Position numbers and translations under genes: made by a program | Source: Methanomassiliicoccaceae archaeon COG_1 | Lineage (GTDB): Archaea; Thermoplasmatota; Thermoplasmata; Methanomassiliicoccales; Methanomethylophilaceae | NCBI GenBank assembly: GCA_028561875.1 | Contig: JAQQTI010000001.1 | Span: 558,001 to 622,000 of the forward strand | DNA: 64,000 nt | Reading direction: 5' to 3' | Shown here: positions 1 through 64,000 of the stretch, piece after piece | Numbering within the stretch: position 1 is the first letter of the stretch | How the letters are laid out: every line of letters starts with the position of its first letter | Notes under the pieces: model-generated | Databases searched by the model: none | The model's input: the letters and a program-made list of their open reading frames with translations, nothing else | What the model was told of the DNA's origin: nothing

Positions 1-307
1 TGCAGTGGGGGCACCCCTCGCCGTGGCAGTCGGGACACTGCCCCTGGAAGGTGAACATGCCGTATTCGGTGGGGACGGGGATGAGCCCGAGCCTGTGCGC
101 GACGACCTCGTCGAAGAGGGACGTTACGGACTCGAACTCCTTGTCGTCCTGCATGATGGGACCGAGATGGAACTCCACCTTGTCGATCGCCATCTTGGGA
201 ATGTCCTGGAGCATGGTGCGCCGGAGGGCGTTGGCCATCGCGGGGGACGAGTCCCTGAGGATGAACTCGGCCCTCCTGTCCTCCATCTCGACAACCTCTA
301 TCTGCAT
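1..307 (-). CDS. rpoD: DNA-directed RNA polymerase subunit D (Rpo3), 5' part
   Basis: Subunit D is the archaeal counterpart of eukaryotic Rpb3 and bacterial alpha, and forms the D-L platform on which RNA polymerase assembles. Only the first 102 codons are in the window; the gene runs off the left edge. The N-terminus MQIEVVEMEDRRAEF and the following NALRRTML are characteristic of the dimerisation domain. A cysteine-rich patch (CPDCHGEGCPHC, about residues 90-101) matches the zinc-binding motif of the Rpb3/D family. The ATG at 305-307 lies 12 nt after the S11 stop, in the usual archaeal order S13-S4-S11-rpoD, so it is the last gene of this operon seen here. Identity is secure; the C-terminal half is not visible. 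Confidence 0.93.
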   Translation of the reverse strand, partial: MQIEVVEMEDRRAEFILRDSSPAMANALRRTMLQDIPKMAIDKVEFHLGPIMQDDKEFESVTSLFDEVVAHRLGLIPVPTEYGMFTFQGQCPDCHGEGCPHC

Positions 308-319
308 GACGGAGCCCCC

Positions 320-712
320 TCAGACCCTGCGCCCTCTGCGTCCGCCCTTCGGTTTGGTCCCGTCGTGGGGGATGGGCGTGACGTCCTCGATGCGGCCGAT
401 CCTGAGGCCGGCCCTGGAGAGGGCGCGGATCGCGGCCTGCGCGCCGGGCCCGGGCGAGGTGGACTTGTTCCCCCCCGGGGCCCTGACCTTGACGTGGATG
501 GCGTTGATGCCCTTCTCTGCCGCGGTCTCGGCGATCCTCTCGGCGGCCTTCTGGGCGGCGTACGGGGACGACTCGTCCTTGGCCTGCTTGACGATCATCC
601 CGCCGGTCACCTGCGCGAGCGTCTCGGCGCCGGTGATGTCGGTGAGGGTGATCATGATGTTGTTGTAGCTCGCGTAGATGTTCGCGATTCCCCATTTGGT
701 TGCGTCTGCCAT
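320..712 (-). CDS. rps11: 30S ribosomal protein S11 (uS11)
   Basis: 130-residue small-subunit protein that binds 16S rRNA on the platform near the decoding region. The family core is easily read: [19 protein letters not shown] near the N-terminus, then [19 protein letters not shown], and the basic glycine/arginine-rich end [10 protein letters not shown]. Length is normal for an archaeal S11. Its ATG overlaps the S4 stop by one base (TGATG), which implies translational coupling, and rpoD follows 12 nt downstream. Confidence 0.97.
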
Positions 713-1368
713 CAGTTAGCACCGTCCTCTGCAGTGATTCCCGCCTCCTCGGCGTCCGCCTTGGCGGCCGCGGCGTTCTCGGCGGCAGCCTGCTCCTCGG
801 CGTACATCCTCCTCTCGGCGCGGACGTCCGCGCCCCGGCCGGAGGCCCTCATCGGGTGGTTCTCGTCGGTGAAAGAGGACACGGGGTTGTAGCCCACGGT
901 GCCCTCCTCCTCCCTCAGGACGATGTACCCGGGGACGGTGACCTTGTGGCCGTCCACGAAGATGTGCCCGTGGTTGATGAGCTGCCTCGCCTGCTTGATG
1001 GTACTAGCGAGCCCCTTCTGGTAGACGACGGTCTGCAGCCTCCTGCTGAGGATGTCGGAATCCTTCAGGACGAGTATGGCGTTGAGGTCCCCGCCGGCGG
1101 CGGGGAGCACGCCCATGCGGGAGCACTTGGCGATGAGCGCGTCGGCCTCGATCCTGGCCTGGGCATCGCCGGCCCTGAGGCGGGCCTGGAGCTCCCTGGA
1201 CTGCTTCCTGAAGTTCCTGAGCATGGATTCGGCCTTCCAGACCTCGGTCTTGTTCTTGAGGCCGAACTCGCGGACGGTCTCGTTCTCCGCCTTGATCCTC
1301 TCGCCCTGCCAGGGGTGGGACGGTGTGTCGTAGCTCTTTCTCGGAAATTTGGGGTCTCCCATTCGCAC
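712..1368 (-). CDS. rps4: 30S ribosomal protein S4 (uS4)
   Basis: 218-residue primary 16S rRNA-binding protein that nucleates small-subunit assembly. The start [18 protein letters not shown] and the S4 RNA-binding domain (about residues 105-165, with [11 protein letters not shown] and [20 protein letters not shown]) are diagnostic for the archaeal form. The last 40 residues are an alanine/glutamate-rich tail. The gene starts 4 nt after the S13 stop and shares one base with the S11 start. The reading frame has an earlier Met (MRMGDPK); either start changes only two residues. Confidence 0.97.
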
Positions 1369-1372
1369 CGCC

Positions 1373-1900
1373 TCAGTTGGTCTTCTTCTGCACGCCGACG
1401 GCCAGGCCCTTCCTTCCGTTGGAGCGGGTCCTCTGACCCCTCGCCTTGTGGTGGGTCTCGTGCCTGACCCCGCGGTAGCTGCGGATCATCTTCATCCTGT
1501 TGACGTCGTCCTTCTGGAGGATGTCGAGGTCGTTGCCGAACAGGTGCATGTCGTCGCCGGACTCGTAGTCGAACTGGCGGTTGACGGCCCAGGACGGGGC
1601 GTACTCGACGTAGCCGAGGATGACCTTCTCGAGCTCCGCGACCTGCTCGTCGGCGAGGGTGCCGATCCTCGCCGAGGGGTCGACCCTCGCCTTCCCGACG
1701 ATGATCTGGGCGACCCTGGGGCCGACGCCTTTGATGCTCTGGAGCCCGATCACGGTGTGCTTCTGGCCGTCGATGTCGGTGTTCACCAGGCGGACGATGT
1801 AGTTGAAACTCTCGTCCTCGGCCTTCGCCGGCGCCTTCTTCCCGCCCTTCTTCTTTTCGGCGGGCGCTTCCTTCTGATTAGCTGCTTTAGGTGCTGCCAT
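1373..1900 (-). CDS. rps13: 30S ribosomal protein S13 (uS13)
   Basis: 175-residue protein of the small-subunit head contacting 23S rRNA and the P-site tRNA. The core [20 protein letters not shown], the helix-hairpin-helix [14 protein letters not shown] and the basic C-terminus [19 protein letters not shown] are typical. The frame opens earlier (1945), but the ATG at 1898-1900 is preferred because GGAGG lies just upstream. This leaves an alanine/lysine-rich N-terminal extension of about 30 residues before the core. It is the first gene of the S13-S4-S11-rpoD operon. Confidence 0.95.
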
Positions 1901-2036
1901 TATCCAGTCCTCCGTAAATGTTCCCTCCGGGGAGGGAAGACCCAAGCGCTTGCCCGTAGCTGGGGTGCGCTCTCAGTGTTCGTCCCGGCCGCGCGGAACG
2001 GGTCCTGAGTTTACGTGGGCGGGAGGATTTGGTCGT

Positions 2037-2050
2037 CCTTTATATAGATA
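2037..2050 (-). promoter_or_regulatory. TATA-box promoter of the S13-S4-S11-rpoD operon
   Basis: On the minus strand the sequence reads TATCTATATAAAGG, a good archaeal TATA box, about 140 nt upstream of the S13 start. It would place initiation near 2012 and give a leader of roughly 110 nt. It overlaps the stop codon of the regulator gene at 2040, whose C-terminal tail therefore lies in promoter DNA. Position and consensus are seen; the start site is inferred. Confidence 0.55.
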
Positions 2051-3611
2051 TGCGCGGGCGCGGGCGCGCTCGGGCCGCCGCACGGGCGAGGGCGGCCCCT
2101 GCCCGGGGTCGCCTCCGGCGGAATCGCGGCATGTTCGCCTGCACCGTGACCGCCCCAGCGCGGTGCGACTCGATGCGTATGGGGTACCTGAAGCCGAGGA
2201 GCTGCTGTAGCCCTTCGTCGAGGAACCCCATGACGAAGTCGGCGGGCCACGCGTCCCACAGCGTGTCCTCGGAATGGAACAGGCGTACCCTGATCGGCAG
2301 GTAGGTGGCGACCTCCGCCCGGTCTGGGCCGGACACCATCGTGCACGAGAGGTCGACGAAGTCCTTGGGCTCCATCTTGCCGTCCGATCCGAGGACGGCA
2401 AGGGCGGCGTTCATCCCCGCGCGCATGAACATCTTGTCGAAGCGGATGCCCATGCAGTCGATCGCCCCGAGGGCGTAGGAGATCGCCGCGGAGTAGTAGT
2501 CGAGCAGACCCTCCCGGAACCTCACCGCTATGTCACTGAGCGCGGCGACGCTGGCGAGGTTGGGCGCCCTCACGTACATGACGGGGTCGGCGGCGAGGGC
2601 GTACCTCTTCGGAGAACCCGAGGCCCCGGCGGACCCCACGGCGCCGAGGGAGATCAGCTTCGCGAGCGAGGCGTACAGCGTCGCCTTCGGCACGCGCAGC
2701 GAGGCCTCGAGCTCGTTGATGCTGCGGTCTCCGACGGAGAGGGCGTCGAGCAGGCCCATCATGGTGGGGTTGGTGAACAGCGTCGCCCTCCCCTCGATGG
2801 AGTAGACGGAGAACGGCTCGTCGATGCGGAACGAGTCGAAGGGGTCGATGCCGTACGGGCTCGATTCGAACTCCTGCCCGTCGAAGGGGTCGATCCTGAT
2901 CCGCACCGTGCGCCCCCGGTCCTCCACCGACAGCAGTATGTCGTGCGACAGGACGTACCCGAAGAGGTCCTTGGAGTGCGCCCTCAGGGCGCCGAGCATC
3001 GGCACCATCGCGATGGGCGCGTCCGAGATGTCCTCCGACTCCGACCTGAGCACTATGCTCAGCGCGCCCCCGGTCCCGACCTCCATCGAGATGCCCCGCC
3101 TCGCGCATTGCCCGCGGAGGCCCTCCATCTGCCTGTCCCACCACCCGCGGTCGACGATGCCCCTGGTCAGCGCGGCGCCCACCCCGAGCAGGCCCTGCAC
3201 GACGTTGAACCCGCTCTCCATCAGGGAGACGGCGTAGAGCGAGAGGTCCTCGCGCGGGGTGCACCTCCCGTCGCGGATGATGCGCGCGACGGAGGCGGCG
3301 CGGGCGTAGAGCTGCCAATCCTCGCCCGTGTCACTGCCGAACAGCTGCCGCGCCTCGATGTGGTAGACGGCGCTGCGCGCGTCGCCGATGCGGGTCTCCG
3401 AGGCGATGATGCCCGTGCGGAGGAGCTTGCCGATGTTGCCCTGTATCGTGGACTTCGGGAGGCCGAGGGCGGCGGCCATCTCGGAGGGCGAGACCTCGCG
3501 GCGGCGCAGCTCGCGGAGTATCTGCAGGCTGAGCTCGTTCGTGACGATCTGCATGCCGTTGCGGTAGGTCAGGTAGACCTCGTACTCGGAGCTGTAGCCC
3601 ACGTCTGCCAT
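2040..3611 (-). CDS. Tandem-duplicated winged-helix (ArsR-like) transcriptional regulator
   Basis: 523 residues built as two similar halves. Each half begins with a winged-helix DNA-binding domain: residues 25-75 (LSLQILRELRRREVSPSEMA, then LGLPKSTIQGNIGKL) and about 270-340 (MGLLDALSVGDRSINELEAS, then LRVPKATLYASLAKL). Each is followed by about 180 residues of unrecognised, probably effector-binding sequence with related motifs (YAVSLMESGFNVVQGLLGVG in the first half, YSAAISYALGAIDCMGIRFD in the second). The last 30 residues are Arg/Ala/Pro-rich and overlap the S13 promoter. The start is supported by a TATA-like element about 25 nt upstream (near 3634), suggesting a leaderless mRNA. The DNA-binding role is clear; ligand and targets are unknown. 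Confidence 0.75.
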   Translation of the reverse strand: MADVGYSSEYEVYLTYRNGMQIVTNELSLQILRELRRREVSPSEMAAALGLPKSTIQGNIGKLLRTGIIASETRIGDARSAVYHIEARQLFGSDTGEDWQLYARAASVARIIRDGRCTPREDLSLYAVSLMESGFNVVQGLLGVGAALTRGIVDRGWWDRQMEGLRGQCARRGISMEVGTGGALSIVLRSESEDISDAPIAMVPMLGALRAHSKDLFGYVLSHDILLSVEDRGRTVRIRIDPFDGQEFESSPYGIDPFDSFRIDEPFSVYSIEGRATLFTNPTMMGLLDALSVGDRSINELEASLRVPKATLYASLAKLISLGAVGSAGASGSPKRYALAADPVMYVRAPNLASVAALSDIAVRFREGLLDYYSAAISYALGAIDCMGIRFDKMFMRAGMNAALAVLGSDGKMEPKDFVDLSCTMVSGPDRAEVATYLPIRVRLFHSEDTLWDAWPADFVMGFLDEGLQQLLGFRYPIRIESHRAGAVTVQANMPRFRRRRPRAGAALARAAARARPRPRISI

Positions 3612-3666
3612 CGGGCTCGGTAGGGGAGGGGATAAAACGGTATTCGCGCGTGCCGGCGGGGGCGGG

Positions 3667-3752
3667 TGGTGCCGACGACCGGATTCGAACCGGTGAACCG
3701 CTATGGAGCAGATCTTGAGTCTGCCGCCTTTGGCCAGCTCGGCTACGTCGGC
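3667..3752 (-). tRNA. tRNA-Leu (anticodon CAA)
   Basis: Class II tRNA. The minus strand gives acceptor GCCGACG pairing with CGTCGGC, an anticodon stem GCAGA/TCTGC around the loop CTCAAGA (anticodon CAA, reading UUG), a long variable arm, a T arm with GGTTCGAATCC, and discriminator A. The terminal CCA is encoded (3667-3669). A TATA-like stretch lies near 3785. No intron is seen. Confidence 0.95.
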
Positions 3753-3788
3753 GTGTGCTCCCCGGTAGGGGGCGCTCCGATTTGAAGT

Positions 3789-4679
3789 TTAAGGCGGTGT
3801 GGTGACCTCGGCGCGCGGGCCCGCGACGTAGAAGGTGTGCTCGTGCTGCGAGACCATGCCGCCGTTCGTCTCGACGAGCTGCGCGAAGCTCCCCAGGACC
3901 CCCCTGCGGAGCAGCATGCGGACGTACCTGTCGGCGTCCTTGAAACGGCAGCTGCGGGCGCAGAACGGCGAGGAGGGGAACTCCTCCTTCACGTAGTCGA
4001 GGAACGCCTGCGCCCCGGCGTCGCTCTGCGGCCGGTCGCGCAGGAGCTGCACGATCCCCCCCGGCTTCCCGTTGTCCACGTACCCGCCGCCGTCGGTGAC
4101 GAAGGGCTCGATGGCGACGGTCATGCCCGCCACGATCCTCTGCGCGTTCCCGTTGTCGTAGGGTGTGACGGAGAACCCGGCGTGGAGCTCGTAGCGGGAG
4201 ATCTGGTGCCCGCAGAGGTTCTCGACGACCCTGAAACCGTCCCTCCTGACGCTCGTCTCTATGGCGCGGCCGACCTCGTTGAGGGGGACGCCGTCGCCGA
4301 TGAACTCCGCCACGGTGTCGCGGGCGCGCCTGGAGGACTCTATCAGGCCCGCGTAGGCGTGCGAGCCCACCTCCACGGTGCCCGCGGTGTCCCCTATGAA
4401 GCCGTCGAGCATGGCGCCGCAGTCGATCTTGACCACGTCGCCCGCCTCGAAGCGGGACTCGTCGTTCACGCCCGGGGTGTAGTGGGCGGCGACCTCGTTG
4501 AGGCTGACGTTGCACGGGAACGCCAGCTTGCACCCGTGCTCGCGGATGTAGCCCTCCACCTCCTCGGCCACGTCGTAAAGCTTCTTCCCGGGCTCGCAGA
4601 GGTTCAGCCCGAGCTCCCTCGCCGCGCCGGCGACCGCCCCGGCCCTGCGCAGCTTCGCGAGCTCCTCGCCGTTCAGCAT
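3789..4679 (-). CDS. map: Methionine aminopeptidase, type II
   Basis: 296 residues; removes the initiator methionine from nascent proteins using a dinuclear metal centre. The metal ligands of the type II family can be read: Asp in VKIDCGAMLDG and GDTAGTVEVG, His in ELHAGFSVTPY, Glu in MTVAIEPFVT, and the last Glu in SQHEHTFYV close to the C-terminus. The substrate-side His is in VAAHYTPG. The ATG at 4677-4679 overlaps the end of the Sua5-family gene by 7 nt, so it is the third gene of the MBL-Sua5-map operon. Length fits archaeal MetAPs. Confidence 0.95.
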   Translation of the reverse strand: MLNGEELAKLRRAGAVAGAARELGLNLCEPGKKLYDVAEEVEGYIREHGCKLAFPCNVSLNEVAAHYTPGVNDESRFEAGDVVKIDCGAMLDGFIGDTAGTVEVGSHAYAGLIESSRRARDTVAEFIGDGVPLNEVGRAIETSVRRDGFRVVENLCGHQISRYELHAGFSVTPYDNGNAQRIVAGMTVAIEPFVTDGGGYVDNGKPGGIVQLLRDRPQSDAGAQAFLDYVKEEFPSSPFCARSCRFKDADRYVRMLLRRGVLGSFAQLVETNGGMVSQHEHTFYVAGPRAEVTTPP

Positions 4680-5311
4680 TGCAACACATCCCTGATCATC
4701 TCTTCCGTGATCTCGCCCTGGCGCACGATCTCGTACTCGCTGCCCTTCAGCCAGACTATGGTGGACGGCTTGCCGATGAGGCTCTCGCCGGCGTCGACGT
4801 ACGTCGAGACGGAATCGCCGAAGGCCCTGACGGCCATGCCGATGTTCGTCGCGTCCGGATGGAAGTGGGTGTTCGCGGAGGTCGCGACCAGGGGGCCGGC
4901 GCGCCTGGCGATCTCGACCGCGAGGGGGTGGTTCGGGATGCGCACGCCCACCTTCTGCGAGGACGCGGTGACGATGTCGGGGACGTCGCCGCGCTTCCTG
5001 ATTATCATGGTCAGGGGCCCGGGGAGGAACGCCTCGATCAGCCTGTCGGCGTTCTCGTTGATCTCCGCGACCTCCTCCATCATCCGCCGGTCGGCCACGG
5101 CGACGGAGAGGGGCATGTCGAAGGGGCGCTGCTTGGCGAGGTAGAGGCCCTTCACCGCCGCCTCGTTGTATATGTCCGCGCCGATGCCGTAGACGGTGTC
5201 GGTGGGGTACACCACCAGCCTGCCCCGGGAGATGTCCTCGGCGGCGTCCATCGCCGCGCGGGTGCATGCCTCGTCCATCCCCTTGGAGCAGTCGCACTTG
5301 TCGATCCTCAT
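4673..5311 (-). CDS. Sua5/YrdC/YciO-family protein (threonylcarbamoyl-AMP synthase type)
   Basis: 212 residues. Members make threonylcarbamoyl-AMP from threonine, bicarbonate and ATP, the first step of t6A37 tRNA modification. The YrdC fold is shown by GRLVVYPTDTVYGIGADIYN (ATP/threonine pocket), LYLAKQRPFDMPLSV (the K-x-R basic motif), LPGPLTMII, VGVRIPNHPLA and PLVATSANT. There is no long C-terminal Sua5 domain, so this is the short YrdC-like form. The ATG at 5309-5311 is chosen because it overlaps the MBL stop as ATGA, and a good start context is absent upstream although the frame is open to 5476. YciO-like paralogues of unproven activity cannot be excluded. Confidence 0.85.
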   Translation of the reverse strand: MRIDKCDCSKGMDEACTRAAMDAAEDISRGRLVVYPTDTVYGIGADIYNEAAVKGLYLAKQRPFDMPLSVAVADRRMMEEVAEINENADRLIEAFLPGPLTMIIRKRGDVPDIVTASSQKVGVRIPNHPLAVEIARRAGPLVATSANTHFHPDATNIGMAVRAFGDSVSTYVDAGESLIGKPSTIVWLKGSEYEIVRQGEITEEMIRDVLQC

Positions 5312-5949
5312 TCTGACCCACCCAACGTCCCCGAGGCGCCCAGGACTGATGCGGGGCCGTCCCCGCCGACGGGCCCGTGCCCCGGGTAGACCGTCCTGAT
5401 ATTTACGTTGCGCAGTTTTTCCAGGGAGCGGCGCATGTCCGCGTCCGAACCCGTCGGGAGGTCGGTCCTGCCGCACCCCGAGCGGAACACGGTGTCGCCG
5501 GAGAACAGGGCCGCGGAGGACGCGTCGTAGTAGCAGACGCTGCCGGCGGTGTGCCCCGGGGTCTCAATGACCTCGAGAGTCAGGCCGCCGAGGTCGATGC
5601 GGTCCCCCTCGGAGACCGGCTCGCAGCGGAGCGGGCGGAACCCGACCCCGAGCTGGTCGGCGAAGGTGACGGCCCCGTCTCCGGATTCGACCGGGGCGGC
5701 GTCCGCCGCGCCGATCAGCGCGCGGCACCCGAACCTGCCGGCCACCTCGGCCGCGCCGCCGCAGTGGTCGGCGTGGCAGTGCGTCAGCAGGAGGTAGTCG
5801 AGGCGCCTGCCGGCGAGGGCGCGCTCCACCCTGGCGCACATGGAGCCGTCGAGGCCCGTCCCGCAGTCGACGAGGGCGGTGCGCGTGCCCGACACCAGAT
5901 AGACGTTGGAATCGAGGGGCACCGCGCTCCCGATCTGCACGACGGTCAT
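5308..5949 (-). CDS. MBL-fold metallohydrolase (glyoxalase II-like)
   Basis: 213 residues with the metallo-beta-lactamase signature: THCHADHCGG at residues 56-65 (H57, H59, D61, H62), PGHTAGSVCYY for the next histidine, FSGDTVFRSGCGR for the bridging aspartate and YPGHGP for the last histidine. Overall layout resembles the hydroxyacylglutathione hydrolase group, but the substrate cannot be told. First gene of a three-gene operon with Sua5-family and map genes, overlapping the former by 4 nt. A TATA-like element lies about 30 nt upstream of the ATG (5976-5984), consistent with a leaderless transcript. Confidence 0.85.
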   Translation of the reverse strand: MTVVQIGSAVPLDSNVYLVSGTRTALVDCGTGLDGSMCARVERALAGRRLDYLLLTHCHADHCGGAAEVAGRFGCRALIGAADAAPVESGDGAVTFADQLGVGFRPLRCEPVSEGDRIDLGGLTLEVIETPGHTAGSVCYYDASSAALFSGDTVFRSGCGRTDLPTGSDADMRRSLEKLRNVNIRTVYPGHGPVGGDGPASVLGASGTLGGSE

Positions 5950-6003
5950 GGGGAGTCGTAGGCGGTCGGCCTAAAAACCTTTGCGGTGCCACGAAGAGCC
6001 AGA

Positions 6004-6013
6004 ATAAAAAAAA
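6004..6013 (-). terminator. Poly-T terminator behind 23S rRNA
   Basis: A run of eight T residues on the minus strand (A8 on plus, 6006-6013) lies just downstream of the 3' end of 23S rRNA, the normal signal for archaeal RNA polymerase termination. Confidence 0.5.
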
Positions 6014-6026
6014 CGAGAGAGATTCT

Positions 6027-9001
<2,975 letters not shown>

Positions 9002-9372
9002 ATCGGTCGTCATCAGGCTCTCTCCCCACTCTCTCCTGGGGAGCCCTCGGCCACTTCCCCGGATGAGGGCGTCTCACCGGGTGCACTTCACAGCGAGGAT
9101 GGCATCGGCCAAACTCGGCAACCCCCTCAAGACGGTGTCGTATTTAACCCTATCTGGTTAGGGGCCGCCGTTCCTCCGGGCCCCGCGGTACGCTCCTGGG
9201 GCCGCACGATGCCGCGCATCGCGCATCCCCCCCTACACGCATCCTATATTTATAGATTGGCGGGAGCCGGACGCCGGTGCGGGGGCAAGGCCCCGGGCCC
9301 CGCCAGATCGGCGCCGCGCGCCGAGGTGCGCAGGGGCCGGGGCGACCGCCCTCTTTAACTCCCTGCACCGGC
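9002..9372. promoter_or_regulatory. 23S leader and 23S/nifB divergent promoter region
   Basis: No gene. At 9243-9255 lies an almost symmetric TATA element (CTATAAATATAGG on minus). In the minus direction it would start the 23S precursor about 225 nt before the mature 5' end. In the plus direction it lies about 118 nt before the nifB ATG. A second TTTAA at 9353-9357 is close to the nifB start. The rest is GC-rich leader. Confidence 0.5.
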
Positions 9373-10890
9373 ATGACGTGCGAGATGGATGCCGACCTTC
9401 GGAGGGCCCTCGAATCGCACCCCTGCTACGGAGAGGAGGCGCACCGCAAGTACGCCCGCATGCACCTCCCCGTGGCCCCGAAATGCAACATACAGTGCAA
9501 CTACTGCAACCGCAAGTACGACTGCAGCAACGAATCCCGCCCCGGCGTGACCAGCAGGGTGCTCACCCCGGAACAGGCGATCGAGAGGGTCCGCCGCGTC
9601 AAGGAGCGCATCCCCGAGCTCCGCGTGATCGGCATCGCCGGCCCCGGCGACCCGCTCGCGAACGAGGAGACGTTCCGCACCCTGGAGCTGGTGAAGGAGG
9701 GGTTCCCGGACCTCACGGCGTGCGTCTCCACGAACGGCCTGGCCCTCCCCGAGAACGCGCAGCGCCTCTTCGACCTGGGCGTGAGGTTCGTCACCGTGAC
9801 GATAAACGCGCCGGACCCGAGGGTCGGGGCGGAGATCTACGGCTCGGTGGAATGGGAGGGGGAGAGGCGCACCGGCGAGGAGGGCGCCTCGATCCTGCTC
9901 GGGAGGCAGCTCGAGGGCATCGGGAGATGCGCGGAGCTGGGGATGCTGGTCAAGGCGAACATCGTGATGGTCCCCGAGGTCAACGCCGCCTCGATACCGG
10001 AGCTGGTGAAGCTCGTCAGGAGCAGGGGCGCGTACATCGTGAACATCCTGCCGCTGATCCCCGTCCCCGGCACGAGGTTCGAGGGCATGCGCGCGCCGAC
10101 GCCGGCGGAGAGGAAGGAGCTCATGGACCTGTGCTCCGCGGACGCGAGGATGATGCGCCACTGCCGGCAGTGCCGGGCGGACGCGATAGGCCTTCTCGGC
10201 GACGACCGCTCCGCCGAGTTCGGGGGCTGCGGCTGCGGCCCGGGCGACGGCGGCGGGCCCCGCGGGGGGCTCCCCCTGGTCGAGTTCGAGGTCGGACGGA
10301 AGTACACCGTGGCGGTGGCCAGCGACGGCGGGAGGGAGGTCGACGCGGGCTTCGGCAACGCCGGGAGGTTCCTCGTCTACGCGGTCGACGGCGGCTCCGT
10401 GGTTCTGCTCAGGCAGGTGCGCCCGCGGAGCCTCGGGAAGGAGACGCGGGGGAGGGCGCACCGCGAGATGGCGGAGTCCCTCGCCGCCCTGCTCGACGAC
10501 TGCGACGTCATCGCCGTGAGGGAGATCGGCGACATGCCGCGGTCGGTCGTCGAGGGCCGCGGGAAGAGGGTGCTCGTCACGTCGTCATCGGTGAGGGACG
10601 CCGTGATGGAGGCGGGGGCGGGGCGATTCCGCAGGCCCGCCGGGGTTGCAGAGGATTGCTCCCCCGGCGCGGCCGGCGCCGCCCGGACACGACGGGCGGC
10701 ACCGGCCGAAGGGGTTTATAAGGCCGGCGGCCTCAGACCCGGTTCCTCCTGCGCAGGAGCACGGCACCGACGGCCAGCAAGGCCAGGGCCGCGAGCGCGG
10801 CCGCGGCAATCGGCAGGAGGGAGCCGTCCTCCCCCGCGGAGGCGGGAGAGCCGTAGACGACGGCGAAGGCCGAGAGGCCGTCCACCGTGA
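9373..10890 (+). CDS. nifB: Nitrogenase cofactor biosynthesis protein NifB with C-terminal NifX-like domain
   Basis: NifB is a radical-SAM enzyme that fuses two 4Fe-4S clusters and inserts carbide to form NifB-co, the core of nitrogenase cofactors. The family block HLPVAPKCNIQCNYCNRKYD (residues 31-50, with C38-x3-C42-x2-C45 for the SAM cluster, then C51 and NESRPGV) is nearly diagnostic, as is RHCRQCRADAIGLL near residue 260. Residues about 300-415 form a NifX/NafY-like cofactor-binding domain (VAVASDGGREVDAGFGNAG; DCDVIAVREIG). The last 90 residues are Arg/Pro/Ala-rich and run antisense over the end of the surface-protein gene, because no earlier stop exists; the natural C-terminus is probably near 10,640. 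ATG 9373 is used, 9385 is possible. No nifH, D or K is in the window. Confidence 0.88.
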   Translation: MTCEMDADLRRALESHPCYGEEAHRKYARMHLPVAPKCNIQCNYCNRKYDCSNESRPGVTSRVLTPEQAIERVRRVKERIPELRVIGIAGPGDPLANEETFRTLELVKEGFPDLTACVSTNGLALPENAQRLFDLGVRFVTVTINAPDPRVGAEIYGSVEWEGERRTGEEGASILLGRQLEGIGRCAELGMLVKANIVMVPEVNAASIPELVKLVRSRGAYIVNILPLIPVPGTRFEGMRAPTPAERKELMDLCSADARMMRHCRQCRADAIGLLGDDRSAEFGGCGCGPGDGGGPRGGLPLVEFEVGRKYTVAVASDGGREVDAGFGNAGRFLVYAVDGGSVVLLRQVRPRSLGKETRGRAHREMAESLAALLDDCDVIAVREIGDMPRSVVEGRGKRVLVTSSSVRDAVMEAGAGRFRRPAGVAEDCSPGAAGAARTRRAAPAEGVYKAGGLRPGSSCAGARHRRPARPGPRARPRQSAGGSRPPPRRRESRRRRRRPRGRPP

Positions 10891-13800
10891 GGGAGGCCCA
10901 GCCGCCGGAGTAGACGAACGGGACCTCCTCCACCGAGCCGTCCGGGAGGAGGTGGAGCACCCTCACCCCGGACTCCGCCTGCCCCTCCCCGAGGACGAAC
11001 GGCAGGGATACCCCGACCGGTCCCGAGAGCGAGTGGAGGGGGGCGCCGCCCACGTACAGGGAGACGTCCACCGCGGGGTACCCCCTCAAGGCCGCCCTCT
11101 GCGCCTCCGACAGCGACGCGAGGTCGGCGGGGGCGATGCGCACCTCGGCGCCGCCCGCCAGGGAGGCGAGGGCGGCCGGGCCCAGGGTCAGGCGGGCCTC
11201 CTGGGCCTCCATCTTCAGGGAGCCGCCGGCGAGGGCGGCCACCAGGGCGGCCGGGAGGTCCGCGGAGCCCCCGGATACGGGCATGGAGGCCACGGGGACC
11301 CGGCCGGCGGCCCGCACCTTGTCCGCCCAGGACGCCACGGCGGCGGGGTCGGCGCCGGTCGGGAGGACGTACGCCGAGCCGGACACCGTCACGGAGCAGG
11401 AGGCGCGAACGCCGCCGGCGGAAGCGGTGACGCGGGCGGTCCCCGGGCCGACGGCGGTCACGGTCCCGTCCTGGCCGACGAAGGCCACCGCGGGGTCGCT
11501 CGTGGCCCAGGAGACCGCGCCGGAGGAGGGCGATGCCGACAGCCGGGCGGTCCCGCCGGTCTCCAGCGAGAGGGAGCTCGCGGACAGGGAGAGCGAGGGG
11601 GAGGGCACCGGGCCGGGCGCGGCGGTCCCCTCCACCGCGACCAGCGCGGGAAGCGGGCAGCCCGTCAGATGCAGCTCGCCGGTCGCCGGGTCGTAGGCGG
11701 CCCGGACGGGGATCGGGCGTCCGTCGCCGCCTATCTCCCTGACCGAGGGGACGAAGCCCGCCCCGCGGCCGGGGCAATAGAGGACGACGTCCGCGGACCC
11801 CGCCTCGAGGGGAGCGCCCCCGGCGTAGGCGGACACCTGGTAGACGTCCGCGAAGCCGGCGGCCAGCCTCTGCGCCGCGGTCAGCGACGAGGGGTCAACC
11901 GGGCCGGCGGAGAGGGAGAGGGCGCCGGAGGCGCCCTCGAAGGCCTCCCTCGGCAGGGCGGCGAGCGTCTCGCCACAGGAGAGGAGAACGGAGGCTCCCC
12001 CCGGCAGGGCGGGCACCGCCGCGGCGTCCGCCGCGGGGGCAGCCACGGGGGCGGCGGCGAGGTCGGGGCTCTTCCCCCTGACGCCCGCGAGGAGGGGCTC
12101 CGATGCACCCGGGTCGCCGGAGATCACTATCAGGGCGACGGCGGTACCGCCGGTGTGTATGACCGACGCCTTGACCTGGCCGCCCGCGGGGGTCGCCGAG
12201 GTCCACCTGTCCGAGTGGGAGACCACCCTGCCTCCGGAGGAAACCACGACCGAATCGTAGGACTGGGTGCTGCCGTCCGTATCCTCGTCCGTCACGCACG
12301 AGGCCAGGGTCGAATTCCCGTGGCCGTCGTCCCCCGTCCTGTCGACGACCGTCCGGACGGAGCCGTCCGGGCCGACGGTGATGACCGTCGACACCCGGGA
12401 GGACGACCTCGCGGGAGCCGCGTTGGGCCCCTCGACGGTCACGGTCTCATCGGAGGTCTCTTTGGTCTCGTAGCGGCTTGGCCTCTCGAGCTTGGTCTTC
12501 TTCTCGGTGGTCTTGGTCCTCACCGCCCCGTCGGGGCCGACGGACTCCTCCACCACCCTCTCGGAGATCGTGTCGCCGTCGGCGGAGGTCGTGATCACGG
12601 CCGAAGTCGTGACAACGGAGCCGTCCGGGAGGGTCTCCGTGACCGGCAACTTCGTCTCCCGCGTGGATCCGTCCTCCAGCACCTCCATGGTGTCCGGTAT
12701 GACGTTGACCCTCACCGCGACGCGGTAGGTGCCGGAGATGCCGTAGAGGGTCTCGGACACCCTCCCGTTCACGCTCCCGCCGGTGACTACGACCTTCCTC
12801 CCCCCGTTTTCGGTGGCGAACGTGAAGGAGGCGCCGGAGTAGTTCCAGGCTATGTCCCCCACGGTGGACGTCGCTTCGAACGCTAACTCCTCCCCTGCGA
12901 CCACCGTCACGACCGGGGGTGCGAGGAGGCCCTCCGGGGCCTTTTCACACCACATCAGGCCGATCCCGCCCAGGGCCCTGGCGGATGCGGGGTCGGAGAT
13001 GTCCAGCCTCTCGACCCTGCCGTCGACGACCCCGTAATATCCGGAATCGCCGGAGAACAGCCCGTCCAGGGAGTCGCGGGACGTAACCACGAAGCACCTG
13101 GTGAAGAATTGGGTGTGCCCCTTCTCCACCACGGCGCCTTCGCCGTAGTCGTTGAGAGACTGGATGCGCTTCCACGTCCCGTCGGAAGAGAGCCCGAACA
13201 CGTTCATGGGGTTGCTGTTGCGGAAGACCTTCCCGTAGGGGTTGAGCACCAGGCTGCTGTCCTTCCTGATGGTTTCCCTCACCGTCCCGGGATGGGCGAG
13301 GACGTACTTGTCGTCGCCGTCGTCGACCAGCATCCTGATGGGGTCGGCCGCCAACGGCCGGTAGCAGTGAACGGTGAGGTCGTCGTTGTAGTACACTATC
13401 TCCCCGTTCGGGCCGAAGCGGACGGCCTGGGAGCCGTAGTTGCCCGCGGTGCAGGGCATGACGCTTCTTTTGAAAGAGATCGATCCGTCCTCGCCAAAGG
13501 TGAACGTCATGCAGTACACCGATTCCCTTGGCTCGTAGGGCACCGCATAAACGTAAACCTTCCCGTATCCGTCCTTGTTCGTTAGATCGGAGATGGACAT
13601 GCCACCGTGGGACAGTGGCATTCCGCCGGGGATTATGTCGACCCTGTGCGTAGGTATCCCGTTTTCGACGGAGAAAAGGCATACATATCCGTTGGTCAGA
13701 AGATATCCCCTCCCCTTCAGCACGGTGAACGCGGAGGCGTACTGCCGTAACTCGAAGTCCTTCCCCGTCTTGGGATCTTTTCCTTTCAACGGGACGTAGG

Positions 13801-16800
13801 TCGGATTTGACATTTCCAGGCCGTCCACGCCCACGACGGTTACGGTGACGGCCTTGTCGTTCGCAGAACACGTATCGAAAATACCCTTTCCGTACGTTGT
13901 CACGTAGATGTAGCCGTCGTAGTAGGTGAGGCAGGAATCGTCTATGTACTTGTACTTCTGTTCGTCGAGGTCGACCTTCCTGTACTCACCGGTGGCTAGA
14001 TTCGCCGCGCAGACGCTGATCCTGCCGTAGTCCGGCATCTTGGGATCGACGACGGCCTGCACGGTGTACACGTAGCCCCCGACGTACCGGGCGGCCACGG
14101 TCTGCCCCCACGCGCCGTAGGGCGTTATCTCGGTGATCCTGTTCTCCAGGAGGTTCCTCTTCACCCCGGCGGCGTCGAGGTCCCTCCCGGGCTCGGGCGA
14201 GAACTTCATCAGCTCACCCCCGGCGAAGGCGTAGAAGTACCCCTCGTGGAAGGTTATGGTCGAGATCGGATGGGGCATGTCGTACAGGTGGTTCAGTTTG
14301 AGATCGAACACCCTCCCCGTGATGCAGTCGACGACCTTGCCGTCCCCGTATCCCAGCGCATGGTAGTACCCCACGTCGTTGGACGATTCGGCGTGATACA
14401 TCACGCGGCCGTCGCCCAGGGACAGCGCGTAGAGGACGCCCCCCGCGCTCGTGTAGACGGTGTCGTCCACTATCAGGGGGGTGCTGGGCGTCCCGCTCCA
14501 GACCATCCCGGACATGGAGATCCCCGTGCTGTTGAACTCCCACGCGGGGACCAGCGTGCCGGAGTGCTGCGATTCCACCTCGACGACCGGGTCGATCTCG
14601 GTGGAGTGGGACACCCACGCCGCGACGGGCGAGAGGGTCACGTCGGCCGACAGGGAGCGGATCGTCAGAACGGCGCCGTCGATCGAGTGGCCGCATACCC
14701 CGGGGTCGATCTCCCCCCACGAGACGAACTCGTACCCGAGGTCCGGGACGAACGTCAGGACGACCTCCCCGCCCAGGGTGCCCCCGGTGTAAACGGCGCC
14801 GCCCGACATGAGCCTGCCGTGTATGCCCTCGGCCACCCTCAGCGAGGGGGGCGCCTTCTCCCATCCGGCGTATATCGTGATGTCGGAATCCACGGCGGCG
14901 CGGACGTACGGCCGGGTGCATCCGCTGTCGGAGTACCAGCCCTTGAACGAATAGCCGGGGATGCGCGGCTCCGGGAATTCGGACGGCAGGACGCTCCTGC
15001 CGCGGCCGACGAGCAGGGTGATTGGGGGGGACCCGTCGCGGAGGTCGAAGCTGACCACCACCGGGTCCCCTCCCACCAGGGATGCCCTGAAGAGGGTGTC
15101 CCCCTCGAAGGGGACCTGGTAGACGAGGCCTTGGGCCGGGGACACGGCCACCCCGCCGACCGTGACCGACAGGTCGGTGGGCAGGTACCCGGCATCGGAC
15201 GACAACTCGACCCTGGCCGAACCCCCGCTCTGGGAGTATTCGGCGGTGACGCCGTCGGGGAGGATCGAGTAGAGATCCTTGCCGGGCCCTTCGAGGACGG
15301 GGAGGAGCACGCCCCCGTCGCCGTCCAGCATGAAGTGGCCCTTCACGGCGGGGTTCGCGTCGAGCTCGTGCCCCACGACGTGCACGCGGAACCCGCCGAG
15401 CTTGCTGATGAGCCCCCCCTCCGGCTCGGAGAGGTACAGCTCGCCCGCGCCGTAGCTGTCTATCGTCTCGGGGAACTCGATGTGCCCGAGGAGGAGCACG
15501 TTGCGGGCGGAGGTCAGGGACCTCTCGGTCAAGGTTATGGTTGCGGCTTTGACGATCGATGATGATGAGAAATGCAGCGCACCCGGCCCCAGAACCGCTG
15601 ACTGCGCTTCGACGCGCGTGTTGCTTGCATAGTTGGACTTCAGGCTCACGTTCCCGGTAACCTTCACGTCGAGGTTTGTGCATTTTATTTCCTCAAGCGT
15701 CGCGTTCTTTCCGCCGCGGACGACGAAATCCTGGAGGTACGCTTCCCCCTTGTAGTAGAACGGGTGGGCCGCCGCCAGGCTGTCGATCCCCTCGGCGACG
15801 ACGCGGGTGGTGTAGCCGTCGACCGCGGCGTACTCCGCTATGGCGGAGACCGACCGCGGCACGCTGAGGATCTGCATGCACTTCGGGACGTACAGGATCG
15901 TGCGCCCGTCCTTGGACAGGAGGAGCCCGTCGGCGGAGGAGTACGACTGGTTCCCCCCGCTCACGCTTATGCTCTTGAGCGACTCGGAGTACTGCAGGAC
16001 CACGTCCTGGGTCCCGAGCCCCCTCACCGAGCTCACGTCCTCGCCCAACGTCACCTCGGAGATGCCGGGGACGCAGACCAGGAGGGTGCCCGTCGCATCC
16101 AGGACGGTCCTCCCGTCGGAGCGGAGGTTGGCGTTGTCCGGGGATACCGAGATCTTCTTCAGCGACGTGCAGCCCGCAAAAGCGCTCGCGGGGAGGCTCC
16201 TGAGCTCCGACGAGGTGAAGGAGACGGACTCCAGCGCCATGCATCCGCTGAAGGCGCGCTCGCCGACGGCGTCGGCGGCTATCCCCCCGACGCTGCCCAG
16301 GTAGTTGCAGTCCTCGAATGCCCGGTCCCCTATGGACGAGACCGCGCCCAGGTCCGCCGTCCTCATGGAGGTGCACCCGGAGAAGGCGCGGGCCCCGACG
16401 GACCCCGCGCCGATCCTGAGGGACGCCAGCGACTTGCAGTCCCTGAAGGCCGACTCGCCGACCGACGCCGAGCCCATGACCACCTTCTCCACCTGCGTAC
16501 GCCGGAACGCTTCCTTGGCTATCCTGACCTCCGCGGAGCCGCCGAGGTCCGCCTCGGATACGCCAGAGAACGCGAAGGCCGACTCGCCGATGCTCGTCGG
16601 GTCCCCCGGGATCAGCGCGAGGGACTTGCACATGTAGAACGCCTTCGGCCCGATGGTCAGCAGGCCGGGGGCGTCGACGGAGGCGAGGGGTGCGCACTCG
16701 TAGAAGCATTCATTCCCCACGGAGGTTATGGATGGGTCGAGGGTCACCCTTTCGAGCCCCCTGCAGTCGTAGAAGCATCCGTCCGGGACCGCGCATCCCG

Positions 16801-18256
16801 AAATCGGGCCAATCTCCACGTCGGTCAGAATCGTCTGCCCTGTGAACGCCCCGCGCCCGAGGTGGGTCAGATTCGGGAGGATGGCTTTTTCGAGCCATTT
16901 GACGGTGTGATTGCCGAAGAGGAATCCGTTGGACGAGAACGCGAAATCGCCTATGTATGTCAGCGAGGACGGGAGGCTCACGGGCTCGTCCACCTTTACA
17001 CTGCTGAATGCTGCATTCCCGACCTTGCTCACGCCCGAGAGGTCCAGGTGTTTGATTCTTGCCCCCTCGAACGCCCCCATTTCTACGACGCACCCCTCGC
17101 CGGAGATCTCCACATTCTCCAACGCCTTGCATTCGCGGAACGCCCCCTTGGCGACGGAGAAACCGGCCGCCGAGACCTTCACGGCCTTCAGGTTGGGGCA
17201 GAGAGCGAACGCTTCCTTACCGATGACGGCTCCCGCCCGGAACTCCACGCTGTTCAGCACGGCATTCTTTCTGAATACCCCCTCGCCCACGCGGACATCC
17301 TCCAGCACCAGATCGGGCGTGCTGAATTCCTTGGTGGCCGCTAAGATCGTCCGGGCCCCGTCCCTGGTGGAGTATACCAGCCCGCCCTCCGAGCTGAAGT
17401 AGGGGTTGTCGACGAACCTCACATCCATAGTGTCGAAGTACGTGGTGCCGTCGCCGTTGGAGAATGACATCTCCTCCACGGAGGAGGGGACGACGAGCTC
17501 GGATATCCCGGTGCCCGCGAAGGCCATGTCCCCGACAATCCTCACACCTGACAGGTCTACGGAGGCCAGAGACCCGCAGCCCTTAAAGGCGTTCGAGCCG
17601 ATCCTTTCGACATTGGTGAGATTCAGTTCCGATAGGCTCTTGCATTCGAAGTATTCCATGAAGAACATGGAGTCCGACACGTCCCCGCCCTTGACCGAGG
17701 CCGAAACTATGGATGCGCACCCGGAGAAAAGTCCAGGCCCCACAACCGAATCTATCACGGTCACTGTCTTTAATGATTTAGTATTGAAATGATTATGAGA
17801 GCCAAAACAGAGCGGAACGGTTTCGACATTATTCAATGTCACGCTCTCGGCGGTAGTTTCACTGAACGTACCCTCCATATAACCAAAACCGTAGTCCGTG
17901 CTTCCCAGAAGTTTTAACCCCGTGAGGTTTATACTGCGAGCATTGCAAGAAGACATCTCGCATATGCTGACGATATCGTATTCCTCCCCCCCCGAAACGA
18001 ACCTATCGGGAATCACCAGATCCACGTTCCCATCGAGCCCCGCCCGGACCCCGGTGATGGCCACGTCGGTGCCGCTGAGGGATGCCTCCAGGATGACCCC
18101 TCCGGAGACTATGGCGCTCCTGTCGTCGCTTAGCTCCCAGACTTCGGTCCGATAAGGTTCGGCGGAGGCCTCGTCAGGCTCCCATATCGACAGGCCGGCG
18201 GCTCCGAAAACGACGAGTGCCGCCAGAACCGCGCATATGCAATATACGGCTTTCAT
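10733..18256 (-). CDS. Giant membrane-anchored surface protein (BspA-like LRR, InlB-type repeat, beta-propeller, stalk, Ig-like domain)
   Basis: 2,507 residues. Order of parts: signal peptide (MKAVYCICAVLAALVVFGAA); BspA/LRR_5 leucine-rich repeats about residues 85-830 (repeating units such as GERAFSGCMALESVSF); a Listeria-Bacteroides (InlB B-type) repeat near 1065-1130 (IPGYSFKGWYSDSG, ITIYAGWEK); a PQQ-like beta-propeller about 1220-1785 (GTPSTPLIVDDTVYTSAGG); a Thr/Ser/Glu-rich stalk about 1870-2040; a BIG_2-type Ig domain near 2215-2295 (VSWATSDPAVAFVGQDGTVT); and a C-terminal membrane helix followed by RRRNRV. The start at 18254-18256 is chosen for the signal peptide and a GGGAGGT ribosome-binding site; the frame is open to 18424. 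Probably an adhesin or binding platform. The propeller and stalk are paralogous to the protein at 36.3-39.8 kb. Confidence 0.85.
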   Translation of the reverse strand: MKAVYCICAVLAALVVFGAAGLSIWEPDEASAEPYRTEVWELSDDRSAIVSGGVILEASLSGTDVAITGVRAGLDGNVDLVIPDRFVSGGEEYDIVSICEMSSCNARSINLTGLKLLGSTDYGFGYMEGTFSETTAESVTLNNVETVPLCFGSHNHFNTKSLKTVTVIDSVVGPGLFSGCASIVSASVKGGDVSDSMFFMEYFECKSLSELNLTNVERIGSNAFKGCGSLASVDLSGVRIVGDMAFAGTGISELVVPSSVEEMSFSNGDGTTYFDTMDVRFVDNPYFSSEGGLVYSTRDGARTILAATKEFSTPDLVLEDVRVGEGVFRKNAVLNSVEFRAGAVIGKEAFALCPNLKAVKVSAAGFSVAKGAFRECKALENVEISGEGCVVEMGAFEGARIKHLDLSGVSKVGNAAFSSVKVDEPVSLPSSLTYIGDFAFSSNGFLFGNHTVKWLEKAILPNLTHLGRGAFTGQTILTDVEIGPISGCAVPDGCFYDCRGLERVTLDPSITSVGNECFYECAPLASVDAPGLLTIGPKAFYMCKSLALIPGDPTSIGESAFAFSGVSEADLGGSAEVRIAKEAFRRTQVEKVVMGSASVGESAFRDCKSLASLRIGAGSVGARAFSGCTSMRTADLGAVSSIGDRAFEDCNYLGSVGGIAADAVGERAFSGCMALESVSFTSSELRSLPASAFAGCTSLKKISVSPDNANLRSDGRTVLDATGTLLVCVPGISEVTLGEDVSSVRGLGTQDVVLQYSESLKSISVSGGNQSYSSADGLLLSKDGRTILYVPKCMQILSVPRSVSAIAEYAAVDGYTTRVVAEGIDSLAAAHPFYYKGEAYLQDFVVRGGKNATLEEIKCTNLDVKVTGNVSLKSNYASNTRVEAQSAVLGPGALHFSSSSIVKAATITLTERSLTSARNVLLLGHIEFPETIDSYGAGELYLSEPEGGLISKLGGFRVHVVGHELDANPAVKGHFMLDGDGGVLLPVLEGPGKDLYSILPDGVTAEYSQSGGSARVELSSDAGYLPTDLSVTVGGVAVSPAQGLVYQVPFEGDTLFRASLVGGDPVVVSFDLRDGSPPITLLVGRGRSVLPSEFPEPRIPGYSFKGWYSDSGCTRPYVRAAVDSDITIYAGWEKAPPSLRVAEGIHGRLMSGGAVYTGGTLGGEVVLTFVPDLGYEFVSWGEIDPGVCGHSIDGAVLTIRSLSADVTLSPVAAWVSHSTEIDPVVEVESQHSGTLVPAWEFNSTGISMSGMVWSGTPSTPLIVDDTVYTSAGGVLYALSLGDGRVMYHAESSNDVGYYHALGYGDGKVVDCITGRVFDLKLNHLYDMPHPISTITFHEGYFYAFAGGELMKFSPEPGRDLDAAGVKRNLLENRITEITPYGAWGQTVAARYVGGYVYTVQAVVDPKMPDYGRISVCAANLATGEYRKVDLDEQKYKYIDDSCLTYYDGYIYVTTYGKGIFDTCSANDKAVTVTVVGVDGLEMSNPTYVPLKGKDPKTGKDFELRQYASAFTVLKGRGYLLTNGYVCLFSVENGIPTHRVDIIPGGMPLSHGGMSISDLTNKDGYGKVYVYAVPYEPRESVYCMTFTFGEDGSISFKRSVMPCTAGNYGSQAVRFGPNGEIVYYNDDLTVHCYRPLAADPIRMLVDDGDDKYVLAHPGTVRETIRKDSSLVLNPYGKVFRNSNPMNVFGLSSDGTWKRIQSLNDYGEGAVVEKGHTQFFTRCFVVTSRDSLDGLFSGDSGYYGVVDGRVERLDISDPASARALGGIGLMWCEKAPEGLLAPPVVTVVAGEELAFEATSTVGDIAWNYSGASFTFATENGGRKVVVTGGSVNGRVSETLYGISGTYRVAVRVNVIPDTMEVLEDGSTRETKLPVTETLPDGSVVTTSAVITTSADGDTISERVVEESVGPDGAVRTKTTEKKTKLERPSRYETKETSDETVTVEGPNAAPARSSSRVSTVITVGPDGSVRTVVDRTGDDGHGNSTLASCVTDEDTDGSTQSYDSVVVSSGGRVVSHSDRWTSATPAGGQVKASVIHTGGTAVALIVISGDPGASEPLLAGVRGKSPDLAAAPVAAPAADAAAVPALPGGASVLLSCGETLAALPREAFEGASGALSLSAGPVDPSSLTAAQRLAAGFADVYQVSAYAGGAPLEAGSADVVLYCPGRGAGFVPSVREIGGDGRPIPVRAAYDPATGELHLTGCPLPALVAVEGTAAPGPVPSPSLSLSASSLSLETGGTARLSASPSSGAVSWATSDPAVAFVGQDGTVTAVGPGTARVTASAGGVRASCSVTVSGSAYVLPTGADPAAVASWADKVRAAGRVPVASMPVSGGSADLPAALVAALAGGSLKMEAQEARLTLGPAALASLAGGAEVRIAPADLASLSEAQRAALRGYPAVDVSLYVGGAPLHSLSGPVGVSLPFVLGEGQAESGVRVLHLLPDGSVEEVPFVYSGGWASLTVDGLSAFAVVYGSPASAGEDGSLLPIAAAALAALALLAVGAVLLRRRNRV

Positions 18257-18526
18257 TTCCAACCTCCCCTCTCCCCGATTGCACGCGGAATGATCGCGGA
18301 CGGCGATCGACCGAATCGTGCCTGGCGCGAATGCCGAAAACATCCCGCCTGCATATCGCCGTGTCGGATGCCGTTCGCGAACTCCGCAGTTGAGACCGAG
18401 TGGCGTGTTGGAAATCTCTAACAAAAAAGATACCGATTTCAGAGGGGACTGGTTTCGGAAAAAGCCGCGCGCCTCCGCCGCCAGATTCGCACGGCGGAGG
18501 CGTTTGGGAAGAGGTTTCAGAACGGC

Positions 18527-19567
18527 TCAGGCATCCGCCTTGTAGTGCATCATTATGACCGAGCCGCCCATGGGGGCCCCGGGCACGCTGCTGTGGTGCC
18601 CGGTGAGGAACCCGCTGTAGATGAGCTTTGGCGGGTTGAGGCTCACGCCGTCGTACTGGTTCCAGTAGACGTACTTGTCGTCGGTGTAGTCGTTCGGCGT
18701 GTCCTGGCCGGCGATCTGCTGGGTGCCGAGGCCGTATATGGTGGTGATCCAGCTGTAGTTCTCGCCGATGACCTCGTTGCCGACGACGTTCGCCGCTCCG
18801 AGGGCGTCCTTCATCGCCAGGTATGCGTCGGAACCGTAGCCGCGCGCCAACGCATAAGTATCTCCATCAATCACCATAGGAGGGAGGCTGTGCCCTCCAG
18901 GGGAAATCGTCGGAGTGTACCCGTCATCCACCCTCGTCAAAAAGAAGGCCCTGAACTGAGAGCTGCTGTCGACGGTGATGTAGCTGTTGGTGGTCGCCGG
19001 GACGCCGGCGGGCATGCTCGAGTCGTCCGCCCCGTACCACAGGGCGATCGCGGACGTCCTGTAACCCGTGCTGTGGTCGTTCTCGGTCGCCGTGGCGGTG
19101 CTGTAGTCGGAGTACTGCTTGTAGAATCCGAGGGCCTCGGGCGTGAAGTGCTCGACGGGTCCGCTCCAAGTGATTTCTATCCAGGACTCCCTGTTCTGCC
19201 ACGTGCCGTTCGAATCCAGGAAGGCGACGTTCCATACGCCCGCGACGCCGTTCTCCTGGTCCCCGATCTTGGAGACCCTGCCGTACTCCTCGTTGATTGT
19301 GATGTAGTCGCCGTACGCGTTGGTTTTCGTGACGGTGTATCTGTTGTCGATTACGAGGCCCGGTATGCCCGCCTTGTTTATGGCGATGCATCCGTTGTAC
19401 CCGCCGTCGCCGACGGTGTACGTCGTCCATCCGCTGCCATCGTGGACCTGGAAGGTCCACGGCGCAGTGGTGACCGCGTCCGACGAGTCGGAGTCGGCCA
19501 CCGCCATCGCCGAGACGGTGAGCACCATCATCACGGCGACGAATCCAGCTGTTACTTTTGTTGCCAT
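18527..19567 (-). CDS. Secreted protein with C-terminal DUF4430/transcobalamin-like domain
   Basis: 346 residues: signal peptide (MATKVTAGFVAVMMVLTVSA) followed by an extracellular region with no C-terminal anchor. The N-terminal 150 residues are not recognised. The C-terminal third (about 220-346) carries the pattern found in four other secreted proteins here: a helix with regularly spaced alanines, then YSWITTIYGLG, YVYWNQYDG, LIYSGFLTG and a final VIMMHYK. I read this as the fold of intrinsic-factor/transcobalamin C-terminal domains (DUF4430); this is pattern matching by eye. The ATG follows AGGAGAT at a good distance. The transcript probably starts at a TATA box at 19795-19807, giving a leader of about 200 nt. 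Confidence 0.7.
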   Translation of the reverse strand: MATKVTAGFVAVMMVLTVSAMAVADSDSSDAVTTAPWTFQVHDGSGWTTYTVGDGGYNGCIAINKAGIPGLVIDNRYTVTKTNAYGDYITINEEYGRVSKIGDQENGVAGVWNVAFLDSNGTWQNRESWIEITWSGPVEHFTPEALGFYKQYSDYSTATATENDHSTGYRTSAIALWYGADDSSMPAGVPATTNSYITVDSSSQFRAFFLTRVDDGYTPTISPGGHSLPPMVIDGDTYALARGYGSDAYLAMKDALGAANVVGNEVIGENYSWITTIYGLGTQQIAGQDTPNDYTDDKYVYWNQYDGVSLNPPKLIYSGFLTGHHSSVPGAPMGGSVIMMHYKADA

Positions 19568-20030
19568 TTTTCGGTATCTCCTGCGTTACGCTCGGTACCT
19601 GTCGGAAACGCGCCCGTTGGTGGCGGGCGCGCCGCCCTCCGTAGTCCCCGCATCCCTTGCGCATTCCCCCGGATGTTCGCGCCGCCCTGTTACGGGCGCC
19701 CCGCGATTCCGGCGGCCTGCGTCCCTTGCGCCCGCCCGGAGATTCGCGTCTGCCGGGCGGGCGCCGGAAGGCCTATGTGATGTAAGCACTATTTGGAATA
19801 TAAATCCAACGGAAGATGGGGGCGATTTCTCGTTCGGAAACCCGTCCGGCCGGGCCTTTTCGCAGGAAACGGGCCGATTCGCGGTGACTCCCTGACGGTC
19901 GCGGGCCCCCTCCGATCGCCCCGCCGCGGCGGGAGCCGGGGAGGGGCGGGCGTCCCTGCCGGCGCCGGCCCCTCTTTCTTATGTATTTATAAGAGAATAA
20001 TATCTCGGAGCCCATCAGGAGAGCGGTCCG
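19568..20030. promoter_or_regulatory. Divergent promoter region between the secreted protein and alaS
   Basis: No gene is seen in these 463 bases. Two TATA boxes are clear: GGATTTATATTCC on minus at 19795-19807 for the secreted-protein gene, and TATTTATAAG on plus at 19984-19993, about 40 nt before the alaS ATG. The GC-rich leader at 19,600-19,780 can fold into several hairpins. Confidence 0.6.
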
Positions 20031-21803
20031 ATGGAGGCGCAGGAACTCAGAGAGGCGTACGTCGAATTTTTCAGGAAGAGGGGGCACGCGCGGATCCCGT
20101 CCGCATCGCTGATACCGGAGAACGACCCGACCGTCCTCTTCACCACCGCCGGGATGCACCCCCTCGTGCCGTACCTGCTCGGGCAGAGGCACCCCGCCGG
20201 CACCCGCCTCACCGGCTACCAGAAGTGCGTGAGGACGGGGGACATCGACGAGGTCGGCGACGAGTCCCACCTCACCTTCTTCGAGATGCTCGGCAACTGG
20301 TCGCTGGGCGACTACTTCAAGGAGGATGCCGTCAGGTGGAGCTGCGAGCTCCTGCGGGACGTCCTGGGTATCCCGCCCGACCGGCTCGCCGTCACCGCCT
20401 TCGCCGGCGACGGGGACGCGCCCAGGGACGAGGAGACCGCGGCGCTGTGGGAGGGGCAGGGCATACCGAGGGAGCGCATATTCTTCCTCCCGAAGGAGGA
20501 CAACTGGTGGGGCCCCGCCGGCCAGACCGGGCCGTGCGGGCCGGACACCGAGATCTTCTTCGTCGACGCGGAGAGGGGGCCGTGCGGGCCGGGCTGCCGG
20601 CCGGGCTGCCACTGCGGCTACTACACCGAGATCTGGAACAACGTCTTCATGGAGTACTTCAAGGACGGGGACGGGAGGTTCTCGCCCCTGGCGCAGAGGA
20701 ACGTCGACACCGGCATGGGCCTGGAGAGGGCGCTCCGCGTGGTCAACCGCGCGGAGACCGTCTACGACACGCCGCTGTTCGCCCCCATCATCGCCAAGAT
20801 CGAGGAGGTCTCCGGCAGGAGGTACGCCGAGGACGTGAAGGCCTTCCGCGTCATCGCCGACCACCTGCGCGCGGCGACCTTCCTCATCGCCGACGGCGTG
20901 GTCCCCGCCCGGACGGGCGGGGGGTACATCCTCAGGAGGCTCATCCGCAGGGCCTGCAGGTACCTCTCCCGCCTCGGCGTGGAGGGGGCGCGCGCCGGGG
21001 AGATCGCCGGGGTCGTCGTCCGCGACTACTCCGCGGCCTACCCCGAGCTGGAGAGGAACGAGGGGGCGATCCGCGCCACCCTCGCCGGCGAGGAGGAGAA
21101 GTTCCGCAGGACCCTCGGCAAGGGCCTGAGGCGGTTCGACCAGATGGTGGCCGAGAGCGGGGGCGCCGAGGTCCTCGACGGCGGCGCCGTGTTCAGGCTC
21201 TACGACACCTTCGGCTTCCCGGTGGAGCTCACCAAGGAGCTCGCCGAGGAGAGGGGGCGCACCGTCGACCTCGCCGACTTCGAGAGCAGGTTCAGGCGGC
21301 ACCAGGAGACCTCCAGGATGGACGGCAACCAGGCGTTCAGGGGCGGCCTGGCGGACCACGAGTACGAGACCACGAAGCTGCACACCGCCACCCACCTCCT
21401 CAACGCCGCGCTGAGGGCCCTCGTCGACCCGGGCATCAGGCAGAGGGGCTCCAACATCACCGCCGAGAGGCTCAGGTTCGACTTCGGCCTCGACAGGAGG
21501 CTGGAGCCCGAAGAGCTGAAGGGGATCGAGGAGTACGTCAACGGCGCCATCCGGGCCGACATCCCCGTGGTCTGCGAGGAGATGACCCTCGAGGAGGCCA
21601 GGAGGAGGGGCGCCGTGGGCGTGTTCGACTCCAAGTACGGCGACCGGGTCAGGGTCTACACCATCGGCGACCTGTCCTGCGAGATCTGCGGCGGGCCGCA
21701 CGTGCAGCGCACCGGCGAGCTCCAGGGGTTCAGGATCCAGAAGGAGCAGGGCTCGGCGGCGGGGGTGAGGAGGATCAAGGCGGTCGTCGGGAGGTTCGAC
21801 TGA
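20031..21803 (+). CDS. alaS: Alanyl-tRNA synthetase, compact bacterial-like form
   Basis: 590 residues; charges tRNA-Ala. The class II catalytic core is at the N-terminus (FTTAGMHPLVPYLLGQRHPAG, then TGYQKCVRTGDIDEVG, HLTFFEMLGNWSLGDYF, NTGMGLER-type motif DTGMGLERALR). The editing domain is present, with zinc ligands in HTATHLLNA (about residue 450) and CEICGGPHV (about 553). The C-terminal C-Ala dimerisation domain is missing: family members are usually 850-950 residues. A cysteine-rich insertion (GPCGPGCRPGCHCG) sits near residue 190. This layout resembles short AlaRS forms of bacteria rather than the standard archaeal enzyme. ATG follows CAGGAGAGCGG. Confidence 0.93.
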   Translation: MEAQELREAYVEFFRKRGHARIPSASLIPENDPTVLFTTAGMHPLVPYLLGQRHPAGTRLTGYQKCVRTGDIDEVGDESHLTFFEMLGNWSLGDYFKEDAVRWSCELLRDVLGIPPDRLAVTAFAGDGDAPRDEETAALWEGQGIPRERIFFLPKEDNWWGPAGQTGPCGPDTEIFFVDAERGPCGPGCRPGCHCGYYTEIWNNVFMEYFKDGDGRFSPLAQRNVDTGMGLERALRVVNRAETVYDTPLFAPIIAKIEEVSGRRYAEDVKAFRVIADHLRAATFLIADGVVPARTGGGYILRRLIRRACRYLSRLGVEGARAGEIAGVVVRDYSAAYPELERNEGAIRATLAGEEEKFRRTLGKGLRRFDQMVAESGGAEVLDGGAVFRLYDTFGFPVELTKELAEERGRTVDLADFESRFRRHQETSRMDGNQAFRGGLADHEYETTKLHTATHLLNAALRALVDPGIRQRGSNITAERLRFDFGLDRRLEPEELKGIEEYVNGAIRADIPVVCEEMTLEEARRRGAVGVFDSKYGDRVRVYTIGDLSCEICGGPHVQRTGELQGFRIQKEQGSAAGVRRIKAVVGRFD

Positions 21804-21840
21804 GGCGCCCGGCCGGGGCGCCCCCCGGCACCGGGGGCGC
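21804..21840. terminator. GC-rich hairpin between convergent alaS and methyltransferase genes
   Basis: The bases 21806-21841 contain self-complementary GGCGCC and GGGGCGCC/CCCCGG blocks (gcgcccggccggggcgcc and ggcaccgggggcgcc). They can fold into a strong stem on either strand, which may separate the two convergent transcripts. No T-run follows, so termination is only a suggestion. Confidence 0.3.
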
Positions 21841-23015
21841 CTGCCCTCGACGACGGAACTCAGCATGTCGAGGATCGCCCGGACCCTCTCCGGCTCGTAG
21901 AGGCTGTACAGCGCTTCCTTGCCGTTTTTCTCCGAGTACACGATGCCCGCGTCCCTCAGGACCCTCAGGTCGTGCGACGCGAGGGAGTGGGAGCACCCGG
22001 CCACGTGGGCGATCTGCTGCACCGTGAGGCGGCCGACGGTCAGGGCCTTGATCATGCGGATGCGTTTCTCATCGGCGAGGGACTTCACAGCGGCCAGGAG
22101 GTCGCCCCCCACGTCCGCCACGCCCCTGAGGTCGGCTATGCTCTCGCAGCCCAGTATCGGATTGGACGGGGGCCCGTCGTACGGGCTCGAGGGGTCGTCC
22201 GGCTTCCTCGCGCAGACGATGAAGCGGGACGGCAGCTCGACGAACCCGTGTTCGGTGAGGACGGAGTACGGGTTCTCGTCGAGGGACTGCACGTGGACGT
22301 CCGTCATCCCCGCCCCCAGGAACAGCGACACGTCCCACGCGGGACGGCGGCGCCTGCTGCACGGGAGGCCCCTCGCCAGGTCGCGCATGATGTTGAAATC
22401 GACCCCGTCGGTGTTGGTTTTCGCGTGGAGCCCGTCGTTCATTCCGTGCCCGTTGAGGTCCATGTAGGCCTTCCTCCTCCCGTACTCCTCGTCGAATATG
22501 TCGAGGTAGTAGTTGCCGTCGATGACGACCACGGCCCCGCCCGGCGCGAGGAGCTCCTTCCATCCGCCGTAAGCCGAGGCGGGGTCGGTGAGGTTCCACA
22601 CGGTGTTGTTCGACACTATCAGGTCGGCGCTGCGCCTCCTCAGCGGGGGGCTCTGGACGTCCCCCCTGACGAACTCGGCCTCGGCGCCGAAGGCCTGGCA
22701 GTTCTCGCGCGCGGCCTCTAGCATGCGCTCGTTGTTGTCTATGCCGATCACCCGGTGTCCCCTGAGGGCGAAGAGTATCGCGTAGAGGCCGGCGCCCGTC
22801 CCCATGTCGACGACGGTCATGCGCCGGCCCAGGTTGACGAACCGGTCGATGATCCTCATGACCTCGCCGTACCCGCCCCCGATGCTCTGGCGGGTGGCCT
22901 CGCCGTACCCGTTGGCGCGGAGGCTCCAGTAATCGCATATCCTCGATTCGAGGGCCTTCCTGGCACCGGCGGTGCGCGGCTCTTCGTCTTCCGGAACGGC
23001 TGTGGCCGCGGCCAT
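21840..23015 (-). CDS. SAM-dependent methyltransferase fused to C-terminal ArsR-type HTH domain (no stop at expected end)
   Basis: About 392 recognisable residues. Residues 20-290 are a class I methyltransferase: VVDMGTGAGLYAILFALRGH with the SAM-binding glycines, VIGIDNNERMLEAAREN, and ADLIVSNNTVWNL. Residues about 305-392 are an ArsR-type winged helix (LADEKRIRMIKALTVGRLTVQQ; then GCSHSLASHDLRVLRDAGIV). HTH after methyltransferase is the reverse of the common order. The frame has no stop where the domain ends (about 21840) and stays open antisense to alaS until 19773; a one-base shift would end it at 21775. A TATA element at 23036-23046 suggests a leaderless start. It is divergent from the ABC operon, 128 bp away, and may regulate it. 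Confidence 0.72.
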
Positions 23016-23104
23016 CGGTCGGACGTATCATCTAATCCAGATAAATCAATTGTTTTTCATACGAACGGGGGCCCGACGCGAACGCATTTATACGACGGAA
23101 CGGA

Positions 23105-23147
23105 AGGAGGGGATCAACTGGAGCATATGTCCAATTTGATACCATGA
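23105..23147 (+). promoter_or_regulatory. Six-codon upstream ORF overlapping the binding-protein start
   Basis: ATG at 23127 opens a six-codon frame (MSNLIP) whose TGA at 23145-23147 overlaps the binding-protein ATG at 23144 as ATGA. GGAG lies 4 nt before the small ORF, while the main ATG has no site of its own. A TATA-like ATTTATACG lies at 23084-23092. This looks like translational coupling or a leader peptide. Confidence 0.35.
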
Positions 23148-24520
23148 ACCCGAAAGCAATGGCAATCGTGGCCGTGGCGGCGCTGGTCGCCGCCGGGGCG
23201 GCGGCAATCGTCGTGTTCGGCGACGGCGACGGCAAGAGGACCGCCGATCCCGGCGACAACCTGGACGGCCGCCTCACCGTGTTCGGAAACGCTAACGGCG
23301 ACGACTACATCGACCAGGAGGACGTGGAATGCGTCAAGCGGATCATCGCCGGGGAGAGGGAGCCGGCGTACTTCGACTGCCACAGGACCTACGGGGGCGC
23401 GACGGTCCAGAGGTCCTTCGCCGATGCCAACTGCGACGGGAAGATCGACCGGGCCGACGTCGCCTGGATCCAGGACATGGTCGACCGCAAGCCTGACATG
23501 CTGATTCACTTCTACGACGTGGACGGCGTCATCTCCTCGTGCACGTACCCCCTCACGACCTACGCCGTCGGGTACAAGAGCAACTACGAGGCCGAGCTGA
23601 TCCTCGGGAACGAGAACAACTGCATGTACGTATGCAACCAGGTCGGGCAGGACGGCCCCTACTCGCCCTGGTACCGGATGTTCCTAGGAAGCGACAATTA
23701 CGTCGGCTGCTTCGGCAGCAGGTTCACCCCTGACTACGAGGTTTTCAGCAAGAACGCGCCCAGCTACATGCTGTCCGGGACCCGGGCCTGGTTCGACGAG
23801 AACATGGAGGAGACCGTGGCGGCGCTTGGCATGGACGTCGTCCGCCTCCCCTTCTGGGAGGACAACTGGGCGATCCCCGCGATCATCACCCTGGGGTACC
23901 TGACCCAGCGCGAGTCCGAGGCGTACCGGTACGCCGAGACCGCCGACTCCGTGTATGGGGCGATATCCGGCGCTCTCGCCGGCACCCCTGTGTCCGAGAG
24001 GGTGTTCGTTTACGCCTCGTACAACGCCACCAGCATATCGGCCAAGCACAACGGCATGAACGAGCTCGTCACGCTCGCCGGGGGCAGGAACCCGCTCGAC
24101 GCCGGATACTCGCCCGGGAAGATCGACGCGGAGACGCTCGCCCTTACGATGAACCCCGACTGGATCGTCCTCGACCAGTACTTCGGGTTCCTCGAGAGGT
24201 ACGAGGGGTTCGACCCCTGCAAGAAGGCCATCGTCGACCAGCTGAGCAACACCGACATGAAGTACGTCCAAGCGATCAGGATGACGGACGCCTACAAGAG
24301 CGGCCGCGTGATCTTCCTCCAGCAGGGAGTCTACATGGGCCCGGCGAGCTACGTCGCCGCGGCATACATCGCCAATCACATCAACCCCGGGCTGTTCGGC
24401 TTCGACGTCGACGGGCTGTTCGGCGACTACGTCACGAGATACCACCCGGATTACTCCAGCGCGGATTTCCTGGGGCTAGAATATTTCGATCTGGCGAGGT
24501 ATGAGGAGTACGCGTCTTGA
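23144..24520 (+). CDS. ABC transporter substrate-binding protein (BtuF/FepB type) with N-terminal dockerin domain
   Basis: 458 residues. A signal-anchor helix (residues 6-25) is followed by a type I dockerin-like domain: two calcium-binding loops, NANGDDYIDQED (49-60) and DANCDGKIDRAD (94-105), each followed by a helix. Residues about 120-458 form a helical-backbone binding protein of the iron-siderophore/cobalamin/heme class (PBP family TroA-like). No lipobox is obvious. It heads an operon with a permease and an ATPase. Dockerins bind cohesin domains, so the binding protein may dock onto a partner at the surface. The ligand is unknown; corrinoid is attractive in a methylotrophic methanogen, but iron or other chelates fit equally. 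Confidence 0.82.
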   Translation: MNPKAMAIVAVAALVAAGAAAIVVFGDGDGKRTADPGDNLDGRLTVFGNANGDDYIDQEDVECVKRIIAGEREPAYFDCHRTYGGATVQRSFADANCDGKIDRADVAWIQDMVDRKPDMLIHFYDVDGVISSCTYPLTTYAVGYKSNYEAELILGNENNCMYVCNQVGQDGPYSPWYRMFLGSDNYVGCFGSRFTPDYEVFSKNAPSYMLSGTRAWFDENMEETVAALGMDVVRLPFWEDNWAIPAIITLGYLTQRESEAYRYAETADSVYGAISGALAGTPVSERVFVYASYNATSISAKHNGMNELVTLAGGRNPLDAGYSPGKIDAETLALTMNPDWIVLDQYFGFLERYEGFDPCKKAIVDQLSNTDMKYVQAIRMTDAYKSGRVIFLQQGVYMGPASYVAAAYIANHINPGLFGFDVDGLFGDYVTRYHPDYSSADFLGLEYFDLARYEEYAS

Positions 24521-24564
24521 ACCGGCGGGGGCTCTGGCACGGAGGAACCACCGAGGAGGGGCCG

Positions 24565-25638
24565 GTGTCGGAGGAAGGGGCTGCCTGCGAGCGGATGGCG
24601 TCCTCGTACAGGCGCTACGTGGCGAGGAAGCTGGTCTTCATCGCGCTCTGCATCGCCGGCGCGATCGCGGTGACCGGGTACGCGGCGACATACGGGTCCT
24701 CGGGGATCACCCCCGGGGAGGTGTACCGCGACATATGGTACCACATCGTCGATCCGAGCAGGTGCGACGAGACCGTCGATTGGGCGGTGTTCACCGTCCG
24801 CCTGCCGCGCATAATGACGGGGCTCGCCACGGGCATGTCCCTCGGCGTCGCCGGGGCGGCGATGCAGAGCATGATGAAGAATCCTCTGGCCGACCCGTAC
24901 ACGACGGGCATTTCCTCGGGGGCCTCGTTCGGGGCGACCCTGGCGCTGGGACTCGGGTTCACCGTGACGGGCGCCGGGGGCACGCCCGGGCTGGTGTCGA
25001 CCGCCTTCGTATTCTCCCTGATACCCGCCGCGGTGATCATACTGGTATCCTCGCTGAAGAACGCCTCCGCGGCGACGATGATCCTCGCAGGCATCGCGGT
25101 GATGTACCTGTTCAACGCGTGCACGACTCTCATCAAACTCACGCTGTCCGAGCAGAGCCTTTCCGCCGTCTACCAATGGACCGTCGGCGACCTGAGCGGC
25201 TCCACGTGGGAGTCGTTCTACGTCATCCTCGGGTTCACGATCGCCGGGACCGCCCTCCTCATGGCGATGTCCAAGAAGCTTAACATTCTGATCACCGGGG
25301 ACAGGAACGCGAAGGCGCTCGGGCTCGACGCCCACCGGCTCAGGGTAGCCCTGCTCCTGCTCATCTCGCTCATGGCGGCATCGGTCGTATGCTTCACCGG
25401 GATCATCGGGTTCGTCGGGCTGGTGGCGCCGCACATAGTGAGGGTCTTCCTCGGAGCGGACAACCGGTACCTGATCCCCGCCTCGGCGGCGTTCGGCGCC
25501 GTCCTCCTGATGTCGGCCGACCTGGTCTCGAGGGTCGTCATAGCGCCGACCTTCCTGCCCGTGGGGGTGATAACGTCGTTCATCGGATGCCCGCTGTTCC
25601 TGTACCTGCTCATCAGGCAGAGGAGCTCGGCGTGGTGA
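24565..25638 (+). CDS. ABC transporter permease, BtuC/FecCD family
   Basis: 357 residues from the GTG at 24565, chosen because GAGGAGGGG lies 5 nt upstream. A TTG at 24517 overlapping the previous stop and an ATG at 24595 are alternatives. About ten membrane helices are predicted by eye. FecCD-family motifs are clear: RLPRIMTGLATGMSLGVAGA, QSMMKNPLADPYTTGISSGA, the helix GFVGLVAPHIVR near the ATPase-coupling region, and SADLVSRVV. It works with the dockerin-tagged binding protein upstream and the ATPase starting 4 nt downstream. Confidence 0.9.
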   Translation: MSEEGAACERMASSYRRYVARKLVFIALCIAGAIAVTGYAATYGSSGITPGEVYRDIWYHIVDPSRCDETVDWAVFTVRLPRIMTGLATGMSLGVAGAAMQSMMKNPLADPYTTGISSGASFGATLALGLGFTVTGAGGTPGLVSTAFVFSLIPAAVIILVSSLKNASAATMILAGIAVMYLFNACTTLIKLTLSEQSLSAVYQWTVGDLSGSTWESFYVILGFTIAGTALLMAMSKKLNILITGDRNAKALGLDAHRLRVALLLLISLMAASVVCFTGIIGFVGLVAPHIVRVFLGADNRYLIPASAAFGAVLLMSADLVSRVVIAPTFLPVGVITSFIGCPLFLYLLIRQRSSAW

Positions 25639-25642
25639 TCGG

Positions 25643-26521
25643 ATGAGGGTCGAACTGCGCGGCATGGAATTCCGGTACGGCCCCCGGATGCCGGTCATCA
25701 GGGGCATATCGTTCACGCTGGACAAGCCGGAGTTCGTATGCATCATGGGCCCCAACGGCGTCGGGAAATCGACCATGATACACTGCATCAACAAGATCCT
25801 CAGGCCCACGGGCGGGACCGTATTGGTGAACGACGTGGATGTGACCCGGACCAAGCTCAGGGACCTCGCGTCCCGTTTGGGATACGTGCCCGCGTCGAGC
25901 GAGGACTCGTACCCCCTGACAGTGGTCGACACGATCATGGTCGGGCTGCAGAACGACTTCAAGTACGGCACGTCGAAGGAGGACCTGCAGAAGGTATACG
26001 ACGTCCTCAGGCTAATGAAGATCGAGCACCTCGCCATGAGAAACTTCAACGAGCTCTCCGCCGGGCAACACCAGAAGGTGGTGCTCGCGAGGGGCCTGGT
26101 GAGGTCCCCGGAGGTAGTCCTGTTGGACGAGCCCACGTCAAACCTCGACATCAAGCACCAGCTGGAGGTCACCAAGGTGCTCAGCCGCCTCCCGAAAGAG
26201 AAGGGCATGCTGGTGATCATGATCAGCCACGACATCAACATCACCGCGAAGTACGCCGATAGAATCATCATGCTGCACGACGGCGAGATATTCGCCATCG
26301 GGACGCCGAAGGAGGTCCTGACGAGGGAGAACATCCGCGCGGTGTACGGCGTCGACGCCGACATCATGGAGGTGAACGGACGCCCGCACGTCATCCTCAA
26401 CGACTCCGTCGAAGACGGTATCGCCGCCGACCTCAACGGGCGGCGGCGAGGTCGGGATTCGAGAATGGGCGTCCTGCCAGGACCCGCATGTTCGAGCCCG
26501 TCCGCATCGGATACGACATGA
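25643..26521 (+). CDS. ABC transporter ATP-binding protein, BtuD/FecE family
   Basis: 292 residues; hydrolyses ATP to drive the preceding permease. Motifs: Walker A GPNGVGKST (about residues 36-44), signature LSAGQHQKVVLARGL, Walker B VVLLDEPTSNLD and switch His in MISHDINIT. The last 35 residues after VILNDS are Arg-rich and not conserved-looking. Last gene of the operon 23144-26521. Confidence 0.92.
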   Translation: MRVELRGMEFRYGPRMPVIRGISFTLDKPEFVCIMGPNGVGKSTMIHCINKILRPTGGTVLVNDVDVTRTKLRDLASRLGYVPASSEDSYPLTVVDTIMVGLQNDFKYGTSKEDLQKVYDVLRLMKIEHLAMRNFNELSAGQHQKVVLARGLVRSPEVVLLDEPTSNLDIKHQLEVTKVLSRLPKEKGMLVIMISHDINITAKYADRIIMLHDGEIFAIGTPKEVLTRENIRAVYGVDADIMEVNGRPHVILNDSVEDGIAADLNGRRRGRDSRMGVLPGPACSSPSASDTT

Positions 26522-26562
26522 CTCACGCCGACATGTACTGACCGGAGAGGGGGCTCGGGTTC

Positions 26563-27087
26563 TCACTCCTGCGGATGCACCCCCTCTAGCCGACGCTCCC
26601 GAGGGGCCATTGGTAAGCTTCCTCCGCGGTCCCCCCCGTTCGCGTCATCGAGTCCGCCGTAATCAGGACACCCCGTGGCCATATAGCAATCCGAAAGCGT
26701 GCCAGCCTCCATGACGATGTCCTGATCCATCTCGCGGCCCCCCGGGGCGATGACCGCGAGAATGGCCCTCAGGTTGCGGGTACTCTCCGATTCCATGTCG
26801 AAGACCCGCCTATCCGGGTCCGTGACCACGAGCGTATCCGTGTCGCTGTTGCCATCGGCCGTGCCCCTGGCGACGGGTCCGGATGTGACGATCGTCTTCG
26901 ATGCGGCATCCTGGACGATGGCGTCGATCGCCATATCCACGGCGGCGTAACCGTTCCGTCCTTCCTGTCGATGCGCCTCGTCCCGTCGGGGCACCTCTCC
27001 GTGACCGCACCTCCGTGCCTGTGGCCTCGCCTTGGTTGGATTCGGGAGAGTTTCCGTGGAAAAGGCCGAGGGCCAGTTTTCGCACAA
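26563..27087 (-). pseudogene. MNT-type nucleotidyltransferase remnant
   Basis: The middle of this frame resembles the minimal nucleotidyltransferase domain: VDMAIDAIVQDAASKTIVTS followed by GPVARGTADGNSDTDTLVV, where functional proteins have GSxARG-n-SDxDLLVV. The catalytic Gly-Ser is Gly-Pro here, while the Asp pair (DTD) remains. The sequence before the first helix and after the core is low-complexity and unlike the family. This suggests a decayed antitoxin-type nucleotidyltransferase. No HEPN partner is visible. It could instead be an intact but divergent small protein. Confidence 0.4.
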
Positions 27088-27118
27088 TCGCCCGACGAGT
27101 GCCCTGGCCTGCCCGCCG

Positions 27119-30100
27119 TCAACGCACCCTCATCTTCCTCCACAGCGAGACGGCGAATATCGCGCAGAACATTATCACCAGCCCGACCTCCACCGTCACG
27201 AGCAGGGTCTGGTCCTTCTGATGCTCCGGCTCCGTGATGGGCCGCACGTTGTATTGGGCCCAGGATGAAAGAACGTCATCCGAGGCGTATATCGTGAAGG
27301 CGTCAACATCCACATCGGTGAACGCATTGTCGAACGATTCGAAATAATCGCAGTGGACCTCCAGTTCCGAAATCCCCTTGCAGTTGCCGAAGGCCCCGTT
27401 GCCTAACAGTCTCATGTTTTCCCCCAGCACTATGAATTCCATCACGGGGATGCCCTCGGAGACATAGAACGCGTATTCGCCTACGGACACCACGTTGTTA
27501 AGGTCCGCATACCGGAGTCCCGCGCAGTTGTAGAACGCCCTCTCCCCGATGGTTCCTACCCCGGCCGGAATGTTCAATTCCGTAAGTCTGGAACAGCCCC
27601 CGAAACAATCCGCGGGTATTGAGGCCAGCCCCTTGCCCAGAACAACGTTGGATAGGCTGGTACACCCATGGAACGCACCGCTGCCGACGGCCCTGACCGA
27701 GTTCGGGACGGCGAAACGCGTGAATGCTTTCCCGTCGCACCCGGAAAATGCGCCGCACCCTATGAACACCAGTTCGCCGGAGAATGAGATGCTGGAAAGC
27801 GACCTGCATTCCGCGAAGGCCCGGTCCCATACGTATGCCACGGAGTCGGCCAGATACAGGCTGGACAGAACGGAACCGTGGAAGGCGCTTGTCTGAATCC
27901 CCCTGATGTGGCCGTTGAGCTCCAACGTTCCGAGAGCGTACGGGTCCGCGAACGCGAGCGCGTACCTGTCCTTGATCCCCGGGTCCCTGGAGAACATGAA
28001 TGCCGCATCCCCGATCTGGGTCACGGGATATGATGTTCCCCCGACCGATACCGAGCCGGGAACCTGCACGTACGGCCCGGAGACGTACCTGTGGATGACG
28101 GCCTCGTCGTCCACTACGTAGTAGGTGAAGCAGAAGGTGTCCTTGCGGTAGGACCCGTTGTACTCGTGAAGGACCAGATCGTCGCTGCCTGCAGACCAGC
28201 CGGCCGCGTCGGGGCGATGGTGCACCCCGACCCCCGCGGGGGCCACGCCTTCGAACACCGGGGAATCCCCCAGGAAATAAACGTTCTTAATCCCGGTGTT
28301 GGACCAGATGAGCCAGGAGAAGTATTTCACCGTCACGGGGATCACCGCGCTTGTCGCGTTGACGACTCCGTTCAACGCCCCCGCATCCATCTTGTAAAGG
28401 GTGCATCCTCCGAAGGACGAGGGGACGAACAGGGTCCCGCCCATGTTGTCCAAGGTCATCGATACCAGCGTAGCGCTGCCATCGATCCCGGACCCCTCGG
28501 TCGTGTATTCGGCATCCCCGTACGGACAGGTCACGATCTGCCTGACCGACACGTCGTCGGTGGTCCCGACCGCGTAAAACTTCATCAGGTCCGTGCTGAA
28601 CCTCACGTATCTTCCGTCATACGACGGTTCTATATGGGTCGTAGACCCCGCGGGAGATATGTTCCAAACATCGGCATGCACGCCTTTTCCCAATTCCAGA
28701 AGCAGAGCGATGTCGGCCGTGACCCCCCGGGGCTTCAGGTCCATCACGGAGGCCCCGTCCACGCGGAGATTGAGGCGGTAGAATTTGCTGTAGTTGATCT
28801 TCTTCAGAGCGGAAGAGATTTTCACGTTGAGGGGACCGTTCTGGACCGAAAATGTCAGCTCATCGCCGTCCCCGATGACCGCCAGCATCGAGGACAGGCT
28901 CGCATAGAACGAACCGCGGGGGACCGTCAGGACCGCTTCGGCGTCGCCGCCGTGGACGGCGATCAGGTTGGCGATGGACTCCCTACCGACGGATATCGCA
29001 GTGGCGTCGGGATACTGTGACAGGTCGCATACGACGACCGTCCCATCATACTTAGCTGCATTATGTGCCAGTTCCTCCGTGAACGATACGGTTACGGTAT
29101 CCCCCGACATGTTGTTCTCGGCATCGCGTACCGCATCGTAATCGCCTGTCACCCTCGAGACGTATACCGTGGTGTCCCCGACCACGATGTAGTTGGTGTC
29201 ATATTCCTTGGCGAGGGAGGGGTCGCGGTACATCTTCGCCAGGGCGGACCCGCGGAACACGTCCAGAGGAAGCGTCCCCCCTATGGAAGACCCGTATTTT
29301 GCAGAATAGGTGCCGACCGTGCGGTCCCCCTCCTTGAGAGTGAGTAGGTATTCCCTTGCCTCGGGTTCGAAGTACGCGTAGGCATAGGTCGTTCCGGTTA
29401 TGTTCCCGAGGTCGACCCGGACGTAATTGTTGGGCGTGAGGCTCCACCCTCTGAAATTGTACTGATACCTTACCGTCGGTTCTCTGTATGGGGTCGGAGG
29501 CGTCACGGCCGCAGACCCGTATCCCGCGGACACCGTGTCGATGGGGGAACGGTCGTAGTTGAAGAACTTCACGTCGTAGGAACGTACGACCTGGGTGAAC
29601 ACCGGCCTTGTCTCGGTGTCTTCCGTGACCGATTCCAGGTCCTTGTCCCAGCGTTCGAATACGTAGTCGTACTGCTGTGTGCTCACCTTGCTCGGTATGC
29701 CCGAATACGTCGCCGCGGAACCGGGCACCACGTACTCCTTCCTTATGAACTGTCCGCTTTCGGTGAGATACGTGATGCACTTCATCCCGGGGGTGATGTC
29801 GACGAATGACGCGGTGAACGTGGTGTCCGAGGTTATCGCGCGGGTCGTGTCCCCCCATCCGACGAACCCCTTGCCCGCGGCGACAGGCTCCTCTATTTCG
29901 GTCATGTCGACCTGTTCGCCGTATTTCACCTTCTGCGATTTCCAAACGGTCCCGTTCCCCAGTTTGAAGTCCACCGTGAGTATGTTCTTCATGCAGACTA
30001 TCTCGTCGGTATCCGGATTGGGCTCCGGGCCCCCCTTGTCGATGATGTACCCGTCGCCATACGGGTCGGGCGTGGAGATCAGATATATGCACTCGATGTA

Positions 30101-30916
30101 CGGATACACGGCGGGATCGTAATATCCCAGGGTCCAGTCATTGAACGACCACCGGTGGTCGACCCAGCAGAACTGGTTCCAAAACGCCCACACGCTGTCC
30201 CCGAGATGGTCGTTCTTCAGACCGAACATGACGTTGATCCAATCTGCCACGTCGGTCCCCGCCCCGGCATTCCCGGTATAGGTCTCGATCTCCCCCGGCC
30301 AGTTGGCCTCTATCGCGTTACGGAGAACGGCGCCCATGCTGGAGCCCTCCCCCCTGATCCAGAATCCCCTTTCCCTTATCTCGGAAGTGAACACCCCCCT
30401 CACGTGCTCGTTATCCGGGGAGTAACCGTTGGCGAACCTGATGAAGATGTATCCCGTGGATACGGGTTCGAAGTCGGGCACGGAGTAGACGTTGGTGCCA
30501 TTGAGGTTGGACAGTTTGGAGAGGGTGACGCAGTATGTGGTGCCCGGCATCATCTTGCCGTCGGACGAAGCGTTGAACGCCTGTACGCCCCAGCCGGAGT
30601 TCCCCGCCGGAAGCCATTGGAACACCCTCCAATACTGGCCGTCCCCCGGGGTGCGCCCGTCCACCGACAGTATGCCGGTCCTCGTCGGGTTCAACTCCAT
30701 TTCGCGGTGCTGGTCCGACAGCGCCTTGACTATGGCGCCCCTGACGGTCTGCACGCCGTCCACGGTCGACTTGGTATACGTTCCGTCCGGGTCGAGGATG
30801 TACACGTTCACGTTATCGCATATTGCCGCAGAGGACTCGCCAGAGTCGTCGACCGAGATCAGAGCGGCTGCCGCCACTATCGCAAAGGATGACAGTACCA
30901 GCAATGACCTTCTCAT
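27119..30916 (-). CDS. Surface protein with DUF4430-like, InlB-type and LRR_5 repeats, C-terminally anchored
   Basis: 1,265 residues. Signal peptide MRRSLLVLSSFAIVAAAALI; two DUF4430/transcobalamin-like segments, about residues 32-150 (TVRGAIVKAL, YWRVFQWLPAGNSGW) and 160-290 (DVADWINVMFGLKND, VWAFWNQF, WSFNDWTLGYYDP); InlB-type repeats about 310-540 (GKGFVGWGDTT; YQYNFRGWSLTPNN); BspA-like LRR_5 units about 965-1205 (GSGAFHGCTSLSNVVLGKG; GERAFYNCAGLRYADL); and one C-terminal membrane helix with WRKMRVR. Starts 4 nt after the ATPase stop, so it is the last gene of the 43.2-27.1 kb co-directional run. Its place in a transporter operon suggests a surface receptor or ligand-trapping role. Confidence 0.8.
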   Translation of the reverse strand: MRRSLLVLSSFAIVAAAALISVDDSGESSAAICDNVNVYILDPDGTYTKSTVDGVQTVRGAIVKALSDQHREMELNPTRTGILSVDGRTPGDGQYWRVFQWLPAGNSGWGVQAFNASSDGKMMPGTTYCVTLSKLSNLNGTNVYSVPDFEPVSTGYIFIRFANGYSPDNEHVRGVFTSEIRERGFWIRGEGSSMGAVLRNAIEANWPGEIETYTGNAGAGTDVADWINVMFGLKNDHLGDSVWAFWNQFCWVDHRWSFNDWTLGYYDPAVYPYIECIYLISTPDPYGDGYIIDKGGPEPNPDTDEIVCMKNILTVDFKLGNGTVWKSQKVKYGEQVDMTEIEEPVAAGKGFVGWGDTTRAITSDTTFTASFVDITPGMKCITYLTESGQFIRKEYVVPGSAATYSGIPSKVSTQQYDYVFERWDKDLESVTEDTETRPVFTQVVRSYDVKFFNYDRSPIDTVSAGYGSAAVTPPTPYREPTVRYQYNFRGWSLTPNNYVRVDLGNITGTTYAYAYFEPEAREYLLTLKEGDRTVGTYSAKYGSSIGGTLPLDVFRGSALAKMYRDPSLAKEYDTNYIVVGDTTVYVSRVTGDYDAVRDAENNMSGDTVTVSFTEELAHNAAKYDGTVVVCDLSQYPDATAISVGRESIANLIAVHGGDAEAVLTVPRGSFYASLSSMLAVIGDGDELTFSVQNGPLNVKISSALKKINYSKFYRLNLRVDGASVMDLKPRGVTADIALLLELGKGVHADVWNISPAGSTTHIEPSYDGRYVRFSTDLMKFYAVGTTDDVSVRQIVTCPYGDAEYTTEGSGIDGSATLVSMTLDNMGGTLFVPSSFGGCTLYKMDAGALNGVVNATSAVIPVTVKYFSWLIWSNTGIKNVYFLGDSPVFEGVAPAGVGVHHRPDAAGWSAGSDDLVLHEYNGSYRKDTFCFTYYVVDDEAVIHRYVSGPYVQVPGSVSVGGTSYPVTQIGDAAFMFSRDPGIKDRYALAFADPYALGTLELNGHIRGIQTSAFHGSVLSSLYLADSVAYVWDRAFAECRSLSSISFSGELVFIGCGAFSGCDGKAFTRFAVPNSVRAVGSGAFHGCTSLSNVVLGKGLASIPADCFGGCSRLTELNIPAGVGTIGERAFYNCAGLRYADLNNVVSVGEYAFYVSEGIPVMEFIVLGENMRLLGNGAFGNCKGISELEVHCDYFESFDNAFTDVDVDAFTIYASDDVLSSWAQYNVRPITEPEHQKDQTLLVTVEVGLVIMFCAIFAVSLWRKMRVR

Positions 30917-30920
30917 GGTA

Positions 30921-31754
30921 TCACTTGATGTACCTCTTGGGCAGTACGTATATCTCTCCGTCGACGTCGAGGCCGACGCGCGCGTCCACTTCGTAGACCT
31001 CCCTTATCAGCTCCTCGGTGATCACCTTCTTGGGGTCCCCAATGGTTACGATGCCTCCCCGTTTCATGATGATGCAGACGTCGCAGTACCTTGCCATGAG
31101 GGAGATGTCGTGCTCGGCCACCAGAACGGTCATGTCCTTGCGGGCCACGTTCTGGAGGTATTCCATCACCTCCAGTTTGTATTTCATGTCGAGATGGGAC
31201 GTGGGTTCGTCGACGAGCATGAGTTTCGGTTCCTGGACATAGGCTTTGGCGATGAGGGCGCGCTGTCTCTCCCCTGACGAGCAGAGCGCTACCGATTTCC
31301 TTCTGAGATGATCGATGCCGAACGTTCTCAGCGCCTCGCGCACGACCCTTTCGTCCTCGGGCGATTCCCACCAGACCCTGTTGACGAAGGGATACCTCCC
31401 CAGCATCACGAACTCCATGACCGTGGAGCCGAAAAGCGGCCCGGATTCCGCAGGTACGCTGGCCACCATCTTGGCGAGGTCCTTGGTTCCGAAGCAGGCC
31501 GTGTCCCGGCCGTCCAGGAGGATTCTTCCCGTCCATTTCGTGTGCATCTTGGAGATGCAATTCATCATGGTCGACTTGCCGCACCCGTTGGGCCCGATGA
31601 GGCCCACGAGAAGGCCCTTGAGAAGGGAGAAGTCGACGTGGTGCAGGGCCTCGAAGCCGTCGAAGTTTATGCACAGGTCTTCCACCCTCAACAGCTCTTC
31701 CCCCGTTGGGCCGCCGACGGAGTTCCGGACGTTGGCCAAGGATTCATCCGTCAT
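30921..31754 (-). CDS. ABC transporter ATP-binding protein, BtuD/FecE family
   Basis: 277 residues. Walker A GPNGCGKST, Walker B LMLVDEPTSHLD and switch His in VAEHDISLM are canonical. The ABC signature reads LCSSGERQRALIAKA, with Ser-Ser-Gly-Glu instead of Ser-Gly-Gly-Gln. The gene overlaps the fused permease gene by 11 nt and is followed after 4 nt by the large surface protein. The second BtuD/FecE-like ATPase in the window, clearly different in sequence from the one at 25.6 kb. Confidence 0.92.
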   Translation of the reverse strand: MTDESLANVRNSVGGPTGEELLRVEDLCINFDGFEALHHVDFSLLKGLLVGLIGPNGCGKSTMMNCISKMHTKWTGRILLDGRDTACFGTKDLAKMVASVPAESGPLFGSTVMEFVMLGRYPFVNRVWWESPEDERVVREALRTFGIDHLRRKSVALCSSGERQRALIAKAYVQEPKLMLVDEPTSHLDMKYKLEVMEYLQNVARKDMTVLVAEHDISLMARYCDVCIIMKRGGIVTIGDPKKVITEELIREVYEVDARVGLDVDGEIYVLPKRYIK

Positions 31755-34700
31755 AGTCGCGCCCCCTTCTGACGAGCATGTATGCGAACACCGGGGTGCC
31801 TATCAGCGCCGTCACCGCGCCCACGGGGATCTCCAGCGGGGCGATCACCACCCTTGCCACGAGGTCCGCGAACAGCATCAGGCAGGCCCCCAGGACCATC
31901 GATGCGGGCATTATGAGGCGGTGGTCGCCCCCCATCAGCATGCGGCACGCGTGCGGTATCACCAGCCCGACGAACCCGATGACCCCGACGAACGCGACGC
32001 AGACCGAGGTGAGTATGGAGGCGACGACCATGGTCTCGGCCTTGAACAGCCTGACGTTCAAACCTAGCTGCCTTGCCTGGTCCTCCCCGCTCATGAAGAG
32101 GTTGAACTCCCTGGCCCAAAGCATCGAGATGAACGAGATCGCCAAGGCCGGAATGAGCACCAGGAACGCGTTCTCCCAGGTGATGTTCGCGAAGGACCCG
32201 TAAAGCCACCACATGACGTTGGTAAGGTTGTCCTTCTCCAGGGAAAGGAAGATCGTCTGGACCGAGGTGAACGCGAAACCGACGATGGTCCCGGCAAGGA
32301 TGTAGTTGGTGGCGGAACCGCCCGCGCTTTCGGCCACCGTAAGCGTTATGCCGAAGGCGATGAGGCCCCCTACGATGGCCGCGACCGGGATTATGTAGTT
32401 GCTGTAATCGCTGAGCGCCGACATGGAGACGCCCATCACGACGATGGTGATGGCGAAGCACCCCGCACCGGAGGACACGCCGGTGATGTAGGGGTCCACC
32501 AAGGGATTCCTGATGAGCGCCTGGAACATACACCCTGCGATCGCAAGCCCCGCCCCGACCCCTATGGCGGCTATCGTCCTGGGAAGACGGGACTGGAAGA
32601 TGTACAGTTCCGCTGTGTCGAGGCCGTGCCCGCCCTTGCCTATCGCGGATGCGAGGGAGGCCAGGGCATCGCTGATGGGGATGATCCCCCCCGAAGAGAT
32701 GGATATGGAAACGGAGAACATCACCGCGCAGATGAAAACGCCCACCAGAAGGATGATGAGGAAACGTCTGCGCTTTATCGAGATCTCGCTCCCATCGTCA
32801 TCGTCCGGGACCATGTCGTCCCTCATCCCGTCGTACCCTTTCCTGAGCGTATCGAAAAAACCCCTGAGCGGGCCTCTCCCCCCGGGCGCGGGCCTGCCCC
32901 GCGATGCGGGCGCCGCCCGATCTGCCTGCCCGCCGGCACTAGTGTTTCCCGACGGCTCGTCTTCCTCGTTCATGCGTTCGCTTCCTCTAATGTCCCGACC
33001 TCGGCGTCTGTACGCGTACACCGCCACCGCCAAAACGGCTAACACCATGGCTGCGGTGGCAATCCATGACAGATGTGCCAGACCTTCGGATTCGTAATCA
33101 ATCTCGGAACTGCCGGAACGTTCACTCCCCGATTTTTCGGATATGACGTAGACCGCCCCGTAGTCGTTCCCGACCAGCACCTTGCCGTCAACCACGGTGG
33201 GGGAGCACATGCTGTAGGCGTTCCCGCTGTAGGGTGACACCTTGCACTTCCAGACGACGACGCCCGTATCCGCGTCGAGACACCAGACGTTGCCCCCGTT
33301 GGCATCCTCGGTGCCCGGGGAGTAATCCATGCTGTAGACCCTCCCTCCGCAGTAGGTGGTGCCGCCCGTGGAGAGCGCGTCCGTCTGCCTGCACCACAGC
33401 ATGCTGCCGTCCGACACCCACATTGAAAGGTATCCGCTCACCAGCTCCACATCCCGGCCGGAAACCGAGTCCCTGACCCTCTGGTCCGGGAGGGCGGAGA
33501 CGTACGAATAGAACCTGTCCCCGGACACCACGGGCCTCCCGCACCTGATGTCCTGTTTCCAGATCACGGAGCCGTCCGACACGCTGACCAGCATGATGCC
33601 TCCGCCCGCGGAGCTCATCTCGCCGCCGGAGTAGCACACCAGCGCCCTTCCCCCGGGGCACAGGGTGATGGAGGTCGCCTGCCCCACCATGTTCCCATGC
33701 GAATCCGTGACCTTCTGGTCCCAGATCCCCGTTCCCGTAAGGGCGTCCACGCAGACCAGCCCGCCGCCATAGTTCCCTATCATGACGCATTTCTTCCCCC
33801 CCTGGTCGCAGATCACGGGCGGATGGTAGTAGAAGCACCCCCTTATCTGACGGCCCGGGTCATCGGATGCCCAGCCCGGCACGTAATTCCAGATCTCCTT
33901 GAATCCCTTCTCGCGGTCCACGGAGAAACACCTCAGGAGACCGTCCGAGGTGCCGAAGTACAGGGCGCCGGAATCGTAGACTGCGTTCGTTATCCCACCC
34001 TCCGAATGTATCCTGTCTTTGGATACCGACGGGTCGGCCTTCCTGGGGATGTACGTGGTAAGCTTGGAGCCCTTGCACATGTCGCCGTCGTCGCCGGAGG
34101 GGGCGAGCTCCGCCAGCGCCTCGCCGGTGAAACGGTCGAGACAATATATGTGCCAGTTACCCGAGGTCACGACTATCATGTTGCCGATGATGACCGGCGT
34201 GGTTATCTCGATCCTGTCCGGCCCCGAATACGTGACGGACCACAGCAGCTCCCTGTTGACGGGGTCGAGGCAGTTGATCCTCGCCAGGGAGTCCATCCCC
34301 ACCGCGCCGAACTTTCCGGAGACGGTATGGTAGATCATGCCGTCGGAATAAAGGACGGAGGCATCGACGGCACCGACGTACGTGTTGGCCCATTCCAGCG
34401 GCGTGGCGACCTTCTCCGGCCCGCGGGACATGCTCACCCCTGAGGAGGAGGAATCCCCGCGGTAGGAGGTCCATACCTCCCTGTAGTCGGGATTCGGGGC
34501 GGGGATTACCGTATCGTTGGGGAAATACCCCAAAGCCACCGAACCGCCGACGTACCTGTCGGTCACGTCGGTCGTGAGGAACTCCCATTCCACCGTGTTC
34601 CACGAATACACGCGCCAGTGGCAGGCCTGCCTGTTGACGCCGGTGCCGACCGTCACCTCCGAGACCCCGTCCACCGAGAGGACCGTCCTCTCTTCCCCCC

Positions 34701-34923
34701 TGTCCCCGAACGCGACACGCGTCCCTAACGTGGCGGAGAGCATGGCCCCGACCGTGTTCCCGGGAACGATGTCCTTCCACTCGGTGTGCCCGTTGCCGAA
34801 ATCCACGAGGAGGGCGTCGGCGGCCTCTTCCGACGGGCCCTCGGCAGAGGAGCCCCCGGCCGCCAGCGGCATGGAACAGACCGTCAGCAGCACGGACAGG
34901 ACGACCGTCATTCCATTTGCCAT
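31744..34923 (-). CDS. Extracellular DUF4430-like/beta-propeller region fused to BtuC/FecCD permease
   Basis: 1,059 residues in one uninterrupted frame. Signal peptide (1-28); DUF4430-like domain about 30-140 (TVGAMLSATLG, CHWRVYSWNTVEWEF); PQQ-type beta-propeller about 160-600 (WANTYVGAVDASVLYSDGMI; GGGLVCVDALTGTGIWDQKV; VWCLDADTGVVVWKCKV); a first membrane helix near 625-645; a charged, Pro/Gly-rich linker; then from about 720 a complete FecCD permease (QSRLPRTIAAIGVGAGLAIAG; QALIRNPLVDPYITGVSSGA; GFVGLVIPHACR; FADLVARVV). A Met at residue 651 (ATG 32971-32973) has GAGG upstream, so a separate permease from internal initiation is possible. It overlaps the binding-protein gene by 16 nt and the ATPase by 11 nt. 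Confidence 0.85.
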   Translation of the reverse strand: MANGMTVVLSVLLTVCSMPLAAGGSSAEGPSEEAADALLVDFGNGHTEWKDIVPGNTVGAMLSATLGTRVAFGDRGEERTVLSVDGVSEVTVGTGVNRQACHWRVYSWNTVEWEFLTTDVTDRYVGGSVALGYFPNDTVIPAPNPDYREVWTSYRGDSSSSGVSMSRGPEKVATPLEWANTYVGAVDASVLYSDGMIYHTVSGKFGAVGMDSLARINCLDPVNRELLWSVTYSGPDRIEITTPVIIGNMIVVTSGNWHIYCLDRFTGEALAELAPSGDDGDMCKGSKLTTYIPRKADPSVSKDRIHSEGGITNAVYDSGALYFGTSDGLLRCFSVDREKGFKEIWNYVPGWASDDPGRQIRGCFYYHPPVICDQGGKKCVMIGNYGGGLVCVDALTGTGIWDQKVTDSHGNMVGQATSITLCPGGRALVCYSGGEMSSAGGGIMLVSVSDGSVIWKQDIRCGRPVVSGDRFYSYVSALPDQRVRDSVSGRDVELVSGYLSMWVSDGSMLWCRQTDALSTGGTTYCGGRVYSMDYSPGTEDANGGNVWCLDADTGVVVWKCKVSPYSGNAYSMCSPTVVDGKVLVGNDYGAVYVISEKSGSERSGSSEIDYESEGLAHLSWIATAAMVLAVLAVAVYAYRRRGRDIRGSERMNEEDEPSGNTSAGGQADRAAPASRGRPAPGGRGPLRGFFDTLRKGYDGMRDDMVPDDDDGSEISIKRRRFLIILLVGVFICAVMFSVSISISSGGIIPISDALASLASAIGKGGHGLDTAELYIFQSRLPRTIAAIGVGAGLAIAGCMFQALIRNPLVDPYITGVSSGAGCFAITIVVMGVSMSALSDYSNYIIPVAAIVGGLIAFGITLTVAESAGGSATNYILAGTIVGFAFTSVQTIFLSLEKDNLTNVMWWLYGSFANITWENAFLVLIPALAISFISMLWAREFNLFMSGEDQARQLGLNVRLFKAETMVVASILTSVCVAFVGVIGFVGLVIPHACRMLMGGDHRLIMPASMVLGACLMLFADLVARVVIAPLEIPVGAVTALIGTPVFAYMLVRRGRDYDG

Positions 34924-36323
34924 TCCAGCAACCCCTGTGCTTTGACATAGCGGAGGTATCCGTTATCCTGGTCGTTGTACGAATTGTTGTAGTATTTCAC
35001 CCCGACGACGTCCGTCGGGTCCGCGGCCATGAACGACCCGGGGTCCATTATCTTGGCCAGCAGTTCCAATGACTCCGGGAGCCTGGCACCCGCTCTGGAG
35101 AGCAGGCTCGCGGCGTCGCCCGAGAAGACGTAGACCTCGCCGTTCTCGTACGCGGGGGTCCTCTTCCACATGTCATTGAAACGGGACAGCAGGGTGCGGT
35201 ACTCCCTCTGCGACGCGATCTCCTCCCCGTCGTAGATCACTATGATGATGTCGGGCTGCCTCTCGTACACTATCTCCTTGGAGACCATGAACCAGGAGCC
35301 GGAATCCCCGGCGAAGATGTTCTTCGCTCCCAATGACTCCACCATGCTCGTGATGTAGGTGCCGGAGCCCGCCGTGTAGGGGGAATCGCTCACCCCCAGC
35401 GATACGAACACCTTCCTGCCCTGGAGGTCGGCGATGCGACAGATGTTGTTTATGACTTCGGAAACGTCCGAGATGTAATCGTTGCCCCTTTGGGGGAACC
35501 CCAGCGCCGAGGCGCACATCCACAGGTTCTTCAGCAGATCGTCGGTATCGACCGCATCGTAGAGGACCACGCAGTTTATGCCGGATTTCCTGAACTTGTC
35601 CGCCATGGTGACGTGCTCCCCGGTACCTCCGTCCAGGAACACGATGTCGGGGTTCTCGGAGACGACTTTTTCGAAATTGGGGTCGGTATATCCCCCCACT
35701 ATGGATATCCTCCCGTTCTTCTGTCCGGACACCAGCCCCCTGGGGTAGTCGCTGTACCTGTCGGTACCGACGATGTAGTCCAATCCGCCCACCGCGCACA
35801 CCGTCTCGGTGACCGAGGGCGCCAGGGTCACGACCTTCAGCCTCCCGCCCAGGAGGTTCTTCCCCTCGGAGGCGTAACTGTAATAGGTGAACCCGGTCTG
35901 GTCCACGGCAGGCATCATTTCGCTGCCCGTACCGGTACGGGCCCATGAGACGACCCTCTCCCCGGAGACCACGTAGCTCCCGGGGTCCCCGACCTGCGTC
36001 CAGCCCCCGCCCGCGTCGAGGACGTACATGCCCCACTCCACGTTGAGGAGGCTGGGCTTGTTGTTGACGGAACGCACCGAGCCGTCCTCTTCCCTCACGA
36101 CTGGATACCCTCTCGTCGAACAGGCGGAGTCGAGGGCCTCGTCCCCGGTCATGCCCTGAGGGAAGTCCATCTCCACCCAGTCGACGTCGTAATAGGCGAA
36201 ATCGATCATCACCCCCTGCTTGGCATCGACCGAGTCCGCTGTAAAGCCTACCACTGAGACCGCGGTTACCGCGACCGTCGCGATGATGGCCGCGGAGATG
36301 AGTTTGACGGTGGACGCCTGCAT
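34908..36323 (-). CDS. BtuF-type substrate-binding protein with N-terminal DUF4430-like domain
   Basis: 471 residues. A signal sequence (1-28) precedes a DUF4430/transcobalamin-like domain, about 35-135 (VMIDFAYYDVDWVEM, then VEWGMYVLDAGGGWTQV and YVVSGERVVSWART). Residues about 155-440 are a helical-backbone binding protein of the cobalamin/siderophore class: VVTLAPSVTETVCAVGGLDY, VGTDRYSDYPRGL, VSENPDIVFLDGG, then a long helix and SLGAKNIFAGD. No lipobox is obvious. It starts 20 nt after the stop of the upstream surface-protein gene and overlaps the fused permease gene by 16 nt, so the three transporter parts are co-translated. Confidence 0.85.
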   Translation of the reverse strand: MQASTVKLISAAIIATVAVTAVSVVGFTADSVDAKQGVMIDFAYYDVDWVEMDFPQGMTGDEALDSACSTRGYPVVREEDGSVRSVNNKPSLLNVEWGMYVLDAGGGWTQVGDPGSYVVSGERVVSWARTGTGSEMMPAVDQTGFTYYSYASEGKNLLGGRLKVVTLAPSVTETVCAVGGLDYIVGTDRYSDYPRGLVSGQKNGRISIVGGYTDPNFEKVVSENPDIVFLDGGTGEHVTMADKFRKSGINCVVLYDAVDTDDLLKNLWMCASALGFPQRGNDYISDVSEVINNICRIADLQGRKVFVSLGVSDSPYTAGSGTYITSMVESLGAKNIFAGDSGSWFMVSKEIVYERQPDIIIVIYDGEEIASQREYRTLLSRFNDMWKRTPAYENGEVYVFSGDAASLLSRAGARLPESLELLAKIMDPGSFMAADPTDVVGVKYYNNSYNDQDNGYLRYVKAQGLLEWQME

Positions 36324-36343
36324 CGTATGCGCTTCGCCTTCCG

Positions 36344-39300
36344 TCAGGCCCTTCTTCTAATTATAATCACCGCGCCCAGCAGCACCAGGGCCGCCGCGGC
36401 GCAATCTCCATGTAGATGGTCGCGTCGCCGCCGTTCCCGGAACCGCCGTCGGAGGAGGGGCCGGGAGGTCGGGAGAGGGTCGGAGGATTCCGACTCATAA
36501 CCGATCGCGTAGATGGACAGGTGGTCGGCGGCGAAGGACACGACGCCGTCTTTGAACGTCACACCGTCGGCGTAGGTCTTCTTGCCGTAGTCCCCGATCC
36601 TCCAGACCTTCAGCGTCTTGCCTTCCTGAACCTCGATGCCGCACGACACCGATAGGACGAACCTCCCGAAGTCGTGCTGCTGCGCCTCGCCGCACGTGAG
36701 CTCGACGGAGAAGACCTTCGCATCGCCGGCCGCGGATTGCTGCTTGGGCGTCATCTTGGCGCCCGGCTCGACGGAGAACCTCACGTTGCCTTCCGCCGAG
36801 GCCAGTTTCTTCAGGGAATCGGCGTTCAGCGTGATGGTTGCCGAGCCCGTGTCCATGACCATGACTGCCCCGGCGCCCGCCGCGGCGCCGATTGCTTTGG
36901 CGCTGATGATGGTGCCTGCGTTGACCCTTATCCTGTCCACGGAGGGGTCTTTCGAGAGCGCGCCCATCAGCCCGGATATGTCGACGGTGCTGTTCTCATC
37001 CATGTCGACCACGGCCGTGCCGTTCTCGCAGACGATGCCGAAATCCGCCAGCTTGCTGTCGTATGCCATCCTGGTGGCGGAACTGACGGGTACGTCGGAG
37101 CTGCCGACGTAGTGCTCGACGGTCACGATGGAGGTGTCGTACGAAGCGTACTCCGTCCTCTCGGTGCGGGTGATGTCGATGGTCCCTGCGAGCCGGTCCT
37201 CCGTGGATTCGGTCGAGGTGACCTTGACGACCCCGTCATCCTGCCTCGCCGTGACGGTCTCGGAAAAGTATCTGGTATCTGACTTCACCGCTCCTTTCTC
37301 TTCGAACCTCTCGGACCTCTCGACGATGTCCGCTTCCTGCCCGTCCATCGTGAGTCCCCTGCGTCTCGATTCGCTGACGTTCCTCTCGGACACGACGTTT
37401 CCGAGAGAATCCTTCACTGTCTCGGTGAAGGTCATATCCACCCCGGTCTCCGATTCCTCGGTCCTCTTCACGGTGTGCACCGTGCCGCCGTCATCCGTCG
37501 TATCTTCCTTCTCGGACAGGGTTACCGTCTTGCCGCCCTCGATCGTGACCTTGGGGAGAACGGTGACGGAAATGACGTACTGCCTGCCCTCGATCTCGAC
37601 GGTGATGTCGGCGGTCTTCTCCTTCAGACCGGTCACGCTTAACGTGTTCCCGTGTCTGCTGACGGAGATCACGCTGTCGTCGGAAACCGCGAACGTGGAG
37701 GACAGGTGCTCGGGGAGTTCGATGGTTATCACGGAGTCCCTGTTCACCTGTCTCAGGGGCTCGAACCTCACGAAGTCGTCCGAAGGTTTGGCATCCATGT
37801 AGAACCACGAGCGTCCGGCCGAGTCCCTCAGCGAGCCCTTGTCGCGGAACGACGCCTTCTTGTATTCGCCGTCGAAGTAGTACCATCCCTTTTCCCCGTC
37901 CTCCGGGAGGTCCATGGAGGATGACTTCTCCAGGAGCAGGACCTGGCGGAACGTGGATTCGGTGATCCCGTTCTTGTATACGCCTGAGTACGTCCCCTTC
38001 GAGGGGTTCGTAACGAGGGCCCATGCGTTCGTGACCTCGTTCAACCCGTATATGCGATAATCCTTATCGCCGATGGAGGCGTCCCGGCCTCTTATCTCAA
38101 TGGTCGGATGGAGCTTCTTCAGTACGTCCTGGACGTTCTTGCCGCATCCCGTTTCGGACTTTGCGAATTTGCCGTCCACGGTGATGACGTTGACGCGGTA
38201 TCTGTCCGCGGGGACGTAGCAGTCGATGTATCCGCTGTCGACGTAGAACAGCGTCTCGCCGTTGGGCCCCGCGCGGATGCACTGGCTGCACCAGTCGGTA
38301 CGTGCCATTTCCAGCCTATCGCAGGACGGTTCGAGCACCCATCCGCCGTCGGTCAGAGTGTCCGTGAACACGAACAGGGCCTGGCCGGACTTGTTGTAGG
38401 GGATGAGGTAGACGTGTACCTTCCCCTCGCCCGCGTGGGCGACGTTCACCACTATGCCGCCGTGGGTCATCATGCTGGGCGTGGCACATTTCGGGATCGG
38501 CTCCCCTCCCTCCCCTATGTCGTAAGCGATCATGCATGAGCCCCTGTCGTCGGAACCCCCCAGGGTGTCCGTGCCGAGGGCCCTCACGTTCAGGTACCCT
38601 CTGCCGTTGTAGATCACGAGCCCCGAGGCTATGCCGAGGAACTCCCGCCCGCTGGGGGTCTGGATGTTCTTGAAGGAGGGTTCTTCGAAACGCCCGCCGT
38701 CGAAATCGAACCTCACCCACATCAGTGACGACCTTTTGTCCTCCAGGCCCTGTATGACCCCGTCGAAGAGGCCCGCCACGTATGCGGTCAGGTAGAAGTA
38801 TCCGTCGTAATAGGTGAGCCATCCGTCGTCCCACGGCATGCCTTCGAACCCCGTCAGCCTGCATGTCACCGATTCTTCGGTCCGAAGGTTGAATGCCGTT
38901 ATCGCCCTGTATCCGTGGGGCCCCACCACCCTGTCGGCCTCCAGGAAGAAGAACCAGTCCCCTACGAACAGGACGTTGGAGAACTGCCCGTACTGCGCCC
39001 ACACCCTGTACGGCACCGTGCTGCTGAACAGGTTCATCTTCACGTTGTTGTCCAGGTCGCGATCGTCCTCCAAGGATGTCTTGTACATCGTGTAACGTCC
39101 GCTCCCCGCCGCCTGACATCCGTAGAAGAAGCCGTCATGGTAGGTGGCGAACGTCAGGTTCGCCGGGAGGTCGTAAAGGTGGTTGAGGTCGAGATCGTAC
39201 GCCTTGTGGCCGATCGTGTCGAACAGCACCCCGTTGCCGTAGCTGAGGTAATGGTAATAATTGTCGCTGGAAGCCTGTGAGAGCACGTAGTGGACGACCG

Positions 39301-39817
39301 TTCCGCTGTCGATTTCGAGCTGGTACAGCCTTCCGCCCGCGCGCACGTACGCGTAGTCCCCGACGATGAGCGGCGTGCAGGGCATCCCCGCCCACATCCC
39401 GCCGGTCATGTTCAGGGCCCCGCTTTTGAACGACCAGGCGAGGACCAGGTCGTCCCCAGGTTCGGGAAGGCCGTCCACGTCGACAACGTTTATCAGTTCC
39501 TGCGAGGTAGAGTAGTTGCGGACCCTGACGGAGATCGAGGCCGGGCCTTCGACCGAACGTAAGGCCATCTCGCTGCCGTCCGATGCGTAATTGGCCTTAC
39601 CGGACACATCCCATGCAATGAATTCGTAGCCCCTGTTCGGAATGAACTTCAAGGTGAGTTCCTTTGTGAACTCCCCCCCGCCGTATTCCAAGCCCGTGGT
39701 TTTATCGATGAGCCTTCCGTGGCTGTAGGAGACCTCGACGGTGTTGGCCGGGCCCGCATCGGACTCCGGGGACATCTGACACAGCATGAAGCCCGTCGAG
39801 ACCAGTGCGAACACCAA
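36344..39817 (-). CDS. Surface protein with beta-propeller and Thr-rich stalk, C-terminal membrane anchor
   Basis: 1,157 residues from a TTG at 39815-39817. Reading 12 codons further back gives a classic signal peptide (RTSRKSFTAIALVFALVSTG) directly behind AAGGAGGA, but its first codon is ATA (39851-39853), so the true start is uncertain. Residues about 100-500 are a beta-propeller paralogous to that of the 2,507-residue protein (AGMPCTPLIVGDYAYVRAGG here). Residues about 780-960 form a Thr/Glu/Ser-rich beta-stalk. A membrane helix with IIIRRRA ends the protein. Codons at about 36,400-36,470 read as Arg-rich sequence, while another frame gives a Gly/Ser linker, which suggests two compensating frameshifts. 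It lies in the co-directional run that leads into the transporter genes. Confidence 0.78.
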   Translation of the reverse strand: MVFALVSTGFMLCQMSPESDAGPANTVEVSYSHGRLIDKTTGLEYGGGEFTKELTLKFIPNRGYEFIAWDVSGKANYASDGSEMALRSVEGPASISVRVRNYSTSQELINVVDVDGLPEPGDDLVLAWSFKSGALNMTGGMWAGMPCTPLIVGDYAYVRAGGRLYQLEIDSGTVVHYVLSQASSDNYYHYLSYGNGVLFDTIGHKAYDLDLNHLYDLPANLTFATYHDGFFYGCQAAGSGRYTMYKTSLEDDRDLDNNVKMNLFSSTVPYRVWAQYGQFSNVLFVGDWFFFLEADRVVGPHGYRAITAFNLRTEESVTCRLTGFEGMPWDDGWLTYYDGYFYLTAYVAGLFDGVIQGLEDKRSSLMWVRFDFDGGRFEEPSFKNIQTPSGREFLGIASGLVIYNGRGYLNVRALGTDTLGGSDDRGSCMIAYDIGEGGEPIPKCATPSMMTHGGIVVNVAHAGEGKVHVYLIPYNKSGQALFVFTDTLTDGGWVLEPSCDRLEMARTDWCSQCIRAGPNGETLFYVDSGYIDCYVPADRYRVNVITVDGKFAKSETGCGKNVQDVLKKLHPTIEIRGRDASIGDKDYRIYGLNEVTNAWALVTNPSKGTYSGVYKNGITESTFRQVLLLEKSSSMDLPEDGEKGWYYFDGEYKKASFRDKGSLRDSAGRSWFYMDAKPSDDFVRFEPLRQVNRDSVITIELPEHLSSTFAVSDDSVISVSRHGNTLSVTGLKEKTADITVEIEGRQYVISVTVLPKVTIEGGKTVTLSEKEDTTDDGGTVHTVKRTEESETGVDMTFTETVKDSLGNVVSERNVSESRRRGLTMDGQEADIVERSERFEEKGAVKSDTRYFSETVTARQDDGVVKVTSTESTEDRLAGTIDITRTERTEYASYDTSIVTVEHYVGSSDVPVSSATRMAYDSKLADFGIVCENGTAVVDMDENSTVDISGLMGALSKDPSVDRIRVNAGTIISAKAIGAAAGAGAVMVMDTGSATITLNADSLKKLASAEGNVRFSVEPGAKMTPKQQSAAGDAKVFSVELTCGEAQQHDFGRFVLSVSCGIEVQEGKTLKVWRIGDYGKKTYADGVTFKDGVVSFAADHLSIYAIGYESESSDPLPTSRPLLRRRFRERRRRDHLHGDCAAAALVLLGAVIIIRRRA

Positions 39818-39936
39818 TGCGATTGCTGTGAAAGATTTCCTGCTCGTTCGTATTCCTCCTTGCTGTGTGGTTCACGCACAATCCGAAAGGTTTCGGTACG
39901 GCTGCCAAGGCAGATTGGGAGGGGTCCTCCCCTCTC

Positions 39937-42900
39937 TTACTGTTTGAGCCTCCTGCGGCCGAGATAGAGTCCGACGAGCATCGCGACCACAGCACCTGCG
40001 ATCGCCAGACCGAAAAGCAGGGTGTCCGAGTCATCGTCTTTGGAAGGTGCCTCCGAAGCGACCACGTACACGGAGTTGTGATCCGTCTCGAAGGTGACGC
40101 TGGCCTCCGTACTGGACACCACGTTCATCTTCACGGATCCGGACCCGTTCCAGAAGTATACGGCCGGCCCCTTCCCGTCCTCCTTGGCGTAAGGGAGGGT
40201 GACCAGAACCTTTCCGCTGTACGGGGTCCCGTCCACGGTGAGGGTGAGGTCGTACGCGTTACCCGCGATGCCTGTGCCGTTGGGGACGGGTTCGACCCTC
40301 GAGACCACGACCTTCCCGGGAAGGCCCGCGGCATCATCCATTCTGACGGCGGTGTTCCCGCCGATCCTGACCGTGATCGTCTTCGTCCCGGCGGACGGGA
40401 TGAAACCGTGCGTGTCGGGATCCGGCTCCACCTCGGCGGCTCCGTCCTCGCCGGCGATTGCCGCGACCATCCAAACCGCCCTGACGGCCACGTCGTTGGC
40501 AGGCATGGTCGCGGGGACCGCGGGATCCCACCTGATGAACACGAACCCGCCCTTGGCCGGTGCTCCGGGAACGTTTACCGCGGTGCCGTAGTCGTACCTC
40601 GCGGGAGCGATGCCCGAGCCTCCGACGGTGTCGAAGGTTATGGTGTACTGATTCACGACACTGGTCGCGGTGAACACGACATCGGCCTCGCCGATCGTGA
40701 ATCTGCCCTCGACCGGGACGACGCTTTCCGAAGCCCATGCCCCGACGGTGTAGCCGGTCTTGATGTACGCGGCGCGGACGGAAGCCTCTTTGCCGTATTC
40801 GTAGGTCTCGACGTCGCCGACGACCTCCCCGTCCACCCTGTAGGTCACGGTGTGGGTCTCGGGGGAGAAAAGCGCGTAGACCGCGGTATCCGCGTCCAAC
40901 GGGACCGTGGCATCGTACGTTTCCGAGAAACCGGGGTCCGTGAACCATCCGCCGAAGGTACTGTGCTCGGGCACGGCGGGAGGTTCGGGGGCATAGACCG
41001 AACCCCTCGGAACGGCCCTGTAGGAGGTCTCGTCCCCGACGTTGGTGGTGAGAAGCACCTGGGATTCCGAAATCAGAAACAGTTTCCCGGCGTTCGAGCC
41101 GTCCCATACGAACCTCTGGCCTTTTATCTTGTCGAGTTCGTTGTCTTTGATTTGTGTAATCCCGTCGCTGTCGTACATCTTAACGCTGTTACCCCATAAT
41201 GATTGGGGGCCGCTAAACGCACCCCCCGACAGGGACTGGGGGAACGATACATACTTCATGCCGCTCGGCAATGAGAGAGAGCCTAGAGATACTCCCTCCG
41301 GCAGCACCAATGATTGGATGTTGCTACTAGCGAAGGCACCCCCCCCGATTTCCTTGATCGAATCGGGCAGCACCACAGTCTTTACGGCCGATTTGTAAAA
41401 TGCGAATGCACCTATCTTAGAGACGTCGCCAGTGAACGTGATCTTTGATAAACCGGATTCACGGAATGCGTTCATGCCGACATCCGCATCAACGACCAGT
41501 TCGCCGGTGATGGATGCCGGACAGGCGAGCACAGTCTTCATATCCTTGGAATACAGGATACCGCCTCTCGAAGAGAAATCGGCATTGGATTCGTCTACGG
41601 TTATGCTTTTCAGGCTCTTCGGGAAAACAAAAATACTCGACGACGCAGAAAAATCCATGGACCTCACTTTTGCGGGAATGGAGATGCTTTCCAACGCGGT
41701 CCCAGAGAATGCTCCGGAACCTATCGAAGTCAGTTTCTCCCCCAGCGTGATCTCGGCGAGCGACTCGCAATAGGCAAATGCCCAAGTCCCAATGTTTTCG
41801 ACATTCGAAATTGACGACACGGATCTCAAGGACGAACATTCAAAGAACGCCGAGGCCCCGATGCTGGTCGCGCCCTTCAAATCGATCGTTTGCAGAGACT
41901 CGCAACCCCTGAACATCCTTTCTTTAATCCACGGGATGTCGTCCGGAAGTGTCACGGACCTCAAGGACGAACAGCCGTCGAATACGCCCGTGCCGCAGAC
42001 TTCTATGGAGGAGGGCAATGCCACCTCTGTTAAGGAACAGTTTTTGAATGCGTCCGCCGACAAATTTTCCAGCCCGTCAGGCAGGATTACCGAAGACAGG
42101 CTAACACATCCTTCGAAGGCGCTCCCCCCGATACCCACCAATCCGTCCGAAAGTGACAAGGTCGAAAGGTTTTTGCACCCTTTGAAAGCGGAGGAACCGA
42201 TCATCGTGGCGCCGATATTTGCCGTCATTAACGTGCCAACGTTCTCACAGAAACGGTCGGGGACGGTCCCGCCCTCCACGGTTATGGATTCCAACGGACA
42301 CCCTGAAAGGATGCCATTTCCAATCGAAGTGACACCCCCGGGGATGGTTAATTCAGTAAGTTTTGTTTTGAAAAATGCACCCTCGCCAATAGATGTGAGG
42401 CCACTAGGCAAAACCGCAGATGCCAGACTTGCATATGAAAACGCGTACTCTCCGATGGACGTGAGACCGTCGGGGAACGTCACCGTCGTAAGATGCAACG
42501 AACAGTTAAAGGCGTCATCCCCTATCTCCCCTACGGAGTCCGGGACAACGTACGAGGCTCCCGTTCTAGCCAGAGGATACCTTATCAGAACGGTCTTGTC
42601 CTTGTTGAACAAGACCCCATCGGCGTCTGAGGAATAATGCCCGTTGGATTCGTCAACGGTTATGGATGATAGGGATGTGCATCCTGAGAACACTGAGAGC
42701 CCGATATCGAACAGCCCCGGCGGAAGCCGAATCTCCGTGAGAGACGAACAGTCCATGAACGTGGAATCTCCGATCGTGGACAAGGTAGAGGGCAGGTTTA
42801 CGATATTCAAGGAGGTGCATCCGAAGAATGTTCCCTCGCCCAATCCCTCCAACCCTTCGCCCAGCGTGACTTCTGTCAGACGATCACAGGAAAGAAGGCA

Positions 42901-43245
42901 ATATTCAGGGAGCGATTTCAATTTGGCGTTGTCCTCAATCGTTAGTTTTTCGATGGGACTGTAAGAAAACTCATGATCGCCAATGTCTATCGCAGTTATA
43001 GAATATGTTTTTCCGTTGTGTTGGACAGTGGCCTTGATGGTTATATCGGAGGCGCCTTCCTCAGAATCATATCCCGCCGTTGCCGTACATTCCTCCCCAT
43101 CCTCGTACAGGGTGTAACAGACGCCGCCCTCCGATACCTTCCCCACTGGTTCGGTAGCCGAAGAAACATCAAAGAAACTCAAACCAAAGCCCGTGGCCAC
43201 AAGGAGAGCTATCGGCAGTACGAACGCCACTTTACTGCAAAACAT
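39937..43245 (-). CDS. BspA-like leucine-rich-repeat surface protein, C-terminal membrane anchor
   Basis: 1,102 residues. Signal peptide MFCSKVAFVLPIALLVATGF; BspA/LRR_5 repeats about 55-690 (units such as GDSTFMDCSSLTEIRLPPGL and GEYAFSYASLASAVLPSGLT); InlB-type repeats about 740-910 (FGGWFTDPGFSETYDA; GGFVFIRWDPAVPATM); a beta-rich module; and a C-terminal helix LFGLAIAGAVVAMLVGLYLG followed by RRRLKQ. A near-identical copy of codons about 607-695 exists as an isolated fragment at 48,554-48,820. A run of eight C at about 41,338-41,346 lies in the coding sequence. First gene of the long minus-strand run toward the DUF4430/ABC genes; a TATA element was not clearly seen. Confidence 0.85.
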   Translation of the reverse strand: MFCSKVAFVLPIALLVATGFGLSFFDVSSATEPVGKVSEGGVCYTLYEDGEECTATAGYDSEEGASDITIKATVQHNGKTYSITAIDIGDHEFSYSPIEKLTIEDNAKLKSLPEYCLLSCDRLTEVTLGEGLEGLGEGTFFGCTSLNIVNLPSTLSTIGDSTFMDCSSLTEIRLPPGLFDIGLSVFSGCTSLSSITVDESNGHYSSDADGVLFNKDKTVLIRYPLARTGASYVVPDSVGEIGDDAFNCSLHLTTVTFPDGLTSIGEYAFSYASLASAVLPSGLTSIGEGAFFKTKLTELTIPGGVTSIGNGILSGCPLESITVEGGTVPDRFCENVGTLMTANIGATMIGSSAFKGCKNLSTLSLSDGLVGIGGSAFEGCVSLSSVILPDGLENLSADAFKNCSLTEVALPSSIEVCGTGVFDGCSSLRSVTLPDDIPWIKERMFRGCESLQTIDLKGATSIGASAFFECSSLRSVSSISNVENIGTWAFAYCESLAEITLGEKLTSIGSGAFSGTALESISIPAKVRSMDFSASSSIFVFPKSLKSITVDESNADFSSRGGILYSKDMKTVLACPASITGELVVDADVGMNAFRESGLSKITFTGDVSKIGAFAFYKSAVKTVVLPDSIKEIGGGAFASSNIQSLVLPEGVSLGSLSLPSGMKYVSFPQSLSGGAFSGPQSLWGNSVKMYDSDGITQIKDNELDKIKGQRFVWDGSNAGKLFLISESQVLLTTNVGDETSYRAVPRGSVYAPEPPAVPEHSTFGGWFTDPGFSETYDATVPLDADTAVYALFSPETHTVTYRVDGEVVGDVETYEYGKEASVRAAYIKTGYTVGAWASESVVPVEGRFTIGEADVVFTATSVVNQYTITFDTVGGSGIAPARYDYGTAVNVPGAPAKGGFVFIRWDPAVPATMPANDVAVRAVWMVAAIAGEDGAAEVEPDPDTHGFIPSAGTKTITVRIGGNTAVRMDDAAGLPGKVVVSRVEPVPNGTGIAGNAYDLTLTVDGTPYSGKVLVTLPYAKEDGKGPAVYFWNGSGSVKMNVVSSTEASVTFETDHNSVYVVASEAPSKDDDSDTLLFGLAIAGAVVAMLVGLYLGRRRLKQ

Positions 43246-43345
43246 GACGGCTCTTATGAGTCTCTTGGTATTTGGGTTTGACGGCCCCCGTTCGATACAC
43301 CTCCTGTCGAGGGCCGTCGGATAAGTTTAGATGTCCTGAGTTATA

Positions 43346-44227
43346 TCAGACGGGTATCCCGGGGAAGGGTGTAGGCATAGTATTCGCATCAGGGGATCCC
43401 CAGAAAATCATCCCTATGTACGACTGGTCGACAGTGGTTATAAAACCGAGGGTGGTGTTGTTGAAAGCCCACCCGTTGCCGACCGCATGATACTGTGCCC
43501 AGTAATACCAGACTCCACCGTCCCCAGAGTACGTGCCGAGTCCGAGGAGCTGGTTAATCCAACCGTAGCTGCCGAAGCTGTTGGACCATCCGTTGGTGGT
43601 CAGGTACCACTGGAGCGCGGAAAGCGCGGTGAATCCGTTATTGTTAGGGTCTGCCTGAGCCTTGGTTACAGAGACCCAAAATCCGGTATAGAACTGGGCC
43701 ATTGTGTACCCGCTAGGGAGGTTGACGTTTGCGGAGTTGTTAGCCTGAACGTGGGTATACGCATCCTCCTTAATCTGGAAGAAGAAATGGAACGTCTCCG
43801 CGGGCGTCCCGGGACTCTGGAAAACCACTATGACGGCAGACGCGTAGTAATTCGTCGTACCGGCAATGTAAACCTCTACTTCGATGGACCCCGTACCCGT
43901 TTTCGAATAAACGGTTGCCTGGTATCCCGTCGTGGTATACGTGTTCCCATTAGTGGGACTGAACGATACGAGATTGTTCCCGTCTCCGATGTCATTGAGC
44001 TTCCACCTGAGCCTGCTTGCACTAGTTCCAGAAGGCACGGTGCTGCTATCCAGGGAGAACGTAGCCGAGTTGTCCCCGCCGGTCACGTAAATCACGGCGC
44101 TCGACTTGTCAAGGCTGAGGTTGCTGTTTCCGGTCAGAGCGTCCGAATCCTCGGATGCCATGAAGGGAAAAGCACAGGTCACCATGATTATGGCGACCAA
44201 TCCCGGAAGAATCCATTGTTTGTGCAT
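43346..44227 (-). CDS. Secreted protein with C-terminal DUF4430/transcobalamin-like domain
   Basis: 293 residues from the ATG at 44225-44227, which has GAGG 6 nt upstream; a TTG at 44257 would add 10 residues. Signal peptide (WILPGLVAIIMVTCAFPFMA); an Ig-like beta region to about 140; and a C-terminal domain with FTALSALQWYLTTNGW, then SYGWINQLLGLGTYSGDGG, WYYWAQYHAVGNGWAFNN and TLGFI. These are the same ordered motifs as in the proteins at 18.5, 27.1, 31.7 and 34.9 kb. No anchor follows, so it is free or bound to a partner. A TATA element is at 44344-44355. Confidence 0.75.
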   Translation of the reverse strand: MHKQWILPGLVAIIMVTCAFPFMASEDSDALTGNSNLSLDKSSAVIYVTGGDNSATFSLDSSTVPSGTSASRLRWKLNDIGDGNNLVSFSPTNGNTYTTTGYQATVYSKTGTGSIEVEVYIAGTTNYYASAVIVVFQSPGTPAETFHFFFQIKEDAYTHVQANNSANVNLPSGYTMAQFYTGFWVSVTKAQADPNNNGFTALSALQWYLTTNGWSNSFGSYGWINQLLGLGTYSGDGGVWYYWAQYHAVGNGWAFNNTTLGFITTVDQSYIGMIFWGSPDANTMPTPFPGIPV

Positions 44228-44639
44228 GAATATCCTCTTCTTGGTGGTCGGCGTCAACCCTCATGCGTCTCCCGGCATCGTCGGAACGATCCCGTTCGTG
44301 ACGCGCTAGGCCGACAGCCACCATAAATTCTATCAACGTTTATCGTATAAATAACTTTGGAGCATGCATCCAACCATCCCGTAACGCCCAAATCTGCACA
44401 CTGTCAGGGAGGCCGCGAAGGTCCACACCTGGTAGCAGATTCTCCGAGGAGAAGCCCATCATCCAAACAGGACCGATCGGCGATGCCGATTGATTTTATA
44501 CGGCAGGCCGATTCATGAAACGGCGGAGTCCGCCCGAAGGTATGCGCAATGACGCCCCTGCCGGCCGCCCTCATCGGCTGGATGGTCCGTCACTTCAACC
44601 GGTTCAAGGAGATCCGGAGGAACTTATGACAGAATTAGG
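44228..44639. other. Intergenic region with promoter of the DUF4430-like secreted protein
   Basis: No gene is supported here. The minus-strand TATA box GTTATTTATACG at 44344-44355 sits about 115 nt before the secreted-protein ATG. The rest, including a TTTATACGG at 44,493-44,501, shows nothing else I can name. Confidence 0.5.
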
Positions 44640-45196
44640 AAACGCAGTTAGCACAGGCGGGAGCGCGCAGGAGGAGGTCGCCGCGAGGACGGTGGTCCTC
44701 ATGTCCTGCATCATCCCGAGCTGCTTCTCGGTGTCGCCGGGGCCCGTGGGCATGACCATCGCCCCGAGGCTCTCCGCTCCGCCTAGAATCCGATGCCGGC
44801 GGTTTACGGACCGTGTCCGGGGGTGATCCAGATGCGGTCCGTCGGGGTCACGCCCGCCATCCCGTAGCGGCGCTCGAACATTATCGCCCGGTCGTCCGCG
44901 TCCCTGGCCGTGTACGGGATGATCACGGGGGCACCGGTGGTGCCCGACGAGGGGTGGACCCTGACGACCCTCTCCTCCGGGACGGACATCGGGCCCAGAG
45001 GGTACGCCCCGCGGAGATCCCCCCTGTCGGTGAACGGAAGCCTCTCGAAATCCTCTTGTGTTCCGATCTTCGAGAGGTCTATGTCCCTGAACTTCCTGGA
45101 ATAGAACGGGCTTTTCTCCCTGGTGGTCGAGGGCTCCCCCTTGACCGCCCCGGCCTGATATCTGCTCATCATCACGGAATGCGCATCCTTACGCAC
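44640..45196 (-). pseudogene. Phenylacetate-CoA ligase (PaaK family) pseudogene, truncated and frameshifted
   Basis: The minus-strand frame 45196-44804 encodes the adenylate-forming N-terminal part: EKSPFYSRKFRDIDLSKIG, LPFTDRGDLRGAYPLGPMS, VHPSSGTTGAPVIIPYTARD (the P-loop-like SSGTTG), GVTPTDRIWITPGHG, then a stop. In another frame, 44,787-44,640 continues with the family block GGAESLGAMVMPTGPGDTEK and MMQDMRTTVLAATSS. The glycine-rich segment between them and the whole C-terminal half are lost. The first 25 residues also look degenerate. Intact members are about 430 residues and activate aryl acids; this copy cannot work. Confidence 0.75.
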
Positions 45197-45362
45197 GGGT
45201 TACGGACAGGACTGTAAAGCCGTTTCCGACATGTTCTAGGCCCCGGGAGGAGACGCATCCCCGCGGTCGGTACCGAAGCGAGGAAGCCCGGTCCTGACGG
45301 CGGCGATGCCGTGGACACGTGCGGATCGGACCGACCGTTTTATGCGATTGATTGAATTTAAA

Positions 45363-45417
45363 TTAGGATTTCGAGAAGTCATACCAATAATCCTAAGTTA
45401 GATTAGAATAAATAGCG
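45363..45417 (+). promoter_or_regulatory. AT-rich promoter with inverted repeat before the first DUF4143-type ATPase
   Basis: A perfect 8-bp inverted repeat, TTAGGATT (45363-45370) and AATCCTAA (45389-45396), lies just upstream of a TATA element GAATAAATAGC (45407-45417). The latter is about 26 nt before the ATG at 45437, so the transcript may be leaderless and the repeat a possible operator. Confidence 0.4.
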
Positions 45418-45436
45418 GCACATCATATACGGGCAC

Positions 45437-46600
45437 ATGGAAGTCATACGCACCCGTTATCTCGATATCCTCAGGGCCGGGAAGGACAAGACCGACACCG
45501 TCAAGGTCCTGACGGGTATGCGCCGTACGGGAAAATCCACGATACTCAGGCAGTTCATGGACACCCTTGACGACGGCGAGGAAAGGGTCGCCGTCGACAT
45601 AGACCTACTCGATACCGTTCCGGATCGGGCACGGCTGCGCAGGATGATAACGGACGGATTCTCGGAAGGGAGGATACATCACGTGTTCGTCGATGAGATA
45701 CAGGACGTGGACGGCTGGGAGCGCGTGGTGGCGATGCTGGTCGCGCGCGGGGACTGCGACGTCTACATCACGGGTTCCAACGCCAAGATGCTTTCGTCCG
45801 AACTCGCGACGAAGATATCCGGCAGATACACGGAGATAGAGGTGCATCCCCTGTCGTTCGGCGAATATCTAGAATTGTACCCCGGCGACAGATACGAGCG
45901 TTTCGGCGAATACCTGAGATACGGGGCATTACCGATGGTGGACCCGTCCAGGGGGAGCGTCTTCTGCGACGGGCAGCTGGAGGACGTGTTCAACACCGTC
46001 ATCGTCAAGGACGTCCTTTCGCGCATAGGCAGCAAGGACGTCACCCGGCTGCTGTCCGTTGCCAGATTCCTCTACTCGAACAGCGGCAACGTGACCAACA
46101 TCGACAGCATATCGAAGGAGCTAGGCATAGGGTATCCCACGGTGCGGAAATACGTGGAGGAGATGGTCGCGGCGCACTTGTTCCATTACTGCGAGAGATT
46201 CGACATAGTCGGAAAGAGGATCTTGAAATCCAAGGGCAAGTTCTACTCGACCGACATCGGAATGAGGAGGGTCGTAATGAAGGGGGGACCCGTCCCCGAC
46301 ATGAGCAGACCGCTAGAAAACATCGTCTACATGGAACTCCTCAGGAGGGGGCACACGGTCCGCGTGGGCAGCTACAGGGGTTCGGAGGTCGATTTCACCG
46401 TTACCGATCCGGATCGTATCGAGTACTATCAGGTCACGCAGACCATGATGGCCGACGAGACCAGGGGGAGGGAGCTGAGGCCTCTGGAACGGGTGAACGA
46501 TAATTACCGCAAGACCGTCCTCACGATGGACCGTTTCGGGCTCGGCTCGTATGACGGCATAGAGGTGGTCAACGTCATAGATTGGCTCTGCGGCAGGTAA
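45437..46600 (+). CDS. AAA-type ATPase with DUF4143 (AAA_14 family)
   Basis: 387 residues. Walker A GMRRTGKSTILRQF (about residues 27-40), Walker B-like HHVFVDEIQDVDGWE, sensor-like VYITGSNAKMLSSELATKIS, GRYTEIEVHPLSFGEYLE (typical of this family), then a winged-helix-like region (SISKELGIGYPTVRKYVEEM) and the C-terminal DUF4143 part ending in a nuclease-like beta region (RGSEVDFTVTDPDRIEYYQV). Function is unknown; the family is abundant in archaea and host-associated bacteria and often carried in variable regions. AT-rich promoter DNA and isolated position suggest a transferred gene. Confidence 0.9.
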   Translation: MEVIRTRYLDILRAGKDKTDTVKVLTGMRRTGKSTILRQFMDTLDDGEERVAVDIDLLDTVPDRARLRRMITDGFSEGRIHHVFVDEIQDVDGWERVVAMLVARGDCDVYITGSNAKMLSSELATKISGRYTEIEVHPLSFGEYLELYPGDRYERFGEYLRYGALPMVDPSRGSVFCDGQLEDVFNTVIVKDVLSRIGSKDVTRLLSVARFLYSNSGNVTNIDSISKELGIGYPTVRKYVEEMVAAHLFHYCERFDIVGKRILKSKGKFYSTDIGMRRVVMKGGPVPDMSRPLENIVYMELLRRGHTVRVGSYRGSEVDFTVTDPDRIEYYQVTQTMMADETRGRELRPLERVNDNYRKTVLTMDRFGLGSYDGIEVVNVIDWLCGR

Positions 46601-47090
46601 GCGATACCTGCGCTGCGGGGTCGGACCGGCGGGCGCGGGGCATCGGGGGAATAGGTGCGGCAAAGGGTTTCGGGAAATGCCGAATCGCTTCCCGGCGGGC
46701 TCCCGCTTGCGGCGGACAGGCGATACGATCTTTCCATCCTTCTCCATCTCCGCGGACTCCCTGTCCGCGGCCTTGCGGTCCGGGCCCGTGGGTTCCGCTA
46801 CCTTCCCGGTACCGGGGGGTTCGCCCGCTTTCTTCGTCGCTTCGAGGATGATGTCCCCGTCGCCCATGGTATCGTCATATGATGACACCGTGATAAACGG
46901 TTTCCCGGTCCATCGTTCCCCTTTCCCGACGCGGATCCCGTCGATGTCCGATGCCTCGGACATCCCGATTGTCTTCGGATCCGCCGGTCTGCAGGACCGA
47001 GTGACTGGACAGGAGCACTTCCGATAGCCGTCTCCCCGATAATGCGGTTCACTCGGTCCGCCGGATCCCTGTCGTCTTACAGCGGAATCC
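46601..47090. other. Intergenic region, no supported gene
   Basis: About 490 bases between the two ATPase genes. Several open frames exist on both strands, but none has a recognisable domain or convincing start, and the longest minus-strand one runs into the ATPase gene. It may hold decayed sequence. Confidence 0.4.
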
Positions 47091-47092
47091 TA

Positions 47093-47116
47093 TTCCGAAA
47101 ATATTATACATGTAAC
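47093..47116 (+). repeat. Left copy of 24-bp inverted motif flanking the second ATPase
   Basis: TTCCGAAAATATTATACATG plus TAAC; matches 19 of 24 positions (counted by eye) with the reverse complement of 48393-48416. It also contains the TATA element of the ATPase gene and lies within a 9-bp perfect inverted repeat (TATTCCGAA 47091-47099, TTCGGAATA 47122-47130). Confidence 0.4.
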
Positions 47117-47133
47117 AATTGTTCGGAATAACC

Positions 47134-48375
47134 ATGATAATCAGAAGGGACGGCTATCTCAACCGCCTGACGGAATCCAAGCACACGCGCACGATAAAGG
47201 TCGTCAGCGGGATAAGGAGATGCGGAAAATCGTTCCTTCTGTTCGAGCTGTTCGCCGATCATCTCCGCGACTCGGGAGTCGAGAGGTCTCACATCCTCAC
47301 CTACGAGCTGGATCTGCTGGAGAATGCCCGTCTGAGGGACAAGAACGTTCTGTACCAGGACATACTGTCCAGGATAACCGGCGATGGGATGTATTACGTG
47401 CTCATCGACGAGGTGCAGCTCGTCGATGATTTCTTCGAGGTGCTCAACAGCCTTCTGCACAGGAAGAACGTGGATGCATACGTCACGGGAAGCAATTCGA
47501 GATTCCTCTCCGAGGACATCGTGACGGAATTCAAGGGGAGGAGTACGGAGATCAGGCTCCGCCCCCTGTCGTTCCGGGAATACGTGGATGCCAAGGGACT
47601 GGATCCCAGGGACTGCATAGAGGAATACATGGACTACGGGGGGATGCCGGAACTGTTCCAGTATAATTCCGCCAAACAGAAGACGGACTACCTCGTCAAT
47701 CTTCTCGACAAGGTGTACATAACGGACATCGTGGAAAGGCACAAGATTCGGAACGTGAGGGAATTCGGCGATCTCGCGGACGTGATGGTCTCGTCCATCG
47801 GTTCCGCCAGCAGCGTGACCAAAATCACAGATACCATGCGCACCCATAATCGCGCGAAGATAACCGACAAGACGGTGAAGAAGTACATAGGATATCTCTG
47901 CGACGCATACCTCTTCGAGGAGGCTAGAAGGTACGACATCAAAGGAAGGAAACACATAGATTCCGAGAAGAAGTACTACATCGCGGATTCCGGTCTGAAG
48001 AATGCAAGAGAGCACTTCAGGCAGAACGATTCCACGCACATCATGGAGAACATAATCTACAATGAGCTTCGCTGCAGGGGCTATGATGTCGATGTCGGAT
48101 CGATATACAGGACCCGGGCCTCCGACGGCAAACGCGAGAGGATTGGATGCGAGGTGGATTTCGTCGCCAACCGCGGTAACGAGAGGGTGTACATACAGTC
48201 GGCATACCGCATGGACGGCGACGTCGAGAAGAGGGAAAGGCGCCCGTACCTTTCCCTGAAAGATTCCTTCAGGAAGATCATCGTCACCATGGACGGCGGG
48301 AAAAGGAGATACGACGTGGACGGGATCGAGAGGATCGGTCTCATAGAATTCCTGATGGATTCCGAGAGCATCTGA
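47134..48375 (+). CDS. AAA-type ATPase with DUF4143 (AAA_14 family)
   Basis: 413 residues from the ATG at 47134 (TTG at 47119 in frame). Walker A SGIRRCGKSFLLFELF (about residues 25-40), Walker B-like YYVLIDEVQLVDDFFE, VDAYVTGSNSRFLSEDI, RSTEIRLRPLSFREYVD, MRTHNRAKITDKTVKKYIGY for the winged-helix part, and a C-terminal CEVDFVANRGNERVYIQSAY nuclease-like end. A TATA element at 47098-47109 about 30 nt upstream suggests a leaderless mRNA. Paralogue of the gene at 45.4 kb but not a close duplicate. Flanked by a 24-bp motif in inverted orientation, so it may be a discrete mobile unit. Confidence 0.9.
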   Translation: MIIRRDGYLNRLTESKHTRTIKVVSGIRRCGKSFLLFELFADHLRDSGVERSHILTYELDLLENARLRDKNVLYQDILSRITGDGMYYVLIDEVQLVDDFFEVLNSLLHRKNVDAYVTGSNSRFLSEDIVTEFKGRSTEIRLRPLSFREYVDAKGLDPRDCIEEYMDYGGMPELFQYNSAKQKTDYLVNLLDKVYITDIVERHKIRNVREFGDLADVMVSSIGSASSVTKITDTMRTHNRAKITDKTVKKYIGYLCDAYLFEEARRYDIKGRKHIDSEKKYYIADSGLKNAREHFRQNDSTHIMENIIYNELRCRGYDVDVGSIYRTRASDGKRERIGCEVDFVANRGNERVYIQSAYRMDGDVEKRERRPYLSLKDSFRKIIVTMDGGKRRYDVDGIERIGLIEFLMDSESI

Positions 48376-48392
48376 CCTTATTACGGAAAAAC

Positions 48393-48416
48393 GTTACACG
48401 CAACAGATTTTCGGAA
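48393..48416 (-). repeat. Right copy of 24-bp inverted motif flanking the second ATPase
   Basis: On the minus strand: TTCCGAAAATCTGTTGCGTG plus TAAC, 18 nt past the ATPase stop. It matches 19 of 24 positions of 47093-47116, with the outer 10 and inner 6 bases identical. Confidence 0.4.
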
Positions 48417-48437
48417 CAGGGTTCCGGGAACTCCGAC

Positions 48438-48820
48438 AGCATGAAGCCCGTCGAGACCAGTGCGAACACCAACGCGATGGCCGTGAAGTATTTCCTGCTC
48501 GTTCGTATTCCCCCTGCTGAGTGGTTCACGCACGACCCGAAAGATCTGAGTGGTCCCGTCGCTGTCGTACATCTTAACGCCGTTACCCCATAATGATTGG
48601 GGGCCGCTAAACGCACCCCCCGACAGGGACTGGGGGAACGATACATACTTCATGTCTCTCGGCAATGAGAGAGAGCCTAGAGATACTCCCTCCGGCAGCA
48701 CCAATGATTGCATGTTGCTACTAGCGAAGGCACCCCCCCCCCGATTTCCTTGATCGAATCGGGCAGCACCACAGTCTTTACGGCCGATTTGTAAAATGCG
48801 AATGCACCTATCTTAGAGAC
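48438..48820 (-). pseudogene. Mosaic of surface-gene fragments
   Basis: Two fragments joined head to tail. 48,438-48,547 corresponds to 39,781-39,892: the signal-peptide region and ribosome-binding site of the propeller-stalk gene, with several differences. 48,554-48,820 corresponds to 41,160-41,424 inside the LRR gene and is almost identical, with only a few substitutions and a C-run of ten instead of eight. The 1.27 kb between the two source segments is missing. The fragments cannot encode a functional protein. Whether this is decay after duplication or a donor cassette for recombination cannot be told. Confidence 0.8.
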
Positions 48821-48963
48821 TTTACAACGCTCATGCCGGGTGCGGCCGGCCGTTGTGGCGGGGCCGGCATACTCGATGATGATGGGAAGTATCAGGATGC
48901 CTCCGCATGCGGCGGCCCGTTCCGTCGCGGAGCGGGAAAAACCGTCTGACCAGATCAAAGCAG

Positions 48964-49036
48964 TGGACAGTGCGGGATTTGAACCCACGGCCTCCTGCTT
49001 GCAAAGCAGGCGATCTTCCGGCTGATCTAACTGCCC
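48964..49036 (-). tRNA. tRNA-Ala (anticodon TGC)
   Basis: Minus strand: acceptor GGGCAGT pairs with ACTGTCC (one G-U), D arm GATC/GATC, anticodon stem CCTGC/GCAGG around TTTGCAA (anticodon TGC), T arm GTGGG TTCAAAT CCCGC, discriminator A. CCA is not encoded. In many Euryarchaeota this tRNA lies in the 16S-23S spacer; here it stands alone, matching the split rRNA genes. Confidence 0.95.
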
Positions 49037-49128
49037 CTGCGACGGCGATCGACGGAGGGGATATAAACCTGACGGGAGCCCAACCCTAATTAAACTGCGG
49101 CGCGATCACGGAACGTCCGAGGGGTACC

Positions 49129-50190
49129 GTGTACACGCTGGGGAGGAAGCTGAGGTTCTCGCTGTTCGGGAGGAGCCACGCCCGGTGCGTGGGGTGCATA
49201 CTCGAGGGCGTGCCCGCGGGGTTCCCCATCGACGTCGGGGCGATCGGGGAGGAGATGGCGCTGCGCCGGCCGCGCCCCGGGATCGGCACGGGCAGGGCGG
49301 AGGCCGACGGGGTGGAGTTCGTCGAGGGCGTCGTCGACGGCAGGGCCGTCGGGACCCCCATAATCATGGAGATCGCCAACGGCGACGCGGACGGCTCGGG
49401 GTACCTCGCGTTCTCCCGCACCCCGCGCCCCGGGCACGCCGACCTCCCGGCGCTCGTGAAGTACGGGGGGTTCGACATCGCCGGCGGGGGGCAGTTCTCC
49501 GGAAGGCTCACCGCGCCGATCGTCGCCGCCGGCGGCATCGCCAAGCAGATGCTCGCGCGGGAGGGCGTGCGCGTAGCCGCCTTCTGCCGGTCCGTCGGAG
49601 GCGTCGAGGACCGCGGGGAGAGGGGGCTCGAGGACGCGATGGCCTCGAGGGCCTACCCGACGAGGGCGTGCACCGCGGAGCTGGACCGGGAGTTCTCCGA
49701 CTGCATCTCGTCGGCCGGGGAGGACGGCGACAGCGTCGGCGGCGTCGTCGAGTGCGTCATCGGCGGCCTGCCGATCGGCTTCGGCGGCATATGGTTCGAG
49801 TCGCTGGACGCCGAACTCGCCGCGGCGATGTTCGGCATACCCGCCTGCAAGGGCGTGGAGTTCGGGAGGGGCTTCGCCCTCGCCGGCATGCGCGGCTCGC
49901 AATCGAACGACGCCTACCGCTTCGAGGGCGGCAGGGTCGTCACGGAGACGAACAACATGGGCGGCATCCTCGGCGGCATGGCCGACGGGGCGCCCGTGGT
50001 CTTCAGGACCGCGTTCAAGCCCACGCCGTCCATAGCGAAGAGGCAGAGGACCGTGGACCTCGACTCGCTCGAGGACGCGGACGTCGGGATCGGGGGCCGC
50101 CACGACCCGTGCGTCGCGCCCAGGGCGGCCGCGGTCGCGGAGGCCGCCGCCGCGCTCGTTGTCGCGGACCAGATGGAGAGGGGGTTTTGA
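49129..50190 (+). CDS. aroC: Chorismate synthase
   Basis: 353 residues; converts 5-enolpyruvylshikimate-3-phosphate to chorismate with reduced FMN, the last shared step of aromatic biosynthesis. Family blocks are RPGHADLPALVKYGGFDIAG, SGRLTAPIVAAGGIAKQML, IGFGGIWFESLDAELA, GSQSNDAYRF, TETNNMGGILGGMADG and GRHDPCVAPRAAAVAEA. The N-terminal signature GESHG is GRSHA here (residues 14-18), keeping the histidine. GTG start at 49129 follows GAGGGG at 5 nt; a TATA-like CCTAATTAAAC lies near 49,085. Overlaps the chorismate mutase start by 4 nt (TTGA), so both act in one operon. Confidence 0.95.
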   Translation: MYTLGRKLRFSLFGRSHARCVGCILEGVPAGFPIDVGAIGEEMALRRPRPGIGTGRAEADGVEFVEGVVDGRAVGTPIIMEIANGDADGSGYLAFSRTPRPGHADLPALVKYGGFDIAGGGQFSGRLTAPIVAAGGIAKQMLAREGVRVAAFCRSVGGVEDRGERGLEDAMASRAYPTRACTAELDREFSDCISSAGEDGDSVGGVVECVIGGLPIGFGGIWFESLDAELAAAMFGIPACKGVEFGRGFALAGMRGSQSNDAYRFEGGRVVTETNNMGGILGGMADGAPVVFRTAFKPTPSIAKRQRTVDLDSLEDADVGIGGRHDPCVAPRAAAVAEAAAALVVADQMERGF

Positions 50191-50819
50191 GCACGTACCT
50201 GGATGACAGGAGGAGGGAGATCGCGGAGACCGACCGCGCGATAATGGAGCTGCTGCGCCGGAGGCTGGACCTCGCCGAGGGGATCGGGAGGTACAAGGCC
50301 GAGAACGGCATGGAGGTCGTCGACCCCGACGCCGAGGAGAGGGTGGTGGCGCGCTACCGCCTGCTCGCCGACGAGCAGGGGGTCGACCCCGACCGCGCCG
50401 AGAGGATCGCGCGCATACTCATCGCCGAGTCGGTGGAGAGGGAGTCCGCCCTGCGGGGGAGGGGCTCGTTCCTCTCCGCGCCGAGGGCGTCCCCGTCCGA
50501 CCCGCACGACCGGTCGTACACGAGCAGGTCGCTCCGCCTCATGCTCGCGCTCGCGGTCGGCCTCGCCGCCGCCGTGGCGGGCGCCAGCGCCGCCGTCGCC
50601 TACGTGTTCCAACGGGACCATTGGGGCGTCGTCGCCTGCATGATGGCCCTGCCGGCGGCGATGGTCTTCGTCGACTTCATGCTCAGCTACGCGGACATCA
50701 GAACGCGCAGCAGGGCGGACGCGGAGACGAGGTACTACGTCAGGCGCGCCGTGTTCTTCGGCGCCGTCCTGGCCGCCCTCTCGGCGGGCGTTCTCGCGCT
50801 CGTCGCGCTCGGCGGCTGA
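50187..50819 (+). CDS. Chorismate mutase (AroQ type) with C-terminal membrane segments
   Basis: 210 residues from a TTG overlapping the aroC stop, with GGAGAGGGGG upstream. Residues 1-85 are an AroQ helical domain that converts chorismate to prephenate: [40 protein letters not shown], with the catalytic-type Arg and Lys and the C-terminal helix [16 protein letters not shown]. Residues about 110-210 hold three hydrophobic helices ([59 protein letters not shown]). This would tether the enzyme to the membrane, which is unusual. The 3' end overlaps the antisense ilvD tail by 80 nt. Confidence 0.8.
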
Positions 50820-52485
50820 CGGATCGGGGCGCCGGGTCTCGCCCGAGGTACGCGCCGTTCGCGCCGTTGGTGACCAGCCTGCGGTACCTCCCCTGCACGC
50901 CGGCGGCCGGGCGCTCGACCGCCCTCGCCGATCCCAGGCGCCCGGCGATCTCCTCGTCGGTGAGGCGGGCGCTCAGCCTCCTGTTGGGGATGTCGATGTC
51001 GATGACGTCGCCGTCACGCAGGGCGGCGATCGGCCCCCCCTCGTAGGCCTCGGGGGAGATGTGGCCGATGGCCCCTCCCCGGGTGGCGCCGGAGAACCTC
51101 CCGTCGGTGATCAGGGCCACGGACTCGCCCAGGCCCATGCCCTGGATGATGCTGGTGGGGGCGAGCATCTCCGGCATGCCGGGGGCGCCCTTGGGCCCCT
51201 CGTAGCGGATGACCACGGCGTCGCCGGCCCCGACGGCGCCGGACTTGATGGCCTCCACCGCGTCCTTCTCGGAGTCGTAGCACTTCGCCCTCCCGGAGAA
51301 GACCATCATCTTCGGGGACACCGCCGCCTGCTTCACGACCGACCCCAGCGGGGCGATGTTCCCCTTGAGGACGGCGATGCCGCCCTGCGCGTGGAACGGG
51401 TCGTCCAGGGGGCGGATGACCTCCGGGTCCCTCACCGCCGCCGACTCCGCGATGCCGGCGATGCTCCTGCCGCTCACGGTGGGGGCGTCCTCCAGGCTGC
51501 CCCTCAGCCTGTTCAGGACCGCGGGCACGCCGCCGGCGTCGTCCAGGTCCTTGATGTGGTGCCTCCCGGCCGGGCGGAGGCTGGTGATGTGCGGGACCTC
51601 GCGGGAGATCCCGTCGAACTCCGAGAGGTCGACCGGGCAGCCGAACTCCCTGGAGATCGCGGGGATGTGGAGGGCGGTGTTGGTCGACCCGCCGATGGCC
51701 ATGTCCACGCGGATGGCGTTCCTGAACGAGCGGGCGTCCACGATCCGCCTCGGGGTGATGCCCTGCCTCACGAGCTCCACGACCCTCCTCCCGGACGCCC
51801 GGGCGATCTCGAGCTTGCGCGGGTCGGTGGCGAGGCAGGTCCCGCAGCCGGTGAGGGACATGCCGAGGGCCTCGGTCAGGCAGGCCATGGTGTTCGCCGT
51901 GAACAGCCCGGAGCAGCTCCCCGCGCCGGGGCAGGCGGCGCACTCGACGGACCTGAGGAACTCCCCGTCGACCCTGCCGACATGGTACGCGCCGACGGCC
52001 TCGAAGACGGACTGGAAGTCCACGGCCTCGCCGCCCAGGCTGCCGGCCTCCATGGCGCCCCCGGTGACGATGATCGCGGGGACGTCCAACCTCCCGGCGG
52101 CCATGAGCATGCCGGGGGTGACCTTGTCGCAGTTCGATACCCCGACCCAACCGTCGAGGGCATGGCCCTCGACCATGACCTCGCAGCAGTCGGATATGAC
52201 CTCGCGGGAGATGAGGGAGTACCGCATGCCCCTGTGGCCCATGGCGATGCCGTCGCAGACGGCGGGGACGCCGAAGGCGAACGGGACCCCGCCCGCCTCG
52301 CGGATGCCCTCCTTCACCGCCTCCGTGACCTTGTCGAGGTGGATGTGCCCGGGGACGATCTCGTTCCACGAGTCCGCTATGCCGATGAACGGCTTGTCGA
52401 AATCCTCGTCGGTGAGGCCGTCGGCGCGCAGAAGGCTCCTGGCCGGGGCCGCGTCCGCGCCGCGCCTGATTACTTCGCTCCTCAT
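50740..52485 (-). CDS. ilvD: Dihydroxyacid dehydratase
   Basis: 581 residues; dehydrates 2,3-dihydroxyisovalerate and its homologue in valine and isoleucine synthesis, using an Fe-S cluster. Family blocks: [38 protein letters not shown] (cluster cysteine), [20 protein letters not shown] (cluster cysteines), [32 protein letters not shown] and [20 protein letters not shown]. Start ATG at 52483-52485 ([20 protein letters not shown]) fits the family; the frame begins at 52506. About 20-30 C-terminal Arg-rich residues beyond NGAYLGRD overlap the convergent chorismate mutase gene. A TATA element, GCTTATTTACC, lies at 52516-52526. Confidence 0.95.
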
Positions 52486-52509
52486 TGATATCAGCCGGAC
52501 CCCCATCCG

Positions 52510-52914
52510 TTAGGCGGTAAATAAGCAGGGGGGCCGCGGGAGGGGGGATGGTGGCGCTCCCGTAGGGGTTGCCGTTTGGGAAGGCGTTTGCCGGCAGGCT
52601 CGGTTGCTGCGCAGGACGATTTCGATGTTGACGCCGTCGGGGACCTGGATCCTCATGAGCTGCCTGAGGGCGCGCTCGTCCGCGTCGAGGTCGATGAGCC
52701 TCTTGTGGATGCGCATCTCCCACCTGTCGTAGGTCTCGCTGCCCTCCCCGTCGGGGGACTTCCTGCAGGCGATCCTGAGCTTCTTGGTGGGCAGGGGGAC
52801 CGGCCCGCGGATGTCCACGCCGGTCCTCTGGGAGATGCCTTTGATCTGATTGCACACGTCGTCGACCATCATCGGGTCGGTGCCGCTGAGGGAGATTCTT
52901 GCACGCTGTGCCAT
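52510..52914 (-). CDS. rps10: 30S ribosomal protein S10 (uS10)
   Basis: 134 residues. The uS10 core ends near residue 103: [60 protein letters not shown] and [13 protein letters not shown]. The remaining 31 residues are Pro/Thr/Ser-rich and overlap the ilvD promoter; family members normally stop at about 102. It is the last gene of the S12-S7-EF2-EF1A-S10 cluster, 56 nt after EF1A. Confidence 0.93.
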
Positions 52915-52970
52915 GTTGATGCCTCGAAGGTGTGGCCGGGGGCGGGGCCCCGCCCCCGGCCGGGTCCGTC

Positions 52971-54230
52971 TCAGTTGGCCTTTTCCACAGCGGTGCAGAC
53001 GCCGGCGGCGACGGTCTGCCCCATGTCGCGGATGGCGAACCTGCCGAGGGGCGGGAACTCCTTCGCGGGCTCGATGACGAGGGGCTTCATCGGCTTGAGC
53101 TTCACGACGGCGTTGTCGCCGTTCTTCAGGAAGCTGAGGTCCTCGAGGGGCTTGCCGGCGCGGTTCGCGGAGATGATCTCGACGACCTGGCAGGCGACCT
53201 GGGCGGTGTGCACGTGGAACACCGGGGTGTAGCCGACGGTGATCACCGACGGGTGGTTGAGGACGATGATCTGCGCGGTGAAGGTGCTGGCGACGGTCGG
53301 GGGGTTATCGACGGGGCCGGCCACGTCCCCCCTCTTGATGTCGTTCTTGGCGACCCCGGAGACGTTGAACCCGACGTTGTCGCCGGGAGCGGCCTGCGGG
53401 AGCTGCTCGTGGTGCTCCTCGATGGACTTCACGACGCCGTTGACGTGGGAGGGCTCGAAGATGACCTTCATGTTGGGCTTCATGACGCCGGTCTCGACGC
53501 GCCCGACGGGGACGGTGCCGATCCCGGTGATGGTGTAGACGTCCTGGACGGGGACCCTGAGGGGCTTCTCGGTGTGCTTCTCGGGGACCTTGAGGCTGTC
53601 GAGGGCCTGGATGAGGGTGGGCCCGCTGTACCAGGGGGTGTTGGCGGACTTCTCCTTGATGTTGTCGCCCGCGTACGCGGACACGGGGATGAAGGGGATG
53701 TCCTCCACCTTGTTGCCGACCATCTTGAGGAGCTTGGTCATGCCCTCCTTGGCCTCGTTGTACTTGGCCTGGTCGTACTTGACGGCGTCCATCTTGTTGA
53801 TGGCGACTATGATCTGCTTGACGCCGAGGGTGGTGGCGAGGAAGACGTGCTCCTTGGTCTGGGCCTGGGGGCCCTCGATGGCGGAGCAGGTGATGATCGC
53901 CGCGTCGGCCTGGGAGGTCCCGGTGATCATGTTCTTGACGAAGTCCCTGTGCCCGGGGGCGTCGATGACGGTGAAGTAGTACTTGTCGGTGTAGAACTTC
54001 TTGTGGGCCACGTCGATGGTGACGCCCCTCTCCCTCTCCTCCTTGAGGCCGTCCATGACCCAGGCGAAGTAGAACGTCCCCTTCCCCTTCTCGTCGGCTT
54101 CCTTCTTGTACTTCTCCACCAGGTGGGGGTCGATGGCCCCGGTCTCCAGGAGGATCCTGCCGGTGAGGGTGGACTTCCCGTGGTCGACGTGCCCGATGAT
54201 GACGAGGTTCATGTGCTCCTTTTCTGCCAT
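52971..54230 (-). CDS. tuf: Translation elongation factor 1-alpha (EF-Tu)
   Basis: 419 residues; GTPase delivering aminoacyl-tRNA to the ribosome. G motifs: GHVDHGKST (residues 13-21), [25 protein letters not shown] and SAYAGDN. Domains 2 and 3 follow ([31 protein letters not shown]). Length and motifs are those of the archaeal/eukaryotic type. AAGGAGAC precedes the ATG, and a TATA element (CTTTAAATAC, 54288-54297) in the 94-nt gap after EF2 suggests its own promoter inside the cluster. Confidence 0.97.
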
Positions 54231-54287
54231 GTTCTTGTCTCCTTCTTTTAATCAGCTTAGGTTAGTTTTTGTGCGATAAGGGTGTTT

Positions 54288-54297
54288 GTATTTAAAG
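54288..54297 (-). promoter_or_regulatory. Internal promoter before EF-1-alpha
   Basis: Minus-strand CTTTAAATAC, about 58 nt upstream of the EF-1-alpha ATG and inside the EF2-EF1A gap. It would give separate high-level expression of EF1A and S10. Confidence 0.45.
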
Positions 54298-54324
54298 ACT
54301 GCCCAGGCCCGGCCTTCCCTGGCC

Positions 54325-56535
54325 TCACATGCCGGAGTAGTACGCGGCGTCGTAGGGCTTGGGGTTCAGGCCCTTCCTGGCCCTGATCTCCTGGACGACC
54401 TTGTCCTGGAGGTCGGGCATCATGATCTCGAAGCCGGCGTTCTCGGTGGACCAGAGCGCGCGGCCCTGGGTGGCCCCGCGGATGTCGGAGGTGAATCCGA
54501 ACATGTCGGCGACCGGGCACTTGGCGGAGACGGTGGAGTCCGCGCCCTCCTGCCCCATGTCCCCGATCGTGCCGCGGCGCTGGGTGATCAGGCTGATGAT
54601 GGCGCCGGTGAAATCCGGGGGCACGCTGATGAAGACCTTCTGCATGGGCTCGAGCAGGACCCGGCCGGCCTCGCACATGGCCCCGTAGATGCCGTCCCGC
54701 ACGGCGGGGATGATCTGCGCCGGGCCCCTGTGGATGGTGTCCTCGTGGAGCTTGGCGTCGACCAGGCAGACCTTCAGGCCGGAGACCTTCTCCTGGGCCA
54801 GCGGGCCCTTGGTCATGGCCTCGTCGAACGCGTCGGCGATGAGCTCCATGGTCTCGTGCAGGTACTGGATGCCCTTGGTCTTGTCGATCAGCACGTTGTT
54901 GTTCTTGAACTTCACGATGCCCTTGCTCTCGAGCGGGTCGGCCATGCCCAGCCCCTCGCACTGCTTGGCGAGGGCCTTCGGGTCCTTGATCTTCGCGTCG
55001 GGGTCGATGTCGCCCCTTTGGATGGCGTCGATGACGCCCTGCTCCAGCTTGGACACGATGAAGGTGAACTTGTTGTGCTTGTTGGGCGACTTGCCCTCGA
55101 AGCCGTTCGGGTTGGCGCCCTTGACGCACTCCCTGTACACGACGATCGGGGGGGAGACGACGATGGGCACGCCCTGCTCGTTCTCGATCCTGAACACGGT
55201 GATCTCGAGGTGCAGCTCGCCCATCCCGGCGATGAGGTGCTCCCCGGTCTCGTTGTTGATCTCGATGGACAGGGACGGGTCGGCCTTGCCGATGGTCCGG
55301 AGGACCTCGACCAGCTTCGGCAGGTCCTTGGTGTCCTTGGCCTCGATGGCCTCGGTGACGACCGGCTCGGAGTAGTGGGCCATCTTCTCGAAGGGCTCCA
55401 TGTCCTGCAGGGAGGAGACGGTGGAGCCGGCGATGGCGTCCCTGAGCCCGGTGACCGCCACGATGTTCCCGGCCATGGCGTCGTCGATGGGGATCCTGTC
55501 CGCGCCGACCATGAGGGCGACGGTCTGCACCCTCTGCGGGGCGGGCTGCCCCGCGACGTAGAGGGTCTGCCCCTTCTCGATGGTGCCGGAGAACAGCCTC
55601 CCGACGGCGACCTCGCCGGCGTGCTTGTCCATGATGATCTTGGTGACCATGAGGACCACGTCGCCCTTGGCGTCGCAGTCCATGAGCCCCTTCCCGACGC
55701 GGGACTCGAGGTCGCCCTTCCATATGATGGGGATGCGGACCTTCTGGGCCTCGGTGGGGGGCCGGATGTGCCTGATCGCCATCTCGAGGGCGACCTCGTG
55801 CAGCGGGGACTTCTTGGCGAGCTCCTTCTGCCCGCCCTCCCGGCTGCAGTACTCGAAGATGTCGGAGAAGGTGATGTGCGACTTCTGCATGAACGGGGCG
55901 GAGATGGCCCAGTTGTTGTAGGCGGATCCGAAGGCGACGGTGCCGTCCTGGATGCTGACCTGCCACTCCCTGCTGAGGGGGGCGGGCAGGTTCGCCTTTA
56001 TCTTCTCGTTGAAGGTCGCGATGAGCTTGGAGAACCTCTCGATCATCATGTCCTTCGAGACCTGCTGCTCGACGATCATCCTGTCCACCTTGTTGATGAA
56101 CAGCATGGGCTTGACCCTCTCCTTGAGGGCCTGCCTGATCACGGTCTCGGTCTGCGGCATGATCCCCTCCACCGCGCAGCAGAGGATGAACACGCCGTCG
56201 AGCGCCCTCATGGCCCTGGTGACGTCCCCGCCGAAGTCGACGTGCCCGGGGGTGTCGATCAGGTTGATGAGGTAGGATTTGCCCTCGAAGTGGTGGACCA
56301 TGGACGCGGACGCCGCGTTGATCGTGATGCCCCTCGCGGCCTCCTGCTGGTCGTAGTCGAGGACGCGCTGCTCCCCGGCGAGGTCCTGCGACATCATGCC
56401 GGCGCCCGCGATCAGGTTGTCGGAGAAGGTGGTTTTGCCGTGGTCGATGTGCGCCGCGGTCCCGATGTTCCTGACGAACTCGGGGGCCTTCATTATCTGC
56501 GTGGCGAATCTGACGTTCTCTTCCTTGCGTCCCAT
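54325..56535 (-). CDS. fusA: Translation elongation factor 2 (EF-G)
   Basis: 736 residues; GTPase that moves tRNA and mRNA through the ribosome. G motifs: AAHIDHGKTTFSD, ARGITINAAS, DTPGHVDFGGDVT and INKVDRMIVE. Archaeal EF2 carries a diphthamide on a histidine in domain IV, here the His of DTIHRGPAQIIPAVRDGIYG (about residue 601). The C-terminus (MPDLQDKVVQEIRARKGLNP, AAYYSGM) is typical. Starts 28 nt after the S7 stop. Confidence 0.97.
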   Translation of the reverse strand: MGRKEENVRFATQIMKAPEFVRNIGTAAHIDHGKTTFSDNLIAGAGMMSQDLAGEQRVLDYDQQEAARGITINAASASMVHHFEGKSYLINLIDTPGHVDFGGDVTRAMRALDGVFILCCAVEGIMPQTETVIRQALKERVKPMLFINKVDRMIVEQQVSKDMMIERFSKLIATFNEKIKANLPAPLSREWQVSIQDGTVAFGSAYNNWAISAPFMQKSHITFSDIFEYCSREGGQKELAKKSPLHEVALEMAIRHIRPPTEAQKVRIPIIWKGDLESRVGKGLMDCDAKGDVVLMVTKIIMDKHAGEVAVGRLFSGTIEKGQTLYVAGQPAPQRVQTVALMVGADRIPIDDAMAGNIVAVTGLRDAIAGSTVSSLQDMEPFEKMAHYSEPVVTEAIEAKDTKDLPKLVEVLRTIGKADPSLSIEINNETGEHLIAGMGELHLEITVFRIENEQGVPIVVSPPIVVYRECVKGANPNGFEGKSPNKHNKFTFIVSKLEQGVIDAIQRGDIDPDAKIKDPKALAKQCEGLGMADPLESKGIVKFKNNNVLIDKTKGIQYLHETMELIADAFDEAMTKGPLAQEKVSGLKVCLVDAKLHEDTIHRGPAQIIPAVRDGIYGAMCEAGRVLLEPMQKVFISVPPDFTGAIISLITQRRGTIGDMGQEGADSTVSAKCPVADMFGFTSDIRGATQGRALWSTENAGFEIMMPDLQDKVVQEIRARKGLNPKPYDAAYYSGM

Positions 56536-56563
56536 TCTCTCTCACCCGCGTCGATTGCCGCCT

Positions 56564-57199
56564 TCACCTCGCGGACTGCGCGACCCTCTCGGTCTCCTCC
56601 TTCTTCGCTACGGAGAAGGAGGTCATGTCCCCCTTGGCGGCGAGCATGATCTCGTCGGCGAGGACGTCATGTATGGCCTTCTTGTTCTTCTTGGACGACT
56701 CGGTGACCCCGGTGCAGAGGTTCCTGAGGGCGATGTCGAGCCTCCTCTGGGGGGAGATGTCGACCGCCTTGGGCACCGAGATGCCGCCGAACTGGAGCCT
56801 CGTGACCTCTTCGCGGGGGGCCGCGTTCTCGAGGCAGTCCACGAGGACCTGGATCGGGTTCTGCTTGGTCTTGGCGGCGATGGTGTCGAACGCGTCGGAC
56901 ACCGCCCGGTAGGCCTTGATCTTCTTGCCGGTGTACTTCTCGGTCCTCATCACGTTGTTGATGAGCCTCTCGACGATGCTCATGTTGGACTTCCCGAACC
57001 ACCGGTTGGCGTACTTGCCGCCCGAGTGGGGGACGGTCGTGGAGTTGAGGTCGATGTACTTGGCGAGACCGGCGTCGTGGATGATGACCTCGGACGTGCC
57101 GTACTTGCCGAACACGAGAACGTTGATCTCGGGCTTGGGCGGGGCGGCGGGGGCCTCGACGGCCGCCTGCTCCTGGACCTGTACTTCTTCGTCTGCCAT
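56564..57199 (-). CDS. rps7: 30S ribosomal protein S7 (uS7)
   Basis: 211 residues; head protein that organises the 3' domain of 16S rRNA. Core motifs: LAKYIDLNSTTVPHSGGKYA, GKSNMSIVERLINNVMRTEK, KIKAYRAVSDAFDTI and SVPKAVDISPQRRLDIALRN. The ATG at 57197-57199 gives an acidic Ala/Pro/Glu-rich extension of about 25 residues before the core. The frame is open further upstream, but that part lies antisense to nothing functional and overlaps S12. 11 nt separate it from S12. Confidence 0.96.
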   Translation of the reverse strand: MADEEVQVQEQAAVEAPAAPPKPEINVLVFGKYGTSEVIIHDAGLAKYIDLNSTTVPHSGGKYANRWFGKSNMSIVERLINNVMRTEKYTGKKIKAYRAVSDAFDTIAAKTKQNPIQVLVDCLENAAPREEVTRLQFGGISVPKAVDISPQRRLDIALRNLCTGVTESSKKNKKAIHDVLADEIMLAAKGDMTSFSVAKKEETERVAQSAR

Positions 57200-57210
57200 G
57201 TCCCGCACCT

Positions 57211-57639
57211 TCACCTGGTGGGCTTCTGGACCCTGCCCCTGACCATCTCGTCGAGCGAGACGTTGTTGACCTTGATCACCTTGTAGCGGACCCCGGGGAT
57301 GTCCCCGTAGGACCTCCCCATCCTGCCGCCGATGCCCTCGACCATGACCTCGTCGTGCTCGTCTATGAAGTTGATGGCCCCGTCGCCGACGGCGAAGGCG
57401 GTGATCTGCCTGCCGTTCTTGATGAGCTGTACCTTGACGCATTTCCTGATCGCGGAATTGGGCTGCTTGGCCTCTACGCCGACCTTCTCGAGGACGATGC
57501 CATGGGCCTGGGCCGAGCCCTCGAGCGGGTCGGACTTCTCCCTGAGCTTCAGCACCCTCTTCGTGTATCCCCTGTCGAGCCAGCGGAACTTCTGCCTGTC
57601 CGCCTTCATCTTCCTAGCCGTGTATAGACCGTTTCCCAA
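57211..57639 (-). CDS. rps12: 30S ribosomal protein S12 (uS12)
   Basis: 142 residues; decoding-centre protein. [30 protein letters not shown] and [20 protein letters not shown] are family hallmarks; the PNSA loop is where streptomycin-type contacts occur in bacteria. First gene of the cluster, with TATA box AAAGTTAATATAGC at 57748-57760. In many archaea rpoA2, L30e and nusA precede S12; here the cluster begins at S12 and the upstream gene is a divergent aIF2-beta. Confidence 0.97.
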
Positions 57640-57921
57640 TCTTTCACCTCATGGGTTGTGTGTTCCGTTTCCGTGAGTCCAGCCGCGCGGCGCCCACCCC
57701 CGCGGAGTGTTAAGCGTGGCTATTCTGCCGTGCGCTATTCACAAATGCTATATTAACTTTGCACCCGCGCGCCCCCTCGCACGGGAAGGCTGGAAAGGGC
57801 CCGCGGGGACCCCCATCCGGGGCCGGGGCCGGGCGAGGGGCGGACGCTCGGGAGGCCTCGCGCGCGTGCAATACCTATTTAAGAGAGCCCCGGATAAGCC
57901 GCGCCATAAGAGGTCATCTAG
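57640..57921. promoter_or_regulatory. Divergent promoters of S12 operon and aIF2-beta operon
   Basis: No gene in these 282 bases. Minus-strand TATA AAAGTTAATATAGC (57748-57760) serves S12 with a leader near 90 nt. Plus-strand CCTATTTAAG (57874-57883) serves aIF2-beta, with AAGAGGTC just before the ATG. Confidence 0.6.
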
Positions 57922-58554
57922 ATGGACGAGAACGATTACGCGGCGATGCTTGACAGGGCCAAGGGGGAGCTCCCCGATACCATCGAGCAGCACGAGAGGT
58001 TCGAGCTCCCCGAGCTGGACATAATCCAGGAGGGGAAGACGACCGTTTTCAGGAACTTCCAGGACGTCGTCGACAAGATCAGGCGCGACCCGCAGCACCT
58101 CATGCACTTCCTGCTCAAGGAGCTCGGGACCCCGGGCAACCTGGACGGACGCAGGGCGGTCTTCAAGGCGAAGATCGGCCCGAACCACGTCGACGAGAAG
58201 GTCCGCGACTACACCGAGACCTACGTGATCTGCTCCGAGTGCGGCAGGCCCGACACCCGCATCGAGAAGGAGGACAGGACGTTCATACTCGTCTGCGAGG
58301 CGTGCGGCGCCCGCAGGCCGATCATGGTGAGGAGGGGCTCGCGGCCCGAGGACGCGAGGACGCTCCGCGCCGGCGACGTCATAGAGGTCGTAATCAGCGA
58401 CGTCGGCAAGAAGGGGGACGGGATGTGCAAGTACATGGACTACGTCGTCATCGTCCCCGGCACCGCGCGCGGCGCCCGCACCAACGTGAAGATAACCAAC
58501 ATCTCCGGGGGCACCGCTTTCGGGCAGGCGACCTCGGACGCGGTCACCCGCTGA
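57922..58554 (+). CDS. Translation initiation factor aIF2 subunit beta fused to TRAM domain
   Basis: 210 residues. Residues 1-140 are aIF2-beta, part of the GTPase complex bringing initiator tRNA to the ribosome: YAAMLDRAKGELPD, FRNFQDVVDKIRRDPQHLMH, LLKELGTPGNLDGRRAVFKA and the zinc ribbon CSECGRPDTR ... CEACGARRP. Residues about 145-208 are a TRAM RNA-binding domain (LRAGDVIEVVISDVGKKGDG, YVVIVPGTARG, VKITNISGGTAFGQ). The fused TRAM is absent from most aIF2-beta proteins. The next gene starts 7 nt downstream. Confidence 0.93.
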   Translation: MDENDYAAMLDRAKGELPDTIEQHERFELPELDIIQEGKTTVFRNFQDVVDKIRRDPQHLMHFLLKELGTPGNLDGRRAVFKAKIGPNHVDEKVRDYTETYVICSECGRPDTRIEKEDRTFILVCEACGARRPIMVRRGSRPEDARTLRAGDVIEVVISDVGKKGDGMCKYMDYVVIVPGTARGARTNVKITNISGGTAFGQATSDAVTR

Positions 58555-58561
58555 TCCGGCC

Positions 58562-59890
58562 ATGAGGTACTTCGTCGAGTCTTACGGCTGCACGATGAAC
58601 TACGGCGAGGGGGCCGAGCTGGCCGAGCGCATGGACGCGCTCGGGCACGAGCGCGCGGCGTCCGCCGCGGAGGCGGACGTCGTCGTCCTCAACACTTGCA
58701 CCGTCGTCGATACGACGGAGAGGCGGATGATCCGCCGCATGAACGAGCTGAAGGCGGCGGGGAAGGGAGTGGTGGTCGCGGGGTGCATGGCGAAGGCGCA
58801 GCCCTCGCGCATCGCGGTGCGGCTTCCCGACTCCCTCGTCATACCGCCCGAGAGCTACCCCGACTTCTCGAGACTGGTCTCCTCCTGCTACGGGCGCGGC
58901 GCTCCCCTCGGCGCGAGGGGGGCCGCGCTCACCGGCATCATCCCGGTCGCGCAGGGGTGCAGGGGCGCGTGCTCCTACTGCATCACGAAGCTGGCGAGGG
59001 GGGACCTCGTGAGCCGCCCCCCGGGGGCGGTCAAAGAGAGGTTCGACCGCATGGTCGGCGACGGCGCGAGGGAGATTCTCATCGCCGCGCAGGACACGGG
59101 GTGCTACGGGCGCGACATCGGCACCGACCTCGGGGAGCTCGTGCGCTCGCTCCTGGAGAGGGAGGGCGAGTACCGGGTGCGCATCGGCATGATGAACCCG
59201 AACAGCCTGATTCCGGTGCTGGACAGCGTGCTCGGCGTGTTCGAGGACGAGCGCGTGTACCGCTTCCTGCACATCCCCGTGCAGAGCGGGAGCGACGCGG
59301 TGCTCGAGAGGATGGGACGGCAGTATACGGCGGGGGACTTCCTCTCGCTCGTCGCGAGGATACGCGGCCGCTACCCCGACATGAGCATCGCGACCGACCT
59401 CATCGCGGGGTTCCCGGGGGAGACCGACGAGGATCACGCGCGCAGCGTCGCGCTCATCAGGGCCCTGAGGGCCGACACCGTGAACATCACGCGCTTCTCG
59501 GCGCGCCCGGGGACGGCCGCCTTCGGCATGGAGCAGATCAACGGCAGGATATCCAAGGCCCGGTCGACCGAGCTCACCGCGGCGAAGAACGAGACCGAGA
59601 AGAGCGTCAACGACGGCATGGTCGGCAGGGAGTGCCGCGCCCTCGTCACGGAGTCCTCCGCCGACGGCTCGGTGATCGCGAGGACGGGGAACTACCGCCC
59701 CATAGTCATCAAGGGGGCGGTTCAGCTGGGGACGTTCATCGACGCGAGGATCGCCGATGCCCGGCCCACCTACCTTCTCGGCGAGATACTCCGAGCCCGC
59801 TCGGCGTGGGCGCGGGCCCCTGCGGCTCGACGATGGGGCGGAAACGCGACCGACCGCCGGCTGAGGGTGCTCGGTTTCTCTCGACTATAA
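58562..59890 (+). CDS. MtaB-type tRNA t6A37 methylthiotransferase (archaeal CDKAL1-like)
   Basis: 442 residues; radical-SAM enzyme expected to methylthiolate t6A37 in tRNA to ms2t6A. The N-terminal MTTase domain has cluster cysteines C10 (ESYGCTMNYGEG), C46 (LNTCTVVDTTE) and C75 (VVAGCMAKAQP). The radical-SAM motif is CRGACSYC (133-140). Further: LHIPVQSGSDAVLERMGRQY and ATDLIAGFPGETDEDHARS, with a C-terminal TRAM-like part (RALVTESSADGSV; NYRPIVIKGAVQLG). The last 40 residues are Arg/Ala-rich. Operon partner of aIF2-beta. Its substrate modification is made with the Sua5/YrdC family also present at 5 kb. Confidence 0.92.
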   Translation: MRYFVESYGCTMNYGEGAELAERMDALGHERAASAAEADVVVLNTCTVVDTTERRMIRRMNELKAAGKGVVVAGCMAKAQPSRIAVRLPDSLVIPPESYPDFSRLVSSCYGRGAPLGARGAALTGIIPVAQGCRGACSYCITKLARGDLVSRPPGAVKERFDRMVGDGAREILIAAQDTGCYGRDIGTDLGELVRSLLEREGEYRVRIGMMNPNSLIPVLDSVLGVFEDERVYRFLHIPVQSGSDAVLERMGRQYTAGDFLSLVARIRGRYPDMSIATDLIAGFPGETDEDHARSVALIRALRADTVNITRFSARPGTAAFGMEQINGRISKARSTELTAAKNETEKSVNDGMVGRECRALVTESSADGSVIARTGNYRPIVIKGAVQLGTFIDARIADARPTYLLGEILRARSAWARAPAARRWGGNATDRRLRVLGFSRL

Positions 59891-59899
59891 ATTTATACC
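59885..59899 (+). promoter_or_regulatory. TATA box of tRNA-Gln
   Basis: CTATAAATTTATACC lies about 22-36 nt before the tRNA-Gln 5' end and overlaps the methylthiotransferase stop codon. Confidence 0.6.
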
Positions 59900-59920
59900 A
59901 AGAGTCATACGGTCAGACGC

Positions 59921-59996
59921 AGTCCCGTGGTGTAGCGGTCAATCATGCAGGCCTTTGGAGCCCGCGACTCCGGTTCGAACCCGGACGGGACTACCA
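59921..59996 (+). tRNA. tRNA-Gln (anticodon TTG)
   Basis: Acceptor AGTCCCG pairs with CGGGACT; anticodon loop CTTTGGA (anticodon TTG, reading CAA); T arm CCGG TTCGAAC CCGG; discriminator A; CCA encoded at 59994-59996. The anticodon stem CAGGC/GCCCG contains one A-C mismatch, where a G-C pair would be expected. Confidence 0.93.
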
Positions 59997-60280
59997 CCCT
60001 CCCGATGCGTGTGCGCGGGAGGCCGTCATGGGGAACGGGTTCCGGCGGAGCGCAGGCCTCGGCGGAGAGGACCCCCGGGCGCCACGGTGCCGACTGGAAC
60101 GCCCTGGACTTTCGAGGGTCCGGGGCGTGACGGCGGATGCGGGGCGGGGATGCGAGCACGGGATGGACGTTCGATGCTGCGTTTGGTGCGTGGCAAGCTG
60201 CCATGGAACTGCCGGGAAAACCATCTGGGTTTTCCTTGCATAGCAAATGTTTTGAGGGTGGGCCGGAGCCCACCCTTCTT
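59997..60280. other. 16S 3' trailer with two strong hairpins
   Basis: No gene. Two perfect 8-bp stems lie next to the 16S 3' end: GGGTGGGC/GCCCACCC with loop CGGA at 60256-60275, and GGAAAACC/GGTTTTCC with loop ATCTG at 60215-60235. They may serve rRNA processing or termination of the minus-strand 16S transcript. The rest, toward tRNA-Gln, shows nothing I can name. Confidence 0.45.
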
Positions 60281-61750
<1,470 letters not shown>

Positions 61751-62199
61751 CAAATCTTATTGACCTAACGTCATGAAGATATGAAACTATGAAACTGGCA
61801 GTTTACCACGTTTCACCGATGTCCCGTGACGGCACACTCTGAGAATGTCCCCTTCACGAGACATTCGTAGCATCGAACGTCAGAACTCAAGAGGGCACGA
61901 CCGCACTGGCCGGAGATCTTGGCTCTCCATGTTTCCGAGGACGCGCCGTAGGGGGCGTGTCCTGCGTGCTCCCCCCCTATCAGAGGGGAATATATATTCT
62001 TTTTCGTCGGGGACAGACCCTCTGTCCGGGACGGCCGGTACAGTGTCACAGCGCCCCAGAAAGGACGCCGCGGTTGCATCGTGTGAGCTCCCCGATTCAT
62101 AGGCGATATTTAATGCTTTTTTTGGCGCCCGGCACCGGGTCCCGATGGCCTCTGCGCCATGTCGCCTGCCCTTTATAAGCAAGAGGCAACATCAATCCA
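61751..62199. promoter_or_regulatory. 16S leader and promoter; promoter of the Sel1-repeat gene
   Basis: No gene. GAATATATATTC at 61988-61999, a palindromic TATA element, would start the 16S precursor about 215 nt before the mature 5' end, the same distance as seen for 23S. CTTTATAAG at 62171-62179 lies about 25 nt before the ATG at 62200 on the plus strand. Confidence 0.5.
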
Positions 62200-62427
62200 A
62201 TGTCAGAAGGATTTAATATTCACCGCGGAACTAGGACAAACATGAACTGCTATGACGTGATCCCGTGCTTCCAACCGAAAAACTATTGCTTCGCCGCAAA
62301 AGCGTACAAGGACGGCATGGGAAGAGATGTGGACCCAAAACTTGCAAAGACCATGTACAGGATGGCCGCGAACCTCGGATGCGAGGATGCGAACAAGGGG
62401 ATAAAGAAACTCGAAGGGGAGGAATGA
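62200..62427 (+). CDS. Small protein with one Sel1-like repeat
   Basis: 75 residues from ATG 62200; an internal ATG at 62242 would give 61. The second half, YCFAAKAYKDGMGRDVDPKL followed by AKTMYRMAANLGCEDANKGI, is one complete Sel1/TPR-like helical repeat (A-x-G-x-G-x-x-x-D-x-x-K-A pattern). Sel1 repeats usually occur in long arrays, so a single-repeat protein is unusual. A TATA element 25 nt upstream of 62200 suggests a leaderless transcript. Function unknown. Confidence 0.6.
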   Translation: MSEGFNIHRGTRTNMNCYDVIPCFQPKNYCFAAKAYKDGMGRDVDPKLAKTMYRMAANLGCEDANKGIKKLEGEE

Positions 62428-62473
62428 AACCCCCAGCGTTTTAATAGGACTAAACGATATGGCGCCTCATTGG

Positions 62474-62559
62474 GTGGAGGTGGCCCAGCCTGGTAAGGCG
62501 CCAGACTGCTAATCTGGTGCTCTAAGAGCCCGGGGGTTCGAATCCCCCCCTTCACGCCA
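62474..62559 (+). tRNA. tRNA-Ser (anticodon GCT)
   Basis: Class II tRNA. Acceptor GTGGAGG pairs with CCTTCAC (one G-U); anticodon stem CCAGA/TCTGG around CTGCTAA (anticodon GCT); variable arm TGCTCTAAGAGCC; T arm GGGGG TTCGAAT CCCCC; discriminator G as expected for serine; CCA encoded at 62557-62559. A TATA-like TTTTAATAG lies near 62,436. Confidence 0.95.
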
Positions 62560-62631
62560 TTTTACCTCCGGTTCGGCTTTCCCGCCACGCGCCGGTAAGA
62601 ATAATATCGGGGTACGGCGGTCCCTCGCCAC

Positions 62632-63147
62632 ATGGGATTCATCGGAAGGATCAGGGCCCGTCTCGGCCGCGGCAGGGCCGAGAAGGGGGCCGGAGGGGAG
62701 GGGACGCGCAGGCGGCCCAGGATCCCCCCGAACAACGACGACTTCGAGAACTTCGTCCTCTCCCTCCTCCCGGCCTCGCGGTACACCCTCATGCACTCGG
62801 TGAAGGGCGACCCCGAGAGGATGGACGACCTCTCCCTGCCGGATTTCATGTTCAAGGACATGCGCACCGGGAAGCTGTTCTGGGTGGTGTGCAGGTACGT
62901 CGGGAGTCCGAACGGCGACCGCTCCGTCACCTGGTGCGGCGACATCCAGCTCCAGAGGTACCGGGACCTGCCTAAGCACAGCCACTCCCGCGTGTTCGTA
63001 GCCCTCGGGGTCGGCGGGAAACTCTCCGCGCCGGAGAGATTCTACTTCTTCAACATCAACAGGGTGGGGCTCCCCACCCTCGAGGAGCCGGTGTACTCCA
63101 GGTTCGCCCACCCCGCGGAACCCATCGACCTGGACGGCTACGATTGA
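62632..63147 (+). CDS. Hypothetical protein with PD-(D/E)XK nuclease-like fold lacking catalytic residues
   Basis: 171 residues. After a basic N-terminus (RIRARLGRGRAEKG), the sequence follows the order of a restriction-endonuclease-like domain: helix DFENFVLSLLP, strand LSLPDFMFKDMRTGKLFWVV, WCGDIQLQRYRDL, RVFVALGVGG and RFYFFNINRVGLPTLE. The Pro-Asp (70-71) is present, but the E-x-K position reads V86-C-R88 in FWVVCRY, so nuclease activity is unlikely. Fold assignment is by eye. Isolated gene between tRNA-Ser and an mscS gene on the other strand. Confidence 0.55.
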   Translation: MGFIGRIRARLGRGRAEKGAGGEGTRRRPRIPPNNDDFENFVLSLLPASRYTLMHSVKGDPERMDDLSLPDFMFKDMRTGKLFWVVCRYVGSPNGDRSVTWCGDIQLQRYRDLPKHSHSRVFVALGVGGKLSAPERFYFFNINRVGLPTLEEPVYSRFAHPAEPIDLDGYD

Positions 63148-63299
63148 GCGGTGACGGGCGTCATTCCCCTCTGCCCGGGGCCCCGCGCGAGCGGATCCGG
63201 CGTGATCGGCATCGAACGGACGACCCCCTCGCCCATTCCGCGGTGCTCGGGGGGGCCGGGCGGCCGTCGCCCGACCCGGTGAGCGGCGGCCCTCTCCCC

Positions 63300-64000
63300 T
63301 CACCTCTCGGTGTCGAAGTTCCCGTCGGCGTCCTTCGCCAGCTTCCTCTGGCGGGCCGCGAACCTGTCCGCCCGGGACTTCTCCTGCTCGGTGGGCTGCG
63401 GCGTGACGATCGGGGCGGGGGTGCCGGGGATGATCCTGTTATAGGACAGCGTTATGCCGTTCTCCACCATGATGAGGAAGAACTCCCTTTTCATCGCCCT
63501 CTGCACGGCATAGATGTCGCTCTCCTTGACCTTGGCCACGAAGAGCAGGTCCACGTTGTTGTCGTTGAGCTTGTTCACGCCGCGGTAGAACGGGCCCTCG
63601 ACGATCTCCGGGATCTTGTCGTGGACGCGCCGGAGGTTCTGCCCGAAGATCAGCTCGACCTTCTGCAGGGGCTCCTCGAAGGCGATGGAGACGATCGTCA
63701 CGGCGAGAGACAGCTCCGCGGTCTGGTTGACCACGGCGGAGATCGAGCTGTTGTTGATGATTTTGATGTTCCCGCCGGTGTCCTCGATCTTGGTGGTCCT
63801 CATGCCGATGTCCTTTACCTCGCCCCTCCACCCGTCGATGACGATGATGTCGCCGACCTTGAACTCGCCGTCGAAGACGATGAACAGGCCGGCGATGATG
63901 TCGGCTATGAGGCTCTGCGCGCCGAGGCCGATTATCAGCCCCATTATCCCCGCGGAGACCAGCAGGGTGGTGGTGTCGACGCCCCACGCCCTGAGGATGA
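63300..64000 (-). CDS. MscS-family mechanosensitive channel, C-terminal part
   Basis: At least 233 codons; the start lies beyond the right edge. The visible N-terminal end is the pore-lining helix and beta domain: LLVSAGIMGLIIGLGAQSLI, GLFIVFDGEFKVGDIIVIDG, GEVKDIGMRTTKIEDTGGNI and NNSSISAVVNQT, all MscS hallmarks. The C-terminal domain (FEEPLQKVELIFGQNLRRVH) and a Lys/Arg-rich tail follow. It opens under membrane tension to release solutes. The frame shows no irregularity. Confidence 0.9.
   Translation of the reverse strand, partial: ILRAWGVDTTTLLVSAGIMGLIIGLGAQSLIADIIAGLFIVFDGEFKVGDIIVIDGWRGEVKDIGMRTTKIEDTGGNIKIINNSSISAVVNQTAELSLAVTIVSIAFEEPLQKVELIFGQNLRRVHDKIPEIVEGPFYRGVNKLNDNNVDLLFVAKVKESDIYAVQRAMKREFFLIMVENGITLSYNRIIPGTPAPIVTPQPTEQEKSRADRFAARQRKLAKDADGNFDTER

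Follow-up and report, generated by a model that had tools for sequence, protein, structure and literature searches.

The receptor-permease gene and its operon

The window, i.e. the whole stretch of 64,000 nucleotides that was analyzed, comes from an organism that is an archaeon by its 16S and 23S rRNA (draft genome of 1.5 Mb, 6 contigs, 86% completeness) and whose named relatives are gut Methanomethylophilaceae of rumen, horse and termite. On the minus strand, positions 31744-34923 form one frame of 1,059 aa (P0001) with an ATG start and 0 internal stops; the plus strand across the same positions is broken by stops. The single uninterrupted frame of 1,059 codons claimed, with no strand given, in an earlier note on this DNA is thus what the locus contains. 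The protein starts with a signal peptide (residues 1-24, 34852-34923), the helix of which spans residues 4-22 in the hydropathy profile. Then come a DUF4430-like or transcobalamin-beta-like domain, the N-domain (residues 37-134, 34522-34815), and a beta-propeller of the PQQ/BamB type (approximately residues 151-603, 33115-34473), in which Pfam recognizes PQQ_2 (PF13360) at residues 443-603 (E 3.7e-17, 63.2 bits against a cut-off of 27.6). A membrane helix found by hydropathy and in the AlphaFold2 model (residues 618-636, 33016-33072), then RRRGR and a charged linker, lead to a FecCD/BtuC-type permease domain (residues 735-1052, 31768-32721). The latter matches PF01032 with 282.6 bits against a curated cut-off of 26.5 (E 4.5e-84); its PDB matches are BtuC, HmuU and FhuB, and BtuC is among its best sequence matches. 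Signal peptide, PQQ-type propeller, membrane helix and complete permease, all listed by the earlier note, were therefore recovered by Pfam and hydropathy. These domains are more than a chance reading, since homologues occur in dozens of genomes and both halves are under purifying selection (dN/dS against the nearest orthologue of 0.13 for the receptor and 0.10 for the permease).

The start of P0001 overlaps the end of the upstream gene P0002 (34908-36323, minus strand), which encodes a substrate-binding protein with a domain homologous to the receptor N-domain and a BtuF-like Peripla_BP_2 domain (PF01497, 2.9e-30), and its end overlaps the start of the ABC ATPase gene P0003 (30921-31754, minus strand; PF00005, 6.4e-27). 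Because of these overlaps the three genes most likely form a single operon. FecCD domain, Peripla_BP_2 binding protein and ABC ATPase, encoded by overlapping genes, are those of a type II FecCD ABC importer.

The operon is flanked by large surface proteins. On its downstream side lies a protein of 1,265 aa with BspA-type leucine-rich repeats (27119-30916, minus strand), a conserved neighbour also found at six related loci (L038, L039, L040, L041, L048 and L052); a List_Bact repeat is present as well, and parts of the protein close to the N-terminus resemble the receptor N-domain by eye. Upstream is a surface protein of 1,157 aa (36344-39817, minus strand), present at the same place in L038 and L039. 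The window is densely occupied by very large ORFs of the surface type, with lengths of up to 2,563 aa and all on the minus strand (10733-18424, 19773-23015, 27119-30916, 36344-39817 and 39937-43245). A second FecCD operon lies at 23144-26521 on the plus strand, in the opposite orientation to that of P0001; it encodes a permease, an ATPase and a binding protein in which a dockerin type I domain is recognized (PF00404, E 2.8e-5). The 23S (6056-8968) and 16S (60281-61750) rRNA genes, both on the minus strand, are unlinked, about 51 kb apart. No cobalamin riboswitch was matched by Rfam in the window at the gathering threshold.

Fused and split receptor-permease genes

The distribution of the fusion was analyzed in the window gene's own clade, hereafter clade A, the alignment of which served for the genome scan for relatives. 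The nearest orthologue (L038, identical to L078, from horse faeces) has a receptor 78% identical to that of the window, split from its permease: the receptor ends in YRH followed by TGA, and the permease ATG comes 27 bases later, aligned with Met651 of the window frame (32971-32973). Where the orthologue reads CAT TGA ATT, the window reads CGC CGA GGT, and the intergenic stretch is otherwise colinear. The window gene is fused because its codon 641 (33001-33003) is CGA, at the position of the TGA that ends the receptor of the orthologue; judging from this alignment, the fusion appears to be a private stop-loss. Receptor and permease are two adjacent genes, abutting or closely overlapping, in 29 of the 29 clade-A relatives possessing both, and are also split in a second copy in the window's own genome (L110). 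Apart from the window gene, fusion is seen in a single member attached to clade A, L047 (945 aa). The earlier note was thus right in placing receptor and FecCD permease in one frame, but this state is exceptional within its own clade.

At the clade-A split junctions the permease is offset from the receptor frame 12, 9 and 8 times over the three frames. Stop read-through or pyrrolysine insertion at these junctions was considered and rejected, the stops being TGA in 24 cases, TAA in 5 and never TAG, with no signature. Likewise, long receptor ORFs in L045, L081 and L084 were discarded as further fusions: they begin far upstream, over the binding-protein gene and in another frame.

The start of the former permease gene is retained in the window. 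The sequence upstream of Met651, ACATTAGAGGAAGCGAACGCATG, keeps a GAGG (32984-32987), which is a plausible Shine-Dalgarno since it matches the anti-Shine-Dalgarno CCTCC at the 3' end of the host 16S rRNA, GGATCACCTCCT. Separate translation of the permease from Met651, which the earlier note left open, is therefore still likely, this Met corresponding to the permease gene start of the orthologue. With this start and its GAGG retained, the window gene may give rise to both the fused protein and a free permease of 409 aa.

An error of one base in the assembly, the organism having the usual two genes, would account for the single-codon TGA/CGA difference from the nearest orthologue, in a draft genome (6 contigs, 86% completeness) of a species for which one genome was compared and in a clade where all other core members are split. 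The surrounding 30 bases, however, differ from the orthologue at many positions, as expected from natural divergence since dS is about 1, and no lone mismatch stands out. An error falling exactly on codon 641 would also have a much lower prior probability than the natural loss of a stop, and both L047 and the whole sister clade of clade A are fused. We consider such an error very unlikely.

In this sister clade the fusion is the rule. Its permeases are about 50% identical to that of the window, and each is part of one frame of 930-1,200 aa that also encodes a homologous receptor. When a full-length member (L064, 995 aa) was used as query, about 60 (62 on counting the matches listed) of the 147 genomes of the order gave uninterrupted receptor-to-permease frames, all but one of them belonging to the window's family, Methanomethylophilaceae; in the remaining families of the order the permease is a plain one, about 350 aa long. 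The receptor-permease fusion is hence a genuine kind of protein, standard in the sister clade of gut-methanogen species. A search for the same fusion in related genomes, which the earlier note had called for, comes out differently in the two clades: almost nothing in clade A (L047 aside), an always-fused sister clade of about 60 species, which the earlier note had not foreseen.

In a tree of 60 permeases, all receptor-associated permeases, i.e. clade A and its sister clade, are united (100/100); L047 falls next to the split clade-A members as a whole (100/99), and the permease of the window groups with its split orthologue (100/94). The simplest history would count four state changes, from an ancestral fusion through a fission basal to clade A, later than the branching of L047, to a re-fusion in the window lineage; an alternative with repeated fusion would cost only about one more change.

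Two further observations concern the sister clade. In three of its operons a second permease of the same clade, without a receptor, comes after the fused one (L057, 8566-9744; L061, 8197-9363; L075, 7619-8659), and the two could form a heterodimer with a single receptor. One fused frame (G009:C20:1474-4359) contains one in-frame TAG. These archaea are able to encode pyrrolysine, and this codon may be read through.

The receptor, its partners and the imported ligand

The structure of the N-domain was predicted by AlphaFold2 with a pLDDT of 92. Foldseek matches this model to 3u7z (probability 1.00), to haptocorrin (4kki, 0.97) and to the cyanocobalamin-bound beta domain of human transcobalamin (5np4, 0.96), with E-values of only 0.014-0.24 despite these probabilities. 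The predicted N-domain would thus have the fold of the B12-binding beta domain of transcobalamin. DUF4430 membership by sequence was rejected, no PF14478 match being found in 19 receptors or 22 N-domains, so that the DUF4430-like domain of the earlier note survives by predicted fold and not by sequence. The AlphaFold2 model of the propeller (pLDDT 88, pTM 0.87) is matched by Foldseek to BamB and YxaL, BamB and quinoprotein propellers being its closest structures. The N-domain of the binding protein P0002 is homologous to that of the receptor (hhalign probability 96, E 2.8e-9); outgroup binding proteins, with 364-381 aa instead of about 460 aa, apparently do not have it.

The same receptor also exists outside FecCD operons. 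Receptors encoded as standalone proteins, with N-domain, propeller and C-terminal helix in 546-643 aa, occur both in further families of the order and in other parts of the class. Eight such regions were read, and in five of them (L111, 7437; L112, 7473-9113; L113, 6518-8407; L114, 7658-9367; L118, 6467-8392; all minus strand) the receptor heads an operon with a protein of about 168 aa, a protein of about 290 aa and a double ABC ATPase. The first of these carries a true DUF4430 (PF14478) and the second is CbiQ-like, a T component, in the 3 cases tested for each, and the double ATPase of L112 is of the ECF type. Since it is present in both FecCD and ECF operons, the receptor seems to be a portable capture module that serves two types of importers.

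The neighbourhood of the importers gives a clue to the ligand. CobD, CbiB and CbiS (CbiZ plus CobZ), usually with CobS, CobY and CobT, adjoin 10 of the 25 sister-clade loci, and the same corrinoid-salvage block adjoins an unfused FecCD operon in both outgroup loci, from two outgroup families. CbiZ-type amidohydrolases have a role in corrinoid salvage. The sister-clade importer, located beside such genes, is most simply a corrinoid importer, which we regard as well supported and highly probable. Corrinoid genes are absent beside all 34 clade-A loci, whose neighbours are often large surface proteins. The window's genome does contain a region with CbiB, CbiZ and CobS that shares Trm5 with a sister-clade locus, with no importer there, an arrangement compatible with the proposal that clade-A importers serve these enzymes. 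In this region (L109, 5324-8747 on the minus strand and 10735-13535 on the plus strand) the neighbours of CbiB, CbiZ and CobS are a fusion gene of the NifH-NifD type and a second nitrogenase-like gene. An argument from corrinoid auxotrophy was dropped, the genome having CbiC.

On these grounds P0002, P0001 and P0003 probably constitute a BtuFCD-like type II FecCD ABC importer of gut methanogens (Methanomethylophilaceae) with a membrane-tethered corrinoid-capture receptor. With the membrane topology that we infer for P0001, the receptor (N-domain and propeller, one membrane helix beside the permease) would capture the ligand outside and hand it to the membrane-anchored binding protein, this order of hand-over being the presumed one; the loaded binding protein would then dock on the permease dimer, and the ATPase would drive import by ATP. 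The ligand-collecting structure that the earlier note had envisaged on the transporter fits both the importer operon and the predicted fold of the N-domain. For the window's own copy a corrinoid substrate is probable by inference; its substrate may differ because clade A has no corrinoid neighbours and the host has about 20 other FecCD permeases, some near cbiC.

The family includes importers of heme, siderophores and other iron or tetrapyrrole chelates, and clade A might import one of these, only its sister clade being devoted to corrinoids. Besides the missing link of clade A to corrinoid genes, the best single PDB sequence match of P0002 is 4m7o, an iron-binding protein, although BtuF is among its best sequence and model matches. 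Counting against the corrinoid reading itself, together with the Foldseek E-values of the N-domain and the lack of a riboswitch match, NCBIfam equivalog cut-offs are not reached by the permease (217.9 bits for BtuC against 334) or by P0002 (73.7 for BtuF against 234), nor is the curated corrinoid-ATPase cut-off reached by the ATPase of the window operon. Against an iron or tetrapyrrole ligand, the tree joins clade A to the corrinoid-linked clade as its sister (100/100 for their union), and the two have in common the receptor, the operon order and the extension of the binding protein; B12 carriers have the fold predicted for the N-domain, and the CbiB, CbiZ and CobS region of the host resembles the sister-clade locus without its importer. 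We hold an iron or tetrapyrrole ligand to be doubtful, though worth keeping in mind. That the propeller is instead a BamB-like scaffold for assembly or adhesion which binds no ligand, the transporter being a mere anchor, would agree with its closest structures and with the large surface adhesins next to it. The receptor, however, accompanies importers, here in a FecCD operon and elsewhere in an ECF operon with a true DUF4430 protein, and these archaea are not known to have an outer-membrane BAM machine; such a scaffold is accordingly quite improbable, and the capture receptor remains our preferred reading.

Comparison with known systems

The window operon shares with BtuCDF of E. coli (PDB 2qi9, 4fi3) a FecCD permease, a Peripla_BP_2 binding protein and an ABC ATPase, but its permease carries or partners an extracellular receptor of 620 aa, and its binding protein is extended by an N-domain, with a hydrophobic segment at the N-terminus. 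In GlnPQ-type ABC importers (PMC8025302) extracellular ligand-handling domains are also covalently attached to the permease; there the fused part is the substrate-binding protein, whereas the window keeps a separate binding protein and the fused part is an additional receptor. The beta domain of transcobalamin, haptocorrin and intrinsic factor (DUF4430 fold) is like the predicted fold of the N-domain; unlike these carriers, the receptor has no detectable PF14478 membership by sequence and the other half of the carrier is absent.

In the same order, a 2024 genome survey reported an expansion of BtuC in Methanomassiliicoccales, with five BtuC clades, and btuFCD beside adhesin-like proteins, with which the frequent surface-protein neighbours of clade-A loci agree; its tree used 281 aligned permease positions, and its text does not mention a propeller or a fusion (PMC10804542). 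In a survey of archaeal fusions ABC transporters are the largest group, without FecCD or BtuC (PMC11237513). We found no description of the receptor-FecCD permease architecture in the literature outside subscription papers.

We tentatively put forward, at slightly less than an even chance, that gut methanogens evolved a covalent corrinoid-capture head on a BtuC permease independently of the BtuG of gut Bacteroides, the head being a transcobalamin-beta-like domain plus a propeller, also used with ECF importers, and its gene having been fused, split and re-fused. Methyl-reducing methanogens rely on corrinoid methyltransferases, and B12 is strongly contested in the gut. A receptor dedicated to capture on the permease, if true, would reveal a means by which these archaea compete with Bacteroides, whose surface propeller serves the same end, and would make the five BtuC clades known from the order easier to interpret. 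The natural series of solo, fused, split and re-fused forms would lend itself to studying why an importer gains a covalent receptor.

BtuG is a seven-bladed propeller lipoprotein which binds B12 and acts as a lid on the outer-membrane TonB transporter BtuB (PMC6143338, PMC10404256). We propose the receptor as a functional analogue of BtuG, homology not being claimed: both would be surface beta-propellers beside a B12 transporter in gut microbes, but the window propeller is BamB/PQQ-like, has a C-terminal membrane helix and is tied to an archaeal ABC permease.

Follow-up and report, generated by a model that had tools for sequence, protein, structure and literature searches.

The btuF-like gene described here is carried by a Methanomethylophilaceae archaeon and lies at positions 34908–36323, on the minus strand, of the window, the 64,000-nucleotide stretch of DNA that was analyzed. 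It encodes a protein of 471 amino acids (aa), which the list of open reading frames (ORFs), Pfam, relatives, and a structural model divide into a membrane anchor, a transcobalamin-β-like domain, and a binding protein. The ORF is real, since its start and length are kept in relatives with 67–82% identity to the 471-aa protein. The N-terminal hydrophobic segment of approximately residues 3–25 (36249–36317, minus strand) was seen in a hydropathy scan and is a helix of residues 2–24 in the model. No lipobox was seen in this segment, which is predicted to be a signal anchor tethering the BtuF-like protein to the membrane. The transcobalamin-β/DUF4430-like domain, or N-domain, follows at residues 37–148 (35880–36215, minus strand) and was recognized by iterated search, modeling, fold search, and profile–profile comparison. 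Residues 164–400 (35124–35834, minus strand) are a helical-backbone binding protein (Peripla_BP_2), recognized by Pfam (105.9 bits against a cut-off of 27.5), a PDB sequence match, and fold search. These results agree with an earlier sequence-only reading, which had placed a DUF4430-like domain of about 100 residues before a helical-backbone binding protein; the domain spans about 110 residues. The full-length model has a mean pLDDT of 90.5. Because the NCBIfam BtuF equivalog cut-off (NF002894) is missed, at 73.7 versus 234 bits, the protein is named BtuF-like only.

The next gene, on the same strand, encodes a fused permease of 1059 aa (31744–34923), and the overlap of the two genes, which the earlier reading had also described, is 16 nucleotides (nt). 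The permease consists of an anchor, a DUF4430-like domain at residues 38–151 (34471–34812, minus strand; iterated search with reversed controls), a PQQ-like β-propeller region at residues 171–602 (33118–34413, minus strand; Pfam and profile searches), a transmembrane (TM) part, and a FecCD (BtuC-like) permease domain at residues 735–1052 (31768–32721, minus strand; Pfam). By sequence, the propeller profile lists BamB and designed PQQ-like propellers, and BtuG is not among the entries. The permease passes the FecCD cut-off and stays below that of the NCBIfam BtuC equivalog (NF003001; 217.9 versus 334 bits). Downstream lies a BtuD-like ABC ATPase of 277 aa (30921–31754, minus strand; Pfam and NCBIfam), which likewise does not reach the BtuD-type equivalog cut-off of NCBIfam. 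Four nt beyond the ATPase gene begins that of an adhesin-like protein of 1265 aa (27119–30916, minus strand), which contains two DUF4430-like domains (residues 38–130 and 185–285), a BspA-type leucine-rich repeat (LRR), and a hydrophobic C-terminal segment. The N-domain is thus also present on the permease and on the downstream adhesin-like protein, neither of which the earlier reading had mentioned. Since it recurs along the operon, the earlier term "two-site" understates the anatomy. One further DUF4430-like domain (residues 206–297) is found in a 303-aa protein 7 kb upstream (43346–44257, minus strand), whose link to the operon is uncertain.

A 1157-aa ORF with a TTG start (36344–39817) lies 20 nt upstream of btuF and has no Pfam or NCBIfam match. 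Toward its C-terminus it has an arginine-rich stretch that may reflect a change of frame. A DUF4430-like domain or propeller on this ORF was considered and rejected, as there is no DUF match and the E-value with the propeller profile is 0.012. Elsewhere in the window, the 23S and 16S rRNA genes (6056–8968 and 60281–61750, both on the minus strand) are about 51 kb apart and therefore do not form an rRNA operon.

A fold search with the full-length model barely tests the N-domain, and the N-domain was therefore modeled (AF2, residues 35–158, 51-row alignment) and searched alone. The model, with a mean pLDDT of 87.9 and a pTM of 0.82, has two strands and a helix followed by five strands. The best 14 of 50 rows in the fold search are haptocorrin, transcobalamin, and intrinsic factor, with Z-scores of 10.9–12.3 over 92–94 residues and an rmsd of 1.9–2.4 Å. 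The rows include 5np4 (Z 11.1), which according to its title is the isolated transcobalamin β domain solved with cyanocobalamin. The next row is R. gnavus RUMGNA_00854 at Z 9.7, followed by Raf-type and other ubiquitin-like folds at Z 7.1 or less. Foldseek ranks the same proteins at the top with a probability of 1.00 and an E-value of 8e-3, no match being below 0.001. The sequence-only reading had called for structure modeling and would have been overturned by a disordered N-terminus or an unrelated fold; both are ruled out by the full-length model, the domain model, and the fold search, according to which the N-domain folds independently and matches the β domains of haptocorrin, transcobalamin, and intrinsic factor.

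Searches of Pfam, NCBIfam, and PDB sequences gave no match to the N-domain; nor did a PF14478 search match anything in this genome, the N-domain falling short of the gathering score. As no library model detects it, the label DUF4430-like rests on the fold, profile–profile comparison, and iterated search. DUF4430 alignments built from PF14478 matches in the phylum gave 94.8% and 95.6% in two profile–profile comparisons with the N-domain, while 40 column-shuffled DUF4430 alignments reached at most 1.2%. An iterated search started from the BtuF domains had 4 matches to DUF4430 loci in round one and 29 by round four, finally covering 29 of 30 loci, and the best E-value of reversed sequences against the iterated profile was 0.32. 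In turn, the DUF4430 profile searched against the PDB finds haptocorrin first (E 0.004), intrinsic factor (0.006), and then transcobalamin-2 (0.12). The N-domain therefore shows profile-level homology to the transcobalamin-β/DUF4430 superfamily and, in the model, its β-domain fold. Its sequence marks it as a distant relative of DUF4430, not to be filed as a PF14478 member, and the VNG...G loop typical of DUF4430 is absent. In the alignment, D41 and W97 are invariant, and W108 and W127 nearly so.

A degenerate-pattern scan for close relatives gave 15 pattern matches at 8 loci, the named relatives being metagenome-assembled genomes of Methanomethylophilaceae/Thermoplasmata, several from rumen, colon, or faeces. 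At E ≤ 1e-10, 85 of 102 genomes of the host's GTDB family have a match, a few of these to the binding-protein half only; among the good-quality genomes of the family the proportion is 42 of 45, covering 13 of 14 genera. Across the order, a match to the full-length profile at E ≤ 1e-5 is present in 135 of 147 genomes. Beyond the family, among the matches listed, only those in G257 (two), G380, and G373 extend into the N-domain. One btuF-like match (G006:C1:91633–92970) is read through a single TAG. PylS is noted for this order (PMC10804542); with pyrrolysine made in the order, this TAG may be either a sense codon or a stop.

Forty-six loci were examined with their flanks (47 binding-protein ORFs). 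The N-domain is found on 42 of these ORFs; the other five (L059–L063) were included precisely because it was missing from their search matches. A FecCD gene is in view at 40 of the 42 domain-carrying BtuF ORFs, and directly after BtuF there is a domain-plus-propeller ORF in 36 of these 40 by the script filter, or 37 with L044, whose ORF was missed by the filter through its position. No such ORF occurs at the five loci chosen for a BtuF without the domain. The propeller head and the permease form one ORF in 27 of the 40 fused-BtuF loci. In the closest relatives of the window (L031, L032, L034, L035, and L037) they are on two ORFs, in L041 they lie in two frames, and three loci (L073, L075, and L077) have bare permeases only and no propeller ORF. 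In 34 of 42 cases the domain is encoded by at least one further ORF no more than 12 kb away, usually the gene before btuF, with one, two, or four tandem copies. Variants of the arrangement were also seen. Four tandem DUF4430-like domains precede btuF at L041:5146–6792 and L042:4852–6507, and three are on the permease ORF at L043:2904–6485. The 874-aa ORF at L064:7952–10576 is a tandem duplication, domain-BtuF-domain-BtuF, and in L046, L048, L052, and L065 the fused permease is succeeded by another FecCD permease, a bare one.

The sequence-only reading had proposed a phylogenetic search for the fusion; a single branch parts fused from unfused proteins. A FastTree was built from 96 binding-protein halves, 73 of them fused and 23 unfused, the latter hand-picked from genome searches. 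A single change of state suffices to account for the labels, and the unfused proteins form one group with a support of 0.994. As the tree is midpoint-rooted, it does not give the direction of this change, that is, gain or loss of the domain.

The DUF4430 proteins of sister lineages are encoded ahead of ECF transporters. Pfam and NCBIfam identify CbiQ, a double ECF ATPase, and an ECF S-component in L109 and L120, and CbiQ in L126, and ECF genes were recognized by similarity in L127, L129, L130, L132, and L139. A DUF4430-propeller protein stands beside ECF genes in L120/L142 (the same place), L126, L129, L130, L132, L133 (where the ATPase part alone of the transporter is in view), and L139. Propeller proteins also occur in L131, L134, L140 (without a DUF match), L141, and L143, with no recognized ECF genes in view, and examples of DUF4430 loci with no such transporter nearby, as probed with BtuFCD probes only, are L110, L112, and L116–L118. 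The ECF S-components of the sister loci match riboflavin/folate-type models weakly and no cobalamin model. An ECF system was rejected for the present genome because no CbiQ was found in its 86%-complete assembly. In genome G373 these three modules are joined in another way: one 1044-aa ORF (L138:484–3618) consists of a propeller, a DUF4430-like domain, and BtuF, beside FecCD and ATPase genes. That the modules recur beside importers of two classes is the chief contextual argument for giving them a role in ligand capture.

On balance, we favor the explanation that the btuF-like protein serves a corrinoid importer of the BtuFCD type as its binding-protein subunit and is equipped with a transcobalamin-type β-domain homologue, and that the β-like domains hold or cap the ligand and hand it on. 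Several carrier-type domains on the outer face of the putative importer suggest a built-in vitamin-capture chain; they would make up a surface device that captures corrinoids for BtuFCD. The anatomy, the fold, the homology, the single change of state, and the co-occurrence of the modules are observed. Beyond these, the ligand is very probably a corrinoid (vitamin B12 and relatives), and the β-like domains probably contact it, whereas a directed handover between sites falls slightly short of an even chance. The outward capture device would comprise the adhesin-like protein with its two domains, the domain-plus-propeller head of the permease, and the domain on the membrane-tethered BtuF by its cleft. 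The outward-facing β-like domains would meet the corrinoid first, and the permease head and the domain on the tethered BtuF would keep it local. The β-like domains would hold or cap it with modest affinity and then pass it to the BtuF cleft, from which BtuC would take it inward with the expenditure of ATP. That a β-like domain could contact the ligand on its own is credible, as the isolated transcobalamin β domain was solved with cyanocobalamin. In transcobalamin, the α and β domains sandwich the cobalamin between them (PMC4947154). A two-site handover is plausible, and a lid role, in which the domain may cover the ligand in the BtuF cleft like this sandwich, fits as well as serial handover.

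The main rival is docking without ligand contact, which we consider unlikely. It holds that the β-like domains no longer touch the ligand and instead bind each other or the propeller, which would hold BtuF at the permease and anchor the whole complex at the cell surface. Ubiquitin-like folds often bind proteins, the same domain is present on BtuF, permease, and adhesin-like protein of one operon, and the canonical VNG loop is lost, all of which would suit such a module. It would not account for the nearest folds being cobalamin binders, well separated from the remaining ubiquitin-like folds, nor for the invariant W97 and nearly invariant W108 and W127. The three loci with bare permeases, where BtuF is fused all the same, also argue against it.

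The same architecture could serve another ligand, such as haem, a siderophore, or another large cofactor; we regard this as improbable. Peripla_BP_2/FecCD systems are hard to separate by sequence (PMC2667541). The best PDB sequence match of the binding protein is 4m7o, a staphylococcal "iron-binding protein", the haem and F420-0 models of NCBIfam also match it, and its best structural row is the iron binder YiuA (Z 24.8, versus 22.1 for BtuF). The contacts of BtuF with the corrinoid are Y50, W66, W85, F162, F168, and W196 (PMC5269720). In a 58-row alignment of binding proteins, four of these six positions are aromatic: Y190 for Y50 (Y in 55 of 58), Y212 for W66 (Y in 48, F in 9, and W in 1), position 316 for F168 (W in 37, Y in 17, and F in 4, aromatic in 58 of 58), and W344 for W196 (58 of 58). 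The remaining two, D231 for W85 and L309 for F162, are lost, which counts against the corrinoid reading. BtuF with W66Y still binds cobalamin at 5.7 nM (PMC5269720). The glutamates E72 and E202 of BtuF correspond to E218 (57 of 58) and E350 (52 of 58, with Asp in 5). We take these two to match the glutamates through which BtuF docks to BtuC. Of the 23 unfused relatives, 16 retain Y190 and 13 retain W344, so these residues by themselves do not mark the fused clade. The preserved YSDYP segment of BtuF and the four aromatic contact positions speak against another ligand, as do the β domain of known B12 carriers and the six B12-binding domains in the genome. BtuFCD also marks this order (PMC10804542). 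The genome carries CbiJ, so the host may make part of its own corrin, and a search at gathering score gave no cobalamin riboswitch, either in the window or at five sister loci. Both points count against the favored reading, as do the missed equivalog cut-offs, the absent VNG loop, the three of 40 loci without a propeller ORF, and the lack of a cobalamin model among the matches of the ECF S-components. A spacer role, in which the domain would only raise the binding protein above the membrane or S-layer, is very unlikely. The position of the domain, behind the N-terminal anchor and ahead of the binding protein, would allow it, but a passive role sits poorly with invariant D41 and W97 and with the tandem arrays in which the domain occurs free-standing.

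The favored corrinoid-capture reading can be extended, more speculatively, to a cobalamin relay of gut and rumen methanogens, built from homologues of the animal B12-carrier domain, in which adhesin-like arrays, the propeller-bearing permease head, and BtuF would each hold the ligand in turn. The arrays might strip corrinoids from competing microbes or host carriers, and the module might be exchangeable between ECF-type and BtuFCD-type importers; we consider this doubtful. Gut methyl-reducing methanogens depend on corrinoid methyltransferases, and the operon gives concrete candidate parts for corrinoid capture. The β domain of the animal B12 carriers would be placed in a prokaryotic uptake setting, and small recombinant domains would then suffice to test a question about carrier origin and hand-over.

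Five BtuC clades and btuFCD genes adjoining adhesin-like proteins have been reported for this order, in which BtuC diversity is regarded as a mark of the order and the btuFCD cluster by adhesin-like proteins is suggested to be a specialized B12 capture mechanism (PMC10804542). The main text of that paper leaves these domains unnamed and makes no mention of a propeller, a fusion, transcobalamin, or intrinsic factor. Searches of open-access journal articles on DUF4430, including its combination with ECF transporters and riboswitches, on Methanomassiliicoccales BtuF/BtuC, and on transcobalamin showed no description of the fusion.

Among known systems, the β domain of haptocorrin, transcobalamin, and intrinsic factor resembles the N-domain in its fold and through a remote sequence link via DUF4430, a domain that stands at the C-terminus of transcobalamin-type proteins (PMC4350170). 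However, identity is approximately 10–13%, and the archaeal domain, known from sequence and model, is joined to a binding protein or permease and has no α domain in its chain; only a β-like domain precedes the binding protein, unlike the α domain followed by a β domain in one chain of the carriers. The mammalian parallel drawn by the sequence-only reading, in which intrinsic factor and transcobalamin pass cobalamin between related domains, holds for the β-domain likeness and is otherwise loose, as haptocorrin, intrinsic factor, and transcobalamin act one after another as complete carriers with receptors (PMC2667541), each with an α and a β domain around the ligand (for transcobalamin, PMC4947154). 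The DUF4430 (PF14478) proteins by ECF transporters of Thermoplasmatota share a homologous domain, a PQQ-like propeller, and a transporter in sister families, whereas here the domain is part of the BtuF and BtuC chains in an importer of the BtuFCD type, lies below Pfam detection, and lacks the VNG loop. E. coli BtuF/BtuCD has the same binding-protein fold, several of the same ligand and docking positions, and the same permease and ATPase families, but the archaeal system adds an extra domain, a membrane anchor, and a propeller head on the permease, has lost two contact residues, and scores below the equivalog cut-offs. Bacteroides BtuG, BtuH, and BtuJ likewise place a β-propeller and small domains outside a BtuFCD importer (PMC6143338, PMC13398666, PMC8941943). 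They are separate outer-membrane lipoproteins with BtuB and other small domains, whereas the archaeal domains are fused to the importer itself and the sequence of their propeller is similar to BamB/PQQ propellers.
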